NCBI RefSeq assembly: GCF_001007875.1
Contig: NZ_CP011412.1
Span: 1,364,001 to 1,428,000, forward strand
Length of the DNA stretch: 64,000 nt
Origin: Sedimenticola thiotaurini
GTDB lineage: Bacteria > Pseudomonadota > Gammaproteobacteria > Chromatiales > Chromatiaceae
Reading direction: 5' to 3'
The notes beneath the pieces were generated by a model. That model saw only the letters and a program-made list of their open reading frames with translations. It was not told the origin of the DNA and made no database searches. The translations under genes and the position numbers were made by a program. Of this stretch, positions 1 to 64,000 are shown piece by piece (within the stretch, counting starts at the first letter, position 1; the number at the start of each line of letters is the position of its first letter).

Positions 1-251
1 ATATCCAGCGGCTCCCACTTGGGGCCACCCACTGCGCCCAGCAGCACCGCATCGGACTCCTTAGCCATATCCAGGGTCGACTGGGGCAGCGGATCACCGG
101 CAGCATCATAGGCTGCACCGCCGATCAGCGCCTCATCCATATCGATATCCAGACCGAACTCATCACGCAGACAGGCCAAAACCTTGACGGCCTCATTGAC
201 GATCTCGGGACCGATGCCGTCACCCGGCAGTACCAGAATATTCTTGCTCAT
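1..251 (-). CDS. leuB: 3-isopropylmalate dehydrogenase, N-terminal part (cut by window edge)
   Basis: Only the first ~83 codons lie in the window; the gene continues off the left edge. The reverse-strand translation begins [18 protein letters not shown], the nucleotide-binding start typical of isopropylmalate dehydrogenases, and continues into a [11 protein letters not shown] segment characteristic of LeuB. The enzyme oxidises and decarboxylates 3-isopropylmalate with NAD+ in leucine synthesis in the cytoplasm. It follows leuD on the same strand after a spacer of ~134 bases, giving the usual leuC-leuD-leuB order. The product call is secure; the length cannot be judged. Confidence 0.93.
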
Positions 252-385
252 TATTTGATTCCTAGAAGATTTTGCCTACGGGAAGGGGCAGGAGCGGTCC
301 TGGCCGGGCAAGACGCCTGAACAGAGACTCTATTCGCGACTCGAGCCGCTCCTGATAACTATCCGTTCGCCGTATAGCTGATTTG

Positions 386-1024
386 TTAATTAAATATCCA
401 TGGCGCCTTGGCCTGACGCTGTTTTTCGAAGGCGGCAATCTCGTCACTGTGACGCAGGGTCAGACCGATATCATCCAATCCCTCCAGCAGGCACTGCTTG
501 CGGAACTCATCCACATCGAACTTGATCACTTCGCCATCAGCCAGGGTGAGGGTCTGAGCTTCCAGATCCACCGTGATCTGCAATGCCTGCCCACCGGTCG
601 CCTTGTCAAACAGCCCGTCAATCTGGGCACTGCTCAGCCGGATCGGCAGGATGCCGTTCTTGAAACAGTTATTGAAAAAGATATCGGCAAAGCTGGGCGC
701 CAGAATCACCTTGAAGCCGTAGTCGGCCAACGCCCAGGGGGCGTGTTCGCGGGACGAGCCACAACCGAAATTATCCCGCGCCAGCAGTACCTGGGCACCG
801 GCATAACGGGGATCGTTCAACACGAACGACTCGTTCAGCGGACGATTGCTGCAGTCCATATCCGGCTCGCCGTGATCCAGGTAGCGCCACTCGTCAAACA
901 GGTAAGGGCCAAAGCCGGTCCGTTTGATCGACTTGAGAAACTGCTTGGGAATGATGGCATCGGTATCCACATTGGAACGATCCAGCGGGGCCACCACACC
1001 GGTAAATGTTTTAAACGCTTCCAT
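386..1024 (-). CDS. leuD: 3-isopropylmalate dehydratase small subunit
   Basis: A 212-residue protein starting [29 protein letters not shown], the standard LeuD beginning, with the conserved [15 protein letters not shown] loop near residue 75. LeuD supplies the swivel domain that, with LeuC, isomerises 2-isopropylmalate to 3-isopropylmalate through an aconitase-like mechanism. Its ATG overlaps the leuC stop codon in an ATGA, so the two subunits are translationally coupled. Length matches the family. Very secure. Confidence 0.97.
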
Positions 1025-2427
1025 CAGAGCCCCCTCACATCAACAAAATGACCCATGACAGCGGCGGCAGCCGCCATCGCCGGACTGACCAGATGGGTAC
1101 GCCCACCCTGCCCCTGGCGTCCTTCAAAGTTACGATTCGAGGTGGAGGCGCAGCGCTCACCCGGTTTCAGCCGGTCCGCGTTCATCGCCAAGCACATGGA
1201 ACAGCCCGGTTCGCGCCATTCGAAGCCGGCCTCGATAAAGATCTTGTCCAGCCCTTCCGCTTCCGCCTGCTGTTTCACCAGTCCGGTGCCCGGCACCACC
1301 AGCGCCTGCACGATATTGGGCGCCACCTTGCGACCCTTGGCAACCGCCGCCGCGGCACGCAGATCCTCGATCCGGCCATTGGTACAGGAGCCGATAAAGA
1401 CATGATCGGGACGGATCTCCACCAGCGGCGTACCCGCTTTCAATCCCATGTACTCAAGGGCACGGCGCATGCCGTCCGCCTTGGTGGGATCAGTTTCCTG
1501 GTCCGGATCAGGCACGACCCCATCGATCGGCAACACCATCTCCGGGGAAGTACCCCAGGTGACCTGGGGCTGAATCTCGCTGGCGTCGATGTGTACCACT
1601 GCGTCGAACTCGGCCCCGGCATCGGAGTGCAGTTCCCGCCAGGCCGCCTCGGCCTGCTCCCACAGCTCACCCTTGGGGGCATAGGGGCGACCCTTGAGGT
1701 AGTTGATGGTGGTATCATCCACCGCCACCAGTCCCGCCCGGGCGCCGGCTTCAATCGCCATGTTACAGACCGTCAGACGCCCTTCCATGGTGAGATTGCG
1801 GATCGCCTCACCACCGAATTCGATCACGTAGCCGGTGCCGCCCGCGGTACCCAGCACACCGATAATCTTCAACACGATATCCTTGGCGGTGACACCCGGC
1901 CCCACCTCGCCGTCCACGCTCACCAGCATCGACTTGGATTTTTTCTGGATCAGTGTCTGGGTGGCCAGCACGTGCTCCACCTCGGAGGTGCCGATACCGA
2001 ACGCCAGGGCGCCAAACGCGCCGTGGGTGGCGGTATGGGAGTCACCACACACCACGGTCATGCCGGGCAGGATCAGGGCCTGCTCGGCGCCCATCACATG
2101 CACCACGCCCTGACGCACATCGGACATGCCGAATTCGGTAATACCGAACTCCGCGCAGTTCCGGTCCAGGGTCTCCACCTGCAGTCGGGCTATGGGGTCA
2201 TCGATACCCTGGGAACGACCCAGGGTAGGGACATTGTGGTCGGGGGTTGCGATCGTGGCGCTGGTACGCCAGGGCTTCCGTCCGGCAATCCGCAGGCCTT
2301 CGAAAGCCTGGGGAGATGTCACTTCATGTACCAGCTGCCGATCTATATAGAGTAACGTGGTACCGTCCTCATCGGTCCGCACCACGTGCTCCTGCCAAAT
2401 CTTGTCGTAGAGTGTTTTTGCGCTCAT
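1024..2427 (-). CDS. leuC: 3-isopropylmalate dehydratase large subunit
   Basis: A 467-residue aconitase-family protein when started at [16 protein letters not shown]; the open frame extends further upstream but that extension is not LeuC-like. The start is preceded by an AGGTGG-type ribosome binding site. The three cysteine ligands of the 4Fe-4S cluster are visible in the [10 protein letters not shown] and [11 protein letters not shown] motifs. The substrate-binding [22 protein letters not shown] segment is also intact. LeuC and LeuD form the isomerase of leucine synthesis. The gene is divergent from a LysR regulator, which probably controls it. Confidence 0.97.
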
Positions 2428-2507
2428 CGTCCTGCCACCTGTTATTGGAAACGGAAGGATAAACCCCGGATAGATATAAAACAAATTCATCTTTTTTATG
2501 TTTATAA

Positions 2508-2522
2508 TTCTTTTCAGGAATA
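2508..2522. promoter_or_regulatory. LysR-type operator candidate between leuC and the LysR gene
   Basis: The divergent spacer (2428-2651) contains the perfect palindrome ATTC-N7-GAAT, which also satisfies the T-N11-A pattern of LysR-type operators. It sits in the AT-rich centre of the spacer, where both promoters must lie. The palindrome is seen directly; the assignment to the adjacent regulator is inference. Confidence 0.45.
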
Positions 2523-2651
2523 GCGAACGGTCACCCGGTAGATTGGAGTGACAAGAGACTCCCCCCTGATTTGGGGATAGGGCCAGTACCCCATTCATCC
2601 GCCCCCCGTTCCGCGACCCCGGTCCACCCATTAATTCGGCGGTTATTTTTC

Positions 2652-3533
2652 ATGGATATCAACGCATTAAAGGCATTCCTCGCAGTGGCGGAAAGCACCT
2701 CCTTCTCACTGGCTGCTGAACAGCTGCACCTGACCCAACCGGCGGTCAGCAAGCGGGTCGCCGCCCTGGAAGATGAGCTGAACGTGCGGCTGTTCGATCG
2801 CATCAGCCGCAAAATCAGCCTGACCGAGGCGGGCCGACAACTGCTGCCCCGGGCCCGCAAGATCATCTACGACCTGGAGGACATCAGCCGCAGCATCTCC
2901 AATCTGAATGGTGAGATAAGCGGCAAACTGACTATGGGAACCAGTCACCACATCGGATTACGGCGCTTGCCACCGGCGCTCAAGCGTTACAGCCGGCGTT
3001 TTCCCGAGGTGCAGCTGGATATCCGCTTCATGGATTCGGAAACCGCCTGCAGCGCCGTACTACAGGGGGATCTGGAACTGGCCATTGTCACCCTGCCCAC
3101 GGAGCCGATCAGCAACCTGACGACCCAGCCGATCTGGGATGATCCGTTGCTGTTTGTGGTCTCCACCGAACACCCGCTGGCCGCTCGTCAACAAGTCTCC
3201 CTGAGCGACCTGACCCGTCACCAGGCGGTGCTGGTTGGCCAGGGCACTTATACCCAGCGGATTCTGGAACGGGCCCTGCAACCACTGAACCTGAAGCTGG
3301 ATATCAGCATGGCCACCAACTATTTCGAAACCCTGAAAATGATGGTCTCCATCGGCCTGGGCTGGAGTCTCCTGCCGGAGACCATGACCCATGATCCCGA
3401 GTTAAAGGTCCTGGATATCCGGGAAGTGCAGTTGACCCGTACCCTGGGAGCTGTCATCCACACCAACCGGTCCCTCTCCAATGCAGCCCGGGCCATGGTG
3501 GATGCCTGTCTGGAGGAGTCGGCCCGGGCTTAG
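2652..3533 (+). CDS. LysR-family transcriptional regulator, probably of leuCDB
   Basis: A 293-residue protein from MDINALKAFLAVAESTSF. The first ~60 residues form the LysR winged helix (SFSLAAEQLHLTQPAVSKRVAALEDELNVRLFDR), and residues ~90-290 form the periplasmic-binding-like effector domain. An upstream in-frame extension exists, but the ATG at 2652 gives the canonical LysR N-terminus. Its position divergent from leuC, with a palindrome between them, suggests it activates the leucine genes in response to a pathway intermediate. The effector is not readable from sequence. Confidence 0.9.
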   Translation: MDINALKAFLAVAESTSFSLAAEQLHLTQPAVSKRVAALEDELNVRLFDRISRKISLTEAGRQLLPRARKIIYDLEDISRSISNLNGEISGKLTMGTSHHIGLRRLPPALKRYSRRFPEVQLDIRFMDSETACSAVLQGDLELAIVTLPTEPISNLTTQPIWDDPLLFVVSTEHPLAARQQVSLSDLTRHQAVLVGQGTYTQRILERALQPLNLKLDISMATNYFETLKMMVSIGLGWSLLPETMTHDPELKVLDIREVQLTRTLGAVIHTNRSLSNAARAMVDACLEESARA

Positions 3534-3583
3534 TCGATCTGACGGTCCAGCGGTTGCGTGGCAACCGGAGAGCTGCAACCGGC

Positions 3584-4237
3584 TTAACCGCTGGAGCTGT
3601 TCTTGACACACCAGACCGCCGCTTCCAGCCGGGTGCGCAGGTTGAGTTTCTTCAGCAGATGTTTGACGTGTACCTTTATGGTGCCCTCGGCTATATCCAG
3701 TTCCCGGGCTATCTGCTTGTTGCTCATGCCACTGGCAATCAGTGCCAGGATCTCCTCTTCGCGGCGGGTCAGGCCCGCTTCGCCGATACTTCTGGGCCGA
3801 CCATCTTCCCGCAGAGCCCGGGCCAGCAGCTCGGTCAGGGTGTCGGTAATCGCCAGCCGACCGGACGCGGCGATCTGGATATGCTCCAGTACACTCTCCG
3901 GCTCCATATCTTTCAGCAGGTAACCATCCGCCCCCAGGCGTAGCGCCGCAGTCACATCGCTCTCGTTATCCGACACCGTCAGCATCACCACGAAGCTCTC
4001 CAGGTCGGTCTGTTTCAGTGCCTTCAGGGTCTCCAGGCCATCCATGCCTTTCATGTTGAGATCCAGCAGGATCAGTTCCGGCTTCAGGGCCAGGGCAGCA
4101 GACAACCCCTCCTCGCCGGATGCGGCCTCAGCCACCAGTTGCAGACCGGGATCCATGCCGATCAGGTCTGCCAGACCTTTCCGGAACAGGGGGTGATCAT
4201 CAATTATCAGGATTGAAATGGCCATCTCTCTACTCAC
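3584..4237 (-). CDS. narL: Nitrate/nitrite response regulator NarL
   Basis: A 217-residue NarL/FixJ-type regulator. It has a receiver domain with the acidic pair in ILIIDDHP and a phosphoacceptor Asp near residue 59 in LILLDLNMKGMDG. A C-terminal LuxR-type HTH follows (LTRREEEILALIASGMSNKQIARELDIAEGTIKVHV). The start given is a GTG whose GTGA overlaps the narX stop; an ATG at 4225 (MAISILIIDD) is an equally plausible start. Coupling to narX identifies the partner. It probably regulates the divergent narK1K2GHJI operon through the site at 6345-6360. Confidence 0.93.
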   Translation of the reverse strand: MSREMAISILIIDDHPLFRKGLADLIGMDPGLQLVAEAASGEEGLSAALALKPELILLDLNMKGMDGLETLKALKQTDLESFVVMLTVSDNESDVTAALRLGADGYLLKDMEPESVLEHIQIAASGRLAITDTLTELLARALREDGRPRSIGEAGLTRREEEILALIASGMSNKQIARELDIAEGTIKVHVKHLLKKLNLRTRLEAAVWCVKNSSSG

Positions 4238-6195
4238 AATGCTATGGGATTGACGGAGTCATCGGACCTGTCATGGTTTTTCCTGGCGGCCCTGAACTGG
4301 AACGCCACCCGGGTACCCCCTCCTTTCACCGGTTCAACAGTCAGCGTACCATTCAGGCTTCTGACCCGCTCTTCCATGATCGCCAGACCGTAATGGCGGG
4401 ATCGCTCGGGGGAGGCCGGGATACCACAGCCATCATCCACCACGCTGACCCTGATCGGCTCATCGCCTCCCCCGCACAGGGTCACCTGGGCCGCATTGGC
4501 ACCGGAGTGGCGAATCACGTTGGAGAGGGCCTCCCGGATCACCTGCAGGACGTGGATCTCCTCGTTCTCGCTCAACTGCAGACCCTGCAGATTGGAATCG
4601 AGTCGGATAGTGATGTCACTGCGCCCCCTGAACTCATCCACCGTCTGTTCCAGCGCCTGCAACAGACCCCGACCATCCACTTTCAGACGGAACGTGGTCA
4701 GCAACTCCCGTAACTGGCGGTAGGCGCTGTTGAGTCCTTCACGCAACTCCTGCACCACCCCCAGCACCAGCGCTTCATCGCCGCCCTGCTTGATCACCAT
4801 ATCCAGCCGGCTGACCTGGATTTTCAGGTAGGAGAGCGACTGGGCCAGGGAGTCGTGTAGTTCCCGGGCAATCACACCACGCTCTTCATAGAGGGCCACA
4901 CGTCTGTTGTAAGTGGTGCGGTAGGCCACACTGATGGCCGCGCCGATGTGGTCCGCCACCGCCTCCAGCAGCTGGGTCTGCCACTCCTGCAGCGGTGCGT
5001 CCTCGGGGATGGCGATAAACAGGATACCGTGCTGCTCCTCCTTATCCCGGATCGGTATGGCCAGCACCCGGCGCAGGGTCTGGTCCGGATCACGCCACTC
5101 TTTGATCCGGGTACCCTGCTGATTCATGCAGGCACGGCACTCATCCTGGTTGCAGACTGTAGCGCCGGACAGGTTGCTGGTGGCCAGGGTGAATATCTCG
5201 CCGCCGATCGACTTTGCCAGGCAGATATTGCCCGGACCAAAACCCACCACCTTCTCGATATCCTTGAGCAGCTCTTCATATACCCGGGGGGTGATGTGGG
5301 TGTCGTTGAGTCGGCGGGTGGTCTTGTACAGGAGTTCCAGCGAACGGTTGCTGCGCTCCAGGTCGGTAGTCTTCTCCCGCACCCGCATCTCCAGGTCGGC
5401 ATACATTTTTGACAGATCATCCGCCATGCCGTTGAAGGCACTGCCCAACTGGCCCAGCTCATCATCCCGCTCATGCTTGACCCGCACGGTCAGGTCGCCC
5501 CGCCGCACCAACTGGGCAAAGCGCAACAGGTCACGCAACGGTGGCATGACCAGCGCCTGGATCAGGTACATGGTGTAGAACACCGCCGCCAGGGTCAGGA
5601 ACAGAGAGCTGATCTGAATCACCCTGAGCCAGCGGATGTTCGATTCGGTCCCCTCCTCCAGCAACTGGACCAGCTTATCGATATCACCGACGAAACGGTC
5701 GACGATGGAGACATAGCGGGCGCGGATATTTTGTTGCACTGCCACCCTGAGCGGATCATCCGCCGCGTGGGGAGGCAGCAGACCGGCAGCCTCCCGGGGT
5801 CCCATCAGGCTCACATAAACCGTCAGGACCGGCTTTATTTTTCTATGCCACTGCTGATTGATCCGCTCATAGGCCCGGGTCAACCGATGATCCGGATCGG
5901 CGGGCAGAATACCGATCAGGCGCGGGCTGCGTAATCGATTCTCAAACTCCTGAACCAGCTGTTCAGTCAGCTTCCAGTACCGCTCGGGGCGGATGTCGGA
6001 CTGGTAAACCAAGCGGGTGGCGATACGGTAGGACTGCATACGCAGGCTGCCGGCCTGGTTGACCGCTGCCGCATGGCCCTGGGTCTGCTCTTCAATGAAG
6101 ATCGACCCCAACATGGTCATGAATGCCAGCAGGGTAATGAAACCCATGGAGATACCCATGCGCAACAGAACCGAATTTTTATAGCGGATGGCCAT
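4234..6195 (-). CDS. narX: Nitrate/nitrite sensor histidine kinase NarX
   Basis: A 653-residue membrane kinase. A transmembrane helix at ~12-32 is followed by the nitrate-binding P-box (VNQAGSLRMQSYRIATRL, ~45-62). A four-helix periplasmic sensor and a second transmembrane helix (~195-215) come next, then a HAMP region, a signalling helix, a GAF-like module containing a CNQDECRACMNQ cysteine cluster, a HisKA_3 domain with phosphoacceptor His447 (ARELHDSLAQSL), and a C-terminal HATPase (VVDDGCGIP). The intact P-box and central Cys cluster are NarX hallmarks. It senses external nitrate/nitrite and phosphorylates NarL. Confidence 0.95.
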   Translation of the reverse strand: MAIRYKNSVLLRMGISMGFITLLAFMTMLGSIFIEEQTQGHAAAVNQAGSLRMQSYRIATRLVYQSDIRPERYWKLTEQLVQEFENRLRSPRLIGILPADPDHRLTRAYERINQQWHRKIKPVLTVYVSLMGPREAAGLLPPHAADDPLRVAVQQNIRARYVSIVDRFVGDIDKLVQLLEEGTESNIRWLRVIQISSLFLTLAAVFYTMYLIQALVMPPLRDLLRFAQLVRRGDLTVRVKHERDDELGQLGSAFNGMADDLSKMYADLEMRVREKTTDLERSNRSLELLYKTTRRLNDTHITPRVYEELLKDIEKVVGFGPGNICLAKSIGGEIFTLATSNLSGATVCNQDECRACMNQQGTRIKEWRDPDQTLRRVLAIPIRDKEEQHGILFIAIPEDAPLQEWQTQLLEAVADHIGAAISVAYRTTYNRRVALYEERGVIARELHDSLAQSLSYLKIQVSRLDMVIKQGGDEALVLGVVQELREGLNSAYRQLRELLTTFRLKVDGRGLLQALEQTVDEFRGRSDITIRLDSNLQGLQLSENEEIHVLQVIREALSNVIRHSGANAAQVTLCGGGDEPIRVSVVDDGCGIPASPERSRHYGLAIMEERVRSLNGTLTVEPVKGGGTRVAFQFRAARKNHDRSDDSVNPIAL

Positions 6196-6344
6196 AGGGC
6201 GATCTTATCCTGTTCAAGGGTGGTAAAAATAAGGTTCTTTAGCAGTACCACCTTAAATTCCACAAGGTTAATACAGCCCCACCCAAATTACCTGAATAAA
6301 TTATTTTTTCTTTATTTTCAGTTTGTTATACCGCATACCCCCAC

Positions 6345-6360
6345 TACCACTTTAGTGGTA
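6345..6360. promoter_or_regulatory. NarL 7-2-7 binding site candidate
   Basis: TACCACT-TT-AGTGGTA is a perfect inverted repeat of two heptamers separated by 2 bp, the NarL arrangement. Each half differs from the TACYYMT consensus at one position. It lies in the 293-base spacer between narX and narK1, ~130 bases upstream of the narK1 start, with further single heptamer-like TACC tracts around 6330-6342. The palindrome is observed; the regulator assignment rests on the adjacent narXL. Confidence 0.6.
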
Positions 6361-6488
6361 TGTCCGCTTCACTGCTCCCTTCCCGGCCCTCTTCCACAAC
6401 TTTTTTATCCCTTTAGACTGCCCTCCCAACGCTCCCATGAGCAGACGGTTTGTTGTGGATTGATTGGTGTTTGCAGGTATTGAAAAAC

Positions 6489-7928
6489 ATGGCTAGTCAG
6501 CAGAGAAAAGCACTATCCGTACTGAGCATGAATACCATCGCCTTTACGGCCTGTTTTGCCGTCTGGGTCATGTTCTCCATCATCGGCATACCGATCAAAC
6601 AACTGCTCAACCTGAATGACACCCAGTTCGGCCTGCTGATCGCCACTCCCATCCTGACCGGCTCCCTGGTGCGCCTGCCGGTGGGCATGCTCACCGACAG
6701 GTTCGGCGGGCGCATCGTCTATTTCACCCTGATGTGCGCCATGTTGGTCCCGCTCTGGTTCATCGGCAACGCCACACAGTACTGGCAGTTCCTGGTTCTC
6801 GGTCTGTTTGTCGGGATCGCCGGAGCCTCCTTCTCAGTCGGCATCGCCTACACCGCACGCTGGTTTCCAAAAGAGAAACAGGGCTTTGCCATGGGCATCT
6901 TCGGCGCCGGCAATGCGGGTGCCGCTTTGACCAAGTTCGTCGCGCCCGCACTGGTGGTGAGCTACGGCTGGACCATGGTGCCAAAAGTCTACGCGATCGC
7001 CATGGCCGTGGTGGTGATCCTGTTCTGGATGTTCACCTACGAAGATCCCGAGCATAAGGTTTCATCCAGCGTTACGGTGAAACAGCAGTTGGCCGCCCTG
7101 AAAGATCCCCGGGTGTGGAAATACTGCCAGTACTACTCCCTGGTGTTCGGCGGTTTTGTCGGTCTGTCTCTCTGGATGACCAAGTACTACATCAATGAAT
7201 ACGGGTTTGACCTGACCCACGCCGCCCTGCTCGCCTCCATCTTCGTCCTGCCGTCCGGCGTGATCCGCGCCCTGGGAGGCTGGTTCTCCGACCGTTACGG
7301 CGCCTACAAGGTGACCTGGTGGGTGATGTGGGTCTCCTGGGTCTGTCTGTTCATCATGTCCTATCCCCAGACCGCCATCACGGTAAAGACGATCAATGGT
7401 CCGATGACCCTGGATGTGGGCCTGAATGTCTGGGTGTTCACCATTCTGCTGTTCATCGTCGGCATCGCCTGGGGCTTCGGCAAGGCGTCGGTGTTCAAGT
7501 TTCTGTCCGACGAGTACCCCGACAACATCGGCGTCATCTCCGGCATCGTCGGGCTGGCGGGGGGCATGGGTGGCTTCCTGCTGCCCATCATGTTCGGCGC
7601 CATGAAGGATATCACCGGCATCAACTCCACCGTCTTTATGCTGCTGTATGGCGCCACCTCGGTCTCCCTGATCTGGATGCACTACACCTTCGCCCGGGAG
7701 CACCAGGAGCAGGACATGGCATCGGCCCGGACCCACGCGGTGGATGCATACCTCAAGTCCCGGGAGAACCCGGAAGCGTACGCCGCCGCCAAGGCAGCGG
7801 TGGAACAGGCACACCTGCTGGAAGAGTTGTTCAGCCGGTACAGCGAAGCGAAACAGCGGGCAGAACAGGAGGCTGACGAGTTGCGGCTGCGTCAGCTGAG
7901 AGCCACCGCGGTGGACACCCTGGAATAG
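6489..7928 (+). CDS. narK1: Nitrate/nitrite MFS transporter, NarK1 type
   Basis: A 479-residue major facilitator protein with ~12 membrane helices. Both nitrate-signature motifs are present: GIFGAGNAGAALTKFVAP in helix 5 and GFGKASVFKFLSDEYPDNIG followed by GIVGLAGGMGGFLLP in the second half. A hydrophilic, charged C-terminal tail (~420-479) extends into the cytoplasm. The ATG at 6489 is preferred over an upstream TTG because MASQQRKALSVLSMNT leads directly into helix 1. It heads the nar structural operon and is followed by a second NarK, the pairing seen in Pseudomonas-type nar clusters. NarK1 types are thought to be proton-coupled nitrate importers. Confidence 0.9.
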   Translation: MASQQRKALSVLSMNTIAFTACFAVWVMFSIIGIPIKQLLNLNDTQFGLLIATPILTGSLVRLPVGMLTDRFGGRIVYFTLMCAMLVPLWFIGNATQYWQFLVLGLFVGIAGASFSVGIAYTARWFPKEKQGFAMGIFGAGNAGAALTKFVAPALVVSYGWTMVPKVYAIAMAVVVILFWMFTYEDPEHKVSSSVTVKQQLAALKDPRVWKYCQYYSLVFGGFVGLSLWMTKYYINEYGFDLTHAALLASIFVLPSGVIRALGGWFSDRYGAYKVTWWVMWVSWVCLFIMSYPQTAITVKTINGPMTLDVGLNVWVFTILLFIVGIAWGFGKASVFKFLSDEYPDNIGVISGIVGLAGGMGGFLLPIMFGAMKDITGINSTVFMLLYGATSVSLIWMHYTFAREHQEQDMASARTHAVDAYLKSRENPEAYAAAKAAVEQAHLLEELFSRYSEAKQRAEQEADELRLRQLRATAVDTLE

Positions 7929-7979
7929 ATACAACGCCGGTAACGATGGTTAGTAGCAACTTTAGAGAGAGAGGCCATT

Positions 7980-9584
7980 ATGTCTGATTTACAAAAATGG
8001 GATGTGGAAGATGCCCGGTTCTGGGAGTCGGAGGGCAAGCGGATCGCCAGCCGCAACCTCTGGATCTCCATTCCCAGTCTGCTGTGTGGCTTCGCCATCT
8101 GGCTCTACTGGGGCATCATCACGGTGCAGATGCTCAACCTCGGTTTTCCGTTCGCCAAATCCGAGCTGTTTACCCTGGCCGCCATCGCCGGCCTGACCGG
8201 TGCCACACTGCGTATCCCGAGCAGCTTCTTTATCCGCATTGCCGGGGGACGTAACACCATCTTCTTTACCACCGCCCTGTTGATGCTGCCGGCCATCGGT
8301 ACCGGCATCGCCCTGCAGGACAAGAGCACGCCCATCTGGGTGTTCCAGGCACTGGCCTTTCTGTCCGGCTTTGGTGGCGGTAACTTCGCCTCCTCCATGT
8401 CCAACATCAGCTTCTTCTTTCCCAAGCGCCAGCAGGGGCTGGCCCTGGGACTGAACGCCGGACTGGGCAATGCCGGTGTCACCACCATGCAGATCCTGGT
8501 GCCGCTGGTGATGACCTTTGGCATTTTCGGCGGTGAACCGATGATCCTGGAAAACACCTCCGGCACCCTGATCGGCAAGATCCCGGCCGGCACCGAGAGC
8601 TACATCCACAATGCCGGCTATGTCTGGCTGCTGTTGCTGATTCCACTCGCCTTTGCCGGCTGGTTCGGCATGAACAACATCCGTACAGAGGATGTCTCGC
8701 CCCATATCGGTTCACCGGTCAGCGCCATGTCCCGGATCACCGGCCTGCTGCTGATCGGTTTTTTCACCGCGGCCATCGGTCTCTACATCATCCTGCCGGC
8801 TCCCACCGGACTGGGCGCACCGGGCTGGGCCAAGTGGCCGGTGATCGCCGCTATTCTGCTCGGCACCGTGCTGCTGATGAAACAGATCCCCGGTGACATC
8901 AAGCCGAATCTGCAGCGCCAGTTCAGGATCTTCAGCAACAAGCACACCTGGATCATGAGCATCATCTACACCATGACCTTCGGCAGCTTTATCGGCTACT
9001 CAGCCGGCTTTGCCCTGGCCATCAAGGTGGTGTTCGGCTACCAGCATCTGGTGGTGGACGGTGTGTTGACCCATGACACGGTCAACGCCAACGGCCCATC
9101 CGCACTCATGTACGCCTGGATGGGGCCCTTCATCGGCGCCCTGATCCGCCCGGTAGGCGGCTGGATCGCCGACAAGGTGGGTGGCGCCAAAGTGACCCAG
9201 ATCGTCTCGGTGATCATGATCGCCAGCGCCCTGGGGGTGGCCTACTACCTACAGGCTGCCTACGCCTCCGCCACCCCGGAAGAGTACTTCGTTCCCTTCC
9301 TGGTCCTGTTCCTGGTGCTGTTTGCCGCCACCGGTATCGGTAACGGCTCCACCTTCCGCACCATCGCCATGGTGTTCGACAAGGAGCAGGCCGGGCCCGC
9401 CCTGGGCTGGACATCCGCTGTCGCCGCCTATGGCGCCTTCATTATCCCCCAGGTGTTCGGAGAACAGATCAAAGCCGCCACCCCCGAGTATGCCCTGTAC
9501 GGATTCGCCATCTTCTACCTGGTCTGCATGGTGATCAACTGGTGGTACTACCTGGGCCCGAAGCGGGAGTACGACAACCCCTGA
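7980..9584 (+). CDS. narK2: Nitrate/nitrite antiporter, NarK2 type
   Basis: A 534-residue MFS transporter with a cytoplasmic N-terminal extension (WDVEDARFWESEGKRIASRNL) and ~12 helices. The nitrate signatures GLNAGLGNAGVTTMQ and GIGNGSTFRTIAMVF are intact. An AGAGAGAGG ribosome binding site precedes the ATG. NarK2-type proteins exchange external nitrate for internal nitrite during respiration. It lies 51 bases after narK1 and 92 bases before narG, so one transcript is likely. A short CCCC-GAT-GGGG hairpin with a T-run near 9613-9640 could attenuate read-through. Confidence 0.9.
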   Translation: MSDLQKWDVEDARFWESEGKRIASRNLWISIPSLLCGFAIWLYWGIITVQMLNLGFPFAKSELFTLAAIAGLTGATLRIPSSFFIRIAGGRNTIFFTTALLMLPAIGTGIALQDKSTPIWVFQALAFLSGFGGGNFASSMSNISFFFPKRQQGLALGLNAGLGNAGVTTMQILVPLVMTFGIFGGEPMILENTSGTLIGKIPAGTESYIHNAGYVWLLLLIPLAFAGWFGMNNIRTEDVSPHIGSPVSAMSRITGLLLIGFFTAAIGLYIILPAPTGLGAPGWAKWPVIAAILLGTVLLMKQIPGDIKPNLQRQFRIFSNKHTWIMSIIYTMTFGSFIGYSAGFALAIKVVFGYQHLVVDGVLTHDTVNANGPSALMYAWMGPFIGALIRPVGGWIADKVGGAKVTQIVSVIMIASALGVAYYLQAAYASATPEEYFVPFLVLFLVLFAATGIGNGSTFRTIAMVFDKEQAGPALGWTSAVAAYGAFIIPQVFGEQIKAATPEYALYGFAIFYLVCMVINWWYYLGPKREYDNP

Positions 9585-9676
9585 TCCGGCCCTGCCGGAC
9601 CGGTCCGCACCTGCCCCGATGGGGAAACCTTTTTTGTTAATAGCACGTTAGAGAACATGCTGAGAGGAGATACACA

Positions 9677-12600
9677 ATGAGCCACTTTCTTGACCGCCTG
9701 CGGTTTTTCAAGAAGGTCCAGGAGACCTTCTCCAAGGGCCACGGCATCGTCACCAACGAGGATCGCCAGTGGGAGGACACCTATCGCAATCGCTGGCGCC
9801 ATGACAAGGTGGTTCGCTCCACCCACGGCGTGAACTGTACCGGTGGCTGTTCCTGGAAGATCTATGTCAAGAACGGTCTGGTCGCCTACGAGATGCAGCA
9901 GACCGACTATCCCGAGACCCGCCCCGACCTGCCCAACCATGAGCCCCGGGGTTGTCAGCGGGGCGCCTCCTTCTCCTGGTACCTGTACAGCCCGCACCGG
10001 ATCAAGTATCCCCTGGTGCGCGGTCGTCTGATTGATCTCTATCGCCAGGAGCGCAACAGCGGCAAGGATCCGGTGGAAGCCTGGGAAGCGATCCAGCAGG
10101 ATCCCGCCAAGCGCAACAGCTACACCGCGGTGCGCGGCCTGGGCGGTTTCGTCCGCTCCAACTGGGAAGAGCTGACCGAGATCATCGCCGCCGCCAATGT
10201 CTACACCATCAAAAAGTGGGGCCCGGACCGGATCTACGGCTTCTCCCCGATCCCTGCCATGTCCATGATCAGCTACGCGGCCGGCTCCCGCTACCTCTCC
10301 CTGATCGGCGGGGCATGTGGCTCCTTCTACGACTGGTACTGCGACCTGCCCGCCGCCTCTCCCCAGGTGTGGGGTGAACAGACCGACGTGCCGGAAGCGG
10401 CCGACTGGTACAACGCCAAGTACATCATCATCTGCGGCGCCAACCTGCCCATGACCCGGACCCCGGATGCCCACTTCGCCATCGAGTCCCGCTATAACGG
10501 TACCAAGGTGGTCTCCATGGCGCCGGACTACGCTGAGTTCGTCAAGTTCGCCGACCTCTGGATGCCGGTCAAACAGGGCACCGACGCCGCCGCCTTCATG
10601 GCCATGGGTCACGTGGCGCTGAACGAGTTCCATATCAAAAGACAGGACCCCTACTTCTCCGAGTACGTCCGCACCTACACCGATATGCCGATGCAGGTGA
10701 TGCTGCGCAAGGAGGGTGACCGTTATGTCTCCGGCCGGTTCCTGCGCGCCACCGACTTTGACCAGAACCTGGGCGAAGCCAACAATCCGGAGTGGAAGAC
10801 CGTGGTGTATGACGCGGTCAGCCAGGCTTTCGTGGTCCCGAACGGCTCGGTCGGTTTCCGTTGGGGTGAGGAAGGGAAGTGGAACCTGCTGCCGAAAAAT
10901 GCCGCCAACCAGGCCGACATCGAGGCCGAACTGAGCTGTCTCGACAGCCGCGATGAGGTGGTGGAGGTCGCCTTCCCCCACTTCACGCCGGACGAGGATG
11001 ACACCCTGCTGCGTAACATCCCGGTACGCAAGCTGAAACTGGCCTCCGGTGAAGAGGTCTACGTCACCTCGGTATTTGACCTGATGGTCTCTCAGTACGG
11101 TATCGACCGGGGCCTGGGTGACAACCTGGCCACCTCCTACGAAGACGAGAGCGTCCCCTACACCCCGGCCTGGGGCTCCAAAGTCACCGGCATCAAAACC
11201 GCCGACCTGGTCCGCACCGGCCGCGAGTTTGCCGAGAACGCAGCCAAGACCCGGGGCAAGTCCATGGTCATCATGGGTGCCGCCATCAACCACTGGTACC
11301 ACAACGACCTGGGTTACCGCTCAATCATGAACCTGCTGCACCTGTGTGGTTGCGTGGGCCAGTCCGGCGGTGGCTGGGCACACTACGTGGGTCAGGAGAA
11401 ACTGCGTCCCCAGGCCGGCTGGGCACCGATCGCCTTCGCCCTCGACTGGCACCGTCCGCCGCGCCACATGAACAGCACCACCTACTGGTATTTCCATACC
11501 GACCAGTGGCGCTACGAGAAGGTTGAAGCCGACAACATCCTCGGCTCCACCGCACAAGCCAAGTACAAGGGCTACCAGATTGCCGACTACAATGTCGTCT
11601 CACAACGTCTTGGCTGGCTCCCCTCGGCCCCGCACTTCAACAAGAACCCGCTGGATATCGTCAAGGCGGCGGAAGCGGCCGGCGCCACCGACGAGGCCGG
11701 CGTGGCCCAGTACATGGTCGAACAGCTGAAGAGCGGCGACATGGCCTTCTCCATCGAGGATATCGATGCGGAGGAGAACCACCCCCGCAACCTGTTCGTC
11801 TGGCGCGCCAACCTGATCGGCTGTTCTGCCAAGGGTCATGAGTATTTCCTCAAGCACCTGCTGGGAGCCCAGAACGGCGTCATGCAGGAGGGCACCGAAG
11901 GGGCCAGCTGTCAGGAGATCAAATGGCGCGAAAAGGCGCCCATCGCCAAGCTGGACCTGATGGTGGATATCAACTTCCGCCTCAACTCCACCGGTGCCTA
12001 CTCGGACATCATCCTGCCCACCGCCACCTGGTACGAAAAGGCCGACCTGAACACCACTGACATGCACCCGTTCGTGCACCCGCTCGGCAAGGCGGTGGAT
12101 CCGGCATTTGAATCCAAGTCTGACTGGCAGATCTTCATGCGCATTGCCAAGAAGTTCTCCGAAATCGCCGAGAAACACCTGGGCACGATGAAGGATGTGG
12201 TGTCACTGCCGATGCAGCATGACACTCCGATGGCCATGGCCCAACCCTACGGTGAGGTAAAGGACTGGAAGCGCGGCGAGTGCGACCTGATTCCGGGCAA
12301 GACCGCGCCCATGTTCAAGGTGGTGGAGCGTGACTACCCCAACACCTACAAGAAGTACAGCTCGGTCGGCCCATTGATGGACAAGCTGGGTAACAACATC
12401 AAGGGGCTGGACTGGAACACCGAACTGGAGATCGAGCAGTTGAAAACCCTCAACGGCGTGATCACCGAGCCGGGTATCTCCCAGGGTCGTCCCTCGTTGC
12501 TGGAAGATGTGCATGTCTGCGACACGGTGTTGCACATGGCGCCGGAGACCAATGGCGAGGTGGCCCACAAATCCTGGAGCGCCCTGACCCAAAAGACCGG

Positions 12601-13438
12601 CATCAACCACAGCCACCTGTACGAGGGCCGTCACGAGGAGAAGATACGCTACCACGATATCGTGGCCCAGCCGCGCAAGATCATCACCGCGCCCACCTGG
12701 TCCGGTATCGAATCCGAGGAGGTGAGCTACAACGCCTGTTACACCAACATCCATGAGCACATCCCGTTCCGTACCCTGACCGGGCGCGCCTCGTTTTATC
12801 TCGACCACCAGTGGATGCTGGACTTCGGCGAGGGTCTCTGCTGCTACCGTCCGCCCCAGGACCTGGGTGCGCACAAGAACCTGCCCAAGGAGCTGGCGAA
12901 CAAGCTGGCCGGCAAGCAGACCCTGACTCTGAACTGGATCACCCCGCACTCCAAGTGGGGCATCCACTCCTCCTACCAGGATAACCTGCGCATGCTGACC
13001 CTGTTTCGCGGCGGCCCCTACTTCTGGCTCAACGAGGAGGAGGCCCGCAGCATCGGCATCAAGGACAACGACTGGGTCGAAGCGGTCAACGCCAACGGCG
13101 CCACCGTGGCCCGGGTGGTGGTAAGCCAGCGTATCCCCAAGGGTATGGCGATCATGTACCACGCCCAGGAGAAGAACGTGAACGTACCCGGCTCCAACAC
13201 CACCGGCAAGCGGGGCGGCATTCTCAACAGCGTGACCAAGGTGGTGATGAAACCGACCAACATGATCGGCGGCTACGCCCAGCTCTCCTACGCCTTCAAC
13301 TACTACGGCACCGTGGGCAGCCAGCGGGATGAAAATGTCATCGTGCACAAGATCGAAGACGCCGACGTGAACTGGCTGGAGGGTGATCTGACACCGGAAC
13401 GGGAGGCTCAACTCAATCCGCAGGGAATCAACAACTGA
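9677..13438 (+). CDS. narG: Respiratory nitrate reductase alpha subunit
   Basis: A 1253-residue catalytic subunit of full family length. His50, Cys54, Cys58 (HGVNCTGGCSW) and Cys93 (RGCQRG) are the expected ligands of the FS0 4Fe-4S cluster. The YDWYCDLPAASP segment (~218-229) carries the aspartate that coordinates molybdenum. The protein binds Mo-bis-MGD and reduces nitrate to nitrite on the cytoplasmic face of the inner membrane. A GAGGAGA ribosome binding site precedes the ATG. It is followed by narH after a spacer with a stable hairpin. Confidence 0.98.
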   Translation: MSHFLDRLRFFKKVQETFSKGHGIVTNEDRQWEDTYRNRWRHDKVVRSTHGVNCTGGCSWKIYVKNGLVAYEMQQTDYPETRPDLPNHEPRGCQRGASFSWYLYSPHRIKYPLVRGRLIDLYRQERNSGKDPVEAWEAIQQDPAKRNSYTAVRGLGGFVRSNWEELTEIIAAANVYTIKKWGPDRIYGFSPIPAMSMISYAAGSRYLSLIGGACGSFYDWYCDLPAASPQVWGEQTDVPEAADWYNAKYIIICGANLPMTRTPDAHFAIESRYNGTKVVSMAPDYAEFVKFADLWMPVKQGTDAAAFMAMGHVALNEFHIKRQDPYFSEYVRTYTDMPMQVMLRKEGDRYVSGRFLRATDFDQNLGEANNPEWKTVVYDAVSQAFVVPNGSVGFRWGEEGKWNLLPKNAANQADIEAELSCLDSRDEVVEVAFPHFTPDEDDTLLRNIPVRKLKLASGEEVYVTSVFDLMVSQYGIDRGLGDNLATSYEDESVPYTPAWGSKVTGIKTADLVRTGREFAENAAKTRGKSMVIMGAAINHWYHNDLGYRSIMNLLHLCGCVGQSGGGWAHYVGQEKLRPQAGWAPIAFALDWHRPPRHMNSTTYWYFHTDQWRYEKVEADNILGSTAQAKYKGYQIADYNVVSQRLGWLPSAPHFNKNPLDIVKAAEAAGATDEAGVAQYMVEQLKSGDMAFSIEDIDAEENHPRNLFVWRANLIGCSAKGHEYFLKHLLGAQNGVMQEGTEGASCQEIKWREKAPIAKLDLMVDINFRLNSTGAYSDIILPTATWYEKADLNTTDMHPFVHPLGKAVDPAFESKSDWQIFMRIAKKFSEIAEKHLGTMKDVVSLPMQHDTPMAMAQPYGEVKDWKRGECDLIPGKTAPMFKVVERDYPNTYKKYSSVGPLMDKLGNNIKGLDWNTELEIEQLKTLNGVITEPGISQGRPSLLEDVHVCDTVLHMAPETNGEVAHKSWSALTQKTGINHSHLYEGRHEEKIRYHDIVAQPRKIITAPTWSGIESEEVSYNACYTNIHEHIPFRTLTGRASFYLDHQWMLDFGEGLCCYRPPQDLGAHKNLPKELANKLAGKQTLTLNWITPHSKWGIHSSYQDNLRMLTLFRGGPYFWLNEEEARSIGIKDNDWVEAVNANGATVARVVVSQRIPKGMAIMYHAQEKNVNVPGSNTTGKRGGILNSVTKVVMKPTNMIGGYAQLSYAFNYYGTVGSQRDENVIVHKIEDADVNWLEGDLTPEREAQLNPQGINN

Positions 13439-13455
13439 GTCAGACATTCGCAACC

Positions 13456-13477
13456 TGCGGGGTGGCGACACCCCGCA
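13456..13477 (+). other. Intercistronic hairpin between narG and narH
   Basis: TGCGGGGTG and CACCCCGCA form a perfect 9-bp stem around a GCGA tetraloop in the 69-base narG-narH spacer. No T-run follows, so it is unlikely to terminate. It may protect or process the mRNA to balance subunit levels; that role is inference. Confidence 0.5.
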
Positions 13478-13507
13478 ACCGGTGGCAAGCATAGTGAGGA
13501 ATTTAAC

Positions 13508-15067
13508 ATGAATATACGTGCACAAATTGCAATGGTCCTGAACCTGGACAAGTGCATCGGTTGTCACACCTGTTCGGTGACCTGCAAGAACATCTGGACC
13601 AACCGCAAGGGTGTTGAGTACGCCTGGTTCAACAACGTGGAATCCAAGCCTGGTATCGGCTTCCCCAAGGAGTGGGAGAACCAGGAGAAGTGGAAAGGCG
13701 GCTGGAAAAAAGAGAACGGCCAGCTGGAGCTGAGGGCCGGTGGTCGTATCAGCAAGCTGGTGAACATCTTTGCCAACCCGGACATGCCGGAGATCGACGA
13801 CTACTACGAGCCGTTCGACTACGACTATCCCAAGCTGCAGAACAAACCGCTCTCCGAGGCGGCACCCACCGCCCGTCCCCTGTCCCAGATCACCGGCGAG
13901 CGCATGGAGAAGATCCAGTGGGGTCCCAACTGGGAGGATGACCTGGCCGGCGAGTTCGAGAGCCGCTCGGTGGATCAGAACTTCAAGGGCATCCAGAAGC
14001 AGATCTACAAGGATTTCGAGAAGACCTTCCACATGTATCTGCCCCGGCTCTGTAACCACTGCCTGAACCCGGCCTGCGTGGCCAGTTGCCCCTCCGGCGC
14101 CATCTACAAGCGGGACGAGGACGGCGCGGTGTTGATCGACCAGGACCGCTGCCGCGGCTGGCGCATGTGTGTCAGCGCCTGCCCGTACAAGAAGATCTAC
14201 TTCAACTGGGAGTCGGGCAAGTCCGAGAAGTGTATCCTCTGCTACCCCCGCATCGAGTCCGGCATGCCTACCGCCTGCGCCGAGTCCTGCGTCGGCCGCA
14301 TCCGCTACATGGGCGTGGTGCTGTATGACGCGGACAGGATCAGCGATGCCGCCGCGGTAGAGGGTGAAAAGGATCTCTACAACGCCCAGATGGACATCTT
14401 CCTGGATCCCAATGACCCGGAGGTGATCCGCCAGGCCCAGGAGCAGGGTATCCCTGACACCTGGCTGGATGCCGCCAGGCGTTCACCGGTCTACAAGATG
14501 GCCATTGAATGGAAGATCGCCTTCCCGCTGCACCCGGAATACCGCACCCTGCCGATGATGTGGTACGTGCCACCGCTCTCCCCGGTACAGAGCCAGATCG
14601 ACCAGGGCACCCTGCCGACTGAGGCCGATGGCTGCATACCCAAGGCGGAGGCACTGCGCTTCCCGGTCCAGTACCTGGCCAACCTGCTCACCGCCGGTGA
14701 CGAGAAACCGATCATCAGCGCCCTGAACCGCCTGCTGGCGATGCGCAGCAACCAGCGTTCCAAGGCGGTGGAGGGTACCTGCAACACGGCCGCCCTGGAA
14801 GCAGTCGGCATGACCGAAGCCCAGTCCGATGAGATGTACCAGCTGCTCGGTATCGCCAACTATAACGACCGGTTTGTGATCCCCACCGCCAACGAGGCGC
14901 TGGCCCAGGAAGATCCCTACGCCTTCCAGGGTCAGAACGGTTTCAGCGCCGGCAACATCAGTTCCCAGGGCAGCGACAGCGGCCAGGGATTCACCCTGTT
15001 CCCCGCACCGCGCAAGCGTACCCATACGCCCCAGGGCATCCAGCCACGGAAAAAAGACAAGGTTTAA
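13508..15067 (+). CDS. narH: Respiratory nitrate reductase beta subunit
   Basis: A 519-residue iron-sulfur subunit. Cluster motifs occur at Cys16-Cys19-Cys22-Cys26 (CIGCHTCSVTC), at ~180 (CNHCLNPACVASCP), at ~215 (CRGWRMCVSACP) and at ~242 (CILCYPRIESG). The Trp in CRGWRMC replaces a cysteine, which is the known NarH feature that makes this cluster 3Fe-4S. It relays electrons from NarI haem to NarG. Length and motifs match the family. Confidence 0.98.
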   Translation: MNIRAQIAMVLNLDKCIGCHTCSVTCKNIWTNRKGVEYAWFNNVESKPGIGFPKEWENQEKWKGGWKKENGQLELRAGGRISKLVNIFANPDMPEIDDYYEPFDYDYPKLQNKPLSEAAPTARPLSQITGERMEKIQWGPNWEDDLAGEFESRSVDQNFKGIQKQIYKDFEKTFHMYLPRLCNHCLNPACVASCPSGAIYKRDEDGAVLIDQDRCRGWRMCVSACPYKKIYFNWESGKSEKCILCYPRIESGMPTACAESCVGRIRYMGVVLYDADRISDAAAVEGEKDLYNAQMDIFLDPNDPEVIRQAQEQGIPDTWLDAARRSPVYKMAIEWKIAFPLHPEYRTLPMMWYVPPLSPVQSQIDQGTLPTEADGCIPKAEALRFPVQYLANLLTAGDEKPIISALNRLLAMRSNQRSKAVEGTCNTAALEAVGMTEAQSDEMYQLLGIANYNDRFVIPTANEALAQEDPYAFQGQNGFSAGNISSQGSDSGQGFTLFPAPRKRTHTPQGIQPRKKDKV

Positions 15068-15083
15068 ACGGGAGATTATTGAC

Positions 15084-15599
15084 ATGCTTATCTACAACAT
15101 CATGGCCCGGCTGCTGGATTACCCGGATGGGGATCTGGCGGAAAACCTGCCGGGGATTCTGGATGCAATCCAGCACGACGACACGATCACCCCGACGGAA
15201 AAAGAGGGGCTGCTACAGCTCATCGCCTGGATGAACCTGCACGACCTGACCAGCCTGCAGAGCCAGTACGTGCAGACCTTCGACATGGTGCCGGAACACG
15301 ATCTGCACCTGACCCACCACCTGTTCGGTGATGATCGCGGCCGGGGCCCCGCCCTGATCGACCTGTCCGAGCACTACAAAGCCAGTGGCCTGGAAGTGGC
15401 AGGCAACGAGATCCCCGACTTCCTGCCCCTGATCCTGGAGTATGTATCCACCCTGGACGAGTTACAGGCACGGGTGTTCCTGGGCGATGCCGCCAAGGTA
15501 CTGAAAGTGATTGGTGACAACCTGGAGAAGGCCGGCAGCCCTTATGCGCGGATTCTCCGCATCGTGGAAAACCGTGGCCATCTGGCCCAAGCAGCCTGA
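15084..15599 (+). CDS. narJ: Nitrate reductase assembly chaperone NarJ (short form)
   Basis: A 171-residue protein with a GGGAGA ribosome binding site, 16 bases after narH. The FDMVPEHDLHLTHHLFGDDRGRGPAL segment and the IPDFLPLILEYVS helix are typical of the NarJ/TorD-like assembly factor that inserts the molybdenum cofactor into NarG. It is shorter than the ~230-residue enterobacterial protein because it lacks the C-terminal extension. I see no frameshift: the frame ends cleanly 10 bases before narI. Confidence 0.92.
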   Translation: MLIYNIMARLLDYPDGDLAENLPGILDAIQHDDTITPTEKEGLLQLIAWMNLHDLTSLQSQYVQTFDMVPEHDLHLTHHLFGDDRGRGPALIDLSEHYKASGLEVAGNEIPDFLPLILEYVSTLDELQARVFLGDAAKVLKVIGDNLEKAGSPYARILRIVENRGHLAQAA

Positions 15600-15609
15600 G
15601 GAGACTGGC

Positions 15610-16305
15610 ATGACACTGAATAACTTCTTTTTTGGCGCCTACCCCTACCTGGCCGGCACCATCTTCCTGCTTGGCAGCTGGCTCCGCTTCGATCGTGAAC
15701 AGTACACCTGGAAGGCGGACTCCAGTCAGCTGCTGAGCGGTAAAGGTATGCGACTGGCCAGCAACCTGTTCCACGTCGGTATCCTGGCGGTATTCTTCGG
15801 CCACCTGGTCGGTATGCTGACTCCGCACAGCTGGTTCCTGGCGCTCGGTATCTCCGATACGGCGCACCAGTACATCGCCATCTATGCTGGCCTGATTTTC
15901 GGCAGCCTCTGCCTGATCGGTGCCATCATGCTGCTGTTGCGTCGCCTGAGCCAGCCCCGGGTACGGGCCGTCAGCCGCAGGCGGGACACTTTCATTATCG
16001 GCTGGCTGCTGGTCACTGTCACCCTGGGCCTGAGCACCACGGTGATCTCACTGGAGCACGCCGCCCATGGCAACGCCGGCACCATGATCGCCCTGACCGA
16101 GTGGGTCAAGAGCGTAGCCACCCTGAGTGTCGATCCGGGCCTGATTCAGGATGTGCACCCGATCTTCAAGCTGCATATATTCTTCGGCATGACCGTGTTC
16201 CTGCTGTTCCCGTTCACCCGCCTGGTGCATGTCTGGAGCGTGCCGCTGAGCTATATCAGCCGCCCCTACCAGATTGTGCGGATGAAAAAGGTCGGTATGA
16301 ACTGA
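15610..16305 (+). CDS. narI: Respiratory nitrate reductase gamma subunit (cytochrome b)
   Basis: A 231-residue membrane protein starting MTLNNFFFGAYPYLAGTIF, with five hydrophobic helices. Candidate haem-b ligands are the histidines in NLFHVGILAVFFGHLVGM (helix 2) and in HPIFKLHIFFGMTVFL and FTRLVHVWS (C-terminal helices). It anchors NarGH and oxidises quinol at the periplasmic side. The upstream in-frame extension overlaps narJ and is not NarI-like, so the ATG at 15610 was chosen. Confidence 0.96.
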   Translation: MTLNNFFFGAYPYLAGTIFLLGSWLRFDREQYTWKADSSQLLSGKGMRLASNLFHVGILAVFFGHLVGMLTPHSWFLALGISDTAHQYIAIYAGLIFGSLCLIGAIMLLLRRLSQPRVRAVSRRRDTFIIGWLLVTVTLGLSTTVISLEHAAHGNAGTMIALTEWVKSVATLSVDPGLIQDVHPIFKLHIFFGMTVFLLFPFTRLVHVWSVPLSYISRPYQIVRMKKVGMN

Positions 16306-16498
16306 GTGTGTGAAAAATGCCGGTTTCAGTCCCCGCTTGAGGCTACAAAGCGTGGCCCCAGAGGCAGCTGAGACCGGCATGACCAGTACCGGGGGGAACA
16401 CCCTGGTTCCCCTCTGTTCTACCGGTCGATCCGTATCCGAAAAAAAAGGCCCGGACACGGATCAGCGCTATGCAACGCATCAAGGAGGACTGACCACA
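16306..16498 (+). ncRNA. Structured spacer downstream of narI (candidate cis-acting RNA)
   Basis: The spacer has an outer stem ATGCCGGTTTCAG (16317-16329) with CTGAGACCGGCAT (16368-16380), matching at 12 of 13 positions. It encloses an inner CGCTT/AAGCG stem. A second element follows, ACCGG...CCGGT enclosing GGGGAAC/GTTCCCC (~16389-16427). It ends just before an AAGGAGG ribosome binding site. I cannot assign it to a known riboswitch class by eye. It could be a leader RNA for the genes that follow or an intercistronic stabiliser. Confidence 0.4.
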
Positions 16499-16627
16499 AT
16501 GCACTCCACCGTGGCGACACCAGCCAAACCGGGTTCGCTCCCGCCGGCTAACCACACTCCAGCTGCCAGCTCCACGACTGAACCTGAGTCGACACCATTG
16601 GACACCGTCCCCCTAGCCGTGGATTAA
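16499..16627 (+). CDS. Small Pro/Thr/Ser-rich ORF
   Basis: A 42-residue frame beginning MHSTVATPAKPGSLPPANHT, preceded by a perfect AAGGAGG ten bases before the ATG and ending four bases before the next gene. The next gene has no good ribosome binding site, so translation of this ORF may deliver ribosomes to it. Composition is low-complexity with no domain or membrane segment visible. The strong initiation signal supports translation; a stable protein product is uncertain. Confidence 0.4.
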   Translation: MHSTVATPAKPGSLPPANHTPAASSTTEPESTPLDTVPLAVD

Positions 16628-16631
16628 ACAG

Positions 16632-17348
16632 ATGGGTACTACCGAGACTTTCAAACAGCAGATCCTCCAACTGGGCGCCGACCTGGTCGGTATTGCCGAT
16701 GCCACACCACTGCGTGCCCTGCGTACCGACCCAGACAACCTGCTGGCACCCTACTCCCGGGCCATCGCCATCGCTGTGCGGGTGCCGACCGACGTGTTTG
16801 AAACCATCCAGGATCGCCCCACTCCGATCTATGCCACCGCCTATCAGGCCTCCAACCGCATACTGGATGAGATCGCCCTGAAGGCAGCCAATCAGCTGCA
16901 GCGGGCCGGTCACAGCGCCCTACCGATCCCGGCGGCGCAGATCCTGGACCGGAAGCACTGGTACGGGGCCATCAGCCACAAGGCAGTGGCACGGATGGCG
17001 GGGCTTGGCTGGCAGGGAAAGAACCTGTTACTGATCACCCCGGAATTCGGCTCCCGGGTTCGACTGGTCACACTACTGACCGACGCACCACTGGCGATTG
17101 ATGAACCGATCGAGAACCGCTGTGGCAAATGCCGTCTCTGTGTCGATGCCTGCCCGGTCGATGCCATTCACAACGTCAATACCAGCACCCACTATGACAG
17201 CCGCGAGGAGGCAATCGACTTGCAACGTTGTGCCGAGAAGGTGACTGTCGAATTTGCCAACCTGCCCAATATAGGCGCCCCCATGTGCGGTATCTGTATC
17301 AAGGTGTGTCCATTTGGGCGCCGGACCAAGCCCCCACCATCCACCTGA
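16632..17348 (+). CDS. QueG-like 4Fe-4S protein lacking the C-terminal repeat domain
   Basis: A 238-residue protein related to epoxyqueuosine reductases. The N-terminal half contains the KHWYGAISHKAVARMAGLGWQGKNLLLI segment of that fold. The C-terminal half has two 4Fe-4S motifs: CGKCRLCVDACP near residue 160 and CGICIKVCPFG near residue 219. True QueG proteins are ~350 residues or longer, with a C-terminal HEAT-like part absent here. Its position after narI suggests an accessory redox role in nitrate respiration rather than tRNA modification, but no function is proven. Confidence 0.65.
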   Translation: MGTTETFKQQILQLGADLVGIADATPLRALRTDPDNLLAPYSRAIAIAVRVPTDVFETIQDRPTPIYATAYQASNRILDEIALKAANQLQRAGHSALPIPAAQILDRKHWYGAISHKAVARMAGLGWQGKNLLLITPEFGSRVRLVTLLTDAPLAIDEPIENRCGKCRLCVDACPVDAIHNVNTSTHYDSREEAIDLQRCAEKVTVEFANLPNIGAPMCGICIKVCPFGRRTKPPPST

Positions 17349-17454
17349 CTCAGTTCAGCCCGGCCAGCAGCAGACCATTTGTCCGGGCAATTCAACCGAA
17401 AATATGCCAAAATCGCCCGGTTCGTATTTCAGAACTGCGTCGAGTTAAGCATCC

Positions 17455-18369
17455 ATGGGTAAGAGAGAATTTCCAATTGTCGCCGTAACCGGCTCTTCCG
17501 GAGCGGGCACCAGTACCGTCAGGGACGCGTTCAGTCACATTTTCTACCGGGAGGGTATCCAGGCCCTGATGATCGAGGGCGACTCCTACCATCGCTACAC
17601 CCGCAGCGAGATGAAAAAGGCCACCAAGCTGGCCAAACAGCAGGGGCGCAACCTGAGTCATTTCAGCCCTGAGGCCAACCTGCTGGACGATCTGGCGGAG
17701 ATGTTCAGAAAATACAAGGCAACCGGCCAGGGCAGGATCCGTTACTACCTGCACAATGAAGAGGAGGCCCTGCCCTGGGGACTCAAACCCGGCACCTTCA
17801 CCCCCTGGGAAACGACCAAGGAGGAGACCGACCTGCTGCTCTACGAGGGGCTCCATGGCGGCATGCCGGAAGTGCGTCCCTACGTGGATCTGTTAATCGG
17901 CGTGGTGCCGATCATCAATCTGGAGTGGATTCAGAAGATCCAGCGGGACAACCAGACCCGCGGCTATGACACCGAGACCACCGTCGAGGCGATCAAGCGG
18001 CGCATGGATGACTACGTGGAGCACATCACGCCCCAGTTCTCCCATACCGACATCAACTTTCAACGCATACCCACGGTGGACACCTCCAACCCCTTTATCT
18101 CCCGGGAAGTGCCCAGCGCCGACGAGAGCCTGGTGGTGATCCGGGTCAAGAAACGCATCATCAAGAAGTACCATATCGACCTGGTCTACCTGAAACACAT
18201 GATCGAGCACTCCTTCATCTCCCGGCGCAATACCCTGGTGATTCCCGGTACCAAGATGGCCTTTGCCATGGAGGTGCTGTTGGCGCCGATTATCGAAGAC
18301 CTGGTGAAGAACTCCAAGAACGCACAACGGGTGAAGAAGAAGAAGAAGAGCGCCCGGCAGGACGACTGA
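17455..18369 (+). CDS. prkB: Phosphoribulokinase
   Basis: A 304-residue class I phosphoribulokinase. The P-loop is GSSGAGTST (residues ~13-21), and the GDSYHRY, FSPEANLLDDL and LPWGLKPGTFTPWE segments are conserved in bacterial PRK. The C-terminus is a lysine-rich tail. The enzyme phosphorylates ribulose 5-phosphate to ribulose 1,5-bisphosphate and is diagnostic of a Calvin-Benson cycle. No RuBisCO gene lies in the window. It is on the nar strand but separated by 106 bases and probably has its own promoter. Confidence 0.93.
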   Translation: MGKREFPIVAVTGSSGAGTSTVRDAFSHIFYREGIQALMIEGDSYHRYTRSEMKKATKLAKQQGRNLSHFSPEANLLDDLAEMFRKYKATGQGRIRYYLHNEEEALPWGLKPGTFTPWETTKEETDLLLYEGLHGGMPEVRPYVDLLIGVVPIINLEWIQKIQRDNQTRGYDTETTVEAIKRRMDDYVEHITPQFSHTDINFQRIPTVDTSNPFISREVPSADESLVVIRVKKRIIKKYHIDLVYLKHMIEHSFISRRNTLVIPGTKMAFAMEVLLAPIIEDLVKNSKNAQRVKKKKKSARQDD

Positions 18370-18476
18370 CCGGCCAGCGGCGCGTCACACCCTGGTCTGA
18401 ATCGGCTAATGGCAGTCCCGACAGGGCGAATCCGACAGGGTTCCGGCGGAGCGGCAAGCCTCCCCGGTAGCCAGCG

Positions 18477-18764
18477 TTACTCCTGGAAAATCAGCAGATC
18501 TATATCGGCTGCTGACTGGCGCAGCGGGATCAGCGCCTGGTAGGCGGCCGATTCGTGCCAGCCGTTGGCCGCCGCCAGATCGGGGAAACGGATCACCACC
18601 GTATCGGTATGGGCATGGGTGCCATCCAGCACCCGGGCCAGATTGGCACGTAACAACAGTTCCGCGCCCCAGGGCTCCAGGGTGGCCGGCACCTGTTCGC
18701 GATATTGGGACCACTTGTCGGCATCTTTGACCGTGATATGGCCGATTACGTAGGCATTACTCAT
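18477..18764 (-). CDS. DUF1330 family protein
   Basis: A 95-residue protein with the ferredoxin-like DUF1330 pattern: YVIGHITVKDADKWSQYREQVP at the start, then VVIRFPDLAAANGWHESAAYQAL, ending with an acidic/hydrophobic strand. Family members are small dimeric alpha+beta-barrel proteins of unknown function. It is convergent with the phosphoribulokinase gene and upstream of no obvious partner. No strong ribosome binding site is seen before the ATG. Confidence 0.75.
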   Translation of the reverse strand: MSNAYVIGHITVKDADKWSQYREQVPATLEPWGAELLLRANLARVLDGTHAHTDTVVIRFPDLAAANGWHESAAYQALIPLRQSAADIDLLIFQE

Positions 18765-18835
18765 GGGGGTTTGTTCAATAGCTGATTGAAAATTACACTA
18801 TAAAATCCACCGGACTTGTCAGTCCGTCGGTCGGT

Positions 18836-19495
18836 TCATGACCAGGAGTCCGGCGCGGCCGAGCCCAACAGGCTGTCCAGCTCCGTTTCACTCACTCCGA
18901 GCATAATCAGGATCTGTTTCTGGGCCGATTCCAGGATAGCGCGGCGCTCCTCTTCATGGGGGATGCTCTTGGCAATCGCAACGGCCCCCACCAGGGAAGC
19001 GAGAATGGCCCGGGCCTTTTCCGCGATAGTGTCCCGGTCCGGCTCGAACGGCAGCTTCTTCAACCGACTCAGGGCCATGATGCGGGTTTCCAGCATCTTC
19101 TTCAGGCTGTGGTAGGAGGTTTCAAACAGCTTTTTGACTTCGGCGTTGTCGTTACCGATCTCATTGAACAGGATCGTTTCCGGTCCCGGCTTGCTCTTCT
19201 CCCGCAACTCCTGCAGATTCCAGTAATTGGTCACCAGGGCGGTCAGATGCTTGATCGACAGCGGCCCCTTGACCAGTCGGGCAGCACGGCTGCCTTTCAG
19301 AGTCTCCAGGAACGACGCATTGTAGAGCGCCTCTTTGGATTCAAAGTGCGCATAGAAGGCGCCATGGGTCAGTTTCGCCAGTTTCATAATCTGGCTGATA
19401 GAGACCTTCTCAAAACCGTAGCGACAAAACAGCTCTGTAGCGGATTTCAGAATGCGCTCTTTTGACTTTGCTTTGTGATCTTCCGGGTATGGCAT
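18836..19495 (-). CDS. TetR/AcrR-family transcriptional regulator
   Basis: A 219-residue protein with an N-terminal TetR helix-turn-helix (ILKSATELFCRYGFEKVSISQIMKLAKLTHGAFYAHFESKEAL) and an all-helical ligand domain. It is divergent from the FabF-like ketosynthase at 19592 with a 96-base spacer, so it may control that gene and itself. The ligand is unknown; an acyl compound is plausible from context. Confidence 0.88.
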   Translation of the reverse strand: MPYPEDHKAKSKERILKSATELFCRYGFEKVSISQIMKLAKLTHGAFYAHFESKEALYNASFLETLKGSRAARLVKGPLSIKHLTALVTNYWNLQELREKSKPGPETILFNEIGNDNAEVKKLFETSYHSLKKMLETRIMALSRLKKLPFEPDRDTIAEKARAILASLVGAVAIAKSIPHEEERRAILESAQKQILIMLGVSETELDSLLGSAAPDSWS

Positions 19496-19591
19496 TTAAT
19501 TCCCCCAAAACGTCATGGGCAAAATATTATCTTGATCATATAGTGGCCGGTGCTAGGGTTTCTAGTATTGATAGAGTGTTATGGAGAAACC

Positions 19592-20860
19592 ATGAGTTCA
19601 CCGATCGTAATTACGGGTATGGGCATGATCAGCCCTCTGGGTTGTGGCGTCAAGCCGGTCTGGGAACGTCTGACCGCCGGTCAGTCAGGCATCGGCCTGA
19701 TCGATCGCTTTGATACCGCAGAGTTTCCGATCAAGATTGCCGGGCTGGTACCGGACATCGAACAGGATCCGCAGGCCGGTTTCAATATCGAGCCGCTGAT
19801 CGAGAAAAAGGAGCGCAAGAAACTCGACCTGTTCACCATCTACGCCATGGCCGCGGCCCATGAAGCACTGGAGCAGGCCGGCTGGCACCCGGAAAGCGAA
19901 GCCGACCAGCAGGCCACCGCCACCATCATTGCCACCGGTATCGGTGGTTTCACCACCATCACCCAGGCCCAACAGACCCTGGACAGCCGCGGTTACAAAC
20001 GCCTCTCCCCGTTTACCGTACCGGCCTTTCTGGCCAATATGGCGGCCGGTAACCTCTCTATCCGCTACGGTTTCAAAGGCCCGCTCGGCTGCCCCGTGAC
20101 CGCCTGTGCCGCCGGTATCCAGGCCATTGGCGACGGTATGCGCATCATCCGCAACGGCGAGGCTGAAGTGGCCCTGGTGGGCGGTGCGGAGGCGTGCGTC
20201 GACCCGCTGTCGCTGGCCGGCTTCAACGCCCTCAAGGCCCTATCCACCGAAGGCGAGGAGCCGACCCGGGCGTCCCGTCCCTTCGACCAGGCACGCAACG
20301 GCTTCATCATGGGTGAAGGCTCCGGTCTGATGGTCATCGAGACCCTGGAGCATGCTCTGGCACGGGGCGCTACGCCCCTGGCCGTACTGAGTGGCTACGG
20401 TACCAGCGCCGATGCCTACCACATCACTTCCGGTCCCGAGGATGGCGCCGGTGCCGCTGCTGCCATCCGTGCAGCGCTGCGCATGGCCGGGCTGCAACCG
20501 GGCGACATCAACTACGTCAACGCCCATGCCACCTCGACCCCGGTAGGTGACAAGGCGGAGATCGCCTCACTGAGAAATGTATTTGGTGACAGCCTGCCAC
20601 AGGTGCCGGTCTCGTCCACCAAATCGGCCACCGGCCATCTGCTCGGCGCAGCGGGAGGTATAGAGAGTATCTTCTCCGCCCTGGCGGTGATGCACGACCG
20701 GCTCCCGCCCACTCTGAATCTGGACAACGTTGATCCGACCATGGAGGACCTGGACTTCGTCCCCAAGGAGGCACGGTCCCAACCCACCCGACACGCCCTG
20801 TGCAACGGCTTCGGCTTTGGCGGGGTCAATGCGGCCCTGATCGTCAGTAAAATGTCATAG
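19592..20860 (+). CDS. Beta-ketoacyl-ACP synthase II (FabF family)
   Basis: A 422-residue thiolase-fold condensing enzyme starting MSSPIVITGMGMISPLGCG, after a GGAG ribosome binding site. The catalytic triad is visible: Cys in CPVTACAAGIQAIG, His in NAHATSTPVGD, and Lys/His in SSTKSATGHLLGAAGG. It elongates acyl-ACP with malonyl-ACP. It stands alone rather than in a fab cluster and faces a TetR regulator, so it may be a specialised FabF paralogue rather than the housekeeping copy. The symbol is left blank for that reason. Confidence 0.9.
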   Translation: MSSPIVITGMGMISPLGCGVKPVWERLTAGQSGIGLIDRFDTAEFPIKIAGLVPDIEQDPQAGFNIEPLIEKKERKKLDLFTIYAMAAAHEALEQAGWHPESEADQQATATIIATGIGGFTTITQAQQTLDSRGYKRLSPFTVPAFLANMAAGNLSIRYGFKGPLGCPVTACAAGIQAIGDGMRIIRNGEAEVALVGGAEACVDPLSLAGFNALKALSTEGEEPTRASRPFDQARNGFIMGEGSGLMVIETLEHALARGATPLAVLSGYGTSADAYHITSGPEDGAGAAAAIRAALRMAGLQPGDINYVNAHATSTPVGDKAEIASLRNVFGDSLPQVPVSSTKSATGHLLGAAGGIESIFSALAVMHDRLPPTLNLDNVDPTMEDLDFVPKEARSQPTRHALCNGFGFGGVNAALIVSKMS

Positions 20861-20865
20861 CTGGT

Positions 20866-21291
20866 TCACCCCTGCCGGGTGCTGATCTCCTGTTCAGGAC
20901 TCAGCACCCAGCAGCGTGGATTGTTGGCGTATCCGATATGGCTGTAGTAAGCGTTGGCCGCCGGCGCAGCCAGCAGAATCAGTTTACAGTGGGGCCCCAG
21001 TTGCGCCTGGGTAATGCGCTGCAACTCCCTGCCGATCCCGCTGCGCTGATGTTTTTTATGAACCGCCAGATCAGAAAGATAACAGGCGTAATGGAAATCT
21101 GTTACTGAGCGGGCCATGCCAACCAGTTCACCCCCGTACCAGGCAGTCACCATCAGGTCACTGTTACGAATCATCCCCTCCATACAGGCGCGATCTTCTA
21201 CCGGCCGACGCTCGCCCAGGGTCGATTCATGCAGCAGGGTAATGAACTGATCGGTTGAGACCGGGCTATTCACCTTGTATTCCAGATCCAT
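20866..21291 (-). CDS. GNAT-family N-acetyltransferase
   Basis: A 141-residue protein with the acetyl-CoA binding pattern of GNAT enzymes: DLAVHKKHQRSGIGRELQRIT contains the Q/RxxGxG/A loop, and a beta-bulge lies in LILLAAPAANAYYSHIGY. An AGGTGAAGCG ribosome binding site precedes the ATG. It converges with the FabF-like gene, with stop codons five bases apart. Substrate unknown. Confidence 0.85.
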   Translation of the reverse strand: MDLEYKVNSPVSTDQFITLLHESTLGERRPVEDRACMEGMIRNSDLMVTAWYGGELVGMARSVTDFHYACYLSDLAVHKKHQRSGIGRELQRITQAQLGPHCKLILLAAPAANAYYSHIGYANNPRCWVLSPEQEISTRQG

Positions 21292-21381
21292 CGCTTCACC
21301 TGTGACAGTTCATGGTTAGGCCATCCGGTCAATGGCTGTTCGATAAAGGGGTCGCTCTCCGTAGAGCCGATACAGAATGGA

Positions 21382-22449
21382 CTACCCCGCCGTTTCCATA
21401 GAGAGGATCCGCCCGGTCGGGTCAAATACCTGGTTTCGACCATGTCGCTTGGCCTCATAGAGTTTACGATCAGCCTCTGCAATCAGCTCAGCGGTATTCC
21501 GGACATTCAGGATACACTCGGTTCCGAAACTTGCGGTAACCGGATCCACAATCCCAAGTGCATCCAGAGCCAGCTGATCGATGACCTGGCGAAGTTTCTC
21601 CGCCACCAGTAATGATTGCGCCTGATCGGTCTGGGGCAGCAGAATCATAAACTCCTCCCCGCCCCAGCGGCACACCACGTCCTGCTGCCGGACCTCCTTT
21701 AACAGCAGTCTGGAGACCGTTATCAGCACTTCATCCCCCTTACCGTGACCGTACTTGTCATTAATCCGTTTGAAATAATCCAGGTCCATCATGATCAGTG
21801 AATAGGGGTGGCCGTGTCGAAGATACAGACTCTGTTCAACCTCCAGGCACTGCTGCATGGCCCGGCGATTCGCCAGGCCGGTGAGTGCATCCGTGCGGGA
21901 CGCCTGATCCAGTTCCCGGCTGATCGTCTCGTAATCACTCTGGCTCTTACTACGCAGGTATTCATAAATGGATGCCATGACACCCAACGACAGGAACGAC
22001 GCGATGAACCGGACCTTGAAGCTATATGAATACTCGGCGGTAACGAAAGGGAGGTCGGGATAGAACAGCAACACCGTGGAAATAACCAGGAGAATAAAAA
22101 AAGCGATCAGCCCCTTTTTGAATCCCTGTAGCAGCATGATGACCAGGAACAGTGAATGACACCAGAGTGGCCCACTGTTCTGCACACCGCCGGAGGCAAT
22201 CAGGTAGCAAAACACCAGGGCAACAGTAATAGAAATCCCGTAACTGCCATAGCTGAAATTCTGGGTACGCCGCATCACCAGTATGGAGAGCGATCCCATA
22301 AAGGCGCTGCCAAACAACACCCCAGCGATGAAATAATTGTCCCGGAAAATCGCATTACCACCAAAAAACATCAGGAAAATGACCCCCGCCAGACCTATCA
22401 TATTGATGGTCTGAAAATTTCGTTCCTGATCGATTTTTCTGATAAACAC
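21382..22449 (-). CDS. Membrane-bound diguanylate cyclase (GGDEF)
   Basis: A 355-residue protein with six or so N-terminal membrane helices (~15-175) and a C-terminal GGDEF domain. The active-site loop reads GGEEF in CRWGGEEFMILLP. An inhibitory I-site RxxD (RQQD) lies five residues upstream, so both catalysis and product feedback look intact. The start is a GTG with GAGGGA upstream. The MASE-like membrane part senses an unknown signal. It probably makes cyclic di-GMP. It is monocistronic. Confidence 0.9.
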   Translation of the reverse strand: MFIRKIDQERNFQTINMIGLAGVIFLMFFGGNAIFRDNYFIAGVLFGSAFMGSLSILVMRRTQNFSYGSYGISITVALVFCYLIASGGVQNSGPLWCHSLFLVIMLLQGFKKGLIAFFILLVISTVLLFYPDLPFVTAEYSYSFKVRFIASFLSLGVMASIYEYLRSKSQSDYETISRELDQASRTDALTGLANRRAMQQCLEVEQSLYLRHGHPYSLIMMDLDYFKRINDKYGHGKGDEVLITVSRLLLKEVRQQDVVCRWGGEEFMILLPQTDQAQSLLVAEKLRQVIDQLALDALGIVDPVTASFGTECILNVRNTAELIAEADRKLYEAKRHGRNQVFDPTGRILSMETAG

Positions 22450-22830
22450 GCTTGATCTGTCCCTCGATACCCAGGCTATTCCCTCATTTCCCTTAACATG
22501 GGCATACTCCCTGCCGACCTGTCAGAACAACGCTGCCACCCGACAATAGGTACAATTCGTGGTTAACACAGTGCCAGAGCAAGCCTGAGACAAACCACTG
22601 CAAGCCGGCCGGATTGCAACACGCTTCAATCCTGAAATAGAAAACCAGCTCCGTTAAATTCTAACAATCATACTCCTCCCCTACATCAACTATCTGTCCA
22701 GATTGTCGATCCTAAAAACAGAGCCAAAAAATTACACTGCCCTTCCTGCAGTAATTGGAGGACAGGGTGCCACTACCCATTTCCCGACATAACCCGGAAA
22801 TATCAATTTCAAGTAGTGGCACCACCGGAA
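22450..22830. other. Intergenic region without a gene; holds a nested inverted repeat
   Basis: No supportable coding frame. The distal part carries a perfect 11-bp inverted repeat, GGTGCCACTAC (22766-22776) with GTAGTGGCACC (22813-22823). An inner pair ATTTCC/GGAAAT lies at 22779-22784 and 22796-22801. It sits immediately after the DUF302 gene on the minus strand. It may act as a transcript end, but no T-run follows. Confidence 0.5.
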
Positions 22831-23283
22831 CTACCGGGTGGCTGCCGCCCGGGTCATACCCGCCAGCGCCTTCTCCACTTTCTGCAGGGTCTCCTGACAC
22901 CCCACAATGCTGTGCCGCTGTTCCAGGTAGCGGGGATCGTTATAGGAGATCCAGACCTTGGCATCCCCATCCTCCCAGATCAGGGCTTTCTGTGGCAAGT
23001 CGATAGCAACGCTCTGTTGACACGCCATCAGCGGACTGCCCACTTTGGGATTACCGAATATGATCAACTCAGTTTTACGCAGCTCTATACCCACTTTAGC
23101 CGCACCGTCTGAATGCTTAATACGATTAAAGACGGTCATTCCTTTCTTCGTTAAAATCGCCTCAAGACGATTGGCAGTCTCTTCAACACCGAACTCACTG
23201 GCCACATTGATAACCCCGTCTGCGGCGGATAGGGGAGCAGATAGCCAAATGAAAGCAAATGCTGCGAATAAAACTTTTTTCAT
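22831..23283 (-). CDS. Secreted DUF302 protein
   Basis: A 150-residue protein starting MKKVLFAAFAFIWLSAPLSAADG, a clear Sec signal peptide with cleavage after SAA or SAADG, following an AGGAGAG ribosome binding site. The mature part has the DUF302 pattern ETANRLEAILTKKGMTVFNRIKH and ELIIFGNPKVGSPLMACQQSVAIDLPQKALIW. DUF302 proteins are small periplasmic or cytoplasmic proteins of uncertain function, often near sulfur or metal metabolism genes. Confidence 0.85.
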   Translation of the reverse strand: MKKVLFAAFAFIWLSAPLSAADGVINVASEFGVEETANRLEAILTKKGMTVFNRIKHSDGAAKVGIELRKTELIIFGNPKVGSPLMACQQSVAIDLPQKALIWEDGDAKVWISYNDPRYLEQRHSIVGCQETLQKVEKALAGMTRAAATR

Positions 23284-23576
23284 GATCTCTCCTGTTACTC
23301 TTGGTGGATATAAAGTTTTTCTTCTCAATCAACTGTAGTCCGACTTTCCGACAAGTGAAAAGCCGGCTCTCCATAACAGTAATCACCCGGCCGCTTCCAG
23401 ACTGAAAAGAACAGCCTGCCTGCAGAGATAGTCGTGGGGAGAGGCGAGTTCGACTGGAGCAGTTATCCGGTTGGTATAAAAAGATCTGCCCAGCTGAAAT
23501 ATTCTAGCATCAACCCGGGTCTTTTCAGGCAAGGACCACTTCTCAGGTCCACCAACAAATACCCAGGAGATTTATA

Positions 23577-23807
23577 ATGAAACTTTCCAATAAACTGCTC
23601 GCCGTTGCTGCCGCCTCTCTTCTCTCCACCGGCATCGTCCTGGCGGACGATCTTAGCGATGACCTGATCTACGGGTCCAACTCAACCGACTTCACCCAAC
23701 TGCCGGCCACTGCAGCTGGCTCTGCCTCCGACAGTAGCCCGGTACAGGTGTCCGAAGGAATCGCCGCCATCCCCGACTATCTGGAAGGTATACACGCTAA
23801 CCAGTAA
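23577..23807 (+). CDS. Small secreted protein of unknown function
   Basis: A 76-residue protein with a textbook signal peptide (MKLSNKLLAVAAASLLSTGIVLA, cleavage before DDLSDD) and a CCAGGAGAT ribosome binding site. The mature ~53 residues are acidic and rich in Ser, Ala and Asp without cysteines or a recognisable fold. A stem-loop terminator follows. It is probably a real, separately transcribed periplasmic or exported peptide. I do not recognise the family. Confidence 0.65.
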   Translation: MKLSNKLLAVAAASLLSTGIVLADDLSDDLIYGSNSTDFTQLPATAAGSASDSSPVQVSEGIAAIPDYLEGIHANQ

Positions 23808-23827
23808 ATTTAACTTCATCAGCCGAT

Positions 23828-23857
23828 GCGGTCAGTTGGGGATTCCCGACTGACCGC
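23828..23857 (+). terminator. Stem-loop after the small secreted protein gene
   Basis: GCGGTCAGT and ACTGACCGC form a 9-bp stem, extended inside by GGG/CCC, 20 bases after the stop codon. A moderately T-rich TTACTGCTGTTG follows. Confidence 0.6.
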
Positions 23858-23929
23858 TTACTGCTGTTGCACCCGGTAAGTCACCCGATCAGCCGAAGAG
23901 CCATGGAACCCGAACCGATCAAGGCCGGC

Positions 23930-25402
23930 TTAACAGCCCACGCTCTCCACCGACCATTCAGCACTATCCACGCCCTTCTCCCCGACCACCTTCAGCAGTC
24001 CCTGCAGCCAGGCATCCGGGCCGGCGATATACACTTCGGTTCGGTTATTCTGCTCGATCGTCTGGATTATCTGGTCCGCCAGCACCTCCAGCGGTATGTC
24101 GGCCTCGGTGCTGCGGTACTGGAAGTTGTCCAGGGCATCATTCCAGGAGCGACAGAGTCGCTCCAGCGAAGAGCCGGCGGGATTGCCTCCCACCAGGATC
24201 AGGGAGAGCTCCTCCGCCTCATCAATGGTGATCGCCTGCTCCACCAGGCTTTTGACTGGCGCCAGACCACCCCCCTTGGCGACGAACAGCACCGGTCGCT
24301 TGGAGTCTTCATGGAGCAGAAACTGGCCATCCGGCCCCTCCAGCACCAGTGTCTGCCGGGCCAGGTCCCCCTTGAAGACCACATCCTCCAGGGGCGAACC
24401 GATGCCGGCAAACAGTAAAAACAGCAGGTTGCGGCCATCACAGGGGCAGCTGGCGATATAGAGCGTATCACTGACACCCTCTTCCGTGGTCAGGCGCACC
24501 CGCTGTCCCGCCTTGAACCGCAGTGACTGGGTACGGGGGGTCTGCACATGCAGCACCGCCAGCTCTGGACTCTCCAGCTCCACCTTGCGCACCAGCGCCC
24601 GAATCACCTGGTGGGGCAGCACTTCGCTGGCGGTGGCCTCATTGGCCTCGATTACCAGGTCGGATATGGCAGTATTGGAACAGGCCAGTATGTAGCCCTG
24701 CGCCTGCTCCCGGGCGCTCAGCACATAATCGTGCTGGCGCAGCTTGCGCACCGCCCCGGAGACCACCCGGCATTTACAGGCGCCACAATTGCCGCTGGTG
24801 CAGCCGTAATCGAGATAGAGGCCGGCCTTGAGTCCCGCCTCCAGAATGGAGTCGTTGCCTTCAATAAAAAACTCATGGCCGCTCGGTTGCAGGCGCACCG
24901 CGGCAGTGACGATCTTCAACAGGGCATTCTTGGCGAACAGGCGCGCCTTGGCGTCTTCCACCCGGTCCAGTCGCCCCATCGCCCCCTGCAGCTTATCGAT
25001 ACAGTCTCTGATGGCGGTCTGCAGGGCCGCTTCCGGTTTATCCAACGCCTCCCGCAGCTCTGCTATGGTCTCTTCCAGCAGCAGCTCGGAGGTATTAAGG
25101 GCCGATTTGGTCTGCACCAGGATATGCTGAAACTCATACAGCCGCTGCATCAGCACCTGGGGATCGGGCATCCAGCCGTCACTGTAGTGGGATTTGGGCC
25201 GCGCCTCGCTTTTGATGCGCTGCACCCGCTCCAGTACCGGATCCTCATCCAGGTTGATCTCGGGATAGAGTACCAGCAGATCCTCGATGGCGATCTCCCC
25301 TTCAAAGGTTTTTACCCGCTCTTTTCTGATTCTTTTCTGCAGTTCGCCCCGGGTGACATCCGCCAGGCGCGCCGCCCGGGAGAGTGATAACAGTTGTGGC
25401 AT
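23930..25402 (-). CDS. HTH / 2Fe-2S ferredoxin / FAD-NAD(P)H oxidoreductase fusion
   Basis: A 490-residue protein started at MPQLLSLSRAARLADVT, where AGGAGGG precedes the ATG. Residues ~5-45 look like an excisionase/MerR-type helix-turn-helix (SRAARLADVTRGELQKRIRK). Residues 50-165 are helical. Residues ~170-255 form a plant-type 2Fe-2S ferredoxin with Cys201, Cys206, Cys209 and Cys241. The rest is a ferredoxin-reductase module with FAD-binding (FKAGQRVRLT) and NAD-binding (VLFVAKGGGLAPVKSLVEQA) strands. The oxidoreductase part resembles CDP-6-deoxy-glucoseen or phenol hydroxylase reductases. The N-terminal DNA-binding-like part is unusual. No partner oxygenase is adjacent. Confidence 0.75.
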   Translation of the reverse strand: MPQLLSLSRAARLADVTRGELQKRIRKERVKTFEGEIAIEDLLVLYPEINLDEDPVLERVQRIKSEARPKSHYSDGWMPDPQVLMQRLYEFQHILVQTKSALNTSELLLEETIAELREALDKPEAALQTAIRDCIDKLQGAMGRLDRVEDAKARLFAKNALLKIVTAAVRLQPSGHEFFIEGNDSILEAGLKAGLYLDYGCTSGNCGACKCRVVSGAVRKLRQHDYVLSAREQAQGYILACSNTAISDLVIEANEATASEVLPHQVIRALVRKVELESPELAVLHVQTPRTQSLRFKAGQRVRLTTEEGVSDTLYIASCPCDGRNLLFLLFAGIGSPLEDVVFKGDLARQTLVLEGPDGQFLLHEDSKRPVLFVAKGGGLAPVKSLVEQAITIDEAEELSLILVGGNPAGSSLERLCRSWNDALDNFQYRSTEADIPLEVLADQIIQTIEQNNRTEVYIAGPDAWLQGLLKVVGEKGVDSAEWSVESVGC

Positions 25403-25549
25403 TAGGCTTCCCTCCTGATTCACACTGTAAGGCAATATAACAGTTCCGGCGGAACGGCTGATAGCTCAAAGAGAACCCGTTGTCGTTGCCCCTATCCCGT
25501 CAACAGCTACACTCTATTCAGACAGAATAGCCAATAACGGTTTCAGGCA

Positions 25550-25939
25550 ATGAATCAGACCCATGCACAATCCGGCACTGAACTGGCCATCCTGGCTGAG
25601 GCGCTGTTCCTTGCCAACCTGCTACTGCTGCCGGGGATCTGTTTTCTCTGGCTCGCTTATCTCTATTTCAAACACCGCCACACCGGGCCACCACTGGCCC
25701 GCTCCCACCTGGAGCAGACTTTCATTGCCAGCATTATCGGCGGTGTCCTGCTGGTGATCGCCAACCTGGCGATCCTCTGGCTGGGGGGGTATCGAAGCGC
25801 CAACACCTGGGTGGTGCTGATTCTCTACTTCACCACTATTCACTCCACCCTGGTGGTGCTGGGGATGGTGGGACTCTCCAAGGCGATGGCCGGTAGCGAG
25901 TTCCGTTTCCCCCTTATCGGCAGACTCAGTTTCAATTGA
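25550..25939 (+). CDS. Small integral membrane protein of unknown function
   Basis: A 129-residue protein with three strong hydrophobic helices (~17-40, ~58-78, ~88-110), basic loops (YFKHRHTGPP) and a cytoplasmic tail. I do not recognise the family. It converges with the ThDP-dependent decarboxylase gene, with 20 bases between the two stops. Confidence 0.65.
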   Translation: MNQTHAQSGTELAILAEALFLANLLLLPGICFLWLAYLYFKHRHTGPPLARSHLEQTFIASIIGGVLLVIANLAILWLGGYRSANTWVVLILYFTTIHSTLVVLGMVGLSKAMAGSEFRFPLIGRLSFN

Positions 25940-25959
25940 CCCAGCTGCCGGATGGCAGC

Positions 25960-27582
25960 CTACTGCTTCGCCAGCCGTCGGCCATGGGCCTCTACAAACT
26001 GCTGCAGGGTGGCACTGCGGGCGTCCTCGGCCAGCATGATCTCGATCAGCTGAAACCGCCCCCGGGTGGCAACCGCCTGCTCCAGCGCAACCTGCAGTTC
26101 AGCCCGGCTGCTGACCCGCACCCCATCACCCCCGAGGGGACCGCACAGATCGGCAAAGTGCCAGTCATCCAGCTGGTTGAATTCACTCTCCGGCTGGAAC
26201 GTGGCCAACATGCCCCAGCAGCTGTTGTTGAACAGCAGCACAATCGGGTCCCAGCCGTAGCGTCGGCAGTTCCCCAACTCCCACCCGGTCATCTGAAATG
26301 CCCCGTCGCCCACCAGAATAAGGGGCCGCTGACCGGTGGCTGCCTGCAGGCCCAGGCCGGCTGGCACGCCGAATCCCATGGTGGCGTAATAGCCGGGCGC
26401 CACCAGCTGAGTGTTGTCCATATCCATGGCGGTGAACAGGCAGTCACCGATGTCCGAGGCGATCATCAGCGGACCGTGACGATCAAACAGATCATTAACC
26501 GCCCGGGCGATATCGGTGGGGACAATAGGCGACCGATCCGCCTCCAGGCCCCGTGGGTAGCTGGGTTTGACCGGGTCGGCATGGTTGGTATTGGCCTGGG
26601 TCTGGCGCAACAGCTCATCCACCAGCTCCGCCAGCGACAGTCCCCGGTAGCAGTGATAACCCACCTGCACCTCACGATCGGTGGCGTTCACAGTGTGACG
26701 AATATCCAGCCGCCTGGCCGAGACACCAAAATTGGTATCACACACGATCACCCCCAGCATCAACAACTGGTCCGACCCTTCCACCGCTTCGCAGACAGCG
26801 GCATCCCCCGCCATGCCGATATAGGCGCCGATAAAGGGGCAGTCCGATCCGGAGAACAGACCACGGCCCATAAACGAGGTGGCCACCGGCAGATTCAGGC
26901 GTCGGGAGAGCTCGGCCACCTTCTCCTCCAGTCCATAGCGACGCACCTCCACGCCGGCCAGGATCACCGGGCGTTGCGCCGCCCCGATCCGGGCCAGGAT
27001 ATCCTCCGCACAGGCCGCCAGCGCCTGGGGATCAGCGCTGGATGGGGCCAGCAGCGGAACCGTATCACAGGGGGCATCGACCAGATCACGGGGAAACTCG
27101 ATATAGACCGGACGGGACTGCTCCAGGCAGTTGCGCAGCACCCGGGCGATCTGTTCCGGTGCACTGCGCAGGTCATCCAGCACCAGCTGGTCACAGGTAA
27201 ACTCCTTGAAAACTTCATACTGGGAACCGAGCGTCTTGACCTGGTGGTGCAACAGCAGGTCGCCCTGGTTCTCCGACAAGCCGGGTGCACCGGAGATCAC
27301 CACCAGGGGGGATTTCTCCGCATAGGCGCAGGCCACGCTGTTGACCATATTGAAAGCGCCGGCCCCGTAGGTAACCACCGCCACCCCCAGGGAGCCGCGG
27401 CAGCGCGCCGCCGCATCGGCCGCGAAGCCGATCCCCGGCTCATGGCTGAGGGTATAGAAAGGGAGGATACCCGATTGCTCGATCACCCTGAAAAAAGGCA
27501 GAACGAAATCCCCCGGAATACCGAAGATCTCCTCTGCTCCATAGCGTTTCAAACTGTGCAACAGCGCCTCTGCCAACGTCAT
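25960..27582 (-). CDS. ThDP-dependent 2-keto acid decarboxylase (indolepyruvate/phenylpyruvate type)
   Basis: A ~540-residue enzyme with the three-domain pyruvate-decarboxylase fold. The glutamate that activates ThDP lies in FYTLSHEPGIGFAADAAAR, and the Mg/ThDP motif is GDGAFQMTGWELGNCRRYGWDPIVLLFNN. A GGAGAG lies six bases before this ATG and only one base before an upstream ATG at 27588, so the inner start is favoured. The fold fits IpdC/Aro10-type decarboxylases acting on aromatic 2-keto acids from amino acid transamination. The divergent Lrp-type regulator supports a link to amino acids. The exact substrate is not resolvable. Confidence 0.82.
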   Translation of the reverse strand: MTLAEALLHSLKRYGAEEIFGIPGDFVLPFFRVIEQSGILPFYTLSHEPGIGFAADAAARCRGSLGVAVVTYGAGAFNMVNSVACAYAEKSPLVVISGAPGLSENQGDLLLHHQVKTLGSQYEVFKEFTCDQLVLDDLRSAPEQIARVLRNCLEQSRPVYIEFPRDLVDAPCDTVPLLAPSSADPQALAACAEDILARIGAAQRPVILAGVEVRRYGLEEKVAELSRRLNLPVATSFMGRGLFSGSDCPFIGAYIGMAGDAAVCEAVEGSDQLLMLGVIVCDTNFGVSARRLDIRHTVNATDREVQVGYHCYRGLSLAELVDELLRQTQANTNHADPVKPSYPRGLEADRSPIVPTDIARAVNDLFDRHGPLMIASDIGDCLFTAMDMDNTQLVAPGYYATMGFGVPAGLGLQAATGQRPLILVGDGAFQMTGWELGNCRRYGWDPIVLLFNNSCWGMLATFQPESEFNQLDDWHFADLCGPLGGDGVRVSSRAELQVALEQAVATRGRFQLIEIMLAEDARSATLQQFVEAHGRRLAKQ

Positions 27583-27678
27583 ATTCATCTCTCCGGTTCA
27601 GCAAAAAACTGCCGCCAGCATAGCGCAATCGGAATGACGTTTTCGCGTGTTTAGCTGATAAGAAGCGCCGTTTAACGC

Positions 27679-27691
27679 ATGAATCATTCAT
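27679..27691. promoter_or_regulatory. Operator candidate for the Lrp-type regulator
   Basis: ATGAAT-C-ATTCAT is a perfect palindrome in the AT-rich spacer between the decarboxylase and the Lrp-type gene, where both promoters must lie. Assignment to the regulator is inference. Confidence 0.35.
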
Positions 27692-27819
27692 TTATTTTAT
27701 ATTTATGACTATATACTGCATCATAGAGAGAAAAGAGATGAGTTCCATTTAAACCGGTGTCGCGCTGAACTGCCTGAAAGCAGGCAGTTTCGGCACAGCC
27801 ACCCCATTCCGGAGTGCCC

Positions 27820-28299
27820 ATGCCCCTCAAACTGGACAAGTACGACAAACAGCTCCTGCACCACCTGCAGCAGGACGCCCGCCTCTCCCATGTCGCCCTG
27901 TCGGAACGGATCAACCTGTCGCCGTCCCAGTGCGCCCGACGCTTGCAACGCCTGGAAGAGGCGGGCGTTATCACCGGGTACTCCGCCATCGTTGATCAAC
28001 AGGCCCTGGGACTGGATGTGGTGGCGCTGATCAACATCACCCTGGAAAAGCAGCAGGGGAACATCGCCGCGGCGTTTGAACAGGCGGTACAGGCACGTCC
28101 GGAGATACTGGAGTGCCTGCTGATCACCGGCGATGGCGATTACGAAATGCGGGTCATCGCCCGTAATCTGCAGGATTTTTCCCGTTTTATCTCCGAGCAC
28201 TTGATGAAGATGCCGGGCGTCTCCTCCTTCAAATCCAATATCCAGCTCTCCCAGGTGAAGGCGCGCGGTTCCCTGCCCCTGCTGGAGCTGGATGAATGA
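27820..28299 (+). CDS. Lrp/AsnC-family transcriptional regulator
   Basis: A 159-residue protein with an N-terminal winged HTH (LDKYDKQLLHHLQQDARLSHVALSERINLSPSQCARRLQRLEEAGVI) and a C-terminal RAM ligand domain (VVALINITLE and CLLITGDGDYEMRVIARNLQDF). GGAG lies five bases before the ATG. It faces the keto acid decarboxylase and probably regulates it in response to an amino acid. Confidence 0.9.
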   Translation: MPLKLDKYDKQLLHHLQQDARLSHVALSERINLSPSQCARRLQRLEEAGVITGYSAIVDQQALGLDVVALINITLEKQQGNIAAAFEQAVQARPEILECLLITGDGDYEMRVIARNLQDFSRFISEHLMKMPGVSSFKSNIQLSQVKARGSLPLLELDE

Positions 28300-28381
28300 G
28301 TCGCTGAAACCGGAAAACCAAGGGGGTACGGGGCGTTTCTGAAACTGGGCGTTTGAGGATTGTTGGGCAACCCGACAAACA

Positions 28382-28404
28382 ATCCCCCGGTCTTACCGGG
28401 GGAT
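28382..28404 (-). terminator. Hairpin terminator, probably of the Lys/Ala-rich gene
   Basis: ATCCCCCGG and CCGGGGGAT form a perfect 9-bp stem around a five-base loop. On the minus strand it is followed by TGTTTGT. It lies between two convergent genes and may serve both. Confidence 0.65.
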
Positions 28405-28491
28405 AATGTTGGCCGTTGCCTGTGGTGATCGGTAGTGTCACTCCTGATCCATCCGGTCGGACCGGCGAATCAGGCTGACGGCTCTATCCGG

Positions 28492-28692
28492 TTACTTTTT
28501 GGATTTTTTCGAGCCCTTTTTACTCTTCTGCTTTTTCTGCTTCTTCTTTTTGGCCAGCTTCTTTTTTGCCTTCTTCTTCTCTTTGCGCTTCTTCGCCTTG
28601 GCCTTGGCTTTTGCCTTCGCTTTCGCTTTGGCTTTCTGCTTCAGCTCTTCAGCTTTTTTCTCGCCCTTTTTGTCACTCTTCTTTTTACCCAT
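28492..28692 (-). CDS. Histone H1-like Lys/Ala-rich basic protein
   Basis: A 66-residue protein of almost only Lys, Ala, Ser, Glu and Gln, with KAKAKAKAKA repeats in the middle and a very basic C-terminus. AAGGAG lies nine bases before the ATG of MGKKKSDKKGEKK. The composition resembles histone H1-like bacterial proteins such as AlgP and HctB tails that bind DNA or RNA non-specifically. A terminator follows. The repeats are DNA-level (GCC/TTG-rich) and could vary in number between strains. Confidence 0.65.
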   Translation of the reverse strand: MGKKKSDKKGEKKAEELKQKAKAKAKAKAKAKAKKRKEKKKAKKKLAKKKKQKKQKSKKGSKKSKK

Positions 28693-28901
28693 TGAGGCTG
28701 CTCCTTGTATCAATTACCGAAGGCAAACAGTACGATCGCCCTTTCTCCGGAAATGCAATCGGGATACATCAACTGTATATTCCCTGCACCCCCATGCTAT
28801 AGATCCGGTCGCTGTTGGGCAAATCCTACGAACCGTGAATCGGGCCGGACCCCCGCCTCTCCTGCCCTGGATCAATCAAGGCGCGAACAACCCGGCACTG
28901 A

Positions 28902-29333
28902 TCACTCCCCCTTGATCACCATCACAGAACATTTGGCATGCTCCACCACCTTGGCAGCGCAGGATCCCAGAAAAACCTGGGACAACCCCTTGGCGTGGGA
29001 TGGAATAACAATCAGATCCGCGCCGATCTTTTTCGCCTGGCGGAGGATCTGTTCCGGCGGATTACCTTCGGAGATCAGCGGATGGGTAACGATATCGTCC
29101 GGCAGGTTGTCGCGGATATAGCGTTTCATCAGCTTGGCCACCTCCTTCATCGCCTCCTGCATCGCCTGGTCAGGGAAAAACGAGGCCACCAGCGGCATAC
29201 CAAACCCCGGCAGCACCGTCATCACATAGATCTCGGCCTTGTGCTTGCGCGCCTCTTCTACAGCGATCTTCTGCGCCTTGGCCGCCAGCTTGGTATCCTG
29301 CAGATCAATCGGCATCAGTATTTTTTTGAACAT
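28902..29333 (-). CDS. Universal stress protein (UspA family)
   Basis: A 143-residue UspA-fold protein from MFKKILMPIDLQDTKLA. The ATP-binding G-2x-G-9x-G-S pattern is partly kept near the C-terminus (SHAKGLSQVFLGSCAAKVVEHAKCSVMVI). It lies 59 bases after the TRAP permease gene. A Usp next to a TRAP transporter recalls the TeaD arrangement, where the Usp binds ATP and modulates transport. That role is inference. Confidence 0.9.
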   Translation of the reverse strand: MFKKILMPIDLQDTKLAAKAQKIAVEEARKHKAEIYVMTVLPGFGMPLVASFFPDQAMQEAMKEVAKLMKRYIRDNLPDDIVTHPLISEGNPPEQILRQAKKIGADLIVIPSHAKGLSQVFLGSCAAKVVEHAKCSVMVIKGE

Positions 29334-29392
29334 AACCGTTTCCCGTTTCCAGAGGCGGCCCCGCTTCAATGCAGGGCCGCTGATGATGGTTA

Positions 29393-32005
29393 TCAGACAG
29401 ACACAGCAGCATCCTGTGCTGTTTGCCGCGCATGACGTCGCCGCTGTACCAAACCGACCAGGGCCAGCAGTATCAATGCAGGAACAAACATCCACTGTTT
29501 GGCCGGTCGATCAGCCTCCACCTCGATGTGGACAATTTCCCAGTCAAAATCGATACCCGCGTTCTGGGCGACACTGCCGAATACCACGTTGTCGACATAC
29601 ACCTTGTCACCTTCGGTCCGGGTCTCCAGCCCGGCGCTGATCAGGCGCGCCTCGCCACTACCCGCATCGCCCAGCGGTAGCAGAATGGTCTTGCGAATAA
29701 ACTTGCCGTCCAGATTCTCTCCCGCAACCGTAACCTGCAACTTGCCGTTTGCCGGGGTGTTTTCCGCCACCTGGACGATTTCAGTAGCCGGTATAATCTC
29801 CATCGGGGCATACAACTCATCCCACCAGAACCCGGGCCGGAACAGAGTGAATGCCACCAGCAGAAGCGCCAGTGATTCCCACAGGCGACTCCGGGTCAAC
29901 CAGTAGCCCTGGGTGGCCGCCGCGAACAGCAGCATGGCGATCACCGCACTGACGATGACCAGCAGCAACTCAAACCAGCCATCAATATCGATCAACAGCA
30001 GCTGGGTATTGAAGATGAACAGGAACGGCAGAATCGCGGTACGGATATCGTACATAAAACCCTGGATACCGGTCTTGATCGGGTCGCTCTTGGCGATGGC
30101 GGCGGCGGCAAAAGCCGCCAGCCCAACGGGCGGCGTATCATCCGCCAGAATACCGAAGTAGAACACAAACATGTGTACGGCGATCAACGGCACGATCAAA
30201 CCGTTGCTGGCCGCCAGCGAGACCACCACCGGTGCCATCAGACTGGACACCACGATGTAGTTGGCGGTGGTCGGCAACCCCATACCCAGTACGATACAGA
30301 TGGCCGCTGTGAAGATCAGCGCCAGGATCAGGTAGCCGCCGGAGATGAATTCGACAAACTCAATCATCACCTGTCCGATTCCGGTCAGAGTGATGGTACC
30401 AACCACGATACCGGCAGCCGCAGTCGCCACGCCAATGCCGATCATGTTGCGCGCACCAATCACCAGGCCATCGATACAGTCATTCACCCCATGCAGCAGC
30501 TGCATCCACTCCACGTCGCCACTCTCACCCCGAAACAGGGCAACCAGGGGGCGCTGGGTAATGACGATCAGAATCATAAACAGAGTTGCCCAGAATGCTG
30601 CCAGGCCGGGGGAGAAACGCTCCACCACCAGGCACCACATCAACACCACGATAGGCAGCAGAAAATAGAGTCCCACCTTGACCGTGGGCCCCACTTCCGG
30701 CAGCTCCATCACCGGGTTATCCGGGTCATCAATCTCCAGCTCCGGATAACGGGCGGCAAACTTCACCAGGCCGACGTAAGCCACCAGCACCAGGGCAGAA
30801 ACGATATAGAAAGCCGCATCCCCGGTGTAACTCTTGATCCAACCGATGCCGTAATAGACCGCCAGGCCGATCACACAGGTGCCGGCTACGATGGCGGCGA
30901 AGGTCATCAGTTTCTGTGCCAGCGTACTGTTAACCGGTCGTTGCAGACCCTGCATATTGGCTTTCAGGGCCTCCAGGTGAACAATATAGAACAGGGCGAT
31001 ATAGGAGATCACCGCCGGCAGAATGGCGTGTTTGATCACCTCCAGATAGGAGATACCCACGTACTCGATCATCAGGAACGCCGCCGCCCCCATCACCGGC
31101 GGGGTCAGCTGGCCGTTGGTGGAGCTGGCCACTTCCACCGCGCCCGCCTTGGCGCCGGAGAAACCGACCCGTTTCATCAGGGGAATGGTAAAGGTTCCCG
31201 TAGTCGCCACGTTGGCAATGGAGGAGCCGGAGATCAGCCCGGTGGCGGCGGAGGCCACCACCGCTGCCTTGGCCGGGCCACCCTTCATGTGCCCCAGCAG
31301 GGCAAAGGCCATCTTGATGAAGTAGTTGCCGGCACCGGCCTTCTCCAGCATGGCACCGAACAGCACGAACAGAAACACAAAGCTGGTGGAGACACCCAGC
31401 GCCACGCCGAACACCCCTTCGGTGGTCAGCCACTGGTGGGACATCACCTTGGAGAGGCTCTGGCCCTTGTGGGCGATCACATCCGGCATATAGCGGCCAC
31501 CGAATGTGTAGATCAGGAAGATGATCGCCACCACCATCAGTGGTGGTCCCAACGAGCGTCGGGTCGCCTCCAGCAGCAACAGCATACCGATGGAGGCGAT
31601 CACCAGATCCTGGGTGATCGGGGCGCCGGAGCGACCCGAGAGGGATTCATAGAACAGGTAGATATAGGCGGCGCTCAAGGCGCCCAGGATGGCAAAAATC
31701 CAGTCCTGCAGAGGGATATGCTCCCGTGGCGAACGCTTGAAGGCCGGATAGGCGGTAAAGGCCAGAAACAGGGCAAACGCCAGATGGATCGAGCGCGCCT
31801 CGGTGTTGTTGAACACACCGAAATTAAAAAAGAATGGCAAGGGTGAGGCGTACCAGAGCTGGAACAGTGACCAGGCCAGCGGAACACCAAACAGTATCTT
31901 GCCCGGAACACCGGCCGGATGTCGCGCGCCAGTGTCGGTCTGGGCGACCATATCCTTCAGTTCCTGATCGCTGACAATATCCTCTCGGGTTGACTCTTTA
32001 CTCAT
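29393..32005 (-). CDS. TAXI-type TRAP transporter fused permease
   Basis: An ~870-residue membrane protein in which the small (DctQ-like, 4 helices) and large (DctM-like, 12 helices) TRAP subunits are fused. AGGGAG precedes the chosen ATG; one ATG lies directly upstream. Large-subunit motifs include GHMKGGPAKAAVVASAATGLISGSS and GMGLPTTANYIVVSSLMAP. A C-terminal periplasmic DUF3394-like domain (~760-850) ends with a last helix. It couples sodium or proton gradients to uptake of the ligand captured by the TAXI protein encoded upstream. Confidence 0.92.
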   Translation of the reverse strand: MSKESTREDIVSDQELKDMVAQTDTGARHPAGVPGKILFGVPLAWSLFQLWYASPLPFFFNFGVFNNTEARSIHLAFALFLAFTAYPAFKRSPREHIPLQDWIFAILGALSAAYIYLFYESLSGRSGAPITQDLVIASIGMLLLLEATRRSLGPPLMVVAIIFLIYTFGGRYMPDVIAHKGQSLSKVMSHQWLTTEGVFGVALGVSTSFVFLFVLFGAMLEKAGAGNYFIKMAFALLGHMKGGPAKAAVVASAATGLISGSSIANVATTGTFTIPLMKRVGFSGAKAGAVEVASSTNGQLTPPVMGAAAFLMIEYVGISYLEVIKHAILPAVISYIALFYIVHLEALKANMQGLQRPVNSTLAQKLMTFAAIVAGTCVIGLAVYYGIGWIKSYTGDAAFYIVSALVLVAYVGLVKFAARYPELEIDDPDNPVMELPEVGPTVKVGLYFLLPIVVLMWCLVVERFSPGLAAFWATLFMILIVITQRPLVALFRGESGDVEWMQLLHGVNDCIDGLVIGARNMIGIGVATAAAGIVVGTITLTGIGQVMIEFVEFISGGYLILALIFTAAICIVLGMGLPTTANYIVVSSLMAPVVVSLAASNGLIVPLIAVHMFVFYFGILADDTPPVGLAAFAAAAIAKSDPIKTGIQGFMYDIRTAILPFLFIFNTQLLLIDIDGWFELLLVIVSAVIAMLLFAAATQGYWLTRSRLWESLALLLVAFTLFRPGFWWDELYAPMEIIPATEIVQVAENTPANGKLQVTVAGENLDGKFIRKTILLPLGDAGSGEARLISAGLETRTEGDKVYVDNVVFGSVAQNAGIDFDWEIVHIEVEADRPAKQWMFVPALILLALVGLVQRRRHARQTAQDAAVSV

Positions 32006-32270
32006 CATGCTCTCCCTCTGGATCCCGTTTGGCCACACGGCCACTCCTGCCGATACGGCCAGGCGGTGAATGGAGATGAACTGTTGGCGGCTCACCCATG
32101 GTCCGGGTCGCCATCGATCTTTCCATCCCGGTGTTCCCGGATGGACCACTCTTCTACCCCGGCTCACAGGCTCCACCTTCATTCAGGTATAGCACAGCGC
32201 GCCCCTGGTAAAGCCGGCCAGCTCCACTCCCAACTTCATTCTGCGTTTTGCTAAAACACCCTCCCTGGAC

Positions 32271-32302
32271 AAAAAAGGGGCAGCCCGCAGGCCGCCCCCC
32301 TT
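32271..32302 (-). terminator. Rho-independent (partial) terminator after the TAXI gene
   Basis: On the minus strand GGGGCGGCC and GGCTGCCCC pair (one G-T) around TGCG and are followed by TTTTTT, starting seven bases after the TAXI stop. It would make binding protein transcripts more abundant than permease transcripts. Confidence 0.75.
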
Positions 32303-32308
32303 GCCTCC

Positions 32309-33277
32309 TTACATCAGGCCGGCTTCTTTATAGTATCTTTTCGCACCATCATGCAGCGGTGCTGACAGACCATCCTTCACCATCTGCTCCTTCTTCAGGT
32401 TGCCGAAGGCCGGATGCAGCTTACGGAAATCATCGAAGTTCTCGAATACCGCCTTTACCACCTGATAGACCGTATCTGCCGGCGTATTGGTGGAGGAGAC
32501 AAAGGTGGCACCCACACCAAAGGTCTGCACGTCCTGGTCATTGCCGCGATACATACCACCCGGAATGGTGGCGACACGATAATAGGCGTTATCGGCAATC
32601 AACTTCTCCACTTCCGGCCCGGTGACCGACACCAGCACGGTATCGCAGGTGGTGGTGGCCTCCTTGATGGAACCGGAGGGGTGACCAACGGTGAATACCA
32701 TGGCGTCGATCTTGTTGTCACAGAGCGCTTTCGACTGCTCCGCTGATTTCAGCTCCGAGGCCAGGGCGAAATCGTCCTTGGTCCAGCCCAGGGCTTCCAT
32801 CAGGACTTCCATGGTGCCGCGCTGACCGGAACCGGGGTTACCGATATTGACCCGTTTACCCTTCAGATCGGTGAAGGTCTTGATACCGGAATCGGCACGG
32901 GCCACCACGGTGAACGGCTCCGGATGGACCGAGAAGACAGCGCGCAACTCCTTGTTGGCCCCGCTCTCGGCAAACTTGCTGGTGCCGTGATAGGCGTGGT
33001 ATTGCCAATCCGACTGGGCCACCCCCATGTCCAGCTCACCGGCCCGGATGGTATTCAGGTTATAAACCGAACCACCGGTGGACTCTACCGAACAGCGGAT
33101 GCCGTGCTCCTTGCGGCCCTTGTTCACCAGCCGACAGATCGCCCCGCCAGTTGGATAGTAGACACCGGTTACACCGCCGGTACCGATAGTGATAAATGAC
33201 TCAGCGCTGGCCGTCGCAGCGGCTCCCAGCGTGAGGCCTGCCACAAGCGCCAGTGTGGTAATTTTCGTCTTTAACAT
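32309..33277 (-). CDS. TAXI-family TRAP transporter solute-binding protein
   Basis: A 322-residue periplasmic protein with a signal peptide ([25 protein letters not shown]). The TAXI signature follows: [27 protein letters not shown] and [29 protein letters not shown]. It captures an organic acid for the fused permease. It lies 135 bases after the second enoyl-CoA hydratase gene on the same strand, and context suggests the ligand is a carboxylate later activated to a CoA thioester. Confidence 0.93.
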
Positions 33278-33412
33278 ACTAATCCCTCCTTAAGTGATCA
33301 GTCTCTACAAGTGAACAAGTTACGTGTTACTACCCGCTTCGCCAGCAGGCTACTCCATCAAATGCGCAAACCGTCGTTATGCCGTTTAATCGCACGGCTC
33401 CCAGGTAACTTA

Positions 33413-34228
33413 CTAAACCCCTTTGAATTCAGGTTTACGCTTTTCGACAAATGCGTTGACCGCCTCCAGATGATCTGCGGTATTGTGACAAATTCCCTGC
33501 ACCATGGCGCAGTGCTCTAGAAAGTCGGGTAGTTCCTGACGTTGTGCCAGCTTCATCAGCCGCTTGGTATGGCGCAGCGCCTGGGGCGGTTTAGCGGCGA
33601 AACCGGCCGCCATCTCCCGTGCCCTGGACAGCAACGCTTCGGGCATCTCCACCGCCAGCACAATGCCCATCGCCAGCGCTTCCTCGGCATCGATCACACG
33701 GCCACTGAAGGTGAGTTCCGCTGCCCGCTGATAACCGATCAGCCGCTGCAGGAACCAGGCCCCTCCATCACCGGGAATAATACCCAGATTCACAAAGGTC
33801 TCACCCATGACCGCATTGGCGGATGCTATCCGGATATCGCACATGCATGCAAGATCAAAACCGGCGCCGATAGCCGGGCCGTTTATGGCCGCAATCAGTG
33901 GCACCTCCGCCTGATGCATAGCCAGGGGAATGCGCTGGATACCTTCCCGATACTGCTGCTGGACCTGGTGCACATCGCCACCAAAGTCGCCACTGCGCTG
34001 CTGCATATCCTTGATATTTCCACCCGCCGAGAAGGCGCGCCCGGCACCGGTCAGTATCAGCACCCCGACTTCGGGGGTCCGGTTGACCCATTGAATAGTG
34101 GTTTCAATATCATCAATCAGCGCCGTGCCGGTCAGAGCATTGCGCACATCATCGCGATTCAGGGTCAGGGTGGCGACCCGCTCCTGCAGGCTCAGTTCCG
34201 CGTCGACCAGTTGCGGGAGATCACTCAT
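33413..34228 (-). CDS. Enoyl-CoA hydratase/isomerase family protein (second copy)
   Basis: A 271-residue crotonase-fold protein from MSDLPQLVDAELSLQERV, with AGGAGG before the ATG. The oxyanion-hole segments LTGAGRAFSAGGNIKDM and AAINGPAIGAGFDLACMCDIRIAS are intact, and Glu in MGETFVNLGIIPGDGGAWFL is the likely catalytic residue. Its ATG overlaps the stop of the acyl-CoA synthetase gene (ATGA), so they are coupled. It probably hydrates or cleaves the CoA thioester made by that enzyme. Confidence 0.9.
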   Translation of the reverse strand: MSDLPQLVDAELSLQERVATLTLNRDDVRNALTGTALIDDIETTIQWVNRTPEVGVLILTGAGRAFSAGGNIKDMQQRSGDFGGDVHQVQQQYREGIQRIPLAMHQAEVPLIAAINGPAIGAGFDLACMCDIRIASANAVMGETFVNLGIIPGDGGAWFLQRLIGYQRAAELTFSGRVIDAEEALAMGIVLAVEMPEALLSRAREMAAGFAAKPPQALRHTKRLMKLAQRQELPDFLEHCAMVQGICHNTADHLEAVNAFVEKRKPEFKGV

Positions 34229-36393
34229 GCTGCCTCCTGTTGTGGGTTTAATAAAATGCGCGCATCCAGTACGCAATAATCCATCGGCCTTGCAAGCACC
34301 GGATTAAGATCCAGCTCAACAATCTCGGGGTGATTGACACAGAGATCGGATACCGCCAGCATCAGGGAGACCAGGGCCTGCCGGTCGACCGCTGCGCCAC
34401 CCCGTACGCCATCCAGCACCTTGCTGCCACGGATCCCGTCCAGCATCTCCAGGGCGTCGGCGCGACTCAGGGGCAGCGCACGAAATACCACATCCTGCAG
34501 CACTTCGACAAACACGCCACCCAGTCCAAACATCATTACCGGACCATACTGCCGGTCCCGGGTGACACCGATAATCACCTCCACCCCCGGCTCCGCCATC
34601 GGCGCCAGCAATACACCTTCGATAGCGGCATCGGGTCGATAACGGCGGGCATTGGCCAGGATCTCCCGGTAGGCCGGCACAAAGTCATCCGGGACCAGGT
34701 TGAGCTTGACACCCCCGGCATCGGTCTTGTGCAGAATATCCCGGGAGACCAGTTTCATTACGTAACGTGATTCCGCCGCAGACGGCACAATTTCATCAAA
34801 CTCCTGTTCATCCCGGATGACCTGGGGCGGGACAACGGTCGCTCCATAGGCGGCCAGCGCATCCAGCGCCTCGTACTCGTAAAGACAACGGCGGCCACTC
34901 TGCAACACCTCCCCTATCCGGTCGGATACGCTGGCGGACAGCTCGGCACGCTCGCTCTGCTCATGGTCGGCCAGGCGGGTTCTGGCCTGATCATAATCGG
35001 CGATGGCCGCCAGACAGCGAGCCGCCTCATCAATGGAGCTGAACAGTGGGATGCTGGTATTTTCCAGATAACGCAGTGGTTCCGGCTGGAGCGGCCGGTA
35101 GAGACTCTGCAGCAACACCGGCTTGTCGAAACGATCCGGCAGCGGAGCCAGACGCCGGGCACACTGTAACTCGTCGTTGGAGAGAGACTCGGAGAAACGC
35201 AGTCCATATCCGCCGAACAGGCCCACAATCAGCAGAATGTCGATATCACTGTCTGCCAGCAGTACCTCGGCACAGTCGGCAAACAGTTGGGGATGGTTGT
35301 CGGTCCCCCCCGCCACATCCACCGGATTATTGACCGCCGCGGATGGCGGCAGCAGTTCCCGCAACCGGTTTCTGGTCGTCTCGCCCAGGCGGGGAATGGA
35401 GAGACCGAGCTGATGCAGGGCATCGGCAGCAATAGTCGCATGTCCACCGCCATCGGCCAGGATAGCGACCCGTTTACCCCGGAGTGGCAACTGCCCACGG
35501 GTCGCCGCCAGGGTGTTGGCCACCGGCAGTATCTCGTCGGCCCGCTCCACCAGCAGCACCCCGGCCTGGCGCATCACACCCTTGGCCAGGGCATAGCTGC
35601 CGGACAGCGCCCCGGTATGGGAGCGTGCCGACTGCTGGCCCACGGCGGTACGACCCGACATATAGATCACCAGCGGCTTCTCCCGGCTGATTCTGGCGGC
35701 TGACTGGAGAAAACGCCGCCCCTGCTTCAGCCCCTCCACATAGCCCACTATGACCCTGGTGTAGGGGTCAGCGGCAAAGTAGTCCAGGTATTCATGGAAC
35801 TGTACATCCGCCTCGTTCCCCACCCCCACGTAAGTGGAGAATCCGAGTGACGGATGCTGACCCGCCTCGGTGACCAGTGACAGGGCCATATTGCCGGATT
35901 GGGAGAGCAGACCGATCGGGCCGGAACGGAGATCCCGAAAGCCCACCAGGTTGGCACCGCAGTGGGTAGTAAACATGCCCGACGTGTTGGGTCCGATAAT
36001 ACGCAGACCCATGGCCCGGGCCGCCGCTACCATCTCCTCTTCCAGCGCCTGTCCCGCTTCACCGGTTTCCGAGAAGCCGGTTGCCAGCACCACCGCGCCG
36101 CGGATGCCCCGCTCACCACACTGGCGGATCAATCCGGGCAGGGTATGGGCCGCCGTGCAGATCAGGGCCAGATCCGGCGCCTCCGGCAGGCTCTTCACTG
36201 TCGGGTAGCAGGTCAGACCCAGCACTTCAGACTCCTTCGGGTGGATCGGGTAGATCCTCCCCTGGAACCGGTTCTGCTGGAGATAGCGGATCGCCATATT
36301 GCCCCGCTTTCCGGCATCCCGTGAGGCACCCACCACGGCGATGGAGCCGGGGGCCAGGATGGGTTGCAACGGACTCTCGGTAGGGTGGTTCAT
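34225..36393 (-). CDS. NDP-forming acyl-CoA synthetase (fused alpha/beta, acetate-CoA ligase family)
   Basis: A 722-residue protein from MNHPTESPLQPILAPGSIAVVGAS. The N-terminal CoA-binding Rossmann domain and succinyl-CoA-ligase-like domain (~1-450) include the GPNTSGMF loop. A C-terminal ATP-grasp domain follows (~500-710, YVMKLVSRDILHKTDAGGVKLNL). Such enzymes make acyl-CoA from a carboxylate, CoA and ATP with ADP release. FerA-type feruloyl-CoA synthetases of sphingomonads belong to this superfamily, so an aromatic acid is one candidate substrate. The ATG lies one base after the stop of the upstream hydratase gene. Confidence 0.88.
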   Translation of the reverse strand: MNHPTESPLQPILAPGSIAVVGASRDAGKRGNMAIRYLQQNRFQGRIYPIHPKESEVLGLTCYPTVKSLPEAPDLALICTAAHTLPGLIRQCGERGIRGAVVLATGFSETGEAGQALEEEMVAAARAMGLRIIGPNTSGMFTTHCGANLVGFRDLRSGPIGLLSQSGNMALSLVTEAGQHPSLGFSTYVGVGNEADVQFHEYLDYFAADPYTRVIVGYVEGLKQGRRFLQSAARISREKPLVIYMSGRTAVGQQSARSHTGALSGSYALAKGVMRQAGVLLVERADEILPVANTLAATRGQLPLRGKRVAILADGGGHATIAADALHQLGLSIPRLGETTRNRLRELLPPSAAVNNPVDVAGGTDNHPQLFADCAEVLLADSDIDILLIVGLFGGYGLRFSESLSNDELQCARRLAPLPDRFDKPVLLQSLYRPLQPEPLRYLENTSIPLFSSIDEAARCLAAIADYDQARTRLADHEQSERAELSASVSDRIGEVLQSGRRCLYEYEALDALAAYGATVVPPQVIRDEQEFDEIVPSAAESRYVMKLVSRDILHKTDAGGVKLNLVPDDFVPAYREILANARRYRPDAAIEGVLLAPMAEPGVEVIIGVTRDRQYGPVMMFGLGGVFVEVLQDVVFRALPLSRADALEMLDGIRGSKVLDGVRGGAAVDRQALVSLMLAVSDLCVNHPEIVELDLNPVLARPMDYCVLDARILLNPQQEAA

Positions 36394-36394
36394 C

Positions 36395-37186
36395 TCAGCG
36401 CCCCTCAAACCGTGGCGTACGTTTTTCACGAAACGCATCCACCCCTTCCTGCCAGTCCCGGGTGGTGGCACAGAAAGTCATGCCCTCCAGCTCCGCCTGC
36501 AACGCCTGGTCGAAACCCTGTTCCGCCGCGCTGTTCAGTTGCCGTTTGGCCAGCTGCATGGAGTGGGGAGCACCCCGGGCCAGCTGGCGACAGAACGCCC
36601 GGACCTCCTGCTCGAACTGCTCATCGGCGAAACAGCGGTTGGCCAGCCCGATGCGCAGCGCTTCCGGGCCATCGATCTTCTCCCCCAGAAACACCAGTTC
36701 GCGTGCCTTGGCCAGACCCACCAGTCGCGGCAGGATATGGGTCACCCCCCCGCCCAGAAAAGTCCCGATGGTGATCTCCGGCAGCCCGATCCGGGCAGAC
36801 GCCTTCATCAGGATAAAGTCGGACGCGATGGCCATCTCGGCTCCCGCCCCCAGGGCGTAGCCGTTGACCGCCGCCACCACCGGCTTGGACGATGCCCGAA
36901 TGGCCCGGCACACCTGCTGTTCAGCGTCCAGGTACTGGCGCCGCTGATAGGCTGTTCGGGTACCCGCACCATGGGCCTTCATGTCGGCTCCCACACAGAA
37001 GGCGCGACCAGCTCCGGTGAGCAGGATCACCCGCACATCGGCCTGTTGCTCCAGGTGCTGCAGCTGTTCCCGCAAGGCTGCATAGAGCGCCTCATTAACC
37101 GCATTCAATCGTTCCGGGCGGTTAAATCGCAGTTCAGCAATACCGTCCTCACAGTTCACCAGCAGACTCTCATGCGGGCTGTTCAT
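36395..37186 (-). CDS. Enoyl-CoA hydratase/isomerase family protein (first copy)
   Basis: A 263-residue crotonase-fold protein with LLTGAGRAFCVGADMKAHG and AAVNGYALGAGAEMAIASDFIL oxyanion-hole segments, and Glu in IGLPEITIGTFLGGGVTHILPRLVG. Its ATG overlaps the stop of the RpiR-type regulator gene (ATGA), and its own stop is one base before the acyl-CoA synthetase start. The four genes are thus one translationally chained unit. It is clearly different in sequence from the second hydratase, so the two probably catalyse different steps. Confidence 0.9.
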   Translation of the reverse strand: MNSPHESLLVNCEDGIAELRFNRPERLNAVNEALYAALREQLQHLEQQADVRVILLTGAGRAFCVGADMKAHGAGTRTAYQRRQYLDAEQQVCRAIRASSKPVVAAVNGYALGAGAEMAIASDFILMKASARIGLPEITIGTFLGGGVTHILPRLVGLAKARELVFLGEKIDGPEALRIGLANRCFADEQFEQEVRAFCRQLARGAPHSMQLAKRQLNSAAEQGFDQALQAELEGMTFCATTRDWQEGVDAFREKRTPRFEGR

Positions 37187-38112
37187 ATCTCTACCTGTGT
37201 CTTTCCTATCAGATTTTCATAGTGTTTTAACGAATCCAGCGCCTGGTCTCCCAACTTGCGCGCCACCAGCGACAGCAGCACCTCAATCAATACCAGGGAA
37301 GCGCTCATGCTGTTGCTGAAGAAGGAGCCTGACGTGGGGGAGATAAAGGTGTAACTGGCCGACGCCGCCAGGGGCGAGGCGTGATTGTCGGTGATGGTGA
37401 CCACCTCAATACCCTGCTCCCGGGCCACCCGGGAAGCGGTGACGGTGCTACGGGTGTAAGGGGCGCTACCGATGGTGAACAGCAGGTCACCCGGCTCCAG
37501 CTGGGAGATCCCATGGATAATGCCGTGCTGGGCAACACTCAGCACCGCCACATCCTTGCGGATCAAGCCCAGGCCGTAGGAGAGGTAGTTGGCGATCGGA
37601 TAGGACTGGCGCAGCCCCTGGATACGTATGCGTGGCGCCTGGATCAACAGATCCACCACCCGATCCAGGGTATCGCTGTTCAGACTCTCCAGCATGCTGG
37701 CGATGTTTCCGGTCTCCTCGTTGGCGATCTGACTCGCCAGGTGGATGCCCTCATGCCCCTGGTCATGCTGAAACAGTTGCCCGGCGCGCAGGCTGTAGAA
37801 GTGCTCCGTGCCGGCGGTGTAATTCCGGAACACCCGCTGCATTTCGGCAAACCCCTTGTAGCCGAGTGACTTGGCCAGACGGGTCAGGGTGGAGGGATTA
37901 ACGCCGAAGTTATCGGCCAGGTCAGATATAGAGCAGATCGCAGACTGCTTGGGATAGGTAATCATGCCATCCAGCACTTCAAGCGCCCGTTTACCGAGCC
38001 GCAGGCCGGCGGTACCCGCTTTCAACTCGGCCAGCAATCTGGAGAGCTGTTCAAGGGTCTGGGGACCATTCACGGCGGTATGGTCACTGGCAGGCTGTCG
38101 CTGACTATCCAT
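37183..38112 (-). CDS. RpiR/MurR-family regulator with SIS domain
   Basis: A 309-residue protein with an N-terminal RpiR-type HTH (~55-110, AICSISDLADNFGVNPSTLTRLAKSLGYKGFAEMQRVF) and a C-terminal SIS sugar-phosphate-isomerase fold (~150-280, GDLLFTIGSAPYTRSTVTASRVAREQGIEVVTITDN). It is the first gene of the acid-catabolism unit and overlaps the next gene. RpiR proteins usually sense phosphosugars, but in this operon the effector is more likely a CoA thioester or acid. That is inference. Confidence 0.88.
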   Translation of the reverse strand: MDSQRQPASDHTAVNGPQTLEQLSRLLAELKAGTAGLRLGKRALEVLDGMITYPKQSAICSISDLADNFGVNPSTLTRLAKSLGYKGFAEMQRVFRNYTAGTEHFYSLRAGQLFQHDQGHEGIHLASQIANEETGNIASMLESLNSDTLDRVVDLLIQAPRIRIQGLRQSYPIANYLSYGLGLIRKDVAVLSVAQHGIIHGISQLEPGDLLFTIGSAPYTRSTVTASRVAREQGIEVVTITDNHASPLAASASYTFISPTSGSFFSNSMSASLVLIEVLLSLVARKLGDQALDSLKHYENLIGKTQVEI

Positions 38113-38248
38113 AGACTCTCAGGGTTGTTAGATACCGGCAAGACTGCTGAACTGACCTAAAGCATAGGCATCAGTGCGGATCAATGCAATTATATTTGTT
38201 TTTTTATTTAGTTTTGCAAATTCCAGATGCTTTTTGCCGTTAGTCTAT

Positions 38249-38260
38249 ATATTTAAATAT
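38249..38260. promoter_or_regulatory. AT-rich palindrome upstream of the RpiR operon
   Basis: ATATTTAAATAT is a perfect palindrome in the 189-base divergent spacer between the RpiR-type gene and the small ORF at 38302. It lies in an AT-rich tract with promoter-like composition. It may be an operator or simply part of a promoter. Confidence 0.3.
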
Positions 38261-38301
38261 TGAAGTTAGCGCACAACCCGACCACGTGCAGGAGAGAGAT
38301 G

Positions 38302-38505
38302 ATGAATATCGACAGGGCCAGGGAGTTGATCCGGGTTCAACTGCAGTTCAGCAGCGGCTATAACCGCAACGCCGTGCGCATGATCCTGGGTGAGATGCAG
38401 CGCACCCAGGGCCAGCAGGTGGTGGATAATCTGATCCGGGAGTTCGACCTGGAGTACCACTACGGACTCAAGGCAGGGAGCAATTTCAGCTCAGTAGGAC
38501 TTTAG
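38302..38505 (+). CDS. Small conserved-looking protein of unknown function
   Basis: A 67-residue protein, MNIDRARELIRVQLQFSSGY, preceded by GGAGAGAG; an ATG directly before it could also start. The sequence is hydrophilic and helical with a regular amphipathic pattern and no cysteines. It is divergent from the RpiR-type operon, and its stop overlaps the stop of the zinc-ribbon gene by four bases. I do not recognise the family. Confidence 0.6.
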   Translation: MNIDRARELIRVQLQFSSGYNRNAVRMILGEMQRTQGQQVVDNLIREFDLEYHYGLKAGSNFSSVGL

Positions 38506-38849
38506 GACGACCGGTTCGATTCCGCCTGCGCGCCCCGTTCACCGCCCTCCCCGATCGGCGTGATCCGAATGGAAAAACGGTGCAGCAGAAAGGCGGCTCC
38601 AAAGGCCAACAGGGCGCCGAACTCAATGCCGAACACAAACACCACCTGCCACGGCTCAACCAGCAGACCGCCCAACGCCATGCCGCCAATCCAGCAGAAC
38701 AGGCCAAACAGGGCGCTCCGTTTCAGGGAGTATCCATAGTTGGAGCGAAACGCCTGGCCACAATCGGCGCAGGTAAATTCGGGCCGACGGGCTACCCAGG
38801 TCTCGATCGGGCGACCACAGTTCGGGCAGTGGTAATGATCTATATCCAT
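38502..38849 (-). CDS. Zinc-ribbon membrane protein
   Basis: A 115-residue protein with an N-terminal zinc ribbon (HCPNCGRPIETW and FTCADCGQAF, two CxxC pairs) followed by two membrane helices (~45-65, ~70-90) and a polar tail. Function unknown; the ribbon probably binds zinc structurally. It lies just upstream of the HAD gene on the minus strand. Confidence 0.7.
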   Translation of the reverse strand: MDIDHYHCPNCGRPIETWVARRPEFTCADCGQAFRSNYGYSLKRSALFGLFCWIGGMALGGLLVEPWQVVFVFGIEFGALLAFGAAFLLHRFSIRITPIGEGGERGAQAESNRSS

Positions 38850-38863
38850 CCCAATACGGCGGC

Positions 38864-40594
38864 TCAGATGCTCCAGCCCTTGCGCGGACGGGCGGCGCGG
38901 CAGGCCAGGGTCAGCGCCCAGAACTCACCAAAATCATTCACCACCACGTCCGGCTTGTGCGGATGTCGCTCGGTACCGGGAAAGATCTTGTCCAACCACT
39001 GCTGATCCCACTGGGCGCCGTTGAAAAAGACACTGGTGACCCCGGCCCGCTTGGCCGAAATGGTGTCGGTGGTGCTGTCACCGATATACCAGATCTCCGG
39101 TCCCGGGCGCAGATGCAGATTCTCCAGCGCCTTCAAAATCGGATCGGCATGGGGTTTGCGAAGCGCGGTGTCATCACCACAGACCGTGGTATCGAACAGC
39201 TCGGTCCAGCCGGTCCCCTCCACGGCCGCCAGCTCCTGCTCAAAGAACTCCCGGTCCCGGTTGGTCAGCACACCCAGTTGCAGATCCAGGGCGCGCAACC
39301 CGATCAGCATATCCTTTACCCCGGGCTCAAACGGGTAGACTGCACCGAAGTGGTTACGGTAGTGGCGATTGAAGGCGGCGTGGGCGATCTGCTTGGCTGC
39401 CTCGTCGTTGCCGAACAGCACCTCGAAGATATCGGTCCGGGAGATCTTGCGATCCGCCTTGATCTTGGGATGGAGCTGGTGATAGTCGCGCACATGCTCC
39501 ACCAGCCGGGCATCCTCCGGGGTCTTGCTGTCGGCGGGATCCACCAGCCGCTCCGACAACTTCAGCTCATCCAGCTCCGGCAGCATGTCGTCCACGGCGT
39601 GATACATGGCATCCAGGGTGTCCACCAGGGTGGCGTGCCAGTCAAACAGCAGAAACACCGGGGCGGTCAGATCCACCACCGCCGGGTGCCAGTCCGGCTC
39701 AATGCGTGGTGGCGGCTGGCGGCGTGGTGGCAGCCGTTCCGGCCGGGCCGACCAGAGGGCGGCCCGCTCCGGCGGTTGAACGGCCGGCTCCAGGCTGTGC
39801 AGCAGATCCAGCAGCGAATCGAGATCGTCCACCACCGCATCCGGCTTGTGCGGATGCTGCTCGGTGCGGGGAAAGATCCGCTCCAGCCAGTCCCAGTCCC
39901 ACATGGCGCCGTTGTAGAAGATGCTGGTGATACCGGCCTCCTTGGCGGCAATGGTATCGGTGCGACTGTCCCCCAGATACCAGACGTCCGGCCCCGGCTT
40001 CGCCCCCAGGTTGGCAATCGCCTTCAGCAGTACATCCGGTGCCGGCTTGTGATGGGTCACCTCATCGCCACAGACGGTGGTATCGAACAGCTCCACCCAA
40101 CTGCCCCCCTCCAGGCTGAGCATCTCCCGCTCCAGGAACTCCCGGCTGCGGTTGGTGGGCACACCCAGCCGGATACCCAGTTGGCGCAGCAGCTGCAGCC
40201 GCTCCCGCATCCCCGCTTCAAACGGCTTTACTTCGCCGAAGTGATCCCGGTAACAGGCGTTGAATGCCTTGTGGGCAATTGCAATCGCCTCCAGGTCGGG
40301 GCCAAACAGGGCGTCAAAAATATCGGTACGGGAGACCCGCCGTTCGGCACGAATTTTTGGGTGCAGTCGGCGGAAAATGCGTACAAACCGGACCAGCTTC
40401 ACGTCGTCCGGCGTCTTGCTCAGCTCCTCCGGGGCGAGCCGACCCAGCAGTCCCAACTCCTCGAACTGGGGTAGCAGATCGTCAATCGCCCGGTACATGG
40501 CATCCAGTGAATCCACCAGCGTGGCATGCCAATCGAGCAGCAGGATTCTGGGTGGTGTGAGTGTCTGTATGGTGGAATCGATTCGATAACTCAA
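38864..40594 (-). CDS. Tandem HAD-superfamily protein with duplicated domains
   Basis: A 576-residue protein of two homologous HAD domains. Motif I reads LLLDWHATLVDSLDAMY at Asp21 and LLFDWHATLVDTLDAMY at Asp318, a period of ~297 residues. Both copies keep the nucleophile Asp but have His where HAD phosphatases have the second Asp. Motif IV (YLGDSRTDTIAAKEAG and YIGDSTTDTISAKRAG) is present in both. Family members usually have one domain of ~220-300 residues. The start is a TTG with GGAGGAG nine bases upstream; no ATG precedes motif I. Substrate unknown. Confidence 0.8.
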   Translation of the reverse strand: MSYRIDSTIQTLTPPRILLLDWHATLVDSLDAMYRAIDDLLPQFEELGLLGRLAPEELSKTPDDVKLVRFVRIFRRLHPKIRAERRVSRTDIFDALFGPDLEAIAIAHKAFNACYRDHFGEVKPFEAGMRERLQLLRQLGIRLGVPTNRSREFLEREMLSLEGGSWVELFDTTVCGDEVTHHKPAPDVLLKAIANLGAKPGPDVWYLGDSRTDTIAAKEAGITSIFYNGAMWDWDWLERIFPRTEQHPHKPDAVVDDLDSLLDLLHSLEPAVQPPERAALWSARPERLPPRRQPPPRIEPDWHPAVVDLTAPVFLLFDWHATLVDTLDAMYHAVDDMLPELDELKLSERLVDPADSKTPEDARLVEHVRDYHQLHPKIKADRKISRTDIFEVLFGNDEAAKQIAHAAFNRHYRNHFGAVYPFEPGVKDMLIGLRALDLQLGVLTNRDREFFEQELAAVEGTGWTELFDTTVCGDDTALRKPHADPILKALENLHLRPGPEIWYIGDSTTDTISAKRAGVTSVFFNGAQWDQQWLDKIFPGTERHPHKPDVVVNDFGEFWALTLACRAARPRKGWSI

Positions 40595-40845
40595 CGGATA
40601 CAGCTCCTCCGGTCAGAGGGTATAGGCCGATACCCCTGGCCACCCGGTTGAAAAGCAACTTTACACGATCAGGCAGCCGTGAGTATTACACGCAACGGAC
40701 ATGGCGTGAAGGCTGTCCCACCCCGACCATTCATAGAGCCTTCAAGCGTCGGCATGCGGTTGAAGTCGCGCAGTTGTACCGCTATCCTTCCCCTTCCAAG
40801 CCGGGGCCAAGGCCTTGTCACCCTTTCATCATCCAGTGGAATTTT

Positions 40846-41526
40846 ATGAAAAATTACCTACTCATCGCCTGCCTGGCCCTCAGCTTGCTGGGCTGCGACA
40901 ACGGCACCCAGGTCCCGAAACCCGAGCCTGGCAAGCAGGTCGCCCAGGCAGAGACGACGACAGATATCCTCGCGGACAAATTCAAACCCCTGAAAGCCCC
41001 CTTCCCGAACCATGAACTGGGCGCCAGCGAACCCTACGTGGTGGAGTTCTTCTGGTTCGGTTGTAGTCACTGCTACGGACTGGAACCGCTGGTCAAAGCG
41101 TTCCGCCAGAGCAGTCCTGACATCCAGTTCATCGCCATCCCGGCGGCACCAAACCCGCGCTGGGAGATCGAGGCGCGGATCTATTACGCCATGCAGGCGC
41201 TGGGGATAGAGGAATCCCACCATGACCGGGTATTCGAACTCTATGACGAGCTGCGGAAAGTGCCCCGCTACCCCAGCCTGGACGAAGTGGCCAACCTGTT
41301 CAGCGATGCGGGTGTCAGCAAGGAGGAACTGGTTCAGCAGATGGACAGCGAGGAGGTCTCGACAAAGATCGAGCGCTCAAAGCGCCTGTTCAAACAGGCC
41401 GAGCTGACCGGTGTCCCTGCACTGGTGGTGAATGGCAAATACCACCTGGATTTCAGCAAGCTCTCTGGTGATCAGTTTGCAGCGGACTTCATGGAGACGC
41501 TCCGGGCCCGCGCCCTGAACCAGTAG
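40846..41526 (+). CDS. DsbA-like thiol:disulfide oxidoreductase lipoprotein
   Basis: A 226-residue protein with a lipoprotein signal (MKNYLLIACLALSLLGC, lipid on Cys17) and a DsbA fold. The active site is FWFGCSHCYG, with CSHC rather than the CPHC of E. coli DsbA, and the cis-Pro loop TGVPALVV is present. It probably oxidises or isomerises periplasmic thiols while anchored to a membrane. A perfect hairpin follows the gene. Confidence 0.85.
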   Translation: MKNYLLIACLALSLLGCDNGTQVPKPEPGKQVAQAETTTDILADKFKPLKAPFPNHELGASEPYVVEFFWFGCSHCYGLEPLVKAFRQSSPDIQFIAIPAAPNPRWEIEARIYYAMQALGIEESHHDRVFELYDELRKVPRYPSLDEVANLFSDAGVSKEELVQQMDSEEVSTKIERSKRLFKQAELTGVPALVVNGKYHLDFSKLSGDQFAADFMETLRARALNQ

Positions 41527-41542
41527 CCACAAAAACTGATCT

Positions 41543-41570
41543 GCCCCGGCCTGCTTAAGCAGGCCGGGGC
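41543..41570. terminator. Bidirectional hairpin terminator
   Basis: A perfect 28-base palindrome, GCCCCGGCCTGCTT and its complement, lies between two convergent genes. On the minus strand AGATCAGTTTTT follows, so it fits best as the terminator of the CDGSH gene. Confidence 0.7.
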
Positions 41571-41581
41571 AGCGGGTTCAT

Positions 41582-41821
41582 TCAGCAGTTTTTATGGCTA
41601 CCATCGCACAGCGGTTTGTTTTTGGTCCGCTTGCAACCACAGAAGTAGACAGTTTCCGATTTGGTCGCCTCATACTTGACCGGACTGAAATCGGTCCCCT
41701 TGTGTGAGCCATCACAGAAAGGTTGCTTGGCACTCCGCCCACAGGCGCACCAGAAGTAGCTCTTGCCCTGCTCCACATCCACCGGGAATGGGTGGTCGGC
41801 GGCACATACGGGTTCACTCAT
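41582..41821 (-). CDS. Double CDGSH-type iron-sulfur protein
   Basis: A 79-residue protein with two CDGSH motifs, CACGRSAKQPFCDGSH and CGCKRTKNKPLCDGSH. Each supplies three Cys and one His for a 2Fe-2S cluster, as in MitoNEET-type bacterial miner proteins. It is probably an electron or cluster transfer protein in the cytoplasm. Monocistronic. Confidence 0.92.
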   Translation of the reverse strand: MSEPVCAADHPFPVDVEQGKSYFWCACGRSAKQPFCDGSHKGTDFSPVKYEATKSETVYFCGCKRTKNKPLCDGSHKNC

Positions 41822-41916
41822 GGCCTATTCTCCTCGATTAACCTGACACGAAAATCGTGCCCTTCTCCATCATACCCCAACAGGGGGGAATATTCTGAAC
41901 AGGCTATGCGGTGCAA

Positions 41917-42186
41917 TCAGAGTGAAAACATCGCCTCCAGATCATGTTTCGAGTAGGCCTTGAAAGCCAGCATGGTGTCGGTCTTTTCGATACCGTCGAT
42001 CTTCACCAACTGTTCCGTCACCAACCTGGCCAGGTCATCATTATGTTTCACCCGCACAATGGCGACCAGATCGTAGTTACCGGTCACCGAGTAGACTTCA
42101 GACACCTCTTCCATCTCGGCCAACTGTTCAGCGACCTCGTTTATCCGCTCCCGGACGACATTCAGTAATATGATTGATGTGATCAT
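41917..42186 (-). CDS. Stand-alone Lrp/AsnC ligand-binding (RAM) domain protein
   Basis: An 89-residue protein that consists only of the RAM domain of Lrp regulators (MITSIILLNVVRERINEVAEQ and SVTGNYDLVAIVRVKHNDDLARLV), without an HTH. Such proteins bind amino acids or modulate full-length Lrp proteins. GGAG lies 11 bases before the ATG. Confidence 0.85.
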   Translation of the reverse strand: MITSIILLNVVRERINEVAEQLAEMEEVSEVYSVTGNYDLVAIVRVKHNDDLARLVTEQLVKIDGIEKTDTMLAFKAYSKHDLEAMFSL

Positions 42187-42570
42187 CGGCTTAATCTCCA
42201 GAGGTCATCGATTACTGGAGAAGCTCCCGATCCATCCGAAACCTCCCCGGGTTTAAACGCACGTAGCCAGACCAACAGACTTACCTGACCACCGGGTCCT
42301 GAAGTACATCTGCACCATAGCCACATTCATCAGTTTGACGGGACAAATTTAGCACAGAAACGCCCCGCCTGGAGCGCTTTGTACTGCCCTGCCTGCTCCT
42401 GCAGCAGGCCAACAGCCTTAAACCGCTGTGGTGAGAGATGGCCCGGCTGCTCCAGGGAGGAGGGATTCACAGATTACCGGCAGCAGCCGCAGGATCAGGC
42501 GCTGTTTAAGGCGCTTTCCGTGTCGCTTTTCGCTGCCGGCAACCGTGCTGAGGATTTGCGGCTGCCCGGG
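42187..42570. other. Intergenic region without a recognised gene
   Basis: No frame here has a convincing start or composition. The only structure seen is a GCCTGCT/AGCAGGC hairpin at 42391-42409, which lacks a T-run. Confidence 0.4.
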
Positions 42571-43074
42571 TTACAGGGACATCTCCAGATCATCCAGCAC
42601 CCGGTCGATCCCCGCCTGGGCACAGGCCTCATCGGTCTCACCGGACGGGGCGCCACTGACCCCCACGGCGCCGAGCAACATACCGCCAGCCTGGATCGGC
42701 AGACCGCCGGCGGACATCACCAGCCCCTGTACCCGCCCGACCGGCGTATCTGCCCGGGAGGTCAGCTGGGAAGTGGCAGCGTTGAAGTTGGCGGCAGTGA
42801 ACGCCTTCTGCCGGCTGATTTCCAGGGTGATGGGGGCGGCAATGGTATCCCGCAGGATGGCTTGGGGCGTACCGTTCCGATCAACCACCGTGACACCGAT
42901 CTGAATGCCCTCTTTGCGACACGCTTCCACCGCGCCCTGGGCGATCTCCTGGGCCGTCTCCAGGGAGAGGCGCTTAAGATCAACGGTTGGCGCCGCCTCT
43001 TCCGCCGATACGCTCAAGGCGGTGCCAGCGGCCAGACTCATTCCCAGACAGATAGCAGTGATTTTTCCAAACAT
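42571..43074 (-). CDS. Secreted GlcG/HbpS-family protein
   Basis: A 167-residue protein with a signal peptide (MFGKITAICLGMSLAAGTALSVSA), preceded by AAGGAGGAGAG. The GlcG/HbpS pattern (VVDRNGTPQAILRDTIAAPITLEISRQKAFTAANF and GVSGAPSGETDEACAQAGI) is clear. HbpS proteins bind haem or sense redox stress outside the cell; GlcG is of unknown function. Monocistronic. Confidence 0.88.
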   Translation of the reverse strand: MFGKITAICLGMSLAAGTALSVSAEEAAPTVDLKRLSLETAQEIAQGAVEACRKEGIQIGVTVVDRNGTPQAILRDTIAAPITLEISRQKAFTAANFNAATSQLTSRADTPVGRVQGLVMSAGGLPIQAGGMLLGAVGVSGAPSGETDEACAQAGIDRVLDDLEMSL

Positions 43075-43191
43075 ATTCCTCTCCTCCTTTAATTATTGTT
43101 AACTGCATTGTAGCGGTTTGACACCACAGCCATATTATGGAAAACCTCAGTATCAGGATCGGCAGGCGTGCAACAGAGCGGTTACCGAGTC

Positions 43192-43623
43192 CTATAGCAG
43201 AGTCCAGGCGGTCAGATAGACCACCGAGATATAACGCACGGCTTTGCCGACCCCCACCAGCAACAGGAAGAGCCAAAGAGGCACTTTCATGACCCCGGCT
43301 ATCAGGGTCAGGGCATCACCCACCACCGGCGCCCAGGCCAGCAGCAGGCTCCAGAAGCCATAGCGCTGAAACCAGCGCTGTGCCCGCTCTACCTGCTCCG
43401 GCTTGAAGTAGAACCAGCGACGATCCTGGAAGTGCAGCAGGAACCTGCCCAGCCACCAGTTCACCACCGCCCCCAGGGTGTTGCCCAGGGTAGCTATCGT
43501 CACCAGCAGCAGCGGATCACCCCCGTCCCGCAGCAGGGCAAACAGGACCACTTCGGAATAGAAAGGCAGAATGGTGGCCGCCAGAAAGGCGGAGCTGAAC
43601 AGCAGCAGACAGGAGAGAATCAT
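43192..43623 (-). CDS. DedA-family (YqaA-like) membrane protein
   Basis: A 143-residue protein with four hydrophobic segments and the DedA/SNARE-associated motif region (LPFYSEVVLFALL, TLGNTLGAVVNWWLGRFL, RYGFWSLLLAWAPVVGDALTLIAGVMK). The short length is typical of the YqaA subgroup. DedA proteins act in lipid carrier recycling and membrane homeostasis. Confidence 0.88.
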   Translation of the reverse strand: MILSCLLLFSSAFLAATILPFYSEVVLFALLRDGGDPLLLVTIATLGNTLGAVVNWWLGRFLLHFQDRRWFYFKPEQVERAQRWFQRYGFWSLLLAWAPVVGDALTLIAGVMKVPLWLFLLLVGVGKAVRYISVVYLTAWTLL

Positions 43624-43739
43624 CGCCTATCCTGCAGTAGCCGACTGTGCCGAACCAACGGCCCCGGCAGCGCGCCCACACGCCGGCCGGTCATCGGCGT
43701 GCGGGGAACAGGATCAGGACAACGGGCATGGCGTCCGGA

Positions 43740-44792
43740 TCAGAAAGGTACCGGATACTGCCGGTGCACCGAGGCGATATCCTTCAGCACCGTCTCGTCC
43801 AGGGTCAGTTCAAAGGCGGCAATATCCTCCTGCAACTGCGCCATGGAGGTGGCACCGATAATGGTGGAAGTGACCCCATCCACCTGGTTACACCAGGCCA
43901 GGGCCAGTTGGGCGGGGGTCAAGCCGTGCCGCTGTGCCACCTCCACGTAGGCCTTGACCGCCGCGTTGCTGGTCTCGGTATCCCGGAACAGCCCGTTGCG
44001 CTGCATCTTGCTCCAGCGGGTACCGGCGGGGCGCGCCCCGTCGATATATTTTCCCGTCAGGGCACCGGCCGCCAGCGGTGACCAGGGCAGATAGGCCACG
44101 TCGGCATGCACGCAGTTTTCAATCAGGTAGGGCCAATCCTTGGTATGGAGCAGGTTGAATTCGTTCTGGATGGAGGTGACCCGCACCAGGTCGTGCTGCT
44201 CGCTGAGACGAATATACTCGTTGATACCCCAGGGGGTATCATCAGAGAGCCCGAAATAACGGATTTTACCCGCCTTGACACACTCATCCAGGGCCTGAAG
44301 AATCTCCAGCATCTGGGCGGTATGGGCCTGGGTATCCACGTCGGTAAAGCGCAACATGCCGGGATGGTGTTTGGCGAAGTGGGGCGAAGTGCGATTGGGC
44401 CAGTGCAGTTGATACAGATCGATATAGTCGGTCTGTAAGCGCTGCAATGAGGCATCCACCGAGCTGATGACCGCCTCGCCGGTGATGTCGCCGCCGTTGC
44501 GGATATACTTCAGGCCATTGCCGGCGATCTTGCTGGCGAGAATAAATTCACTGCGCCGGGAGCTGTTCTGCGCCAGCCAGTTACCGATGATGGTTTCCGT
44601 TGTGCCGTAGGTTTTTGCCGTCGGCGGCACAGCGTACATCTCCGCCGTGTCGATAAAATTGATTCCCTGGGACAGGGCATACTCGATCTGTGCATTGGCA
44701 TCCTGCTGACTGTTCTGGCTACCCCAGGTCATGGTGCCCAGGCAGACACGAGAGACCTCAACATTGCTGCTGCCCAGCTTGGAATATTTCAT
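43740..44792 (-). CDS. Tas-like aldo/keto reductase
   Basis: A 350-residue TIM-barrel reductase starting MKYSKLGSSNVEVSRVCLGTMTWG. Catalytic Asp/Tyr lie in FIDTAEMYAVPPTAKTYG, and the NADPH-binding C-terminus contains STIIGATSMAQLQEDI. The insertion around residues 60-75 is typical of the Tas subfamily. Physiological substrate unknown. A CTGCCCC-GCAT-GGGGCAG hairpin lies upstream at 44820-44837. Confidence 0.9.
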   Translation of the reverse strand: MKYSKLGSSNVEVSRVCLGTMTWGSQNSQQDANAQIEYALSQGINFIDTAEMYAVPPTAKTYGTTETIIGNWLAQNSSRRSEFILASKIAGNGLKYIRNGGDITGEAVISSVDASLQRLQTDYIDLYQLHWPNRTSPHFAKHHPGMLRFTDVDTQAHTAQMLEILQALDECVKAGKIRYFGLSDDTPWGINEYIRLSEQHDLVRVTSIQNEFNLLHTKDWPYLIENCVHADVAYLPWSPLAAGALTGKYIDGARPAGTRWSKMQRNGLFRDTETSNAAVKAYVEVAQRHGLTPAQLALAWCNQVDGVTSTIIGATSMAQLQEDIAAFELTLDETVLKDIASVHRQYPVPF

Positions 44793-44907
44793 AGTAGTTA
44801 CCTTGGCTTGTCCGTTTCACTGCCCCGCATGGGGCAGCCATTATCACATAGGCTGCCGGGCAATGATAAAGCCGGCAACAGCGATATCAACCAGGCAGGG
44901 TCGTGGT

Positions 44908-45306
44908 TTATCCGCTGCGGGATCGCCCTATCCGGTAGAACAGGTAGGGCATGATCGCGACCCAGAGCAGAAAGAGCGGCCAGACCCGTCCGGCAGCCAG
45001 GTTGTAGTCGTGCAGCAGTCTGGCCCAGGGGTGCCCCGCCACAAAGTGGCCGAACGTAAACTCAAACAGCAGGGTGAACAACAGCCAGCAGCAGCCTACC
45101 AGCGACGCCTGTGAGGGGGAGGTCAACGGCCAGACCCGTGAAAAAAGCCAGACCGCCAACCCGGTCAAAAGGATACCGGTCAGGGTGGACAACTGGTGCG
45201 CCGCCAGCTCTGTCAATCCCGGGCCCATGAGCCACTCGCGCAGGGTGCCGTTGGCGATAGCCACCAGCATCAACACAAACCAGAAAAGCAGATGGCGTTT
45301 CACCAT
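44908..45306 (-). CDS. Small membrane protein, four predicted helices
   Basis: A 132-residue protein with hydrophobic helices at ~5-22, ~38-60, ~68-90 and ~105-125, and aromatic-rich loops (EFTFGHFVAGHPWARLLHDYN). I do not recognise the family. It lies upstream of the aldo/keto reductase gene on the same strand, with the 44820-44837 hairpin between them. Confidence 0.65.
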   Translation of the reverse strand: MVKRHLLFWFVLMLVAIANGTLREWLMGPGLTELAAHQLSTLTGILLTGLAVWLFSRVWPLTSPSQASLVGCCWLLFTLLFEFTFGHFVAGHPWARLLHDYNLAAGRVWPLFLLWVAIMPYLFYRIGRSRSG

Positions 45307-45450
45307 GTGATGAGGTTCCCTGATACAGATCCGTTGTTTGAAGCGGTAAAATTGTAGTACCTGATTTTATCCGCCACGAAGCCCCCATCCCGGTCAGCAC
45401 AGCCACGCCTGATGCTGTCAGCCGGTCACTCCCGGGGCGCCATTCGTCGG

Positions 45451-46170
45451 TCAAGGCAGAAAACCGAGATAGCCCGGGCCACCCAGTTGGCGAACTTGCT
45501 GGCGAATATCCCGGGCGCGGCCAACGACATAACCCGAGGGTGATACCACCCGCATGCGCTTCGGGTTGGGCAGTACCGCTGCCAGCAGGGAGCTTTCATG
45601 CAGCGTGAGTCGCCCGGCGGCTTTGCCAAACAGCCGTTGGCTGGCTGCTTCGGCACCGTAGATACCGGGGGCGAACTCCGCCAGGTTGAGATAGACCTCC
45701 AGGATCCGCCGCTTCGGCCAGAGGCTTTCGATCAGCAGGGTCAGGCCGGCTTCGATCCCCTTGCGCAGGAAACTTCGGCCACTCCACAAGTAGAGATTCT
45801 TGGCGACCTGCTGGCTGATAGTGCTGGCGCCCCGGATTCGGCCCCGCTCCGATAACAGGGCATCCATGATCGAGTCGAGATCGAAGCCGTGGTGATGGGG
45901 AAATTTCTGATCCTCGGATGCCACCACCGCAATCGCCAGTTGGGGAGAGATGCGCTCCAGTGGCATCCAGCGATAATCGATCTGACGATCAGACTGCCAC
46001 TGTTCCGCCAACATGAAAGCGCTGGTGGGCGGTGCCAGCCAGCGCCAGGGCAATACCATGAGCACCCCCAGCAGCACAACCCCGAGCAACAGCATGAAGA
46101 ACCAGCCTATCAAACGGGACTTGATACTGCGCCTGGTGCGGCGCTCCTTTCTGGTTGATCTCATGATCAT
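45451..46170 (-). CDS. mtgA: Monofunctional biosynthetic peptidoglycan transglycosylase
   Basis: A 239-residue GT51 protein with an N-terminal membrane anchor (~22-42) and the glycosyltransferase motifs: [20 protein letters not shown] (catalytic Glu), [17 protein letters not shown] and [22 protein letters not shown]. It polymerises lipid II glycan strands without a transpeptidase domain. Several in-frame starts occur close together (ATG 46170, ATG 46164, TTG 46176) with no clear ribosome binding site. Confidence 0.94.
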
Positions 46171-46297
46171 GGGCAAAGATGCCGGCGTTAAATAGATCGG
46201 TAATCCGGGAACCGACCAGCCAGTCGCCTACCTGGATTTGACCGTAGCGTTCACCGAAAAGTCATAGGTAACCGCCCATCATACCGGCTAATCCTTG

Positions 46298-47359
46298 CTA
46301 GGACTGTTCGGAACCGATCGACAGTACGATCTTCCCGGTATGCTTTTTAGTCAGGAACAGTTCTTGTGCCTGGGTGATCTGATCAAGCGGAAAGACATGG
46401 GCCACCAGCGGTTTGACATCCCCCTGCTCAATGCGCTTGACCAGGTTGGGGAACACTTCCGGCTCCAGCACCGTGCAACCAAACAGGCTCTGGTCTTTCA
46501 GATAGAGGGTGCGCAAATCCAGTTCAACCAGCGGACCTGCGATCGCACCGGACACCGCATAACGGCCGCCGGGTTTCAGCACTTCCAGCAACTCCGGCCA
46601 CTGCGCCCCCCCGACCAGATCGATCACCACATCCACCCGGTTGTGACCCAGCGCCTGGGTAACGCTATCGCCCCTGGCCACGGTCTCCCCGGCCCCCAGT
46701 TCCATAACCGCAGACGCCTTGGCCGGACTGGTAACCGCGATAACTTCAGCCCCTCTGGCCACGGCCAGTTGAACCGCCGCCGAGCCCACGCCCCCGGATG
46801 CACCGGTGACCAGCACTAGATCCCCTTTCCCTACCTGGGAGCGGGTGAGCAGATTCTCGGCCGTGGAATAGGAACAGGGAAAGGAGGCCAGCTCAGTATC
46901 GGTGAGGGAACAGGTGATACTGTGGGCGTGCCGGGAAGCAACCACGGTGTACTCGGCGAATCCACCATCACATTCAGATCCCAGATACCAGGGCCGGGAG
47001 AGAGCCTGACTGTTCACCTCCCACAGGCAGGGTTCAACCAGAACCCGCTCACCGATCCGCTCTTTACTGATGTTTTCACCCACCGCCACAATATAACCGC
47101 AGACATCGGCGCCCTGAATGAGCGGGAACTTGATCGGGTCTCCGGTCCAGGCGGCGTCTTCGCTGGCCCCATCCCCCTTTGAATACCAGCCGATACGGGT
47201 ATTGATATCGGTGTTGTTGACACCGGCCGCCGACACCTTGATAACCACGTCATTGGCGGTTGGCTGGGGTACCGGAATATCATGACGCAGTTCCAGCTTT
47301 TCAAATCCGCCATGTCCGGTAAGCCAGACACCATGCATGGTTTTGGGTAAATTATTCAT
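46298..47359 (-). CDS. MDR-superfamily zinc-type alcohol dehydrogenase-like oxidoreductase
   Basis: A 353-residue medium-chain dehydrogenase/reductase. The N-terminal GroES-like domain has VIKVSAAGVNNTDINTRIGWY, and the nucleotide domain has LVTGASGGVGSAAVQLAVARGAEVIAVT, an NADPH-type motif. The Asn in place of a catalytic zinc-ligand Cys (GVNNTD) resembles quinone oxidoreductases rather than zinc alcohol dehydrogenases. Substrate unknown. Confidence 0.85.
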   Translation of the reverse strand: MNNLPKTMHGVWLTGHGGFEKLELRHDIPVPQPTANDVVIKVSAAGVNNTDINTRIGWYSKGDGASEDAAWTGDPIKFPLIQGADVCGYIVAVGENISKERIGERVLVEPCLWEVNSQALSRPWYLGSECDGGFAEYTVVASRHAHSITCSLTDTELASFPCSYSTAENLLTRSQVGKGDLVLVTGASGGVGSAAVQLAVARGAEVIAVTSPAKASAVMELGAGETVARGDSVTQALGHNRVDVVIDLVGGAQWPELLEVLKPGGRYAVSGAIAGPLVELDLRTLYLKDQSLFGCTVLEPEVFPNLVKRIEQGDVKPLVAHVFPLDQITQAQELFLTKKHTGKIVLSIGSEQS

Positions 47360-47561
47360 TCAGTAAAATCTCTTGGTTGCTCTGATTTGGAAACTGCAGT
47401 TGGGACAGCGTAAAAGAGTTCCGGCCTATTGTAGCCGCGATACCGAATAATGCGAAAAACCCTAGAGCAGTAATCCAACTGGCCGGCACCCGTTGTACCG
47501 GATATGGCCAGGCAGGGTGCGTCGCCGCGATGGCGCGCAGCCTGCCTGTTGACCGGAAAGC

Positions 47562-48227
47562 TCAGACCGCTTCGCCGAGCATCCCGGTCCGGTAGGCGAC
47601 CAGATCCTCGATAGACAACACCGGCATATCATGCCGCTCGGCAAAGCGGATCACTTCCGGCAGACGCGCCATGGTGCCGTCCGGATTGGTCAGTTCACAC
47701 AGCACTCCGGCGTGGCGGAGACCGGCCAGACGCATCAGATCCACGGTCCCCTCGGTATGTCCGCGACGGCTCAGCACTCCCCCCGGCTGGGCCCGCAGGG
47801 GAAAGACATGTCCGGGGCGGGCCAGGTCCTCCGGCCGGCAGTGATCGGCAATCGCGGTTAGAATCGTGGTCACCCGGTCAGCGGCGGAGACGCCGGTGGT
47901 CACTCCTTTCCGCGCCTCGATGGAGACGGTAAAGGCGGTGCCATTGCGACTGGTGTTATCGCTCACCATCATGGGCAACTGGAGGCGCCGGATAGTTTCA
48001 TCGCTAAGACAGAGGCAGACAATGCCACTGCCCTCCCGGATCAGCATCGCCATCTGTTGCGGTGTGATCTGTTCAGCGGAGAAGATGAGGTCGCCCTCGT
48101 TCTCCCGATCCTCGTCATCCACCAGCAGTACACCCCGGCCGTCCCGAAGTGCCTCCAGGGCGGTTTCAACACGGGAATGGGGATCGCCGAAGTGGTTCAA
48201 TAGTGAAGGTTGGTTGGTCTGATTCAT
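47562..48227 (-). CDS. ribB: 3,4-dihydroxy-2-butanone 4-phosphate synthase
   Basis: A 221-residue RibB from [14 protein letters not shown], with GGGAGCAAGCC before the ATG. The active-site loop [17 protein letters not shown], the [20 protein letters not shown] segment and [17 protein letters not shown] are intact. It makes the four-carbon unit of riboflavin from ribulose 5-phosphate. Expression is under the FMN riboswitch upstream. There is no fused GTP cyclohydrolase domain. Confidence 0.97.
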
Positions 48228-48340
48228 GGCTTGCTCCCAATGAGTTCCAGAATCAGGGCGTAAAGGGACATGCCGGCCCGAAGCCGACGAACAGGCGCAA
48301 CGAAACCCGACCGGAAGCCGGACTTGCAGAATGCCTTATT

Positions 48341-48474
48341 CTCTCCCATCCGGACTGTCACCGTCGGCTCCGGTTTCTCACCGGATCTGCTGACCCTGCC
48401 GAAGCAGGCGCTCGCGGGCTTTTCCGCTGAATGCGAAATTACCGCCGGTAGGGAATTTCACCCTGCCCTGAGAA
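48341..48474 (-). promoter_or_regulatory. FMN riboswitch (RFN element) controlling ribB
   Basis: On the minus strand the region holds the conserved RFN blocks in order: CAGGGTGAAATTCCCTACC, GGCGGTAAT, AGCCCGCGAGC, GGTCAGCAGATCCGGTG, CCGGAGCCGACGGTGACAG and TCCGGATGGGAGAG. These match the FMN aptamer nearly perfectly. It ends ~114 bases before ribB, leaving room for an expression platform in which FMN binding would reduce ribB expression. Confidence 0.96.
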
Positions 48475-48601
48475 TAAGTGGTTAATAGTGCTCTGTATGA
48501 GCGGCGCCAGAGTAGCCCGAATCCCCGGTTCGATCAACCACCGGCGCTGTGTGGACGGACGTGTTCTGTTGCCTTGCCGGCCACCGCTAGCAGCACGCTG
48601 C

Positions 48602-49072
48602 CTATTCCGCCATTGAGCGCTGTATGACCTGGCTGATCACCTGATTTACGTAGTCGTATATGGCGGGGCAGCCGCTCGCCCGGGGGCCGGCAACATTCAG
48701 GATGGAGATATTGAATTGCTGAACAAAGTCCATCAACAGATCCACCGCCACCGTCTGGGTGACCAGCGCTATATCGATCAACTTGTAAGGTTTTCCCTGC
48801 TTGATACAGAAAGCAACGGTCGCCTCCGTCCCTCCCTGCAGGTAGGCGTCATAAAAAATCGCCGTCCCATCCCCGTCTGCAACATTCTTCCGGGTGCGTT
48901 GCCGATAGCCACCACCGATTTCAAGCAGGTTATAGCGCTGATCAATCGGGCCATCCTCCGCCATGCGGCCCACCGGACAGCTGCCACCAATGGGAAAGCC
49001 GGCGTCCAGCCCGGCATCCAGTGCCGCCCGATCCGCCCCGGTCTGTCCACCACTGATGATTTTTAAAAGCAT
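48602..49072 (-). CDS. Putative molybdenum carrier-family protein
   Basis: A 156-residue Rossmann-like protein of the MoCo-carrier family (lysine-decarboxylase-like fold). It shows ISGGQTGADRAALDAGLDAG, IGGSCPVGRMAEDG and ILNVAGPRASGCPAIYDYV. Family members are proposed, from distant similarity to an algal molybdenum cofactor carrier, to bind molybdopterin. It lies 158 bases downstream of the second molybdoenzyme operon on the same strand, a context that fits a cofactor role but does not prove it. Confidence 0.78.
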   Translation of the reverse strand: MLLKIISGGQTGADRAALDAGLDAGFPIGGSCPVGRMAEDGPIDQRYNLLEIGGGYRQRTRKNVADGDGTAIFYDAYLQGGTEATVAFCIKQGKPYKLIDIALVTQTVAVDLLMDFVQQFNISILNVAGPRASGCPAIYDYVNQVISQVIQRSMAE

Positions 49073-49230
49073 CGCCGTACCCGGTTAATCCGTTTTCCCA
49101 TCCAGCCACATAGACGCTCCGCCAGGAGCGCACCGGCCAAAACAGTATTTTATGACCCTGGCGGAACAGCCGCCAGCAATGCTCTACACCGGATTATCAG
49201 GCACCAACCCCAGTTAATCGGCGTGGAGGA

Positions 49231-49998
49231 TTATTCGGCACCGGTCCGGCCTGACACCCTGTCACCACCTTTTACCGATAACAGCGCCTTCATCGCTTCA
49301 CTGGCATTCGGATAGCCCAGTTGTTGTGCTCTTTTCCACCAGTACAGAGCCTGTTTGATATCTCTCTCCAGGTAGTCACCGGATGTATAGAGTTTTCCCA
49401 TGCTGGCGCAGGCCGACGCGTGATCCTGGTTAGCCGCCTGCTCTATCCAGTAGATCCCCTTTTCCCTATCTTGCCCGACACCCAGCCCGGCCAGCAACAT
49501 CTCTCCAATACTGTGCTGGGCATGCGGCTCACCCTGCTCGGCGGCAAGTTGATACCAGTACGCCGCCCGACCAATGTCCGGTACCACACCAAGCCCCTGT
49601 TCATACATAGCGGCAAGGTTGTTCTGTGCCGGTCCATAGCCCATCTCCGCCGCTTGTCGGTAGAGTCTGACCGCACCAGCATAACCCGCATTGCCAAACT
49701 GCCTGAGGCGATTGGCCTGACGTGTCAGTGCTTCCGGATCATCAGCACTCTGGGAGTTATCCTCTACCTGTCCCTCGCTATCTACCGTAACTGCTTCACT
49801 GTTGTTATCGTACTCCTCCTCTCCCCACCAGCCGCAAGCCCATGCGGCCGTGGGGAGGTAGATGTTAATCGCCACAATAAATCCTGCCGCGAACCAACCG
49901 CTTCGCCGGCCGTTCCAGCCGTCTCTTCTGTCGGTTCGTTCCCGTTGCTTCACTGAAGTGGCCAATGACGCTGACGTGTTAGTAGGCTCGCGGCTCAC
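49231..49998 (-). CDS. Membrane-anchored Sel1-repeat protein of the molybdoenzyme operon
   Basis: A 255-residue protein with a GTG start after GGAGGGGGAG, a basic cytoplasmic N-terminus, one membrane helix (~34-53, ending AWACGWWGEEEYD) and three to four Sel1-like repeats (~95-240, for example AAEMGYGPAQNNLAAMYEQGLG). It starts 13 bases after the chaperone gene and closes the operon. Sel1 repeats mediate protein contacts, so it may help assemble or localise the reductase in the periplasm. That role is inference. Confidence 0.75.
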   Translation of the reverse strand: MSREPTNTSASLATSVKQRERTDRRDGWNGRRSGWFAAGFIVAINIYLPTAAWACGWWGEEEYDNNSEAVTVDSEGQVEDNSQSADDPEALTRQANRLRQFGNAGYAGAVRLYRQAAEMGYGPAQNNLAAMYEQGLGVVPDIGRAAYWYQLAAEQGEPHAQHSIGEMLLAGLGVGQDREKGIYWIEQAANQDHASACASMGKLYTSGDYLERDIKQALYWWKRAQQLGYPNASEAMKALLSVKGGDRVSGRTGAE

Positions 49999-50011
49999 AA
50001 CTCCCCCTCCT

Positions 50012-50728
50012 TTAACCGTTGCTGTATACCGCTTCCAATCCTGCTATCTGATCGGGAAGCGCGCTCTTTTGCTCATTCAGAAATGCGCGGGTCATCTGCG
50101 CAACCTGGGTATAGAAACTGCTTCTGTTAGCCTCCTCTATTTTTTCAACAAAATCAGAAACCCAATTACCGAGATGCCGGCTCAGAAACTCGTTCTGATA
50201 ACGAAGGGCATCCAGCGCCTTGTCGGTCTGGCCGGCACGCCAGGCGATACACTCCTCTTCATTCAGGTGACCGAGAAACTCCAGCTCGATACTGATGTGA
50301 TCCGGTTCCATCGGGATGGCATTGTCCAGCTGAAAACCGACATACTGGTAAAACTCCGCCACCCTGGATGTTTCCGGTCCCCGGAGCAGCCCTGATCCAC
50401 CCTTCAGTTGAACCGACTCATGGGGTGATATGAGTGAACCGGGTAATAAAAAGAGGCTGGTGAACTGTACCGATAATGATTCAGTAAGCTCATCAATATC
50501 GGTAGTGTAAAACTTCTCATCCAGCACTATGCCGGCCTGGCACAGCGCATCACGCAACGCCTCAGAGCGTAATGTCAACAACATCTCTTTGTTGGGTTTG
50601 GCACGGAACAGGGTCGCCAGAAGACCTAGCAGGGAAGCACGCTCCTGTGCCAGGTCGCCCATGGCGAGGTTGGAAGCGGCAACCCTGTTGTCACCGCTCA
50701 CTTGGGTCATGGTAGCCGCGGTATTCAT
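50012..50728 (-). CDS. TorD/DmsD-family molybdoenzyme chaperone
   Basis: A 238-residue all-helical protein of the TorD family: ERASLLGLLATLFRAKPNKEML near the N-terminus, ISPHESVQLKGGSGLLRGPETSRVAEFYQYVGF and EPDHISIELEFLGHLNEEE in the middle. The ATG overlaps the stop of the catalytic subunit gene (ATGA). Such chaperones bind the Tat leader and help cofactor insertion before export. It is the dedicated partner of the 50725-53250 product. Confidence 0.9.
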   Translation of the reverse strand: MNTAATMTQVSGDNRVAASNLAMGDLAQERASLLGLLATLFRAKPNKEMLLTLRSEALRDALCQAGIVLDEKFYTTDIDELTESLSVQFTSLFLLPGSLISPHESVQLKGGSGLLRGPETSRVAEFYQYVGFQLDNAIPMEPDHISIELEFLGHLNEEECIAWRAGQTDKALDALRYQNEFLSRHLGNWVSDFVEKIEEANRSSFYTQVAQMTRAFLNEQKSALPDQIAGLEAVYSNG

Positions 50729-53250
50729 GCTCTGCTCACCTGTACGACTGTATCCATCCAGCGCTGCTGGCCATTGATCGGATCAGGTGAATTGGCAATC
50801 AACCAATTGGGGTGCATACCGTTGTCACCCTTCCACCAGATCCGCTCCAGATCAGGATCGTCATCCCGTCCACCCGGCGCCTTTTTACCGGAGGCATAGC
50901 GTCCATACTCCCAGTGCCCACAGTGATGAGAGATGGCTATAACCCCGACATTGATGGCCGGCGTCACCTTGGCCTCGGTAACAATTTCACCAATGGCTGA
51001 TTTCACTTTGATCTTGTCACCATCCGCAATCCCCCGCTTGGCCGCTTCCAGTGGATTAATCCAGGCGGGATTCTTGTGGTACAGCTCGGTCAGATACTTG
51101 CAATTGGGTGAGCGTGAATGGATCTGGGTGGCCACCTTGAAGGTGGTCAGGATCAGATCATCCTGTCCCAGTTTCTCATGCTCCGGGATCGCCACCCAGG
51201 CTGGCAACGGGGAGAATCCCTTGGCCTCGACGAGATTGGAGTAAATCTCGAAATAACCGGACTTGTTTACTTTATCGGGTCTGAAACCGGCATAGACCTT
51301 ATCACCAATACGCTGTCCGACATAAGCCTTGTAGGACTTCTTGGTGCGGGTATAACCTTTTGCCATGGCCTCTTCTGCAGAGTGCAGGTGGGCCTTTTTC
51401 CAATCCCAGTAGACTCCTGTCTCTTCATCCAGCACCACACTCTCTTTCAGATACGCAGATGACGGTAGCTCTTTCCGATAGCTGAAATAGACAGGCTTCG
51501 CCGCCGGGTCATGGTAGACACCATGCTTCTTCATGTATTCAAAACCGCCGACTGCCGCCACTTCCGGTGTCATCTCGCAGGAGCGCTGGACAAACTCCTG
51601 TTTTGTCTTATACCCCAGCGGGGTGCCAAGCCGTTCAGCCAGTTCGCACACCACGTCACCAAAGTCACGGGTCTCACCCATCGGTTTGGCACCTGGCTGG
51701 CGAATGTAATACTCGGGAATCTGCACGGGCGAGACCATATCTTCCCAGTCCCAGCGCTCGGAATAGGTGGGTTCAGGCAGAATCAGATCCGCGAGGGCGG
51801 CGGATTCGTCATAGAAGGGCGAACAGACAACAAAGTAGGGAATCAGCGATTCATCTTTCAGTATGTCGATGTTCTCCTGGGTCTCGCCGTTGGCATAAAC
51901 CGGCGTGTACTTATAGGTCAGATAGATCTCGGGCCGGCCTGCACTGCCATCCTTGATCATCTTCAGGATGTTGTGACTCATGTGATGGGTTGGAAAAGCG
52001 GCCGCACCTTTCGGACCATCCATAAGGGCCAGCTTGCGCGCTTTGGGCAGGTTCTTTGGACCTTTCGGATAGTGCCACTTGGGACCCACTGCCTTGCACC
52101 GGCCGCCGGGGTTATCGATATTTCCGGTGATGGCGGCCAGGGTCTGCAATGCCCGCTCCGTGTCGTTGCCATTGAAGTGTGCAATAGCCCCGCGATAGCT
52201 GATGGCACAGGCTGGATGGGTCGAAGCAAATTCCCGTGCGATGCGCCGGATACTGGCTGCCGGTACACCGCTGATCTTCTCCGCCCACTCCGGCGTGTAT
52301 TGTGCAAAATGGGCCTTCAGCGCAGCGACCTTTTCATCCAGACCGGCATCATGGTTCTTTGTGACCTTGCAGAACCGAAGGAACTTTTCTCCTTCGCCCT
52401 TGTAGAGATCCTCTGACATAACTACGTTGCACATCGCCAGAATCACCGCCAGATCGGTTCCGGGTTTGACCGGCACCCACTCCGAGGATTTGGCCGCCGT
52501 ATTGGAGAGGCGCACATCAAAGGTGACCATGCGGACGTTCCGCTCCGCCATGGCCCGTATCAGACGATGGGAAGTGGGAATGTGGTTTGTACCGGCTTCA
52601 AATACATTGGATCCGAAGTTGATCACGAACCGGGTATTGTCAAAGTCCCAAGTATCGTAGTGACCGCCCCAGGTGAGTTCCTGGGCAGTCCACTTGCCCC
52701 CTTCACAAATCGAGGTATGGTCACCGATAGTTGCAGTTCCAACCGTTGCCAGAAACGTCTTTACCATCTTGCTGGTTGACGATTTCATCCGGCCATAATG
52801 GAACATGAATTTTTCCGGCTCGCCCCTGTCTTTCAGCGTCTGAATACGGGCAGCCAGCTCGGTCAGTGCTTCATCCCAGGAGACCTGTTTCCATTTACCT
52901 TCACCACGGGCGCCGACCCGCTTCATCGGGTAAAGAATCCGGTCCGGATCGTTGGGCTGATTGACGCCACCCTGACCCTTTGCACACATCACACCTTCGG
53001 TACGAATGGAGTTCATCTGCCCTTCGATTTTGACAATACGTCCATCCTCCACATAAGTGACATTGGGACAGCGGGTAACACACTGGTAACAGGCACTGGG
53101 TACTGCTTTCCGTTCCCGGCCGGTCTGGTATGAAAAGTCCTTATTGCCCCAGGCACGCATCTCTTCTGCCTTGGTCATCACCGCAGTACCAGAGAGGCCG
53201 GCTGCGGCCGAGACAGCGCCCAATTTCAGAAAGTTTCTACGATTCAACAT
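50725..53250 (-). CDS. Tat-exported molybdopterin oxidoreductase catalytic subunit (Psr/Phs/Ttr/Arr-like)
   Basis: An 841-residue DMSO-reductase-family protein. MLNRRNFLKLGAVSAAAG is a Tat signal, chosen over an upstream in-frame extension because GAGGGG precedes it. Cys-x2-Cys-x3-Cys-x27-Cys (ACYQCVTRC to VMCAKG) binds a 4Fe-4S cluster. The likely Mo ligand is Cys in GDHTSICEGGKW. The C-terminal cofactor domain has ISHHCGHWEYGRYASGKK. Size is closer to ArrA/ArxA/SrdA-type enzymes than to ~760-residue PsrA/PhsA. I do not see the GRGWG or RGRY motifs described for ArxA and ArrA. The physiological oxyanion substrate is unresolved. Confidence 0.88.
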   Translation of the reverse strand: MLNRRNFLKLGAVSAAAGLSGTAVMTKAEEMRAWGNKDFSYQTGRERKAVPSACYQCVTRCPNVTYVEDGRIVKIEGQMNSIRTEGVMCAKGQGGVNQPNDPDRILYPMKRVGARGEGKWKQVSWDEALTELAARIQTLKDRGEPEKFMFHYGRMKSSTSKMVKTFLATVGTATIGDHTSICEGGKWTAQELTWGGHYDTWDFDNTRFVINFGSNVFEAGTNHIPTSHRLIRAMAERNVRMVTFDVRLSNTAAKSSEWVPVKPGTDLAVILAMCNVVMSEDLYKGEGEKFLRFCKVTKNHDAGLDEKVAALKAHFAQYTPEWAEKISGVPAASIRRIAREFASTHPACAISYRGAIAHFNGNDTERALQTLAAITGNIDNPGGRCKAVGPKWHYPKGPKNLPKARKLALMDGPKGAAAFPTHHMSHNILKMIKDGSAGRPEIYLTYKYTPVYANGETQENIDILKDESLIPYFVVCSPFYDESAALADLILPEPTYSERWDWEDMVSPVQIPEYYIRQPGAKPMGETRDFGDVVCELAERLGTPLGYKTKQEFVQRSCEMTPEVAAVGGFEYMKKHGVYHDPAAKPVYFSYRKELPSSAYLKESVVLDEETGVYWDWKKAHLHSAEEAMAKGYTRTKKSYKAYVGQRIGDKVYAGFRPDKVNKSGYFEIYSNLVEAKGFSPLPAWVAIPEHEKLGQDDLILTTFKVATQIHSRSPNCKYLTELYHKNPAWINPLEAAKRGIADGDKIKVKSAIGEIVTEAKVTPAINVGVIAISHHCGHWEYGRYASGKKAPGGRDDDPDLERIWWKGDNGMHPNWLIANSPDPINGQQRWMDTVVQVSRA

Positions 53251-53260
53251 GACTATCCCC

Positions 53261-54214
53261 TCAAATTCCGGTAGGGCCAGTAACCTGGCCAGCAATGACG
53301 ACGATGTAGCGCAACATGAATCCACCGACCAATACGAGTGCGCAGATTACTATCTCCATCGTGCGTGGTATCGAGTACTCCTTCTGGTACAGCAGCGTAG
53401 GCATGACATATTTCATTTCGATAGCGGCGGGCAACAGCAGTCCCAGCACCACAAACCCCAACCAGAACAGTGTGGTCAGTTCACCACCCATGATGACCGA
53501 TACGGCCGCTTCCACATTACCGATGGTGAGATGGGCATACATCACAAACAGGAAGATCACCAGTATCTCCAGGCCGATCAACAGCATGTCGGAAGAGCCC
53601 AGTATGTAGCTGTGATGCTCGAATGACTCCTTGCTGATCACCTGCTTGCGGCCAAACAGGGCGCGAACCAACAGGATGCCCGCGACACCGGTGGAGAGCG
53701 CCGACACCAGGAACAGCATGGCCAGAATGGGTGAGTTCCAGAACGGACGGGCCGGCATGGCACCCAGCAGAATACCGGTATAAAGTGCAACCCCCACGCC
53801 GAGCGGCACCATGGCCCAGGCGAGCATCTTGCGCAGCTTCTGCAGTTCATCGCCCGGATGGGCATTCCTGTTTATAAAGGTATAGGCGTAAGCAAGACTG
53901 ACCAGAATAAACAGCGCCAACACCCAGGATCCGATGGACATGGGGGAGAGGTTGATGGTCAGGAACAGATTGATAAAACGGAAGTAGTTACCGGCCTGGA
54001 AAGAGCCCAGTTCAAAGACGATCATACCGGTACCGATAATCACCAGCACGGGTGCTAACATCGCACCCCAACGGGCAAAACGGAAACTGGATCCGGCCAG
54101 GTCGCCACCACCACTGCGCAGGAATATTGATCCACTGACTGCACCGGCGCCGGCACCCATGCCACCCAGGAACAGATAAAGTATGACGGGAAGACCCCAA
54201 GTTAACTCATGCAT
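53261..54214 (-). CDS. NrfD/PsrC-family membrane subunit
   Basis: A 317-residue polytopic protein with eight or nine membrane helices. It starts MHELTWGLPVILYLFLGGMGAGAGAVSG, typical of NrfD-like quinol-interacting subunits. GAGAGGG lies before the ATG, which follows the stop of the FeS gene by two bases. It should exchange electrons with the quinone pool and anchor the two exported subunits on the periplasmic face. The catalytic subunit gene follows after ten bases. Confidence 0.93.
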   Translation of the reverse strand: MHELTWGLPVILYLFLGGMGAGAGAVSGSIFLRSGGGDLAGSSFRFARWGAMLAPVLVIIGTGMIVFELGSFQAGNYFRFINLFLTINLSPMSIGSWVLALFILVSLAYAYTFINRNAHPGDELQKLRKMLAWAMVPLGVGVALYTGILLGAMPARPFWNSPILAMLFLVSALSTGVAGILLVRALFGRKQVISKESFEHHSYILGSSDMLLIGLEILVIFLFVMYAHLTIGNVEAAVSVIMGGELTTLFWLGFVVLGLLLPAAIEMKYVMPTLLYQKEYSIPRTMEIVICALVLVGGFMLRYIVVIAGQVTGPTGI

Positions 54215-54216
54215 GA

Positions 54217-54960
54217 CTAGACCCTCTCTTTCTGGCGGCGGTTGGTCTCTATACGGATATAGATACCCTGTTTAGCTGCATCCCGTTGATCGGCATGATC
54301 CGCATCGATGTAGTAAACCATCGGTTCTGTGCCCATTTCGGGACGCAGAACAGTGGTCGCATTGGTAGCGATAAGTTTGGATACTTCACTGTCCGGATCG
54401 TTTAGATCGCCGAAGATACGTGCGCGCCCCTGGCAGGTATTGACGCATGACGGGACGATGCCGTTCTGCACCCGGTGCAGACAAAAATCGCATTTATCCG
54501 CGGTTCCCGTTTTTGGATTGATATAGCGCATACCGTACGGGCAGGCCTGGATACAGTATTTGCAGCCGATGCAGACATCGCTGTCGACCACTACAATTCC
54601 GTCTTCCTGGCGTTTATAGGTGGCGCCCGTAGGACAAACAGCGACGCACTGCGGCTTTTCGCACTGGTTACAGAGTCGCGGCAGGAAGCTGCGACGCACA
54701 TTGGGGAACTCACCTTTCTCGATATATTCGACCCAGCTACGGGTCTCGCCCAACGGCACATCATTCTCTGTTTTGCAGGCGACACTGCAGGCCTGGCAAC
54801 CAATACAGCGGCGTGTGTCGATGACCATGGCATAACGCTTGGGCCGTGCTGCCGAGATGGCCATACCGGGTGCAGCAGTTGCTGTAGCCGCTACCGCCGA
54901 TCCGCTCGCCATTTTTTTCAGGAAGTCCCGGCGAGAGACCTGGGGTTTTGATTCACTCAT
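54217..54960 (-). CDS. Tat-exported four-cluster ferredoxin subunit of the molybdoenzyme
   Basis: A 247-residue protein from MSESKPQVSRRDFLKKMASG, a Tat signal with GGAGG eight bases before the ATG. Mature-part motifs are CIGCQACSVAC (~57), CNQCEKPQCVAVCP (~105), CIGCKYCIQACPYG (~138) and CDFCLHRVQNGIVPSCVNTC (~165), giving four 4Fe-4S clusters as in TtrB/PsrB/NrfC proteins. A Tat signal of its own is like TtrB. It is the first gene of the operon downstream of a sigma-54 promoter. Confidence 0.93.
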   Translation of the reverse strand: MSESKPQVSRRDFLKKMASGSAVAATATAAPGMAISAARPKRYAMVIDTRRCIGCQACSVACKTENDVPLGETRSWVEYIEKGEFPNVRRSFLPRLCNQCEKPQCVAVCPTGATYKRQEDGIVVVDSDVCIGCKYCIQACPYGMRYINPKTGTADKCDFCLHRVQNGIVPSCVNTCQGRARIFGDLNDPDSEVSKLIATNATTVLRPEMGTEPMVYYIDADHADQRDAAKQGIYIRIETNRRQKERV

Positions 54961-55059
54961 GGGCTTTGCCTCCGAAGTGACTTTTGGATTTAATGGTGTA
55001 AAGTATTTTTTCTGGCATCTGCGGATCAGAAATAACCAAACCGCGTCTGACACTCGTTG

Positions 55060-55075
55060 AGCAATACCCGTACCA
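55060..55075 (-). promoter_or_regulatory. Sigma-54 (-24/-12) promoter of the molybdoenzyme operon
   Basis: On the minus strand TGGTAC-GGGTA-TTGCT matches TGGCAC-N5-TTGCW with one mismatch, and GG and GC are separated by exactly ten bases. Transcription would start near 55049, giving a leader of ~90 bases before the FeS subunit ATG. The divergent genes encode a sigma-54 activator with a GAFTGA loop, so the pairing is strong. Confidence 0.8.
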
Positions 55076-55162
55076 ATTACCTTGAAATTACTTAACCCTT
55101 TGAATATTAAGGACTATATCCACTCTCACCCGGATTTACCGATTAACCACCGGGGGGAATCG

Positions 55163-55178
55163 GTTACGGAATCGTTAC
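55163..55178. promoter_or_regulatory. Upstream activator site 1 (imperfect)
   Basis: GTTAC-GGAATC-GTTAC; the left half is identical to sites 2 and 3, and the right half differs by one base (GTTAC for GTAAC). Its centre is 40 bp from site 2. Confidence 0.5.
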
Positions 55179-55202
55179 CAGGTTTCTTCCACCTGTTTTT
55201 TG

Positions 55203-55218
55203 GTTACAAAAACGTAAC
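55203..55218. promoter_or_regulatory. Upstream activator site 2
   Basis: GTTAC-AAAAAC-GTAAC, a perfect inverted repeat with a 6-bp spacer, ~160 bp upstream of the predicted operon start site. Confidence 0.65.
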
Positions 55219-55236
55219 AAACTGGAGGGTAAGCGT

Positions 55237-56145
55237 ATGAAGGGGTTACAAAGTCGTAACCGCAGAAAGTTGCTTCAGGCCGGATCCGCAATGCCGCTGA
55301 TGTTACTGGCTGGTGGAGCTGGTGTTTCAGGCTTCACCCGTTCCGCCTGGGCCGGCAAAGATCTGGTTCGCTTTGGAATGACACCCGCCTTCCTTCATGA
55401 CCAGTATTCCTTACTGGAGGATTGGCGTGTCTATATGTCCAAACAATTGGGTAAAAAGACTGACTTTATCCAGCGGGACAGCTACCGGGAGACCATGGAC
55501 CTGCTGCGACTCAATCAGCTGGACTTTGCCTGGGTATGCGATTACCCCTACCTGCACCTGCGTCACCTGCTTCGCCTGCTTGCGGTTCCCCTGTATAAAC
55601 AGAAGCCTGTCTATCACTCTTACCTGCTCGTCAACGCGAAGGACAAACAGACTAAAAGTCTTGAGGATCTGCAGGGCAAGATATTTGCCTATGCCGACCC
55701 CTACTCCAACACCGGCTACCTGGTGCCCCGCTACCAGATCCATAAAATGAATCAGGATCCGGAGCGCTATTTCAAAAAGAGCTTTTTCACCTGGTCACAT
55801 CGCAAGGTGGTTGAGGCAGTGGCATCGGGACTGGCCCAGGGTGGCGCGGTTGACAGCTTTGTCTGGGACACCCTGACCATGCTGGAACCGGCATTGACCT
55901 CCCGCACCCGGGTTATCTGGCAGTCCAGTGGATTTGGTTTCCCCCCCATGGTGGCCAACATCTACAGCGTGGACGAAAACTATTTTTCACAGATGCAGCA
56001 GATGTTACTCGCCATGCCGGAAAACCCTGAAGGGAGAGCGCTGCTGAAGCGCCTCAACCTGGACGGCTTCAGCGTTCAATCGCCAACACTTTATGATAAT
56101 GTCGCAGAGATGATGCAAGTCTTTGGGGAGTACAATCCCACGTGA
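55237..56145 (+). CDS. PhnD-like periplasmic substrate-binding sensor protein
   Basis: A 302-residue protein with GGAGGG before the ATG and a Tat-like signal (NRRKLLQAGSAMPLMLLAGG, cleavage near SAWA). The mature part has the PhnD-type oxyanion-binding fold (LVRFGMTPAFLHDQYSLLEDW, LLRLNQLDFAWVCDYPYL, GKIFAYADPYSNTGYLVPRY). It is not next to ABC transporter genes but coupled to a histidine kinase, as in AioX/ArxX systems and the sensor half of TtrS. It therefore probably delivers an oxyanion signal to the kinase. The ligand is unknown. Confidence 0.85.
   Translation: MKGLQSRNRRKLLQAGSAMPLMLLAGGAGVSGFTRSAWAGKDLVRFGMTPAFLHDQYSLLEDWRVYMSKQLGKKTDFIQRDSYRETMDLLRLNQLDFAWVCDYPYLHLRHLLRLLAVPLYKQKPVYHSYLLVNAKDKQTKSLEDLQGKIFAYADPYSNTGYLVPRYQIHKMNQDPERYFKKSFFTWSHRKVVEAVASGLAQGGAVDSFVWDTLTMLEPALTSRTRVIWQSSGFGFPPMVANIYSVDENYFSQMQQMLLAMPENPEGRALLKRLNLDGFSVQSPTLYDNVAEMMQVFGEYNPT
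55245..55260. promoter_or_regulatory. Upstream activator site 3 (inside the sensor gene start)
   Basis: GTTAC-AAAGTC-GTAAC, the same repeat, 42 bp from site 2 centre to centre. It lies within codons 3-8 of the PhnD-like gene, so the coding sequence has been constrained to keep it. Confidence 0.6.
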
Positions 56146-57608
56146 CCCGTTGGCTGTTCAATCTCAGTATCAAGCATAAAATCCCCCTGTGGGGTGCTGT
56201 GCTGATCATCGTTTCCACGCTTTCAGTCTGTAGTGTTTTCCTCTACCGCAGCTATCACAATATTGAATCCACACTCGCCACCAGTGCCGGAACCCTCGGC
56301 TCCACGCTGGCCAGAACACTGATCCCGACCCTGTTGCATGACGATGTCTGGCGCGGTTTTGAAATCGTCAAAGCACCGTTTACCGACGCCCATTCCGACA
56401 ACCCCTTTCAACCCGTGGTCGCCATGGTGGTCACCAAGGAGCAACAGATATTTGTCTCCAGCGATCCTGACAACTTCCCCATGCTGACCGAGTTGCGTGA
56501 TCTGGGCCAGGGATTCCCGGAGCTGATTGAAACCATCACGCCACTGGATATCCCCCCCACGACCATTATCACGCCTGACGATTCCGAGTTTACCTTTGCA
56601 GCTATCCCCATGATCGACAGCGACACCCGGTTGGGGACACTGGTGCTTTTGTACTCGCGCTCGTTGCTATACTACATGTTCGCCAGCAGCGCGCTCCACG
56701 GCGTCATCATCGGCCTGGTGGTATTGGCGGTTCTGCTGCCGATCAACTGGTACTGGGGACAACGCATGGCGACACCCCTGGTGCGCCTGGCCCATCGCAT
56801 GGACGAGATACAGACCCATCTGCCTGAGCAACTGCAACCGGAACTCTATAACTATGCCGATGAACTGGGGCATCTCTTCAAAGCCTATAACCGCATGGTC
56901 GTGGCCTTGCGTGAGAAAGAGCAGTTGGAGCGGGGCATATTAAGCGCGGAACGCCTGGCCGCCATTGGACGCCTGACCGCCGGTATCGCGCACGAGATCA
57001 ACAACCCCCTGGCGGGCATGTTGACCGCCCTGGACACCCTGAAGCAGAGAGATCACCTGGATGAGCGGACCCTGCGCACACTGGGACTGGTTGAGCGCGG
57101 ACTGCTACAGGTCAAGGATACGGTGGCGGCGCTGCTGGTGGAGGCCCGCCAGCAGAAGCGCCGCCTGGAACGCCAGGACCTGGAAGATGTTTACACCCTG
57201 ATGCAGTCCACCACGGCAAAACGCCAGGTGAACCTGACTTTTGATATCGACCTACCCGCATCGACCGCCGTGCCAGCCAGTCCGGTACGCCAGGTAGTGA
57301 TCAACTTACTGAATAACGCCATCCAGGCGGCGGGTGATGGCGGTTGGGTGAAGTGTGCCATCTCAAGCAATCAGGAACAGATTCGTATCGAGGTTATCAA
57401 TAACGGCGATCCCATACTCCCGGAGCGCCTGAAGAATCTGTTTGAGCCCTTTGTCTCCTACCGGGAAGGCGGTCACGGCCTGGGGCTCTGGGTGACCTAT
57501 CAGCTGGTTCAGCAGATGGCGGGCGTGATTGAAGTGGACAGCAGGGACGGAACGGTGAGTTTCGTAGTGACTATACCGATTGATGAAAACGAAGTGGAGG
57601 TGGCGTGA
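56142..57608 (+). CDS. Membrane sensor histidine kinase
   Basis: A 488-residue kinase starting with a GTG that overlaps the preceding stop (GTGA). Transmembrane helices at ~15-36 and ~178-200 flank a periplasmic domain. A HAMP region follows, then a HisKA domain with His284 (ERLAAIGRLTAGIAHEINNPLAG) and a HATPase domain (NLLNNAIQAAG, GHGLGLWVTYQLVQ). The periplasmic domain would contact the PhnD-like protein. Its partner regulator is coupled downstream by another GTGA. Confidence 0.92.
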   Translation: MTRWLFNLSIKHKIPLWGAVLIIVSTLSVCSVFLYRSYHNIESTLATSAGTLGSTLARTLIPTLLHDDVWRGFEIVKAPFTDAHSDNPFQPVVAMVVTKEQQIFVSSDPDNFPMLTELRDLGQGFPELIETITPLDIPPTTIITPDDSEFTFAAIPMIDSDTRLGTLVLLYSRSLLYYMFASSALHGVIIGLVVLAVLLPINWYWGQRMATPLVRLAHRMDEIQTHLPEQLQPELYNYADELGHLFKAYNRMVVALREKEQLERGILSAERLAAIGRLTAGIAHEINNPLAGMLTALDTLKQRDHLDERTLRTLGLVERGLLQVKDTVAALLVEARQQKRRLERQDLEDVYTLMQSTTAKRQVNLTFDIDLPASTAVPASPVRQVVINLLNNAIQAAGDGGWVKCAISSNQEQIRIEVINNGDPILPERLKNLFEPFVSYREGGHGLGLWVTYQLVQQMAGVIEVDSRDGTVSFVVTIPIDENEVEVA

Positions 57609-58936
57609 GTCATCATATCTGCCTGATTGAAGATGATGAGATTCTGGGCGAAGCGCTGGTCGAGCGATTCGAAGTGGAAGGCTATGATTGCGAGTGGTTT
57701 AAGGATGGTAAAAGCGCACTCAATGCACTCAAGCATAAAAACTTCAGCACGGTGATAAGCGATATCAACCTGCCGGATTTTACCGGCGAACAGCTTTACC
57801 AACAGTTGCTGAACGATGGACGAACTCTGCCGCCATTCCTGTTTGTCACCGGTTATGGTTCAGTGGACCAGGCGGTTCGTCTGCTCAAACTGGGCGCGGA
57901 GGACTACCTGACCAAACCGTTTGAAGTGGCCGACCTGTTGGCCAAGGTGAAGAGCCTTTGCGAGCGACTGATACCGGCCACCAGCGACAGTTTCCCCCTG
58001 GGCGTGTCACCCGGCATGAAGGCCATAGAGGCGGCCCTACCACGGATTTCCGCCAGTGACTCCAACGTCCTGGTGACGGGTGAGTCCGGTGTTGGCAAAG
58101 AGTATGTCGCCAAGGCACTGCATAGTGCCAGCCCTTCCGGCAAACAGACCCCGTTCGTGGCGGTCAACTGCGGGGCCATTCCCGAATCACTGATCGAAGC
58201 AGAGCTATTCGGTTATGTGAAAGGTGCCTTTACGGGCGCAGTGAGTGACAAGCGCGGCTTCTTTGAGCAGGCTGACGGTGGCACACTTTTCCTGGATGAG
58301 ATTGGCGATATGCCCTTACAGATACAGGTAAAGGTGTTGCGGGCCATACAGGAACGGCAGATTACCCGGATCGGTTCAGAACAGGTCAGGCAAGTTAATA
58401 TCCGCCTGGTTTGCGCCACCCACCGGGATCTGGAGGCGATGGTCGCGGATGGCAGTTTTCGTGAGGATCTCTTCTACCGCATCAACGTGGTGAATATTCA
58501 GGTTCCACCCTTGCGTGACCGCCCGGATGATATTTTGTGGCATGCCCAGCTGTTCCTGAATGGTGTGGCCGCAAAAGAGGAGCGCCGCCCCTGCACACTT
58601 CACCCCCGGGCTGAACAGGCTCTGCTGGCCTACCCCTGGCCCGGCAATATCCGTGAACTGAGAAACTGTCTGGAGCGGGCCTGTATATTCAATCAGTCGA
58701 CCCTGCTGCAGCCCGAGGATCTTTTTGGTGACACCTGGCAACGGGTCCTTGCCAGTATGGGCGATCAACGGGAAGAGAGTCTTTCCGACTATATTCAGCA
58801 GTGTGAGCGGGATTATATCAGCCGCGTGCTGACAGAAAATGGCGGAAAGATCGCCAATACCGCCAATGTGCTGGGCATAAGCCGTAAGACACTGTGGGAC
58901 AAGATGCGTAAACTGGGTCTGAAAGAGCCGGGCTAG
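57605..58936 (+). CDS. NtrC-family sigma-54-dependent response regulator
   Basis: A 443-residue regulator starting at GTG. The receiver domain (1-120) has Asp53 in ISDINLPDFTGEQ. The AAA+ domain (~137-370) has Walker A GESGVGKE, the sigma-54-contacting GAFTGA loop and Walker B GGTLFLDEIGD. A Fis-type HTH ends the protein (IANTANVLGISRKTLWDKM). All parts are intact. It should bind the phased sites at 55163-55260 and activate the -24/-12 promoter of the divergent oxidoreductase operon. Confidence 0.95.
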   Translation: MSHHICLIEDDEILGEALVERFEVEGYDCEWFKDGKSALNALKHKNFSTVISDINLPDFTGEQLYQQLLNDGRTLPPFLFVTGYGSVDQAVRLLKLGAEDYLTKPFEVADLLAKVKSLCERLIPATSDSFPLGVSPGMKAIEAALPRISASDSNVLVTGESGVGKEYVAKALHSASPSGKQTPFVAVNCGAIPESLIEAELFGYVKGAFTGAVSDKRGFFEQADGGTLFLDEIGDMPLQIQVKVLRAIQERQITRIGSEQVRQVNIRLVCATHRDLEAMVADGSFREDLFYRINVVNIQVPPLRDRPDDILWHAQLFLNGVAAKEERRPCTLHPRAEQALLAYPWPGNIRELRNCLERACIFNQSTLLQPEDLFGDTWQRVLASMGDQREESLSDYIQQCERDYISRVLTENGGKIANTANVLGISRKTLWDKMRKLGLKEPG

Positions 58937-58987
58937 ATGAACGACCCAACAGCGCTATTCCGGGTAATGATGGCCAACCGGTCATCA

Positions 58988-59524
58988 CTATCCAGCGTAG
59001 CTAAAGAAATAAGCAAGCGGCGGCACCACAACCAGTAACACCGTGAAGACGATTCCCGCCTTCCCTGCCACTATCAGATAGCTTTTTTGCGGTTTGTTCG
59101 GGTTATAAAACACCCGCACCTTTCCATCCGGGTACTGCTGTACCCTGGATAGTTGTTTCTCCAACAGAAACTTTGCGTTATGACTGGCCACGATAACCCA
59201 GGGCGAGACCCTAGAGCCCTCATAGGACTCTCCGCCCACGTCATACCGGTATAGCGCCCTTCCCATATAGTTCTGGCCAGCTGCGGTATTTTCAGGCCCG
59301 CCAAATTTATCCACTGCCAAACGACTGAGCTGTCCCAGGGTATAGGGCCAGTACCGGGTTCTAACCTGGAATATCAGGGAGTAAAGCGAAACAATAAAAG
59401 TATACACAACCACCCAAAACAGGATCCCTTGCTTCTCGCCCTGGGCGGCCAGCAGATACATATCCTGCACATAACCTATCAGATCCATAGGTATGCTGTT
59501 TATAGATGGAACAGTTAAGGCCAT
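58988..59524 (-). CDS. DUF3592 membrane protein
   Basis: A 178-residue protein with membrane helices at ~35-55 and ~155-175 and a central beta-rich domain (YMGRALYRYDVGGESYEGSRVSP and VRVFYNPNKPQKSYL), the DUF3592 pattern. The ATG at 59524 is preferred over a GTG two codons upstream. Function unknown. It converges with the response regulator gene. Confidence 0.8.
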   Translation of the reverse strand: MALTVPSINSIPMDLIGYVQDMYLLAAQGEKQGILFWVVVYTFIVSLYSLIFQVRTRYWPYTLGQLSRLAVDKFGGPENTAAGQNYMGRALYRYDVGGESYEGSRVSPWVIVASHNAKFLLEKQLSRVQQYPDGKVRVFYNPNKPQKSYLIVAGKAGIVFTVLLVVVPPLAYFFSYAG

Positions 59525-59589
59525 TGACACCCCCAGGAAGCGACCAGGTAGTCACCCGATAAGTGACGCCAACCTGCATAGCTACTAAA

Positions 59590-59955
59590 TTATTTTTCTT
59601 CCTTTGCTGCCTGCTCTTTTTCTTCAAGCAGATGGAGGTTACCGATGACTTTTTGCGATTTTTGAATCAACGCTTGCTGCAATGCCACTGCCTTGGTTTC
59701 ATCTCCAGCCTCCAGGACAAGGAGCAACTCTCCGGCAATTTTATGAAACGCCTCGTGATCCCTTTTCAACTGCTCAAGTTCAGGTAACTCTTTCCAGCGG
59801 GCAGTCTCTTCCGAATGCAGCCACTGCCCGAGCGCACAACGATCGTGTTGAGCCAGTTCCTGTCGGGCCTGTTGCGTCACCTCTTCCTTCCCGAACAGGG
59901 AAGCAACCGTTTCTATCCATCCCAGATGTCTATCGATCTCTTGCTTAAAATCCAC
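59590..59955 (-). CDS. Stand-alone CZB (chemoreceptor zinc-binding) domain protein
   Basis: A 121-residue helical protein with the zinc-binding CZB pattern: His10 in DRHLGWIETV, Cys in HDRCALGQWLHSEE, and His residues in RDHEAFHKIAG. The charged tail is KEKEQ-like. The start is a GTG with CAGGAG upstream. CZB domains usually occur fused to chemoreceptors or diguanylate cyclases; a free copy may sense zinc or hypochlorous acid for a partner in trans. Confidence 0.8.
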   Translation of the reverse strand: MDFKQEIDRHLGWIETVASLFGKEEVTQQARQELAQHDRCALGQWLHSEETARWKELPELEQLKRDHEAFHKIAGELLLVLEAGDETKAVALQQALIQKSQKVIGNLHLLEEKEQAAKEEK

Positions 59956-60024
59956 CTTTTTCTCCTGATAATGGGGGCTGAAGCCTTTTATACCCTATCC
60001 ATTATCAAAAAATAAAACCTGGAT

Positions 60025-60915
60025 TCATCCCTGTCCCTCTTCCACAGCCACAGAACCACCTGTATCGATACTAATCGACTGCTCCTTGTGCATCATGACC
60101 AAGGCAATACCACCAAGAATTGCCAGGGATGCCAGCATGAAACGAATCGATATAGGCTCCCCAAGAATAATAATGCCTGCCAACGCGGTGATAAGAGGCA
60201 CGCTGAGCTGCACAGTGGCCGCGTTGGTCGCCTTCATTGCCGGCAGTACGGTATACCAGAGGGCGTAACCCACTCCCGATGCCAGTGCGCCCGATGCAAT
60301 GGCGTACCAGACACCAACAATGTCCAGATTACTGCCGGATATCAGCGCAAGGCTTAACAAGGCGGCCAGCATTGTGGCACGCAGGAAATTTCCCGCCGTG
60401 ATCCGAATCGGATCATCCGTGCCTTTACCACGCAATGAATAGATACCCCACGCAACACCGGAGATGAACATCAGTACTGATCCGATCAATGGTGGTGCAG
60501 ACAGACCGGGCAGCAACAGACCAACCAACCCGACCAGCGCCAGTATCAGGCCGATAAACTGCTGCTTATGGAGCCGTTCACCGGTCAACACACCGTGACC
60601 GATCATGGTTGCCTGTACTGCACCAAAAAGGATCAGGGCACCTGTGGCGGCGGTCAGGCTGATGTAGGCAAAGGAGAAAGCAGCGGCATAGACAAACAGC
60701 GTAACGGCAGAAGTCCAGTTCCCCTTCCCCCTATTTACCCTGCGCCAGAAACGGGCAATCAACCAGAGCATCAGGGCACCGGACAGCAACCGGATCGAGG
60801 TAAAGCTGGCGGCATCGATGCTGGTCTCCTTGAATGCTATGCGGCACAACACGGAATTTCCGGCAAATGCCAACAGGGTCAGCAGTATCAAAACGACGGT
60901 TCGGGTTGCTGGCAT
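60025..60915 (-). CDS. EamA-family (DMT superfamily) transporter
   Basis: A 296-residue protein with ten membrane helices in two EamA repeats (for example AFAGNSVLCRIAFKETSIDAASFTSIRL in the first and ASGALASGVGYALWYTVLP in the second). These are drug/metabolite exporters; the substrate cannot be read. AGGA lies before the ATG. Confidence 0.9.
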   Translation of the reverse strand: MPATRTVVLILLTLLAFAGNSVLCRIAFKETSIDAASFTSIRLLSGALMLWLIARFWRRVNRGKGNWTSAVTLFVYAAAFSFAYISLTAATGALILFGAVQATMIGHGVLTGERLHKQQFIGLILALVGLVGLLLPGLSAPPLIGSVLMFISGVAWGIYSLRGKGTDDPIRITAGNFLRATMLAALLSLALISGSNLDIVGVWYAIASGALASGVGYALWYTVLPAMKATNAATVQLSVPLITALAGIIILGEPISIRFMLASLAILGGIALVMMHKEQSISIDTGGSVAVEEGQG

Positions 60916-61081
60916 TTGAGTATCCTGGAGGCATGTCCGGTGGTTCTGAGTGGGATCTGTTCTGTTCCCCTGAGTGGAACCCGGAACAGATTGTCTGCGG
61001 CCTGGTGCGAATAGAGTCTTGAATGGTGAGGAATATGCCTGACATTTTCAACCGGACAACGCAGAAGGTTAATCCGCTTGA

Positions 61082-61747
61082 TTAATGGCCATCGATATAG
61101 TGTTTGGAGCCAAAGGTGCGGATCAGATCAGGAAAGTGGGCCATCAATCCCGTCATCAGGATACCGTTAAACATGGCCTCCGACATCATAATCAGCGGCA
61201 GAAACACCAGATATTCATAGGAGAGTTTCTCCATGGGATAGACGTCGGCCAGTGAGTAAAGCAGGACAGTCCCAAGCACCATGGCCGCCATTGACAGGGC
61301 GGAACCGAGAAACGCGGTACCCAGCAAATATATAAAGAAGTTTTTGGGCAAGAATTTCCGAATCAGCAAGTGTTGTCCATAACTCACCGATACCGGGATC
61401 AGGACCACTAAAAAACCACTGACCGGCAACGAGGCCCATCCCTGACGACCAAACAGGATAATCCCCAGCAGGGCCAGACTCATGGCCACCACCGCCAGAT
61501 CCCAGCCGAACATCAGGGTCATCGTGGTCGCACCAAGAATATGGATGCTCAATCCGGGGGAAAGCCCGGCCCGCATCTGCCAGAAACCGATCAGTGCTAC
61601 CGTGGAGCCGAGAAACAGGTGTTGCAGCAGTCGTTGCGAGAAAAGCCTGCGCCAAGGTGCGGTCCATAACGCGGCCAACAGCCCGCAACTGTACAGGACC
61701 AGACACAGCCACCATGCCCAACCGCTATCCAGACCATTATTCAGCAT
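61082..61747 (-). CDS. Energy-coupling-factor-like (CbiM-related) membrane permease
   Basis: A 221-residue protein with about seven membrane helices. HILGATTMTLMFGWDLAVVAMSLAL and PLIMMSEAMFNGILMTGLMAHFP resemble the CbiM/NikM-like membrane proteins of energy-coupling factor systems. No ATPase subunit is adjacent. A metal ion is the likely substrate, but this is weak. Confidence 0.7.
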   Translation of the reverse strand: MLNNGLDSGWAWWLCLVLYSCGLLAALWTAPWRRLFSQRLLQHLFLGSTVALIGFWQMRAGLSPGLSIHILGATTMTLMFGWDLAVVAMSLALLGIILFGRQGWASLPVSGFLVVLIPVSVSYGQHLLIRKFLPKNFFIYLLGTAFLGSALSMAAMVLGTVLLYSLADVYPMEKLSYEYLVFLPLIMMSEAMFNGILMTGLMAHFPDLIRTFGSKHYIDGH

Positions 61748-61915
61748 GTGGACAATCCTTCAGCATCACCACTCCCCAGCCCTGTTACTACGCCCTGAAT
61801 CGGCTCTGTGCATAGCTAAGCATAGCCCGGCGGCCATCAAGGGAGGGGAAGAGGTGCCGCTTTTTCAACATATCTGCCGGTAGATCATCAAAACGCTATC
61901 GGTTCGCTGGTCGAT

Positions 61916-62404
61916 TCAAATCCCCTGCGACCGGCCAGACTCGGACAGACTGAAACTGCCCGACTCCTCCAGGTTGATATAGGGCAGTATGCCGCCCGCA
62001 TCAATCCGTGCCTTGAACCTGAAACCGAGCGTATCCCGCTGGCGGGTAAACAGATCACTGAGCAGTCGGATACCGCCAAGCAGGTTGGGACTCGCCTCGA
62101 TCACGAACTCCGCCATTCCGTAACCTGGCACTTCCGGCAGATCAGCGGTGGCACCACTCAACACCCGGTTGCCCTCCACCTCCAGGGAGTAGCTCATACC
62201 CTGAAGGGCCAAGGTCTCCCGGTTCGGATTGATCACCTGTATGCCGATATTGAAACGGGGCGCCCGCCCGGTCTCTGCTTTCGGCGCCAATGCAAACGAG
62301 GTGATATTCACCTGGGGCTTTTCATAGCCAGACATCATGCCGGCACAACCCGATAGCAACAGGGAAACCAACAGCAACAGCCCCAGCGGTAGAGTAATAC
62401 GCAT
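61916..62404 (-). CDS. LEA type 2 (WHy domain) lipoprotein
   Basis: A 162-residue lipoprotein (MRITLPLGLLLLVSLLLSGC, lipid on Cys20) with an LEA14-like WHy domain (VNITSFALAPKAETGRAPRFNIGIQVINPNRETLALQGMSYSLEVEGNRV). Such proteins are linked to desiccation or stress tolerance. AGGAAG lies before the ATG. A repeat related to those around the transposase gene lies directly upstream. Confidence 0.85.
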   Translation of the reverse strand: MRITLPLGLLLLVSLLLSGCAGMMSGYEKPQVNITSFALAPKAETGRAPRFNIGIQVINPNRETLALQGMSYSLEVEGNRVLSGATADLPEVPGYGMAEFVIEASPNLLGGIRLLSDLFTRQRDTLGFRFKARIDAGGILPYINLEESGSFSLSESGRSQGI

Positions 62405-62416
62405 AATATTCTTCCT

Positions 62417-62442
62417 GATTAATAGGGTCAGTGTCATCAATT
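62417..62442 (-). repeat. Inverted copy of the RAYT-associated repeat
   Basis: On the minus strand it reads ATGACACTGACCCTATTAATC, sharing CTGACCCTATT and flanks with the direct repeats on the other side of the transposase gene. It overlaps the 3' end of that gene. Confidence 0.6.
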
Positions 62443-63147
62443 TTGGCTTTCCCGAAATGCCGCCGACTTTCTGTCTCCACCCCGCCCCAAAGGCACTGAC
62501 CGCCGGCCGGTCTGGGCCTCTATCCGCGCCTTGAACCGGTCATCACCCAGGGCCCAAGCCTTGTTCGTCGCTTCCCGTATCGCCTTCAAGTCCCGTTCCG
62601 GGACTTTACCGCGAAACAGGGCGCGGTAAGCACGCTGCCGCTCCGTGTCGAGTTTTCCCAGTTGACGATACATTGAATGGGGTGTCAACAACTGGATAGG
62701 CTTGCCCAGGGCATTGCTCCTGTAACTGGACCAGGGGTATTCTGAGGGATGTTGCACCATGTTGGCTCTTACGGGGTTCAACTCGATATAACGGTATACC
62801 GTCAGCAGATAATTTTCGGCATCCACCAGTGTGGATTTGTACCGCCCTTCCCACAAGGTTCCCGTACGGCCACAGGTCAAATTGATGTACTGAACGTACT
62901 TGCGACCCTGTGCCTGCATCATACGGCTGATACCCTGCCGGTCACTGGGCGTCACCAGCAAATGGACATGATTGGTCATCAGTACAAAGGCATGGATGGC
63001 GACGTGGTATTTGGTTGCTGCGTCCTTGAGAAACGCTAGGTAGGCCTTATAATCTGCTTCATTATAGAAGCAGGCCTCCCGGTTATTACCTCGTTGAATC
63101 ACATGCTGGGCACAACCAGGCATATAGAGTCTGGGTAAGCGAGCCAT
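62437..63147 (-). CDS. REP-associated tyrosine transposase (Y1 family, RAYT)
   Basis: A 236-residue Y1 transposase starting MARLPRLYMPGCAQHVIQRGNN after AAGGAGG. The HUH pair lies in HAFVLMTNHVHLLVTPSD, and the catalytic Tyr is probably in GRKYVQYINLTCGRTGTLWEGRYKS. RAYTs are single-copy, domesticated relatives of IS200/IS605 transposases that mobilise or maintain REP sequences. Matching short repeats flank this copy on both sides. Confidence 0.92.
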   Translation of the reverse strand: MARLPRLYMPGCAQHVIQRGNNREACFYNEADYKAYLAFLKDAATKYHVAIHAFVLMTNHVHLLVTPSDRQGISRMMQAQGRKYVQYINLTCGRTGTLWEGRYKSTLVDAENYLLTVYRYIELNPVRANMVQHPSEYPWSSYRSNALGKPIQLLTPHSMYRQLGKLDTERQRAYRALFRGKVPERDLKAIREATNKAWALGDDRFKARIEAQTGRRSVPLGRGGDRKSAAFRESQN

Positions 63148-63193
63148 ACTGTTCCTCCTTGAAACTCAGGCAAGATTAATACCTTACTCCTGT

Positions 63194-63222
63194 TTAATCA
63201 ATGAATCTGACCCTATTGATCC
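63194..63222 (+). repeat. RAYT-associated repeat, unit 1
   Basis: A 29-base unit, TTAATCAATGAATCTGACCC followed by TATTGATCC. It differs from unit 2 at one base. Confidence 0.7.
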
Positions 63223-63247
63223 TTTGACTCTATTAATTCATTATTGA

Positions 63248-63276
63248 TTAATCAATGACTCTGACCCTATTGATCC
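63248..63276 (+). repeat. RAYT-associated repeat, unit 2
   Basis: A 29-base unit, 54 bases downstream of unit 1, identical except for one base (ATGACTCTG for ATGAATCTG). A degenerate partial copy (GACTCTATTAATTCA) lies between them. Confidence 0.7.
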
Positions 63277-63329
63277 ATGATTAGAAGTTTGGATATAAGT
63301 TGTTATTTTAACTTTGAAGGATATTGCAG

Positions 63330-64000
63330 ATGGTAATTGAGAAACGATTAGTGTGGACCACTGTTCTTGGCAGCCTGATCGCAATCAGCAGCAGTGCTTA
63401 TGCCCAAGAAACTAGCGAGAAGTGGAATGGCCTCTATGGCGGCTTTGCGATTGGTGGGTTCTATGGTAAAGCCAGCCCGGATACAACCGTCAGCGATGGT
63501 ACTTATTTCAATACCCAAAACATTTCAACGCTCAACAGCACGTTTCAGGAAGAGATTAGTGACAAGGCGCTGAGCGGGTCAGCCTTGTTGGGATATGATG
63601 TGCAAAATGGCAATCTCGTCTACGGCATCGAGGTCGATCTGACCGGTATGAATTACTCGGAAAAGCATAGCCGCAATGTCAACTACGTGCTTCCAGCCGC
63701 AAATTCCTTTAGCGTCAGCACGGAGCTTGAAAGCAATTTTGCTCTCAGCATTCGCCCTAAAATTGGCTACAGCTTCGGCGATACGATGGTTCATCTTGCG
63801 GTTGGTCCGACCCTCAGTCGGTTCAAATACAGGTTTAACTTCTTCGATGATGCCGTCCCGTCCGCAGCCTCGTTCAGTGACAAAAAAACCGAACTTGGCT
63901 ATTCTGCCAACCTCGGGGTTAACCACCAGCTTGGTGATGGCTGGTTATTGCGCGGGGATTATGTCTATACCTACTATCCCGACATTGTTGATGGCAGCAA
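63330..64000 (+). CDS. Outer membrane beta-barrel protein, N-terminal part (cut by window edge)
   Basis: The frame is open to the window end (at least 223 codons). It begins MVIEKRLVWTTVLGSLIAIS, a signal peptide ending SSAYA, after GAAGGA. The mature part alternates polar and hydrophobic residues with WNGLYGGFAIGGFYG near the start and repeated strand patterns (LLGYDVQNGNLVYGIEVDL, NLGVNHQLGDGWLLRGDYVYTYY), as in the OmpA-like/opacity porin family. Base composition is visibly less GC-rich than in most upstream genes. It follows the RAYT repeats. Confidence 0.82.
   Translation, partial: MVIEKRLVWTTVLGSLIAISSSAYAQETSEKWNGLYGGFAIGGFYGKASPDTTVSDGTYFNTQNISTLNSTFQEEISDKALSGSALLGYDVQNGNLVYGIEVDLTGMNYSEKHSRNVNYVLPAANSFSVSTELESNFALSIRPKIGYSFGDTMVHLAVGPTLSRFKYRFNFFDDAVPSAASFSDKKTELGYSANLGVNHQLGDGWLLRGDYVYTYYPDIVDGS

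Follow-up and report, generated by a model that had tools for sequence, protein, structure and literature searches.

A divergently regulated molybdoenzyme operon in Sedimenticola thiotaurini as a candidate third type of arsenite oxidase

The locus lies in a 64-kb stretch of the S. thiotaurini chromosome (hereafter the window) and comprises a minus-strand operon, B-C-A-TorD-Sel1, opposite a plus-strand regulatory trio, X-S-R. On the minus strand, the B gene (54217..54960) encodes a 4Fe-4S electron-transfer subunit with a twin-arginine signal recognised by eye. Its reading frame is open from 55053, and its start is probably the ATG at 54960, which is kept in four aligned sequences. The remaining genes of the operon encode an NrfD/PsrC-type membrane quinone subunit (C, 53261..54214; PF03916, 6.4e-45), a catalytic molybdopterin subunit with a 4Fe-4S site (A, 50725..53250), a TorD-like chaperone (D, 50012..50728; PF02613, 2.7e-22) and an exported Sel1-repeat protein (49231..49998; Pfam Sel1). 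Subunit A measures 841 aa counted from its Tat start, within a frame open to 53325. The Sel1 protein carries an N-terminal ACGWWG(E/D) motif that occurs in proteins of 13 distinct loci, the window's own included. The trio consists of a PhnD-like, AioX/ArxX-type periplasmic sensor (X, 55237..56145), a HAMP histidine kinase (S, 56142..57608) and a sigma-54 response regulator (R, 57605..58936), all on the plus strand, and both the X/S and the S/R overlaps read GTGA. A sequence-only reading of this DNA had described a complete molybdoenzyme system served by a dedicated sensor trio, in this layout and with these overlaps; the coordinates and Pfam families of all eight genes bear it out, and the system is periplasmic. 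Comparable gene sets recur in other genera, so the arrangement is not due to chance. An Rfam search at the gathering threshold over positions 44000-64000 returned an FMN riboswitch alone.

The region between B and X contains three predicted operator-like palindromes of the form GTTAC-N6-GTAAC, assigned to neither strand: GTTACGGAATCGTTAC, with one mismatch (55163..55178), and two exact copies (55203..55218 and 55245..55260), the second of which overlaps the start of X. A sigma-54-like -24/-12 site, TGGTACGGGTATTGCT, is predicted on the minus strand before B (55060..55075). It was missed by a regular expression requiring TGGC and found by a looser one that gave six matches in the 64-kb window and matched 6 of 24 upstream regions in other loci; matching -24 elements are present in L020 and L022, with none seen in L021, and taken alone the site is a weak prediction. 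The 3.96-Mb genome holds five exact palindromes, all before this or a second B-C-A operon, versus two matches to reversed-pattern controls; the corresponding counts were 6 and 6 in genome G590, 3 and 6 in G598, and 0 and 7 in G002. Since reversed controls are often equally numerous, the genome-wide count alone is no enrichment, and only position and pairing are informative. Of 81 loci, 36 have paired sites, whereas 20 shuffles gave a mean of 0; the pairs accompany 29 of the 33 loci with X (>80 bits, window included) versus 7 of the 48 without it. Sites of this kind also lie next to some arx and aio genes: a one-mismatch copy lies between arxB2 and arxX of Sulfuricella skB26, and one-mismatch pairs lie between aioB and aioX on two Burkholderiales plasmids. 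Sites in L021, L022, L043, L127 and L128 fit the AioR motif published in PMC5335332. Two observations count against an arsenite-oxidase reading of the enzyme: the window's own sites do not match the strict AioR expression, and at L115, an arx locus, the expression matches inside arxB2, not before it.

By its pocket residues and its position in the sensor tree, X is an AioX/ArxX-type sensor, with arsenite as its presumed ligand. The solved relatives scoring best against it are AioX (2e-62) and ArrX (2e-35). Six of the seven residues of the AioX arsenite pocket as defined in the available text of PMC5908839 (Tyr88, Cys106, Tyr131, Ser161, Ser163, His192 and Asp210, AioX numbering) are identical in X, whose own residues are Y83, C101, Y126, S157, T159, H188 and D206. 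The sole change, S163T, is also found in Sulfuricella ArxX, and X retains both the arsenite-ligating Cys106 and Phe57-Leu58 of the signalling loop. X falls in a clade of eight with one ArxX, that of Sulfuricella (100/99); the larger AioX/ArxX clade has support of 97/93. One row was removed before the first sensor tree, and four near kin and four others before a later one. The sequence-only reading had likened the trio to AioXSR/ArxXSR; the likeness stands but was understated, given the pocket, the grouping with an ArxX and an operator resembling those of certain arx and aio clusters. Weighing against arsenite oxidation, ArrX is described in the same text as binding arsenate although its pocket residues are identical, and the pocket Cys is missing from two sensors that are more distant and lie next to related enzymes (L015 and L066).

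The catalytic subunit has a predicted Cys ligand to molybdenum (C182, by alignment) and a Tat signal (Pfam TAT_signal; RRNFLKLG), and its structure model has a pLDDT of 85.5. As the sequence-only reading had noted, the GRGWG and RGRY motifs are absent; the aligned place reads YGRM. The phylogeny it had proposed, run against TtrA, ArrA, ArxA, PsrA and PhsA, placed A in a lineage of its own, comparable in depth to PsrA, ArxA and TtrA (100/100, 24-row tree). Identity as ArxA was rejected on the motif and on the tree (AU p=4e-41, two ArxA rows), and identity as ArrA on the motif, YGRM instead of (R/K)GRY, and on a position outside the ArrA clade (two ArrA-type rows). Nor does A fall within the PhsA/PsrA clade, made up of three PhsA rows and a PsrA (100/99), or within the TtrA clade (100/100; five TtrA-like rows, none above the curated cut-off). 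Support for joining the lineage to Arx/Arr as its deep sister group is 61/27. The claim that the system matches no characterised one thus appears sound among the families compared, TtrA, PhsA/PsrA, ArrA and ArxA. Rows were reduced from 120 to 52 by dropping proteins <700 aa and keeping a single one of those >72% alike; three long MopB paralogues were removed before the first tree and most rows before the 24-row tree. The genome has 12 MopB places, of which the trees include part, and SoeA is not a named row; SoeA enzymes are taken as cytoplasmic and without a Tat signal, and A has one.

Arx shares with the locus a divergent XSR trio (X, S and R are 56, 47 and 57% identical to their counterparts beside arx in Sulfuricella skB26), a Cys-ligand catalytic subunit, FeS and NrfD subunits and a TorD chaperone. 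It differs in gene order, arxB2ABCD beside arxXSR as opposed to B-C-A-D with no B2, and its ArxA is only 29% identical to A. Aio (AioBA with AioXSR) has a homologous trio and arsenite pocket, whereas the enzyme here is a Cys-ligand FeS-NrfD complex of different architecture. A plasmid operon of Azoarcus sp. KH32C (L111) has the same layout, with a divergent XSR and B-C-A-D order, and adjacent arsC, arsD, arsA and acr3; its catalytic subunit is about 41% identical and it has extra downstream genes. A literature search found no description of this plasmid operon. The second B-C-A operon of the window's genome (L127) is of the KH32C type.

When Sulfuricella ArxA was searched against this genome, the best matches were the two B-C-A enzymes (30-35%). 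AioA reached no more than 80 bits, below its cut-off of 359, and an ArrA model that did match elsewhere found nothing at E 1e-100. The lack of an Arx, Aio or Arr alternative counts in favour of the B-C-A enzyme as an arsenite oxidase.

Arsenic genes accompany some relatives. The S. hydrogenitrophicus operon, 88% identical, has arsJ, acr3 and arsR at a distance of 10-20 kb, and an island of Aromatoleum toluclasticum reads arsR-C-D-A-acr3-mcp-RSX-BCA-D. Either acr3 or arsJ/gapdh was present in the examined DNA of 4 of 80 loci (L056, L071, L075 and L099). Among 30 plasmid records with X homologues, 14 were examined, one of them without annotation; in the 13 annotated records, X adjoins aioBA in ten, arx-type genes in two, and in the remaining one a B-C-A operon with arsC, arsD, arsA and acr3. 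The ten aioBA records are annotated as arsenate reductase (azurin) and are taken here as Aio. Twenty-four of the 80 related loci carry the gene for subunit C, yet X and operator pairs are both absent from their examined DNA, and ten of these had full 8-kb flanks, which counts against arsenite oxidation, as does the distance of about 370 kb to acr3 in the window's own genome.

We favour, with some reserve, the reading that the locus encodes a Tat-exported molybdoenzyme, induced by arsenite and linked to quinone, whose lineage is neither Aio nor Arx and which is most likely an arsenite oxidase of a third type. Periplasmic As(III) would bind X via Cys101, and the loaded sensor would signal to kinase S. 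Phosphorylated R would then bind the GTTAC-N6-GTAAC palindromes and open the sigma-54 promoter before B. As(III) would be oxidised at the Cys-ligated Mo centre of the enzyme, with B and C handing the electrons to quinone, presumably on to nitrate respiration. The substrate, which the sequence-only reading had called unknown, is less open than claimed, given the X pocket, the operators and the ars linkage in relatives.

It is also conceivable, though unlikely, that the trio senses another oxyanion, such as selenite, selenate or a sulfur oxyanion, which the enzyme converts, the AioX-like family being broader than arsenic. Two genomes of the same genus encode, next to type II DMSO-reductase (SerA-like) enzymes, sensors with 48-51% identity to X, and three sensors so placed belong to the eight-member clade of X, a membership that counts against arsenite; selenate respiration is reported for S. 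selenatireducens in the available part of its genome paper (PMC5052931). These sensors, however, have D210S and an altered loop, whereas X keeps the Asp and Phe-Leu; the Asp is likewise retained in sensors that adjoin aio/arx or belong to ars islands. In the available text of PMC5908839, moreover, AioX and ArxX bound no other oxyanion tested, selenate and tetrathionate included. We think it rather improbable that the enzyme is a respiratory arsenate (or antimonate) reductase, with arsenite sensed as product or toxic counterpart. ArrX is a homologous sensor, ArrA is the nearest fold to A (3.2e-46, then Psr at 5.4e-46), and a C-terminal GHWxYGR is common to A and ArrA, though GHW also occurs in ArxA and 2 of 6 TtrA rows. 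Against this stand the YGRM motif, the retention of Phe57-Leu58 in a loop region whose ArrX counterpart the same source describes as shorter and more polar, and arsJ/gapdh neighbours in three loci, found also beside aioBA in plasmid records, which fit arsenate as product.

A polysulfide, thiosulfate or tetrathionate reductase with a recruited arsenic-type regulator seems quite improbable. Psr/Phs and Ttr share the complex iron-sulfur molybdoenzyme build, and Ttr has the gene order B-C-A. The best curated families are PhsA for A (353 bits, cut-off 694) and TtrB for B (237, cut-off 416; DsrO 218, above its cut-off of 200), and as sulfur enzymes they tell against arsenite oxidation; a sister position of A to Phs/Psr (AU p=0.42) or to Ttr (p=0.27) is not rejected. 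Yet A lies outside both clades, two aligned PhsA rows are without the GR motif, and exact operators in this genome occur only at the two B-C-A operons. The genome's TtrA-like enzyme is a different protein, and the kinase beside its gene is of another type: that kinase scores 12 bits against the AioX-type sensor profile, versus 371-432 bits for three AioX-type proteins, two of them from genomes that trained the profile. TtrSR-type sensing was set aside on that score, and at three other TtrA loci no protein reached E 1 in the AioX-type sensor search. The likeness to Ttr in gene order, noted in the sequence-only reading, is thus superficial.

The arx survey (PMC6549141) names two arsenite oxidases in its abstract, Aio and Arx. 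Another group has argued from physiology for a further, unknown one; the candidate in the available part of that work is Soe-like and has no Tat signal (PMC6620896), differing from the enzyme described here. For the arsenite-oxidase reading, we hold it an even call that the window, KH32C and cytochrome-linked types form a third, independently derived oxidase family, present in several phyla, with marine and symbiotic bacteria among its carriers, and placed on an XSR/operator regulon of the Aio/Arx kind, so that one regulatory cassette would serve three oxidases. The sensor and operator yield a direct, falsifiable prediction of the inducer. Should the lineage oxidise arsenite, many bacteria have an arsenic-oxidising capacity that aioA- and arxA-based surveys overlook, and the locus may encode a third natural route by which bacteria draw energy from arsenic.

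All eight genes of the system have the positions and families that the sequence-only reading assigned to them, as judged from gene calls and family profiles. The window comprises bases 1364001–1428000 of the main contig in a 3.96-Mb genome. Of the named relatives found, Sedimenticola hydrogenitrophicus SB48 (matching genome G001, same genus) is the closest, with a catalytic subunit 88% identical to that of the window. The catalytic subunit A carries a Tat signal, a 4Fe-4S domain and, at the ligand position, the Cys of HTSICEGGK; Y152, G153, R154, C182, H776 and G778 are invariant across 29 aligned members. Where ArxA has YGRGWG and ArrA has RGRY, the aligned residues of A read YGRM, so that both motifs are absent, as previously noted. 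In the related B-C-A catalytic subunits of loci L016 and L087 (HGWIS), neither the Mo-ligand Cys nor the GR motif is present, so they may be inactive or different enzymes. A further locus, L013, was found only as a match resembling L016.

The phylogenetic placement called for by the sequence-only reading was obtained with respect to TtrA, PhsA/PsrA, ArxA and ArrA from a tree of 24 rows. In it, A, the KH32C-type enzymes and the enzyme of locus L015 form one clade (support 100/100) apart from TtrA, PhsA/PsrA and ArxA/ArrA. The tree singles out no deep sister group for this clade. Grouping of the window clade's eight rows with ArxA alone was rejected (p = 4e-41). Pairwise identities of A are 29% to ArxA, 27–28% to PhsA, 27% to ArrA and 23–26% to TtrA, and its structure model (pLDDT 85.5) resembles ArrA and Psr to much the same degree (3.2e-46 and 5.4e-46, respectively). 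Among curated families the sulfur ones score best, A reaching 353 against PhsA, below the cut-off of 694, and B exceeding the DsrO cut-off (218 vs 200).

Searches for ArxA, AioA and ArrA found no other arsenic respiratory enzyme in the same genome. The best matches to Sulfuricella ArxA were its two B-C-A enzymes (30–35%), AioA, at 80 bits, stayed below its cut-off of 359, and the ArrA model gave nothing at E 1e-100; the controls of that search were silent as well, but the model did give matches in two genomes in a separate search. The second, KH32C-type B-C-A-D operon (L127, G000:C1:2649000-2668000) is preceded by three exact operator palindromes, and its locus also encodes a multiheme cytochrome, a rhodanese, two NUBPL/Mrp-type NTPases, a 4Fe-4S protein and an AioX-type sensor. 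A NarG-type respiratory nitrate reductase alpha subunit at window 9677-13438 is a possible electron acceptor branch. An FMN riboswitch (48334-48479, minus strand, 123 bits) lies upstream of a gene at 47562-48227 named ribB-like by eye from its sequence. Exported proteins encoded near the enzyme, including that at 49231-49998, share an N-terminal ACGWWG(D/E) motif, which recurs in loci L020, L021, L027, L035, L067, L071, L073, L074, L075, L084, L088 and L092; Pfam places one as Sel1-type and one as PTP-like.

The closest solved structures to the sensor X are AioX and ArrX. Of the arsenite-pocket residues of AioX described by Badilla et al., X keeps Y83, C101, Y126, S157, H188 and D206, and has T159 in place of Ser163; Sulfuricella ArxX has the identical pocket set and the same loop, TPAFLHDQ, which matches the AioX loop TPVFLSND at 4 of 8 residues, Phe-Leu being kept. 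X groups with Sulfuricella ArxX and with three sensors that neighbour type II enzymes (100/99), in a clade nested within AioX/ArxX (97/93). The trios of these three sensors (L151:5300-10404, L152 and L153; two genomes of the same genus) have the pocket YCYSTHS and paired operators, and adjoin type II DMSO-reductase (SerA/ClrA-like) enzymes; "SerA-like" is our label, and both of the enzymes scanned, out of three, exceeded the type II cut-off. In these sensors Asp210 is replaced by Ser and the loop is altered. Because sensors of the same clade adjoin type II enzymes, the family extends beyond arsenic, but its type II-linked members differ at the specificity positions. Of 30 plasmid records with an X homologue, 14 were examined; in the 13 that were annotated, its neighbours were aioBA (10), arx-type genes (2, assigned by GRGWG and gene order) and the KH32C operon (1).

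Arsenic genes adjoin some of these operons. One 57-kb contig of S. hydrogenitrophicus holds a KH32C-type operon, a trio and the window-type operon with its own trio, together with an MCP gene, an ArsP_1 permease, arsJ (586 bits, cut-off 400), gapdh resembling that adjoining arsJ elsewhere, acr3 (381 bits, cut-off 282.8) and arsR. In Aromatoleum toluclasticum, arsR, arsC, arsD, arsA, acr3 and an MCP-like gene precede a KH32C-type operon and trio. The DNA fetched for 80 related loci contains acr3 or arsJ/gapdh in four. Twelve of 16 genomes searched have acr3, which in four (G001, G591, G594, G603) is at most 25 kb from an operon for an enzyme of this kind and in a fifth (G590) adjoins a different XSR-linked molybdoenzyme; this count is not an unbiased rate because the 16 were hand-picked, three (L056, L071, L099) for ars genes already seen there. 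The linkage in G001, G591 and G590 was not known before the genomes were chosen. In the window's genome, acr3 lies about 370 kb from the operon. An 860-residue XSR-linked molybdoenzyme (L154:13180-16940; best family PhsA at 244 bits, below cut-off) lies about 4 kb from acr3 and has paired operators. MCP-type chemoreceptor genes near trios (L139:7592-9634, L155:4906-5910) recall the Agrobacterium arsenite chemoreceptor described as AioR-controlled in PMC5335332; no operator was found before the L139 gene.

Searches of open-licence literature, which leaves out most subscription papers, brought up no account of the A lineage as an arsenic enzyme. The lineage may be among the unnamed novel ones reported for this superfamily by Wells et al. 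(PMC10100899). The Soe-like enzyme that Ahn et al. (PMC6620896) propose as an alternative arsenite oxidase has no Tat signal and is not the same protein as A.

Three palindromes of the form GTTAC-N6-GTAAC lie between B and X. Two of them are exact and the third has a mismatch; they are spaced 40–42 bp, with a sigma-54-like site downstream (55075-55060) whose -24 element recurs in related loci L020 and L022 and not in L021. Only five exact copies occur in the whole genome, two in this B-X region and the other three ahead of the second B-C-A operon. The operator pair is present in 36 of 81 loci (80 related plus the window) and in no shuffle, and in 29 of 33 loci with X (scored at over 80 bits) vs 7 of 48 without. 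Sites with one mismatch occur in the arxB2–arxX interval of the arx locus L115 and, paired, in the aioB–aioX interval of aio loci L116 and L118, with none in the eight other aio or arx reference loci scanned. The AioR motif published in PMC5335332 shares the 16-bp GTT/AAC palindromic frame; it matches sites in L021, L022, L043, L127 and L128 as well as in the aio loci L119 and L121, and a single site within arxB2 of L115, with no match in the window, L020, L111 (the KH32C plasmid operon), L116, L118 or L072. Since 24 of the 80 loci (ten with full flanks) have a C gene but neither X nor paired operators in the DNA fetched, the argument from regulation does not extend to every relative; it applies to the window type (in Sedimenticola, Aromatoleum and their near kin) and to the cytochrome-linked and KH32C types. 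The tandem loci L043, L045, L049, L052 and L059, in which B-C-A is followed by B-A-D, have paired operators at further places too, which in L043, L049 and L059 are beside a moaA-like gene; this suggests a wider regulon.
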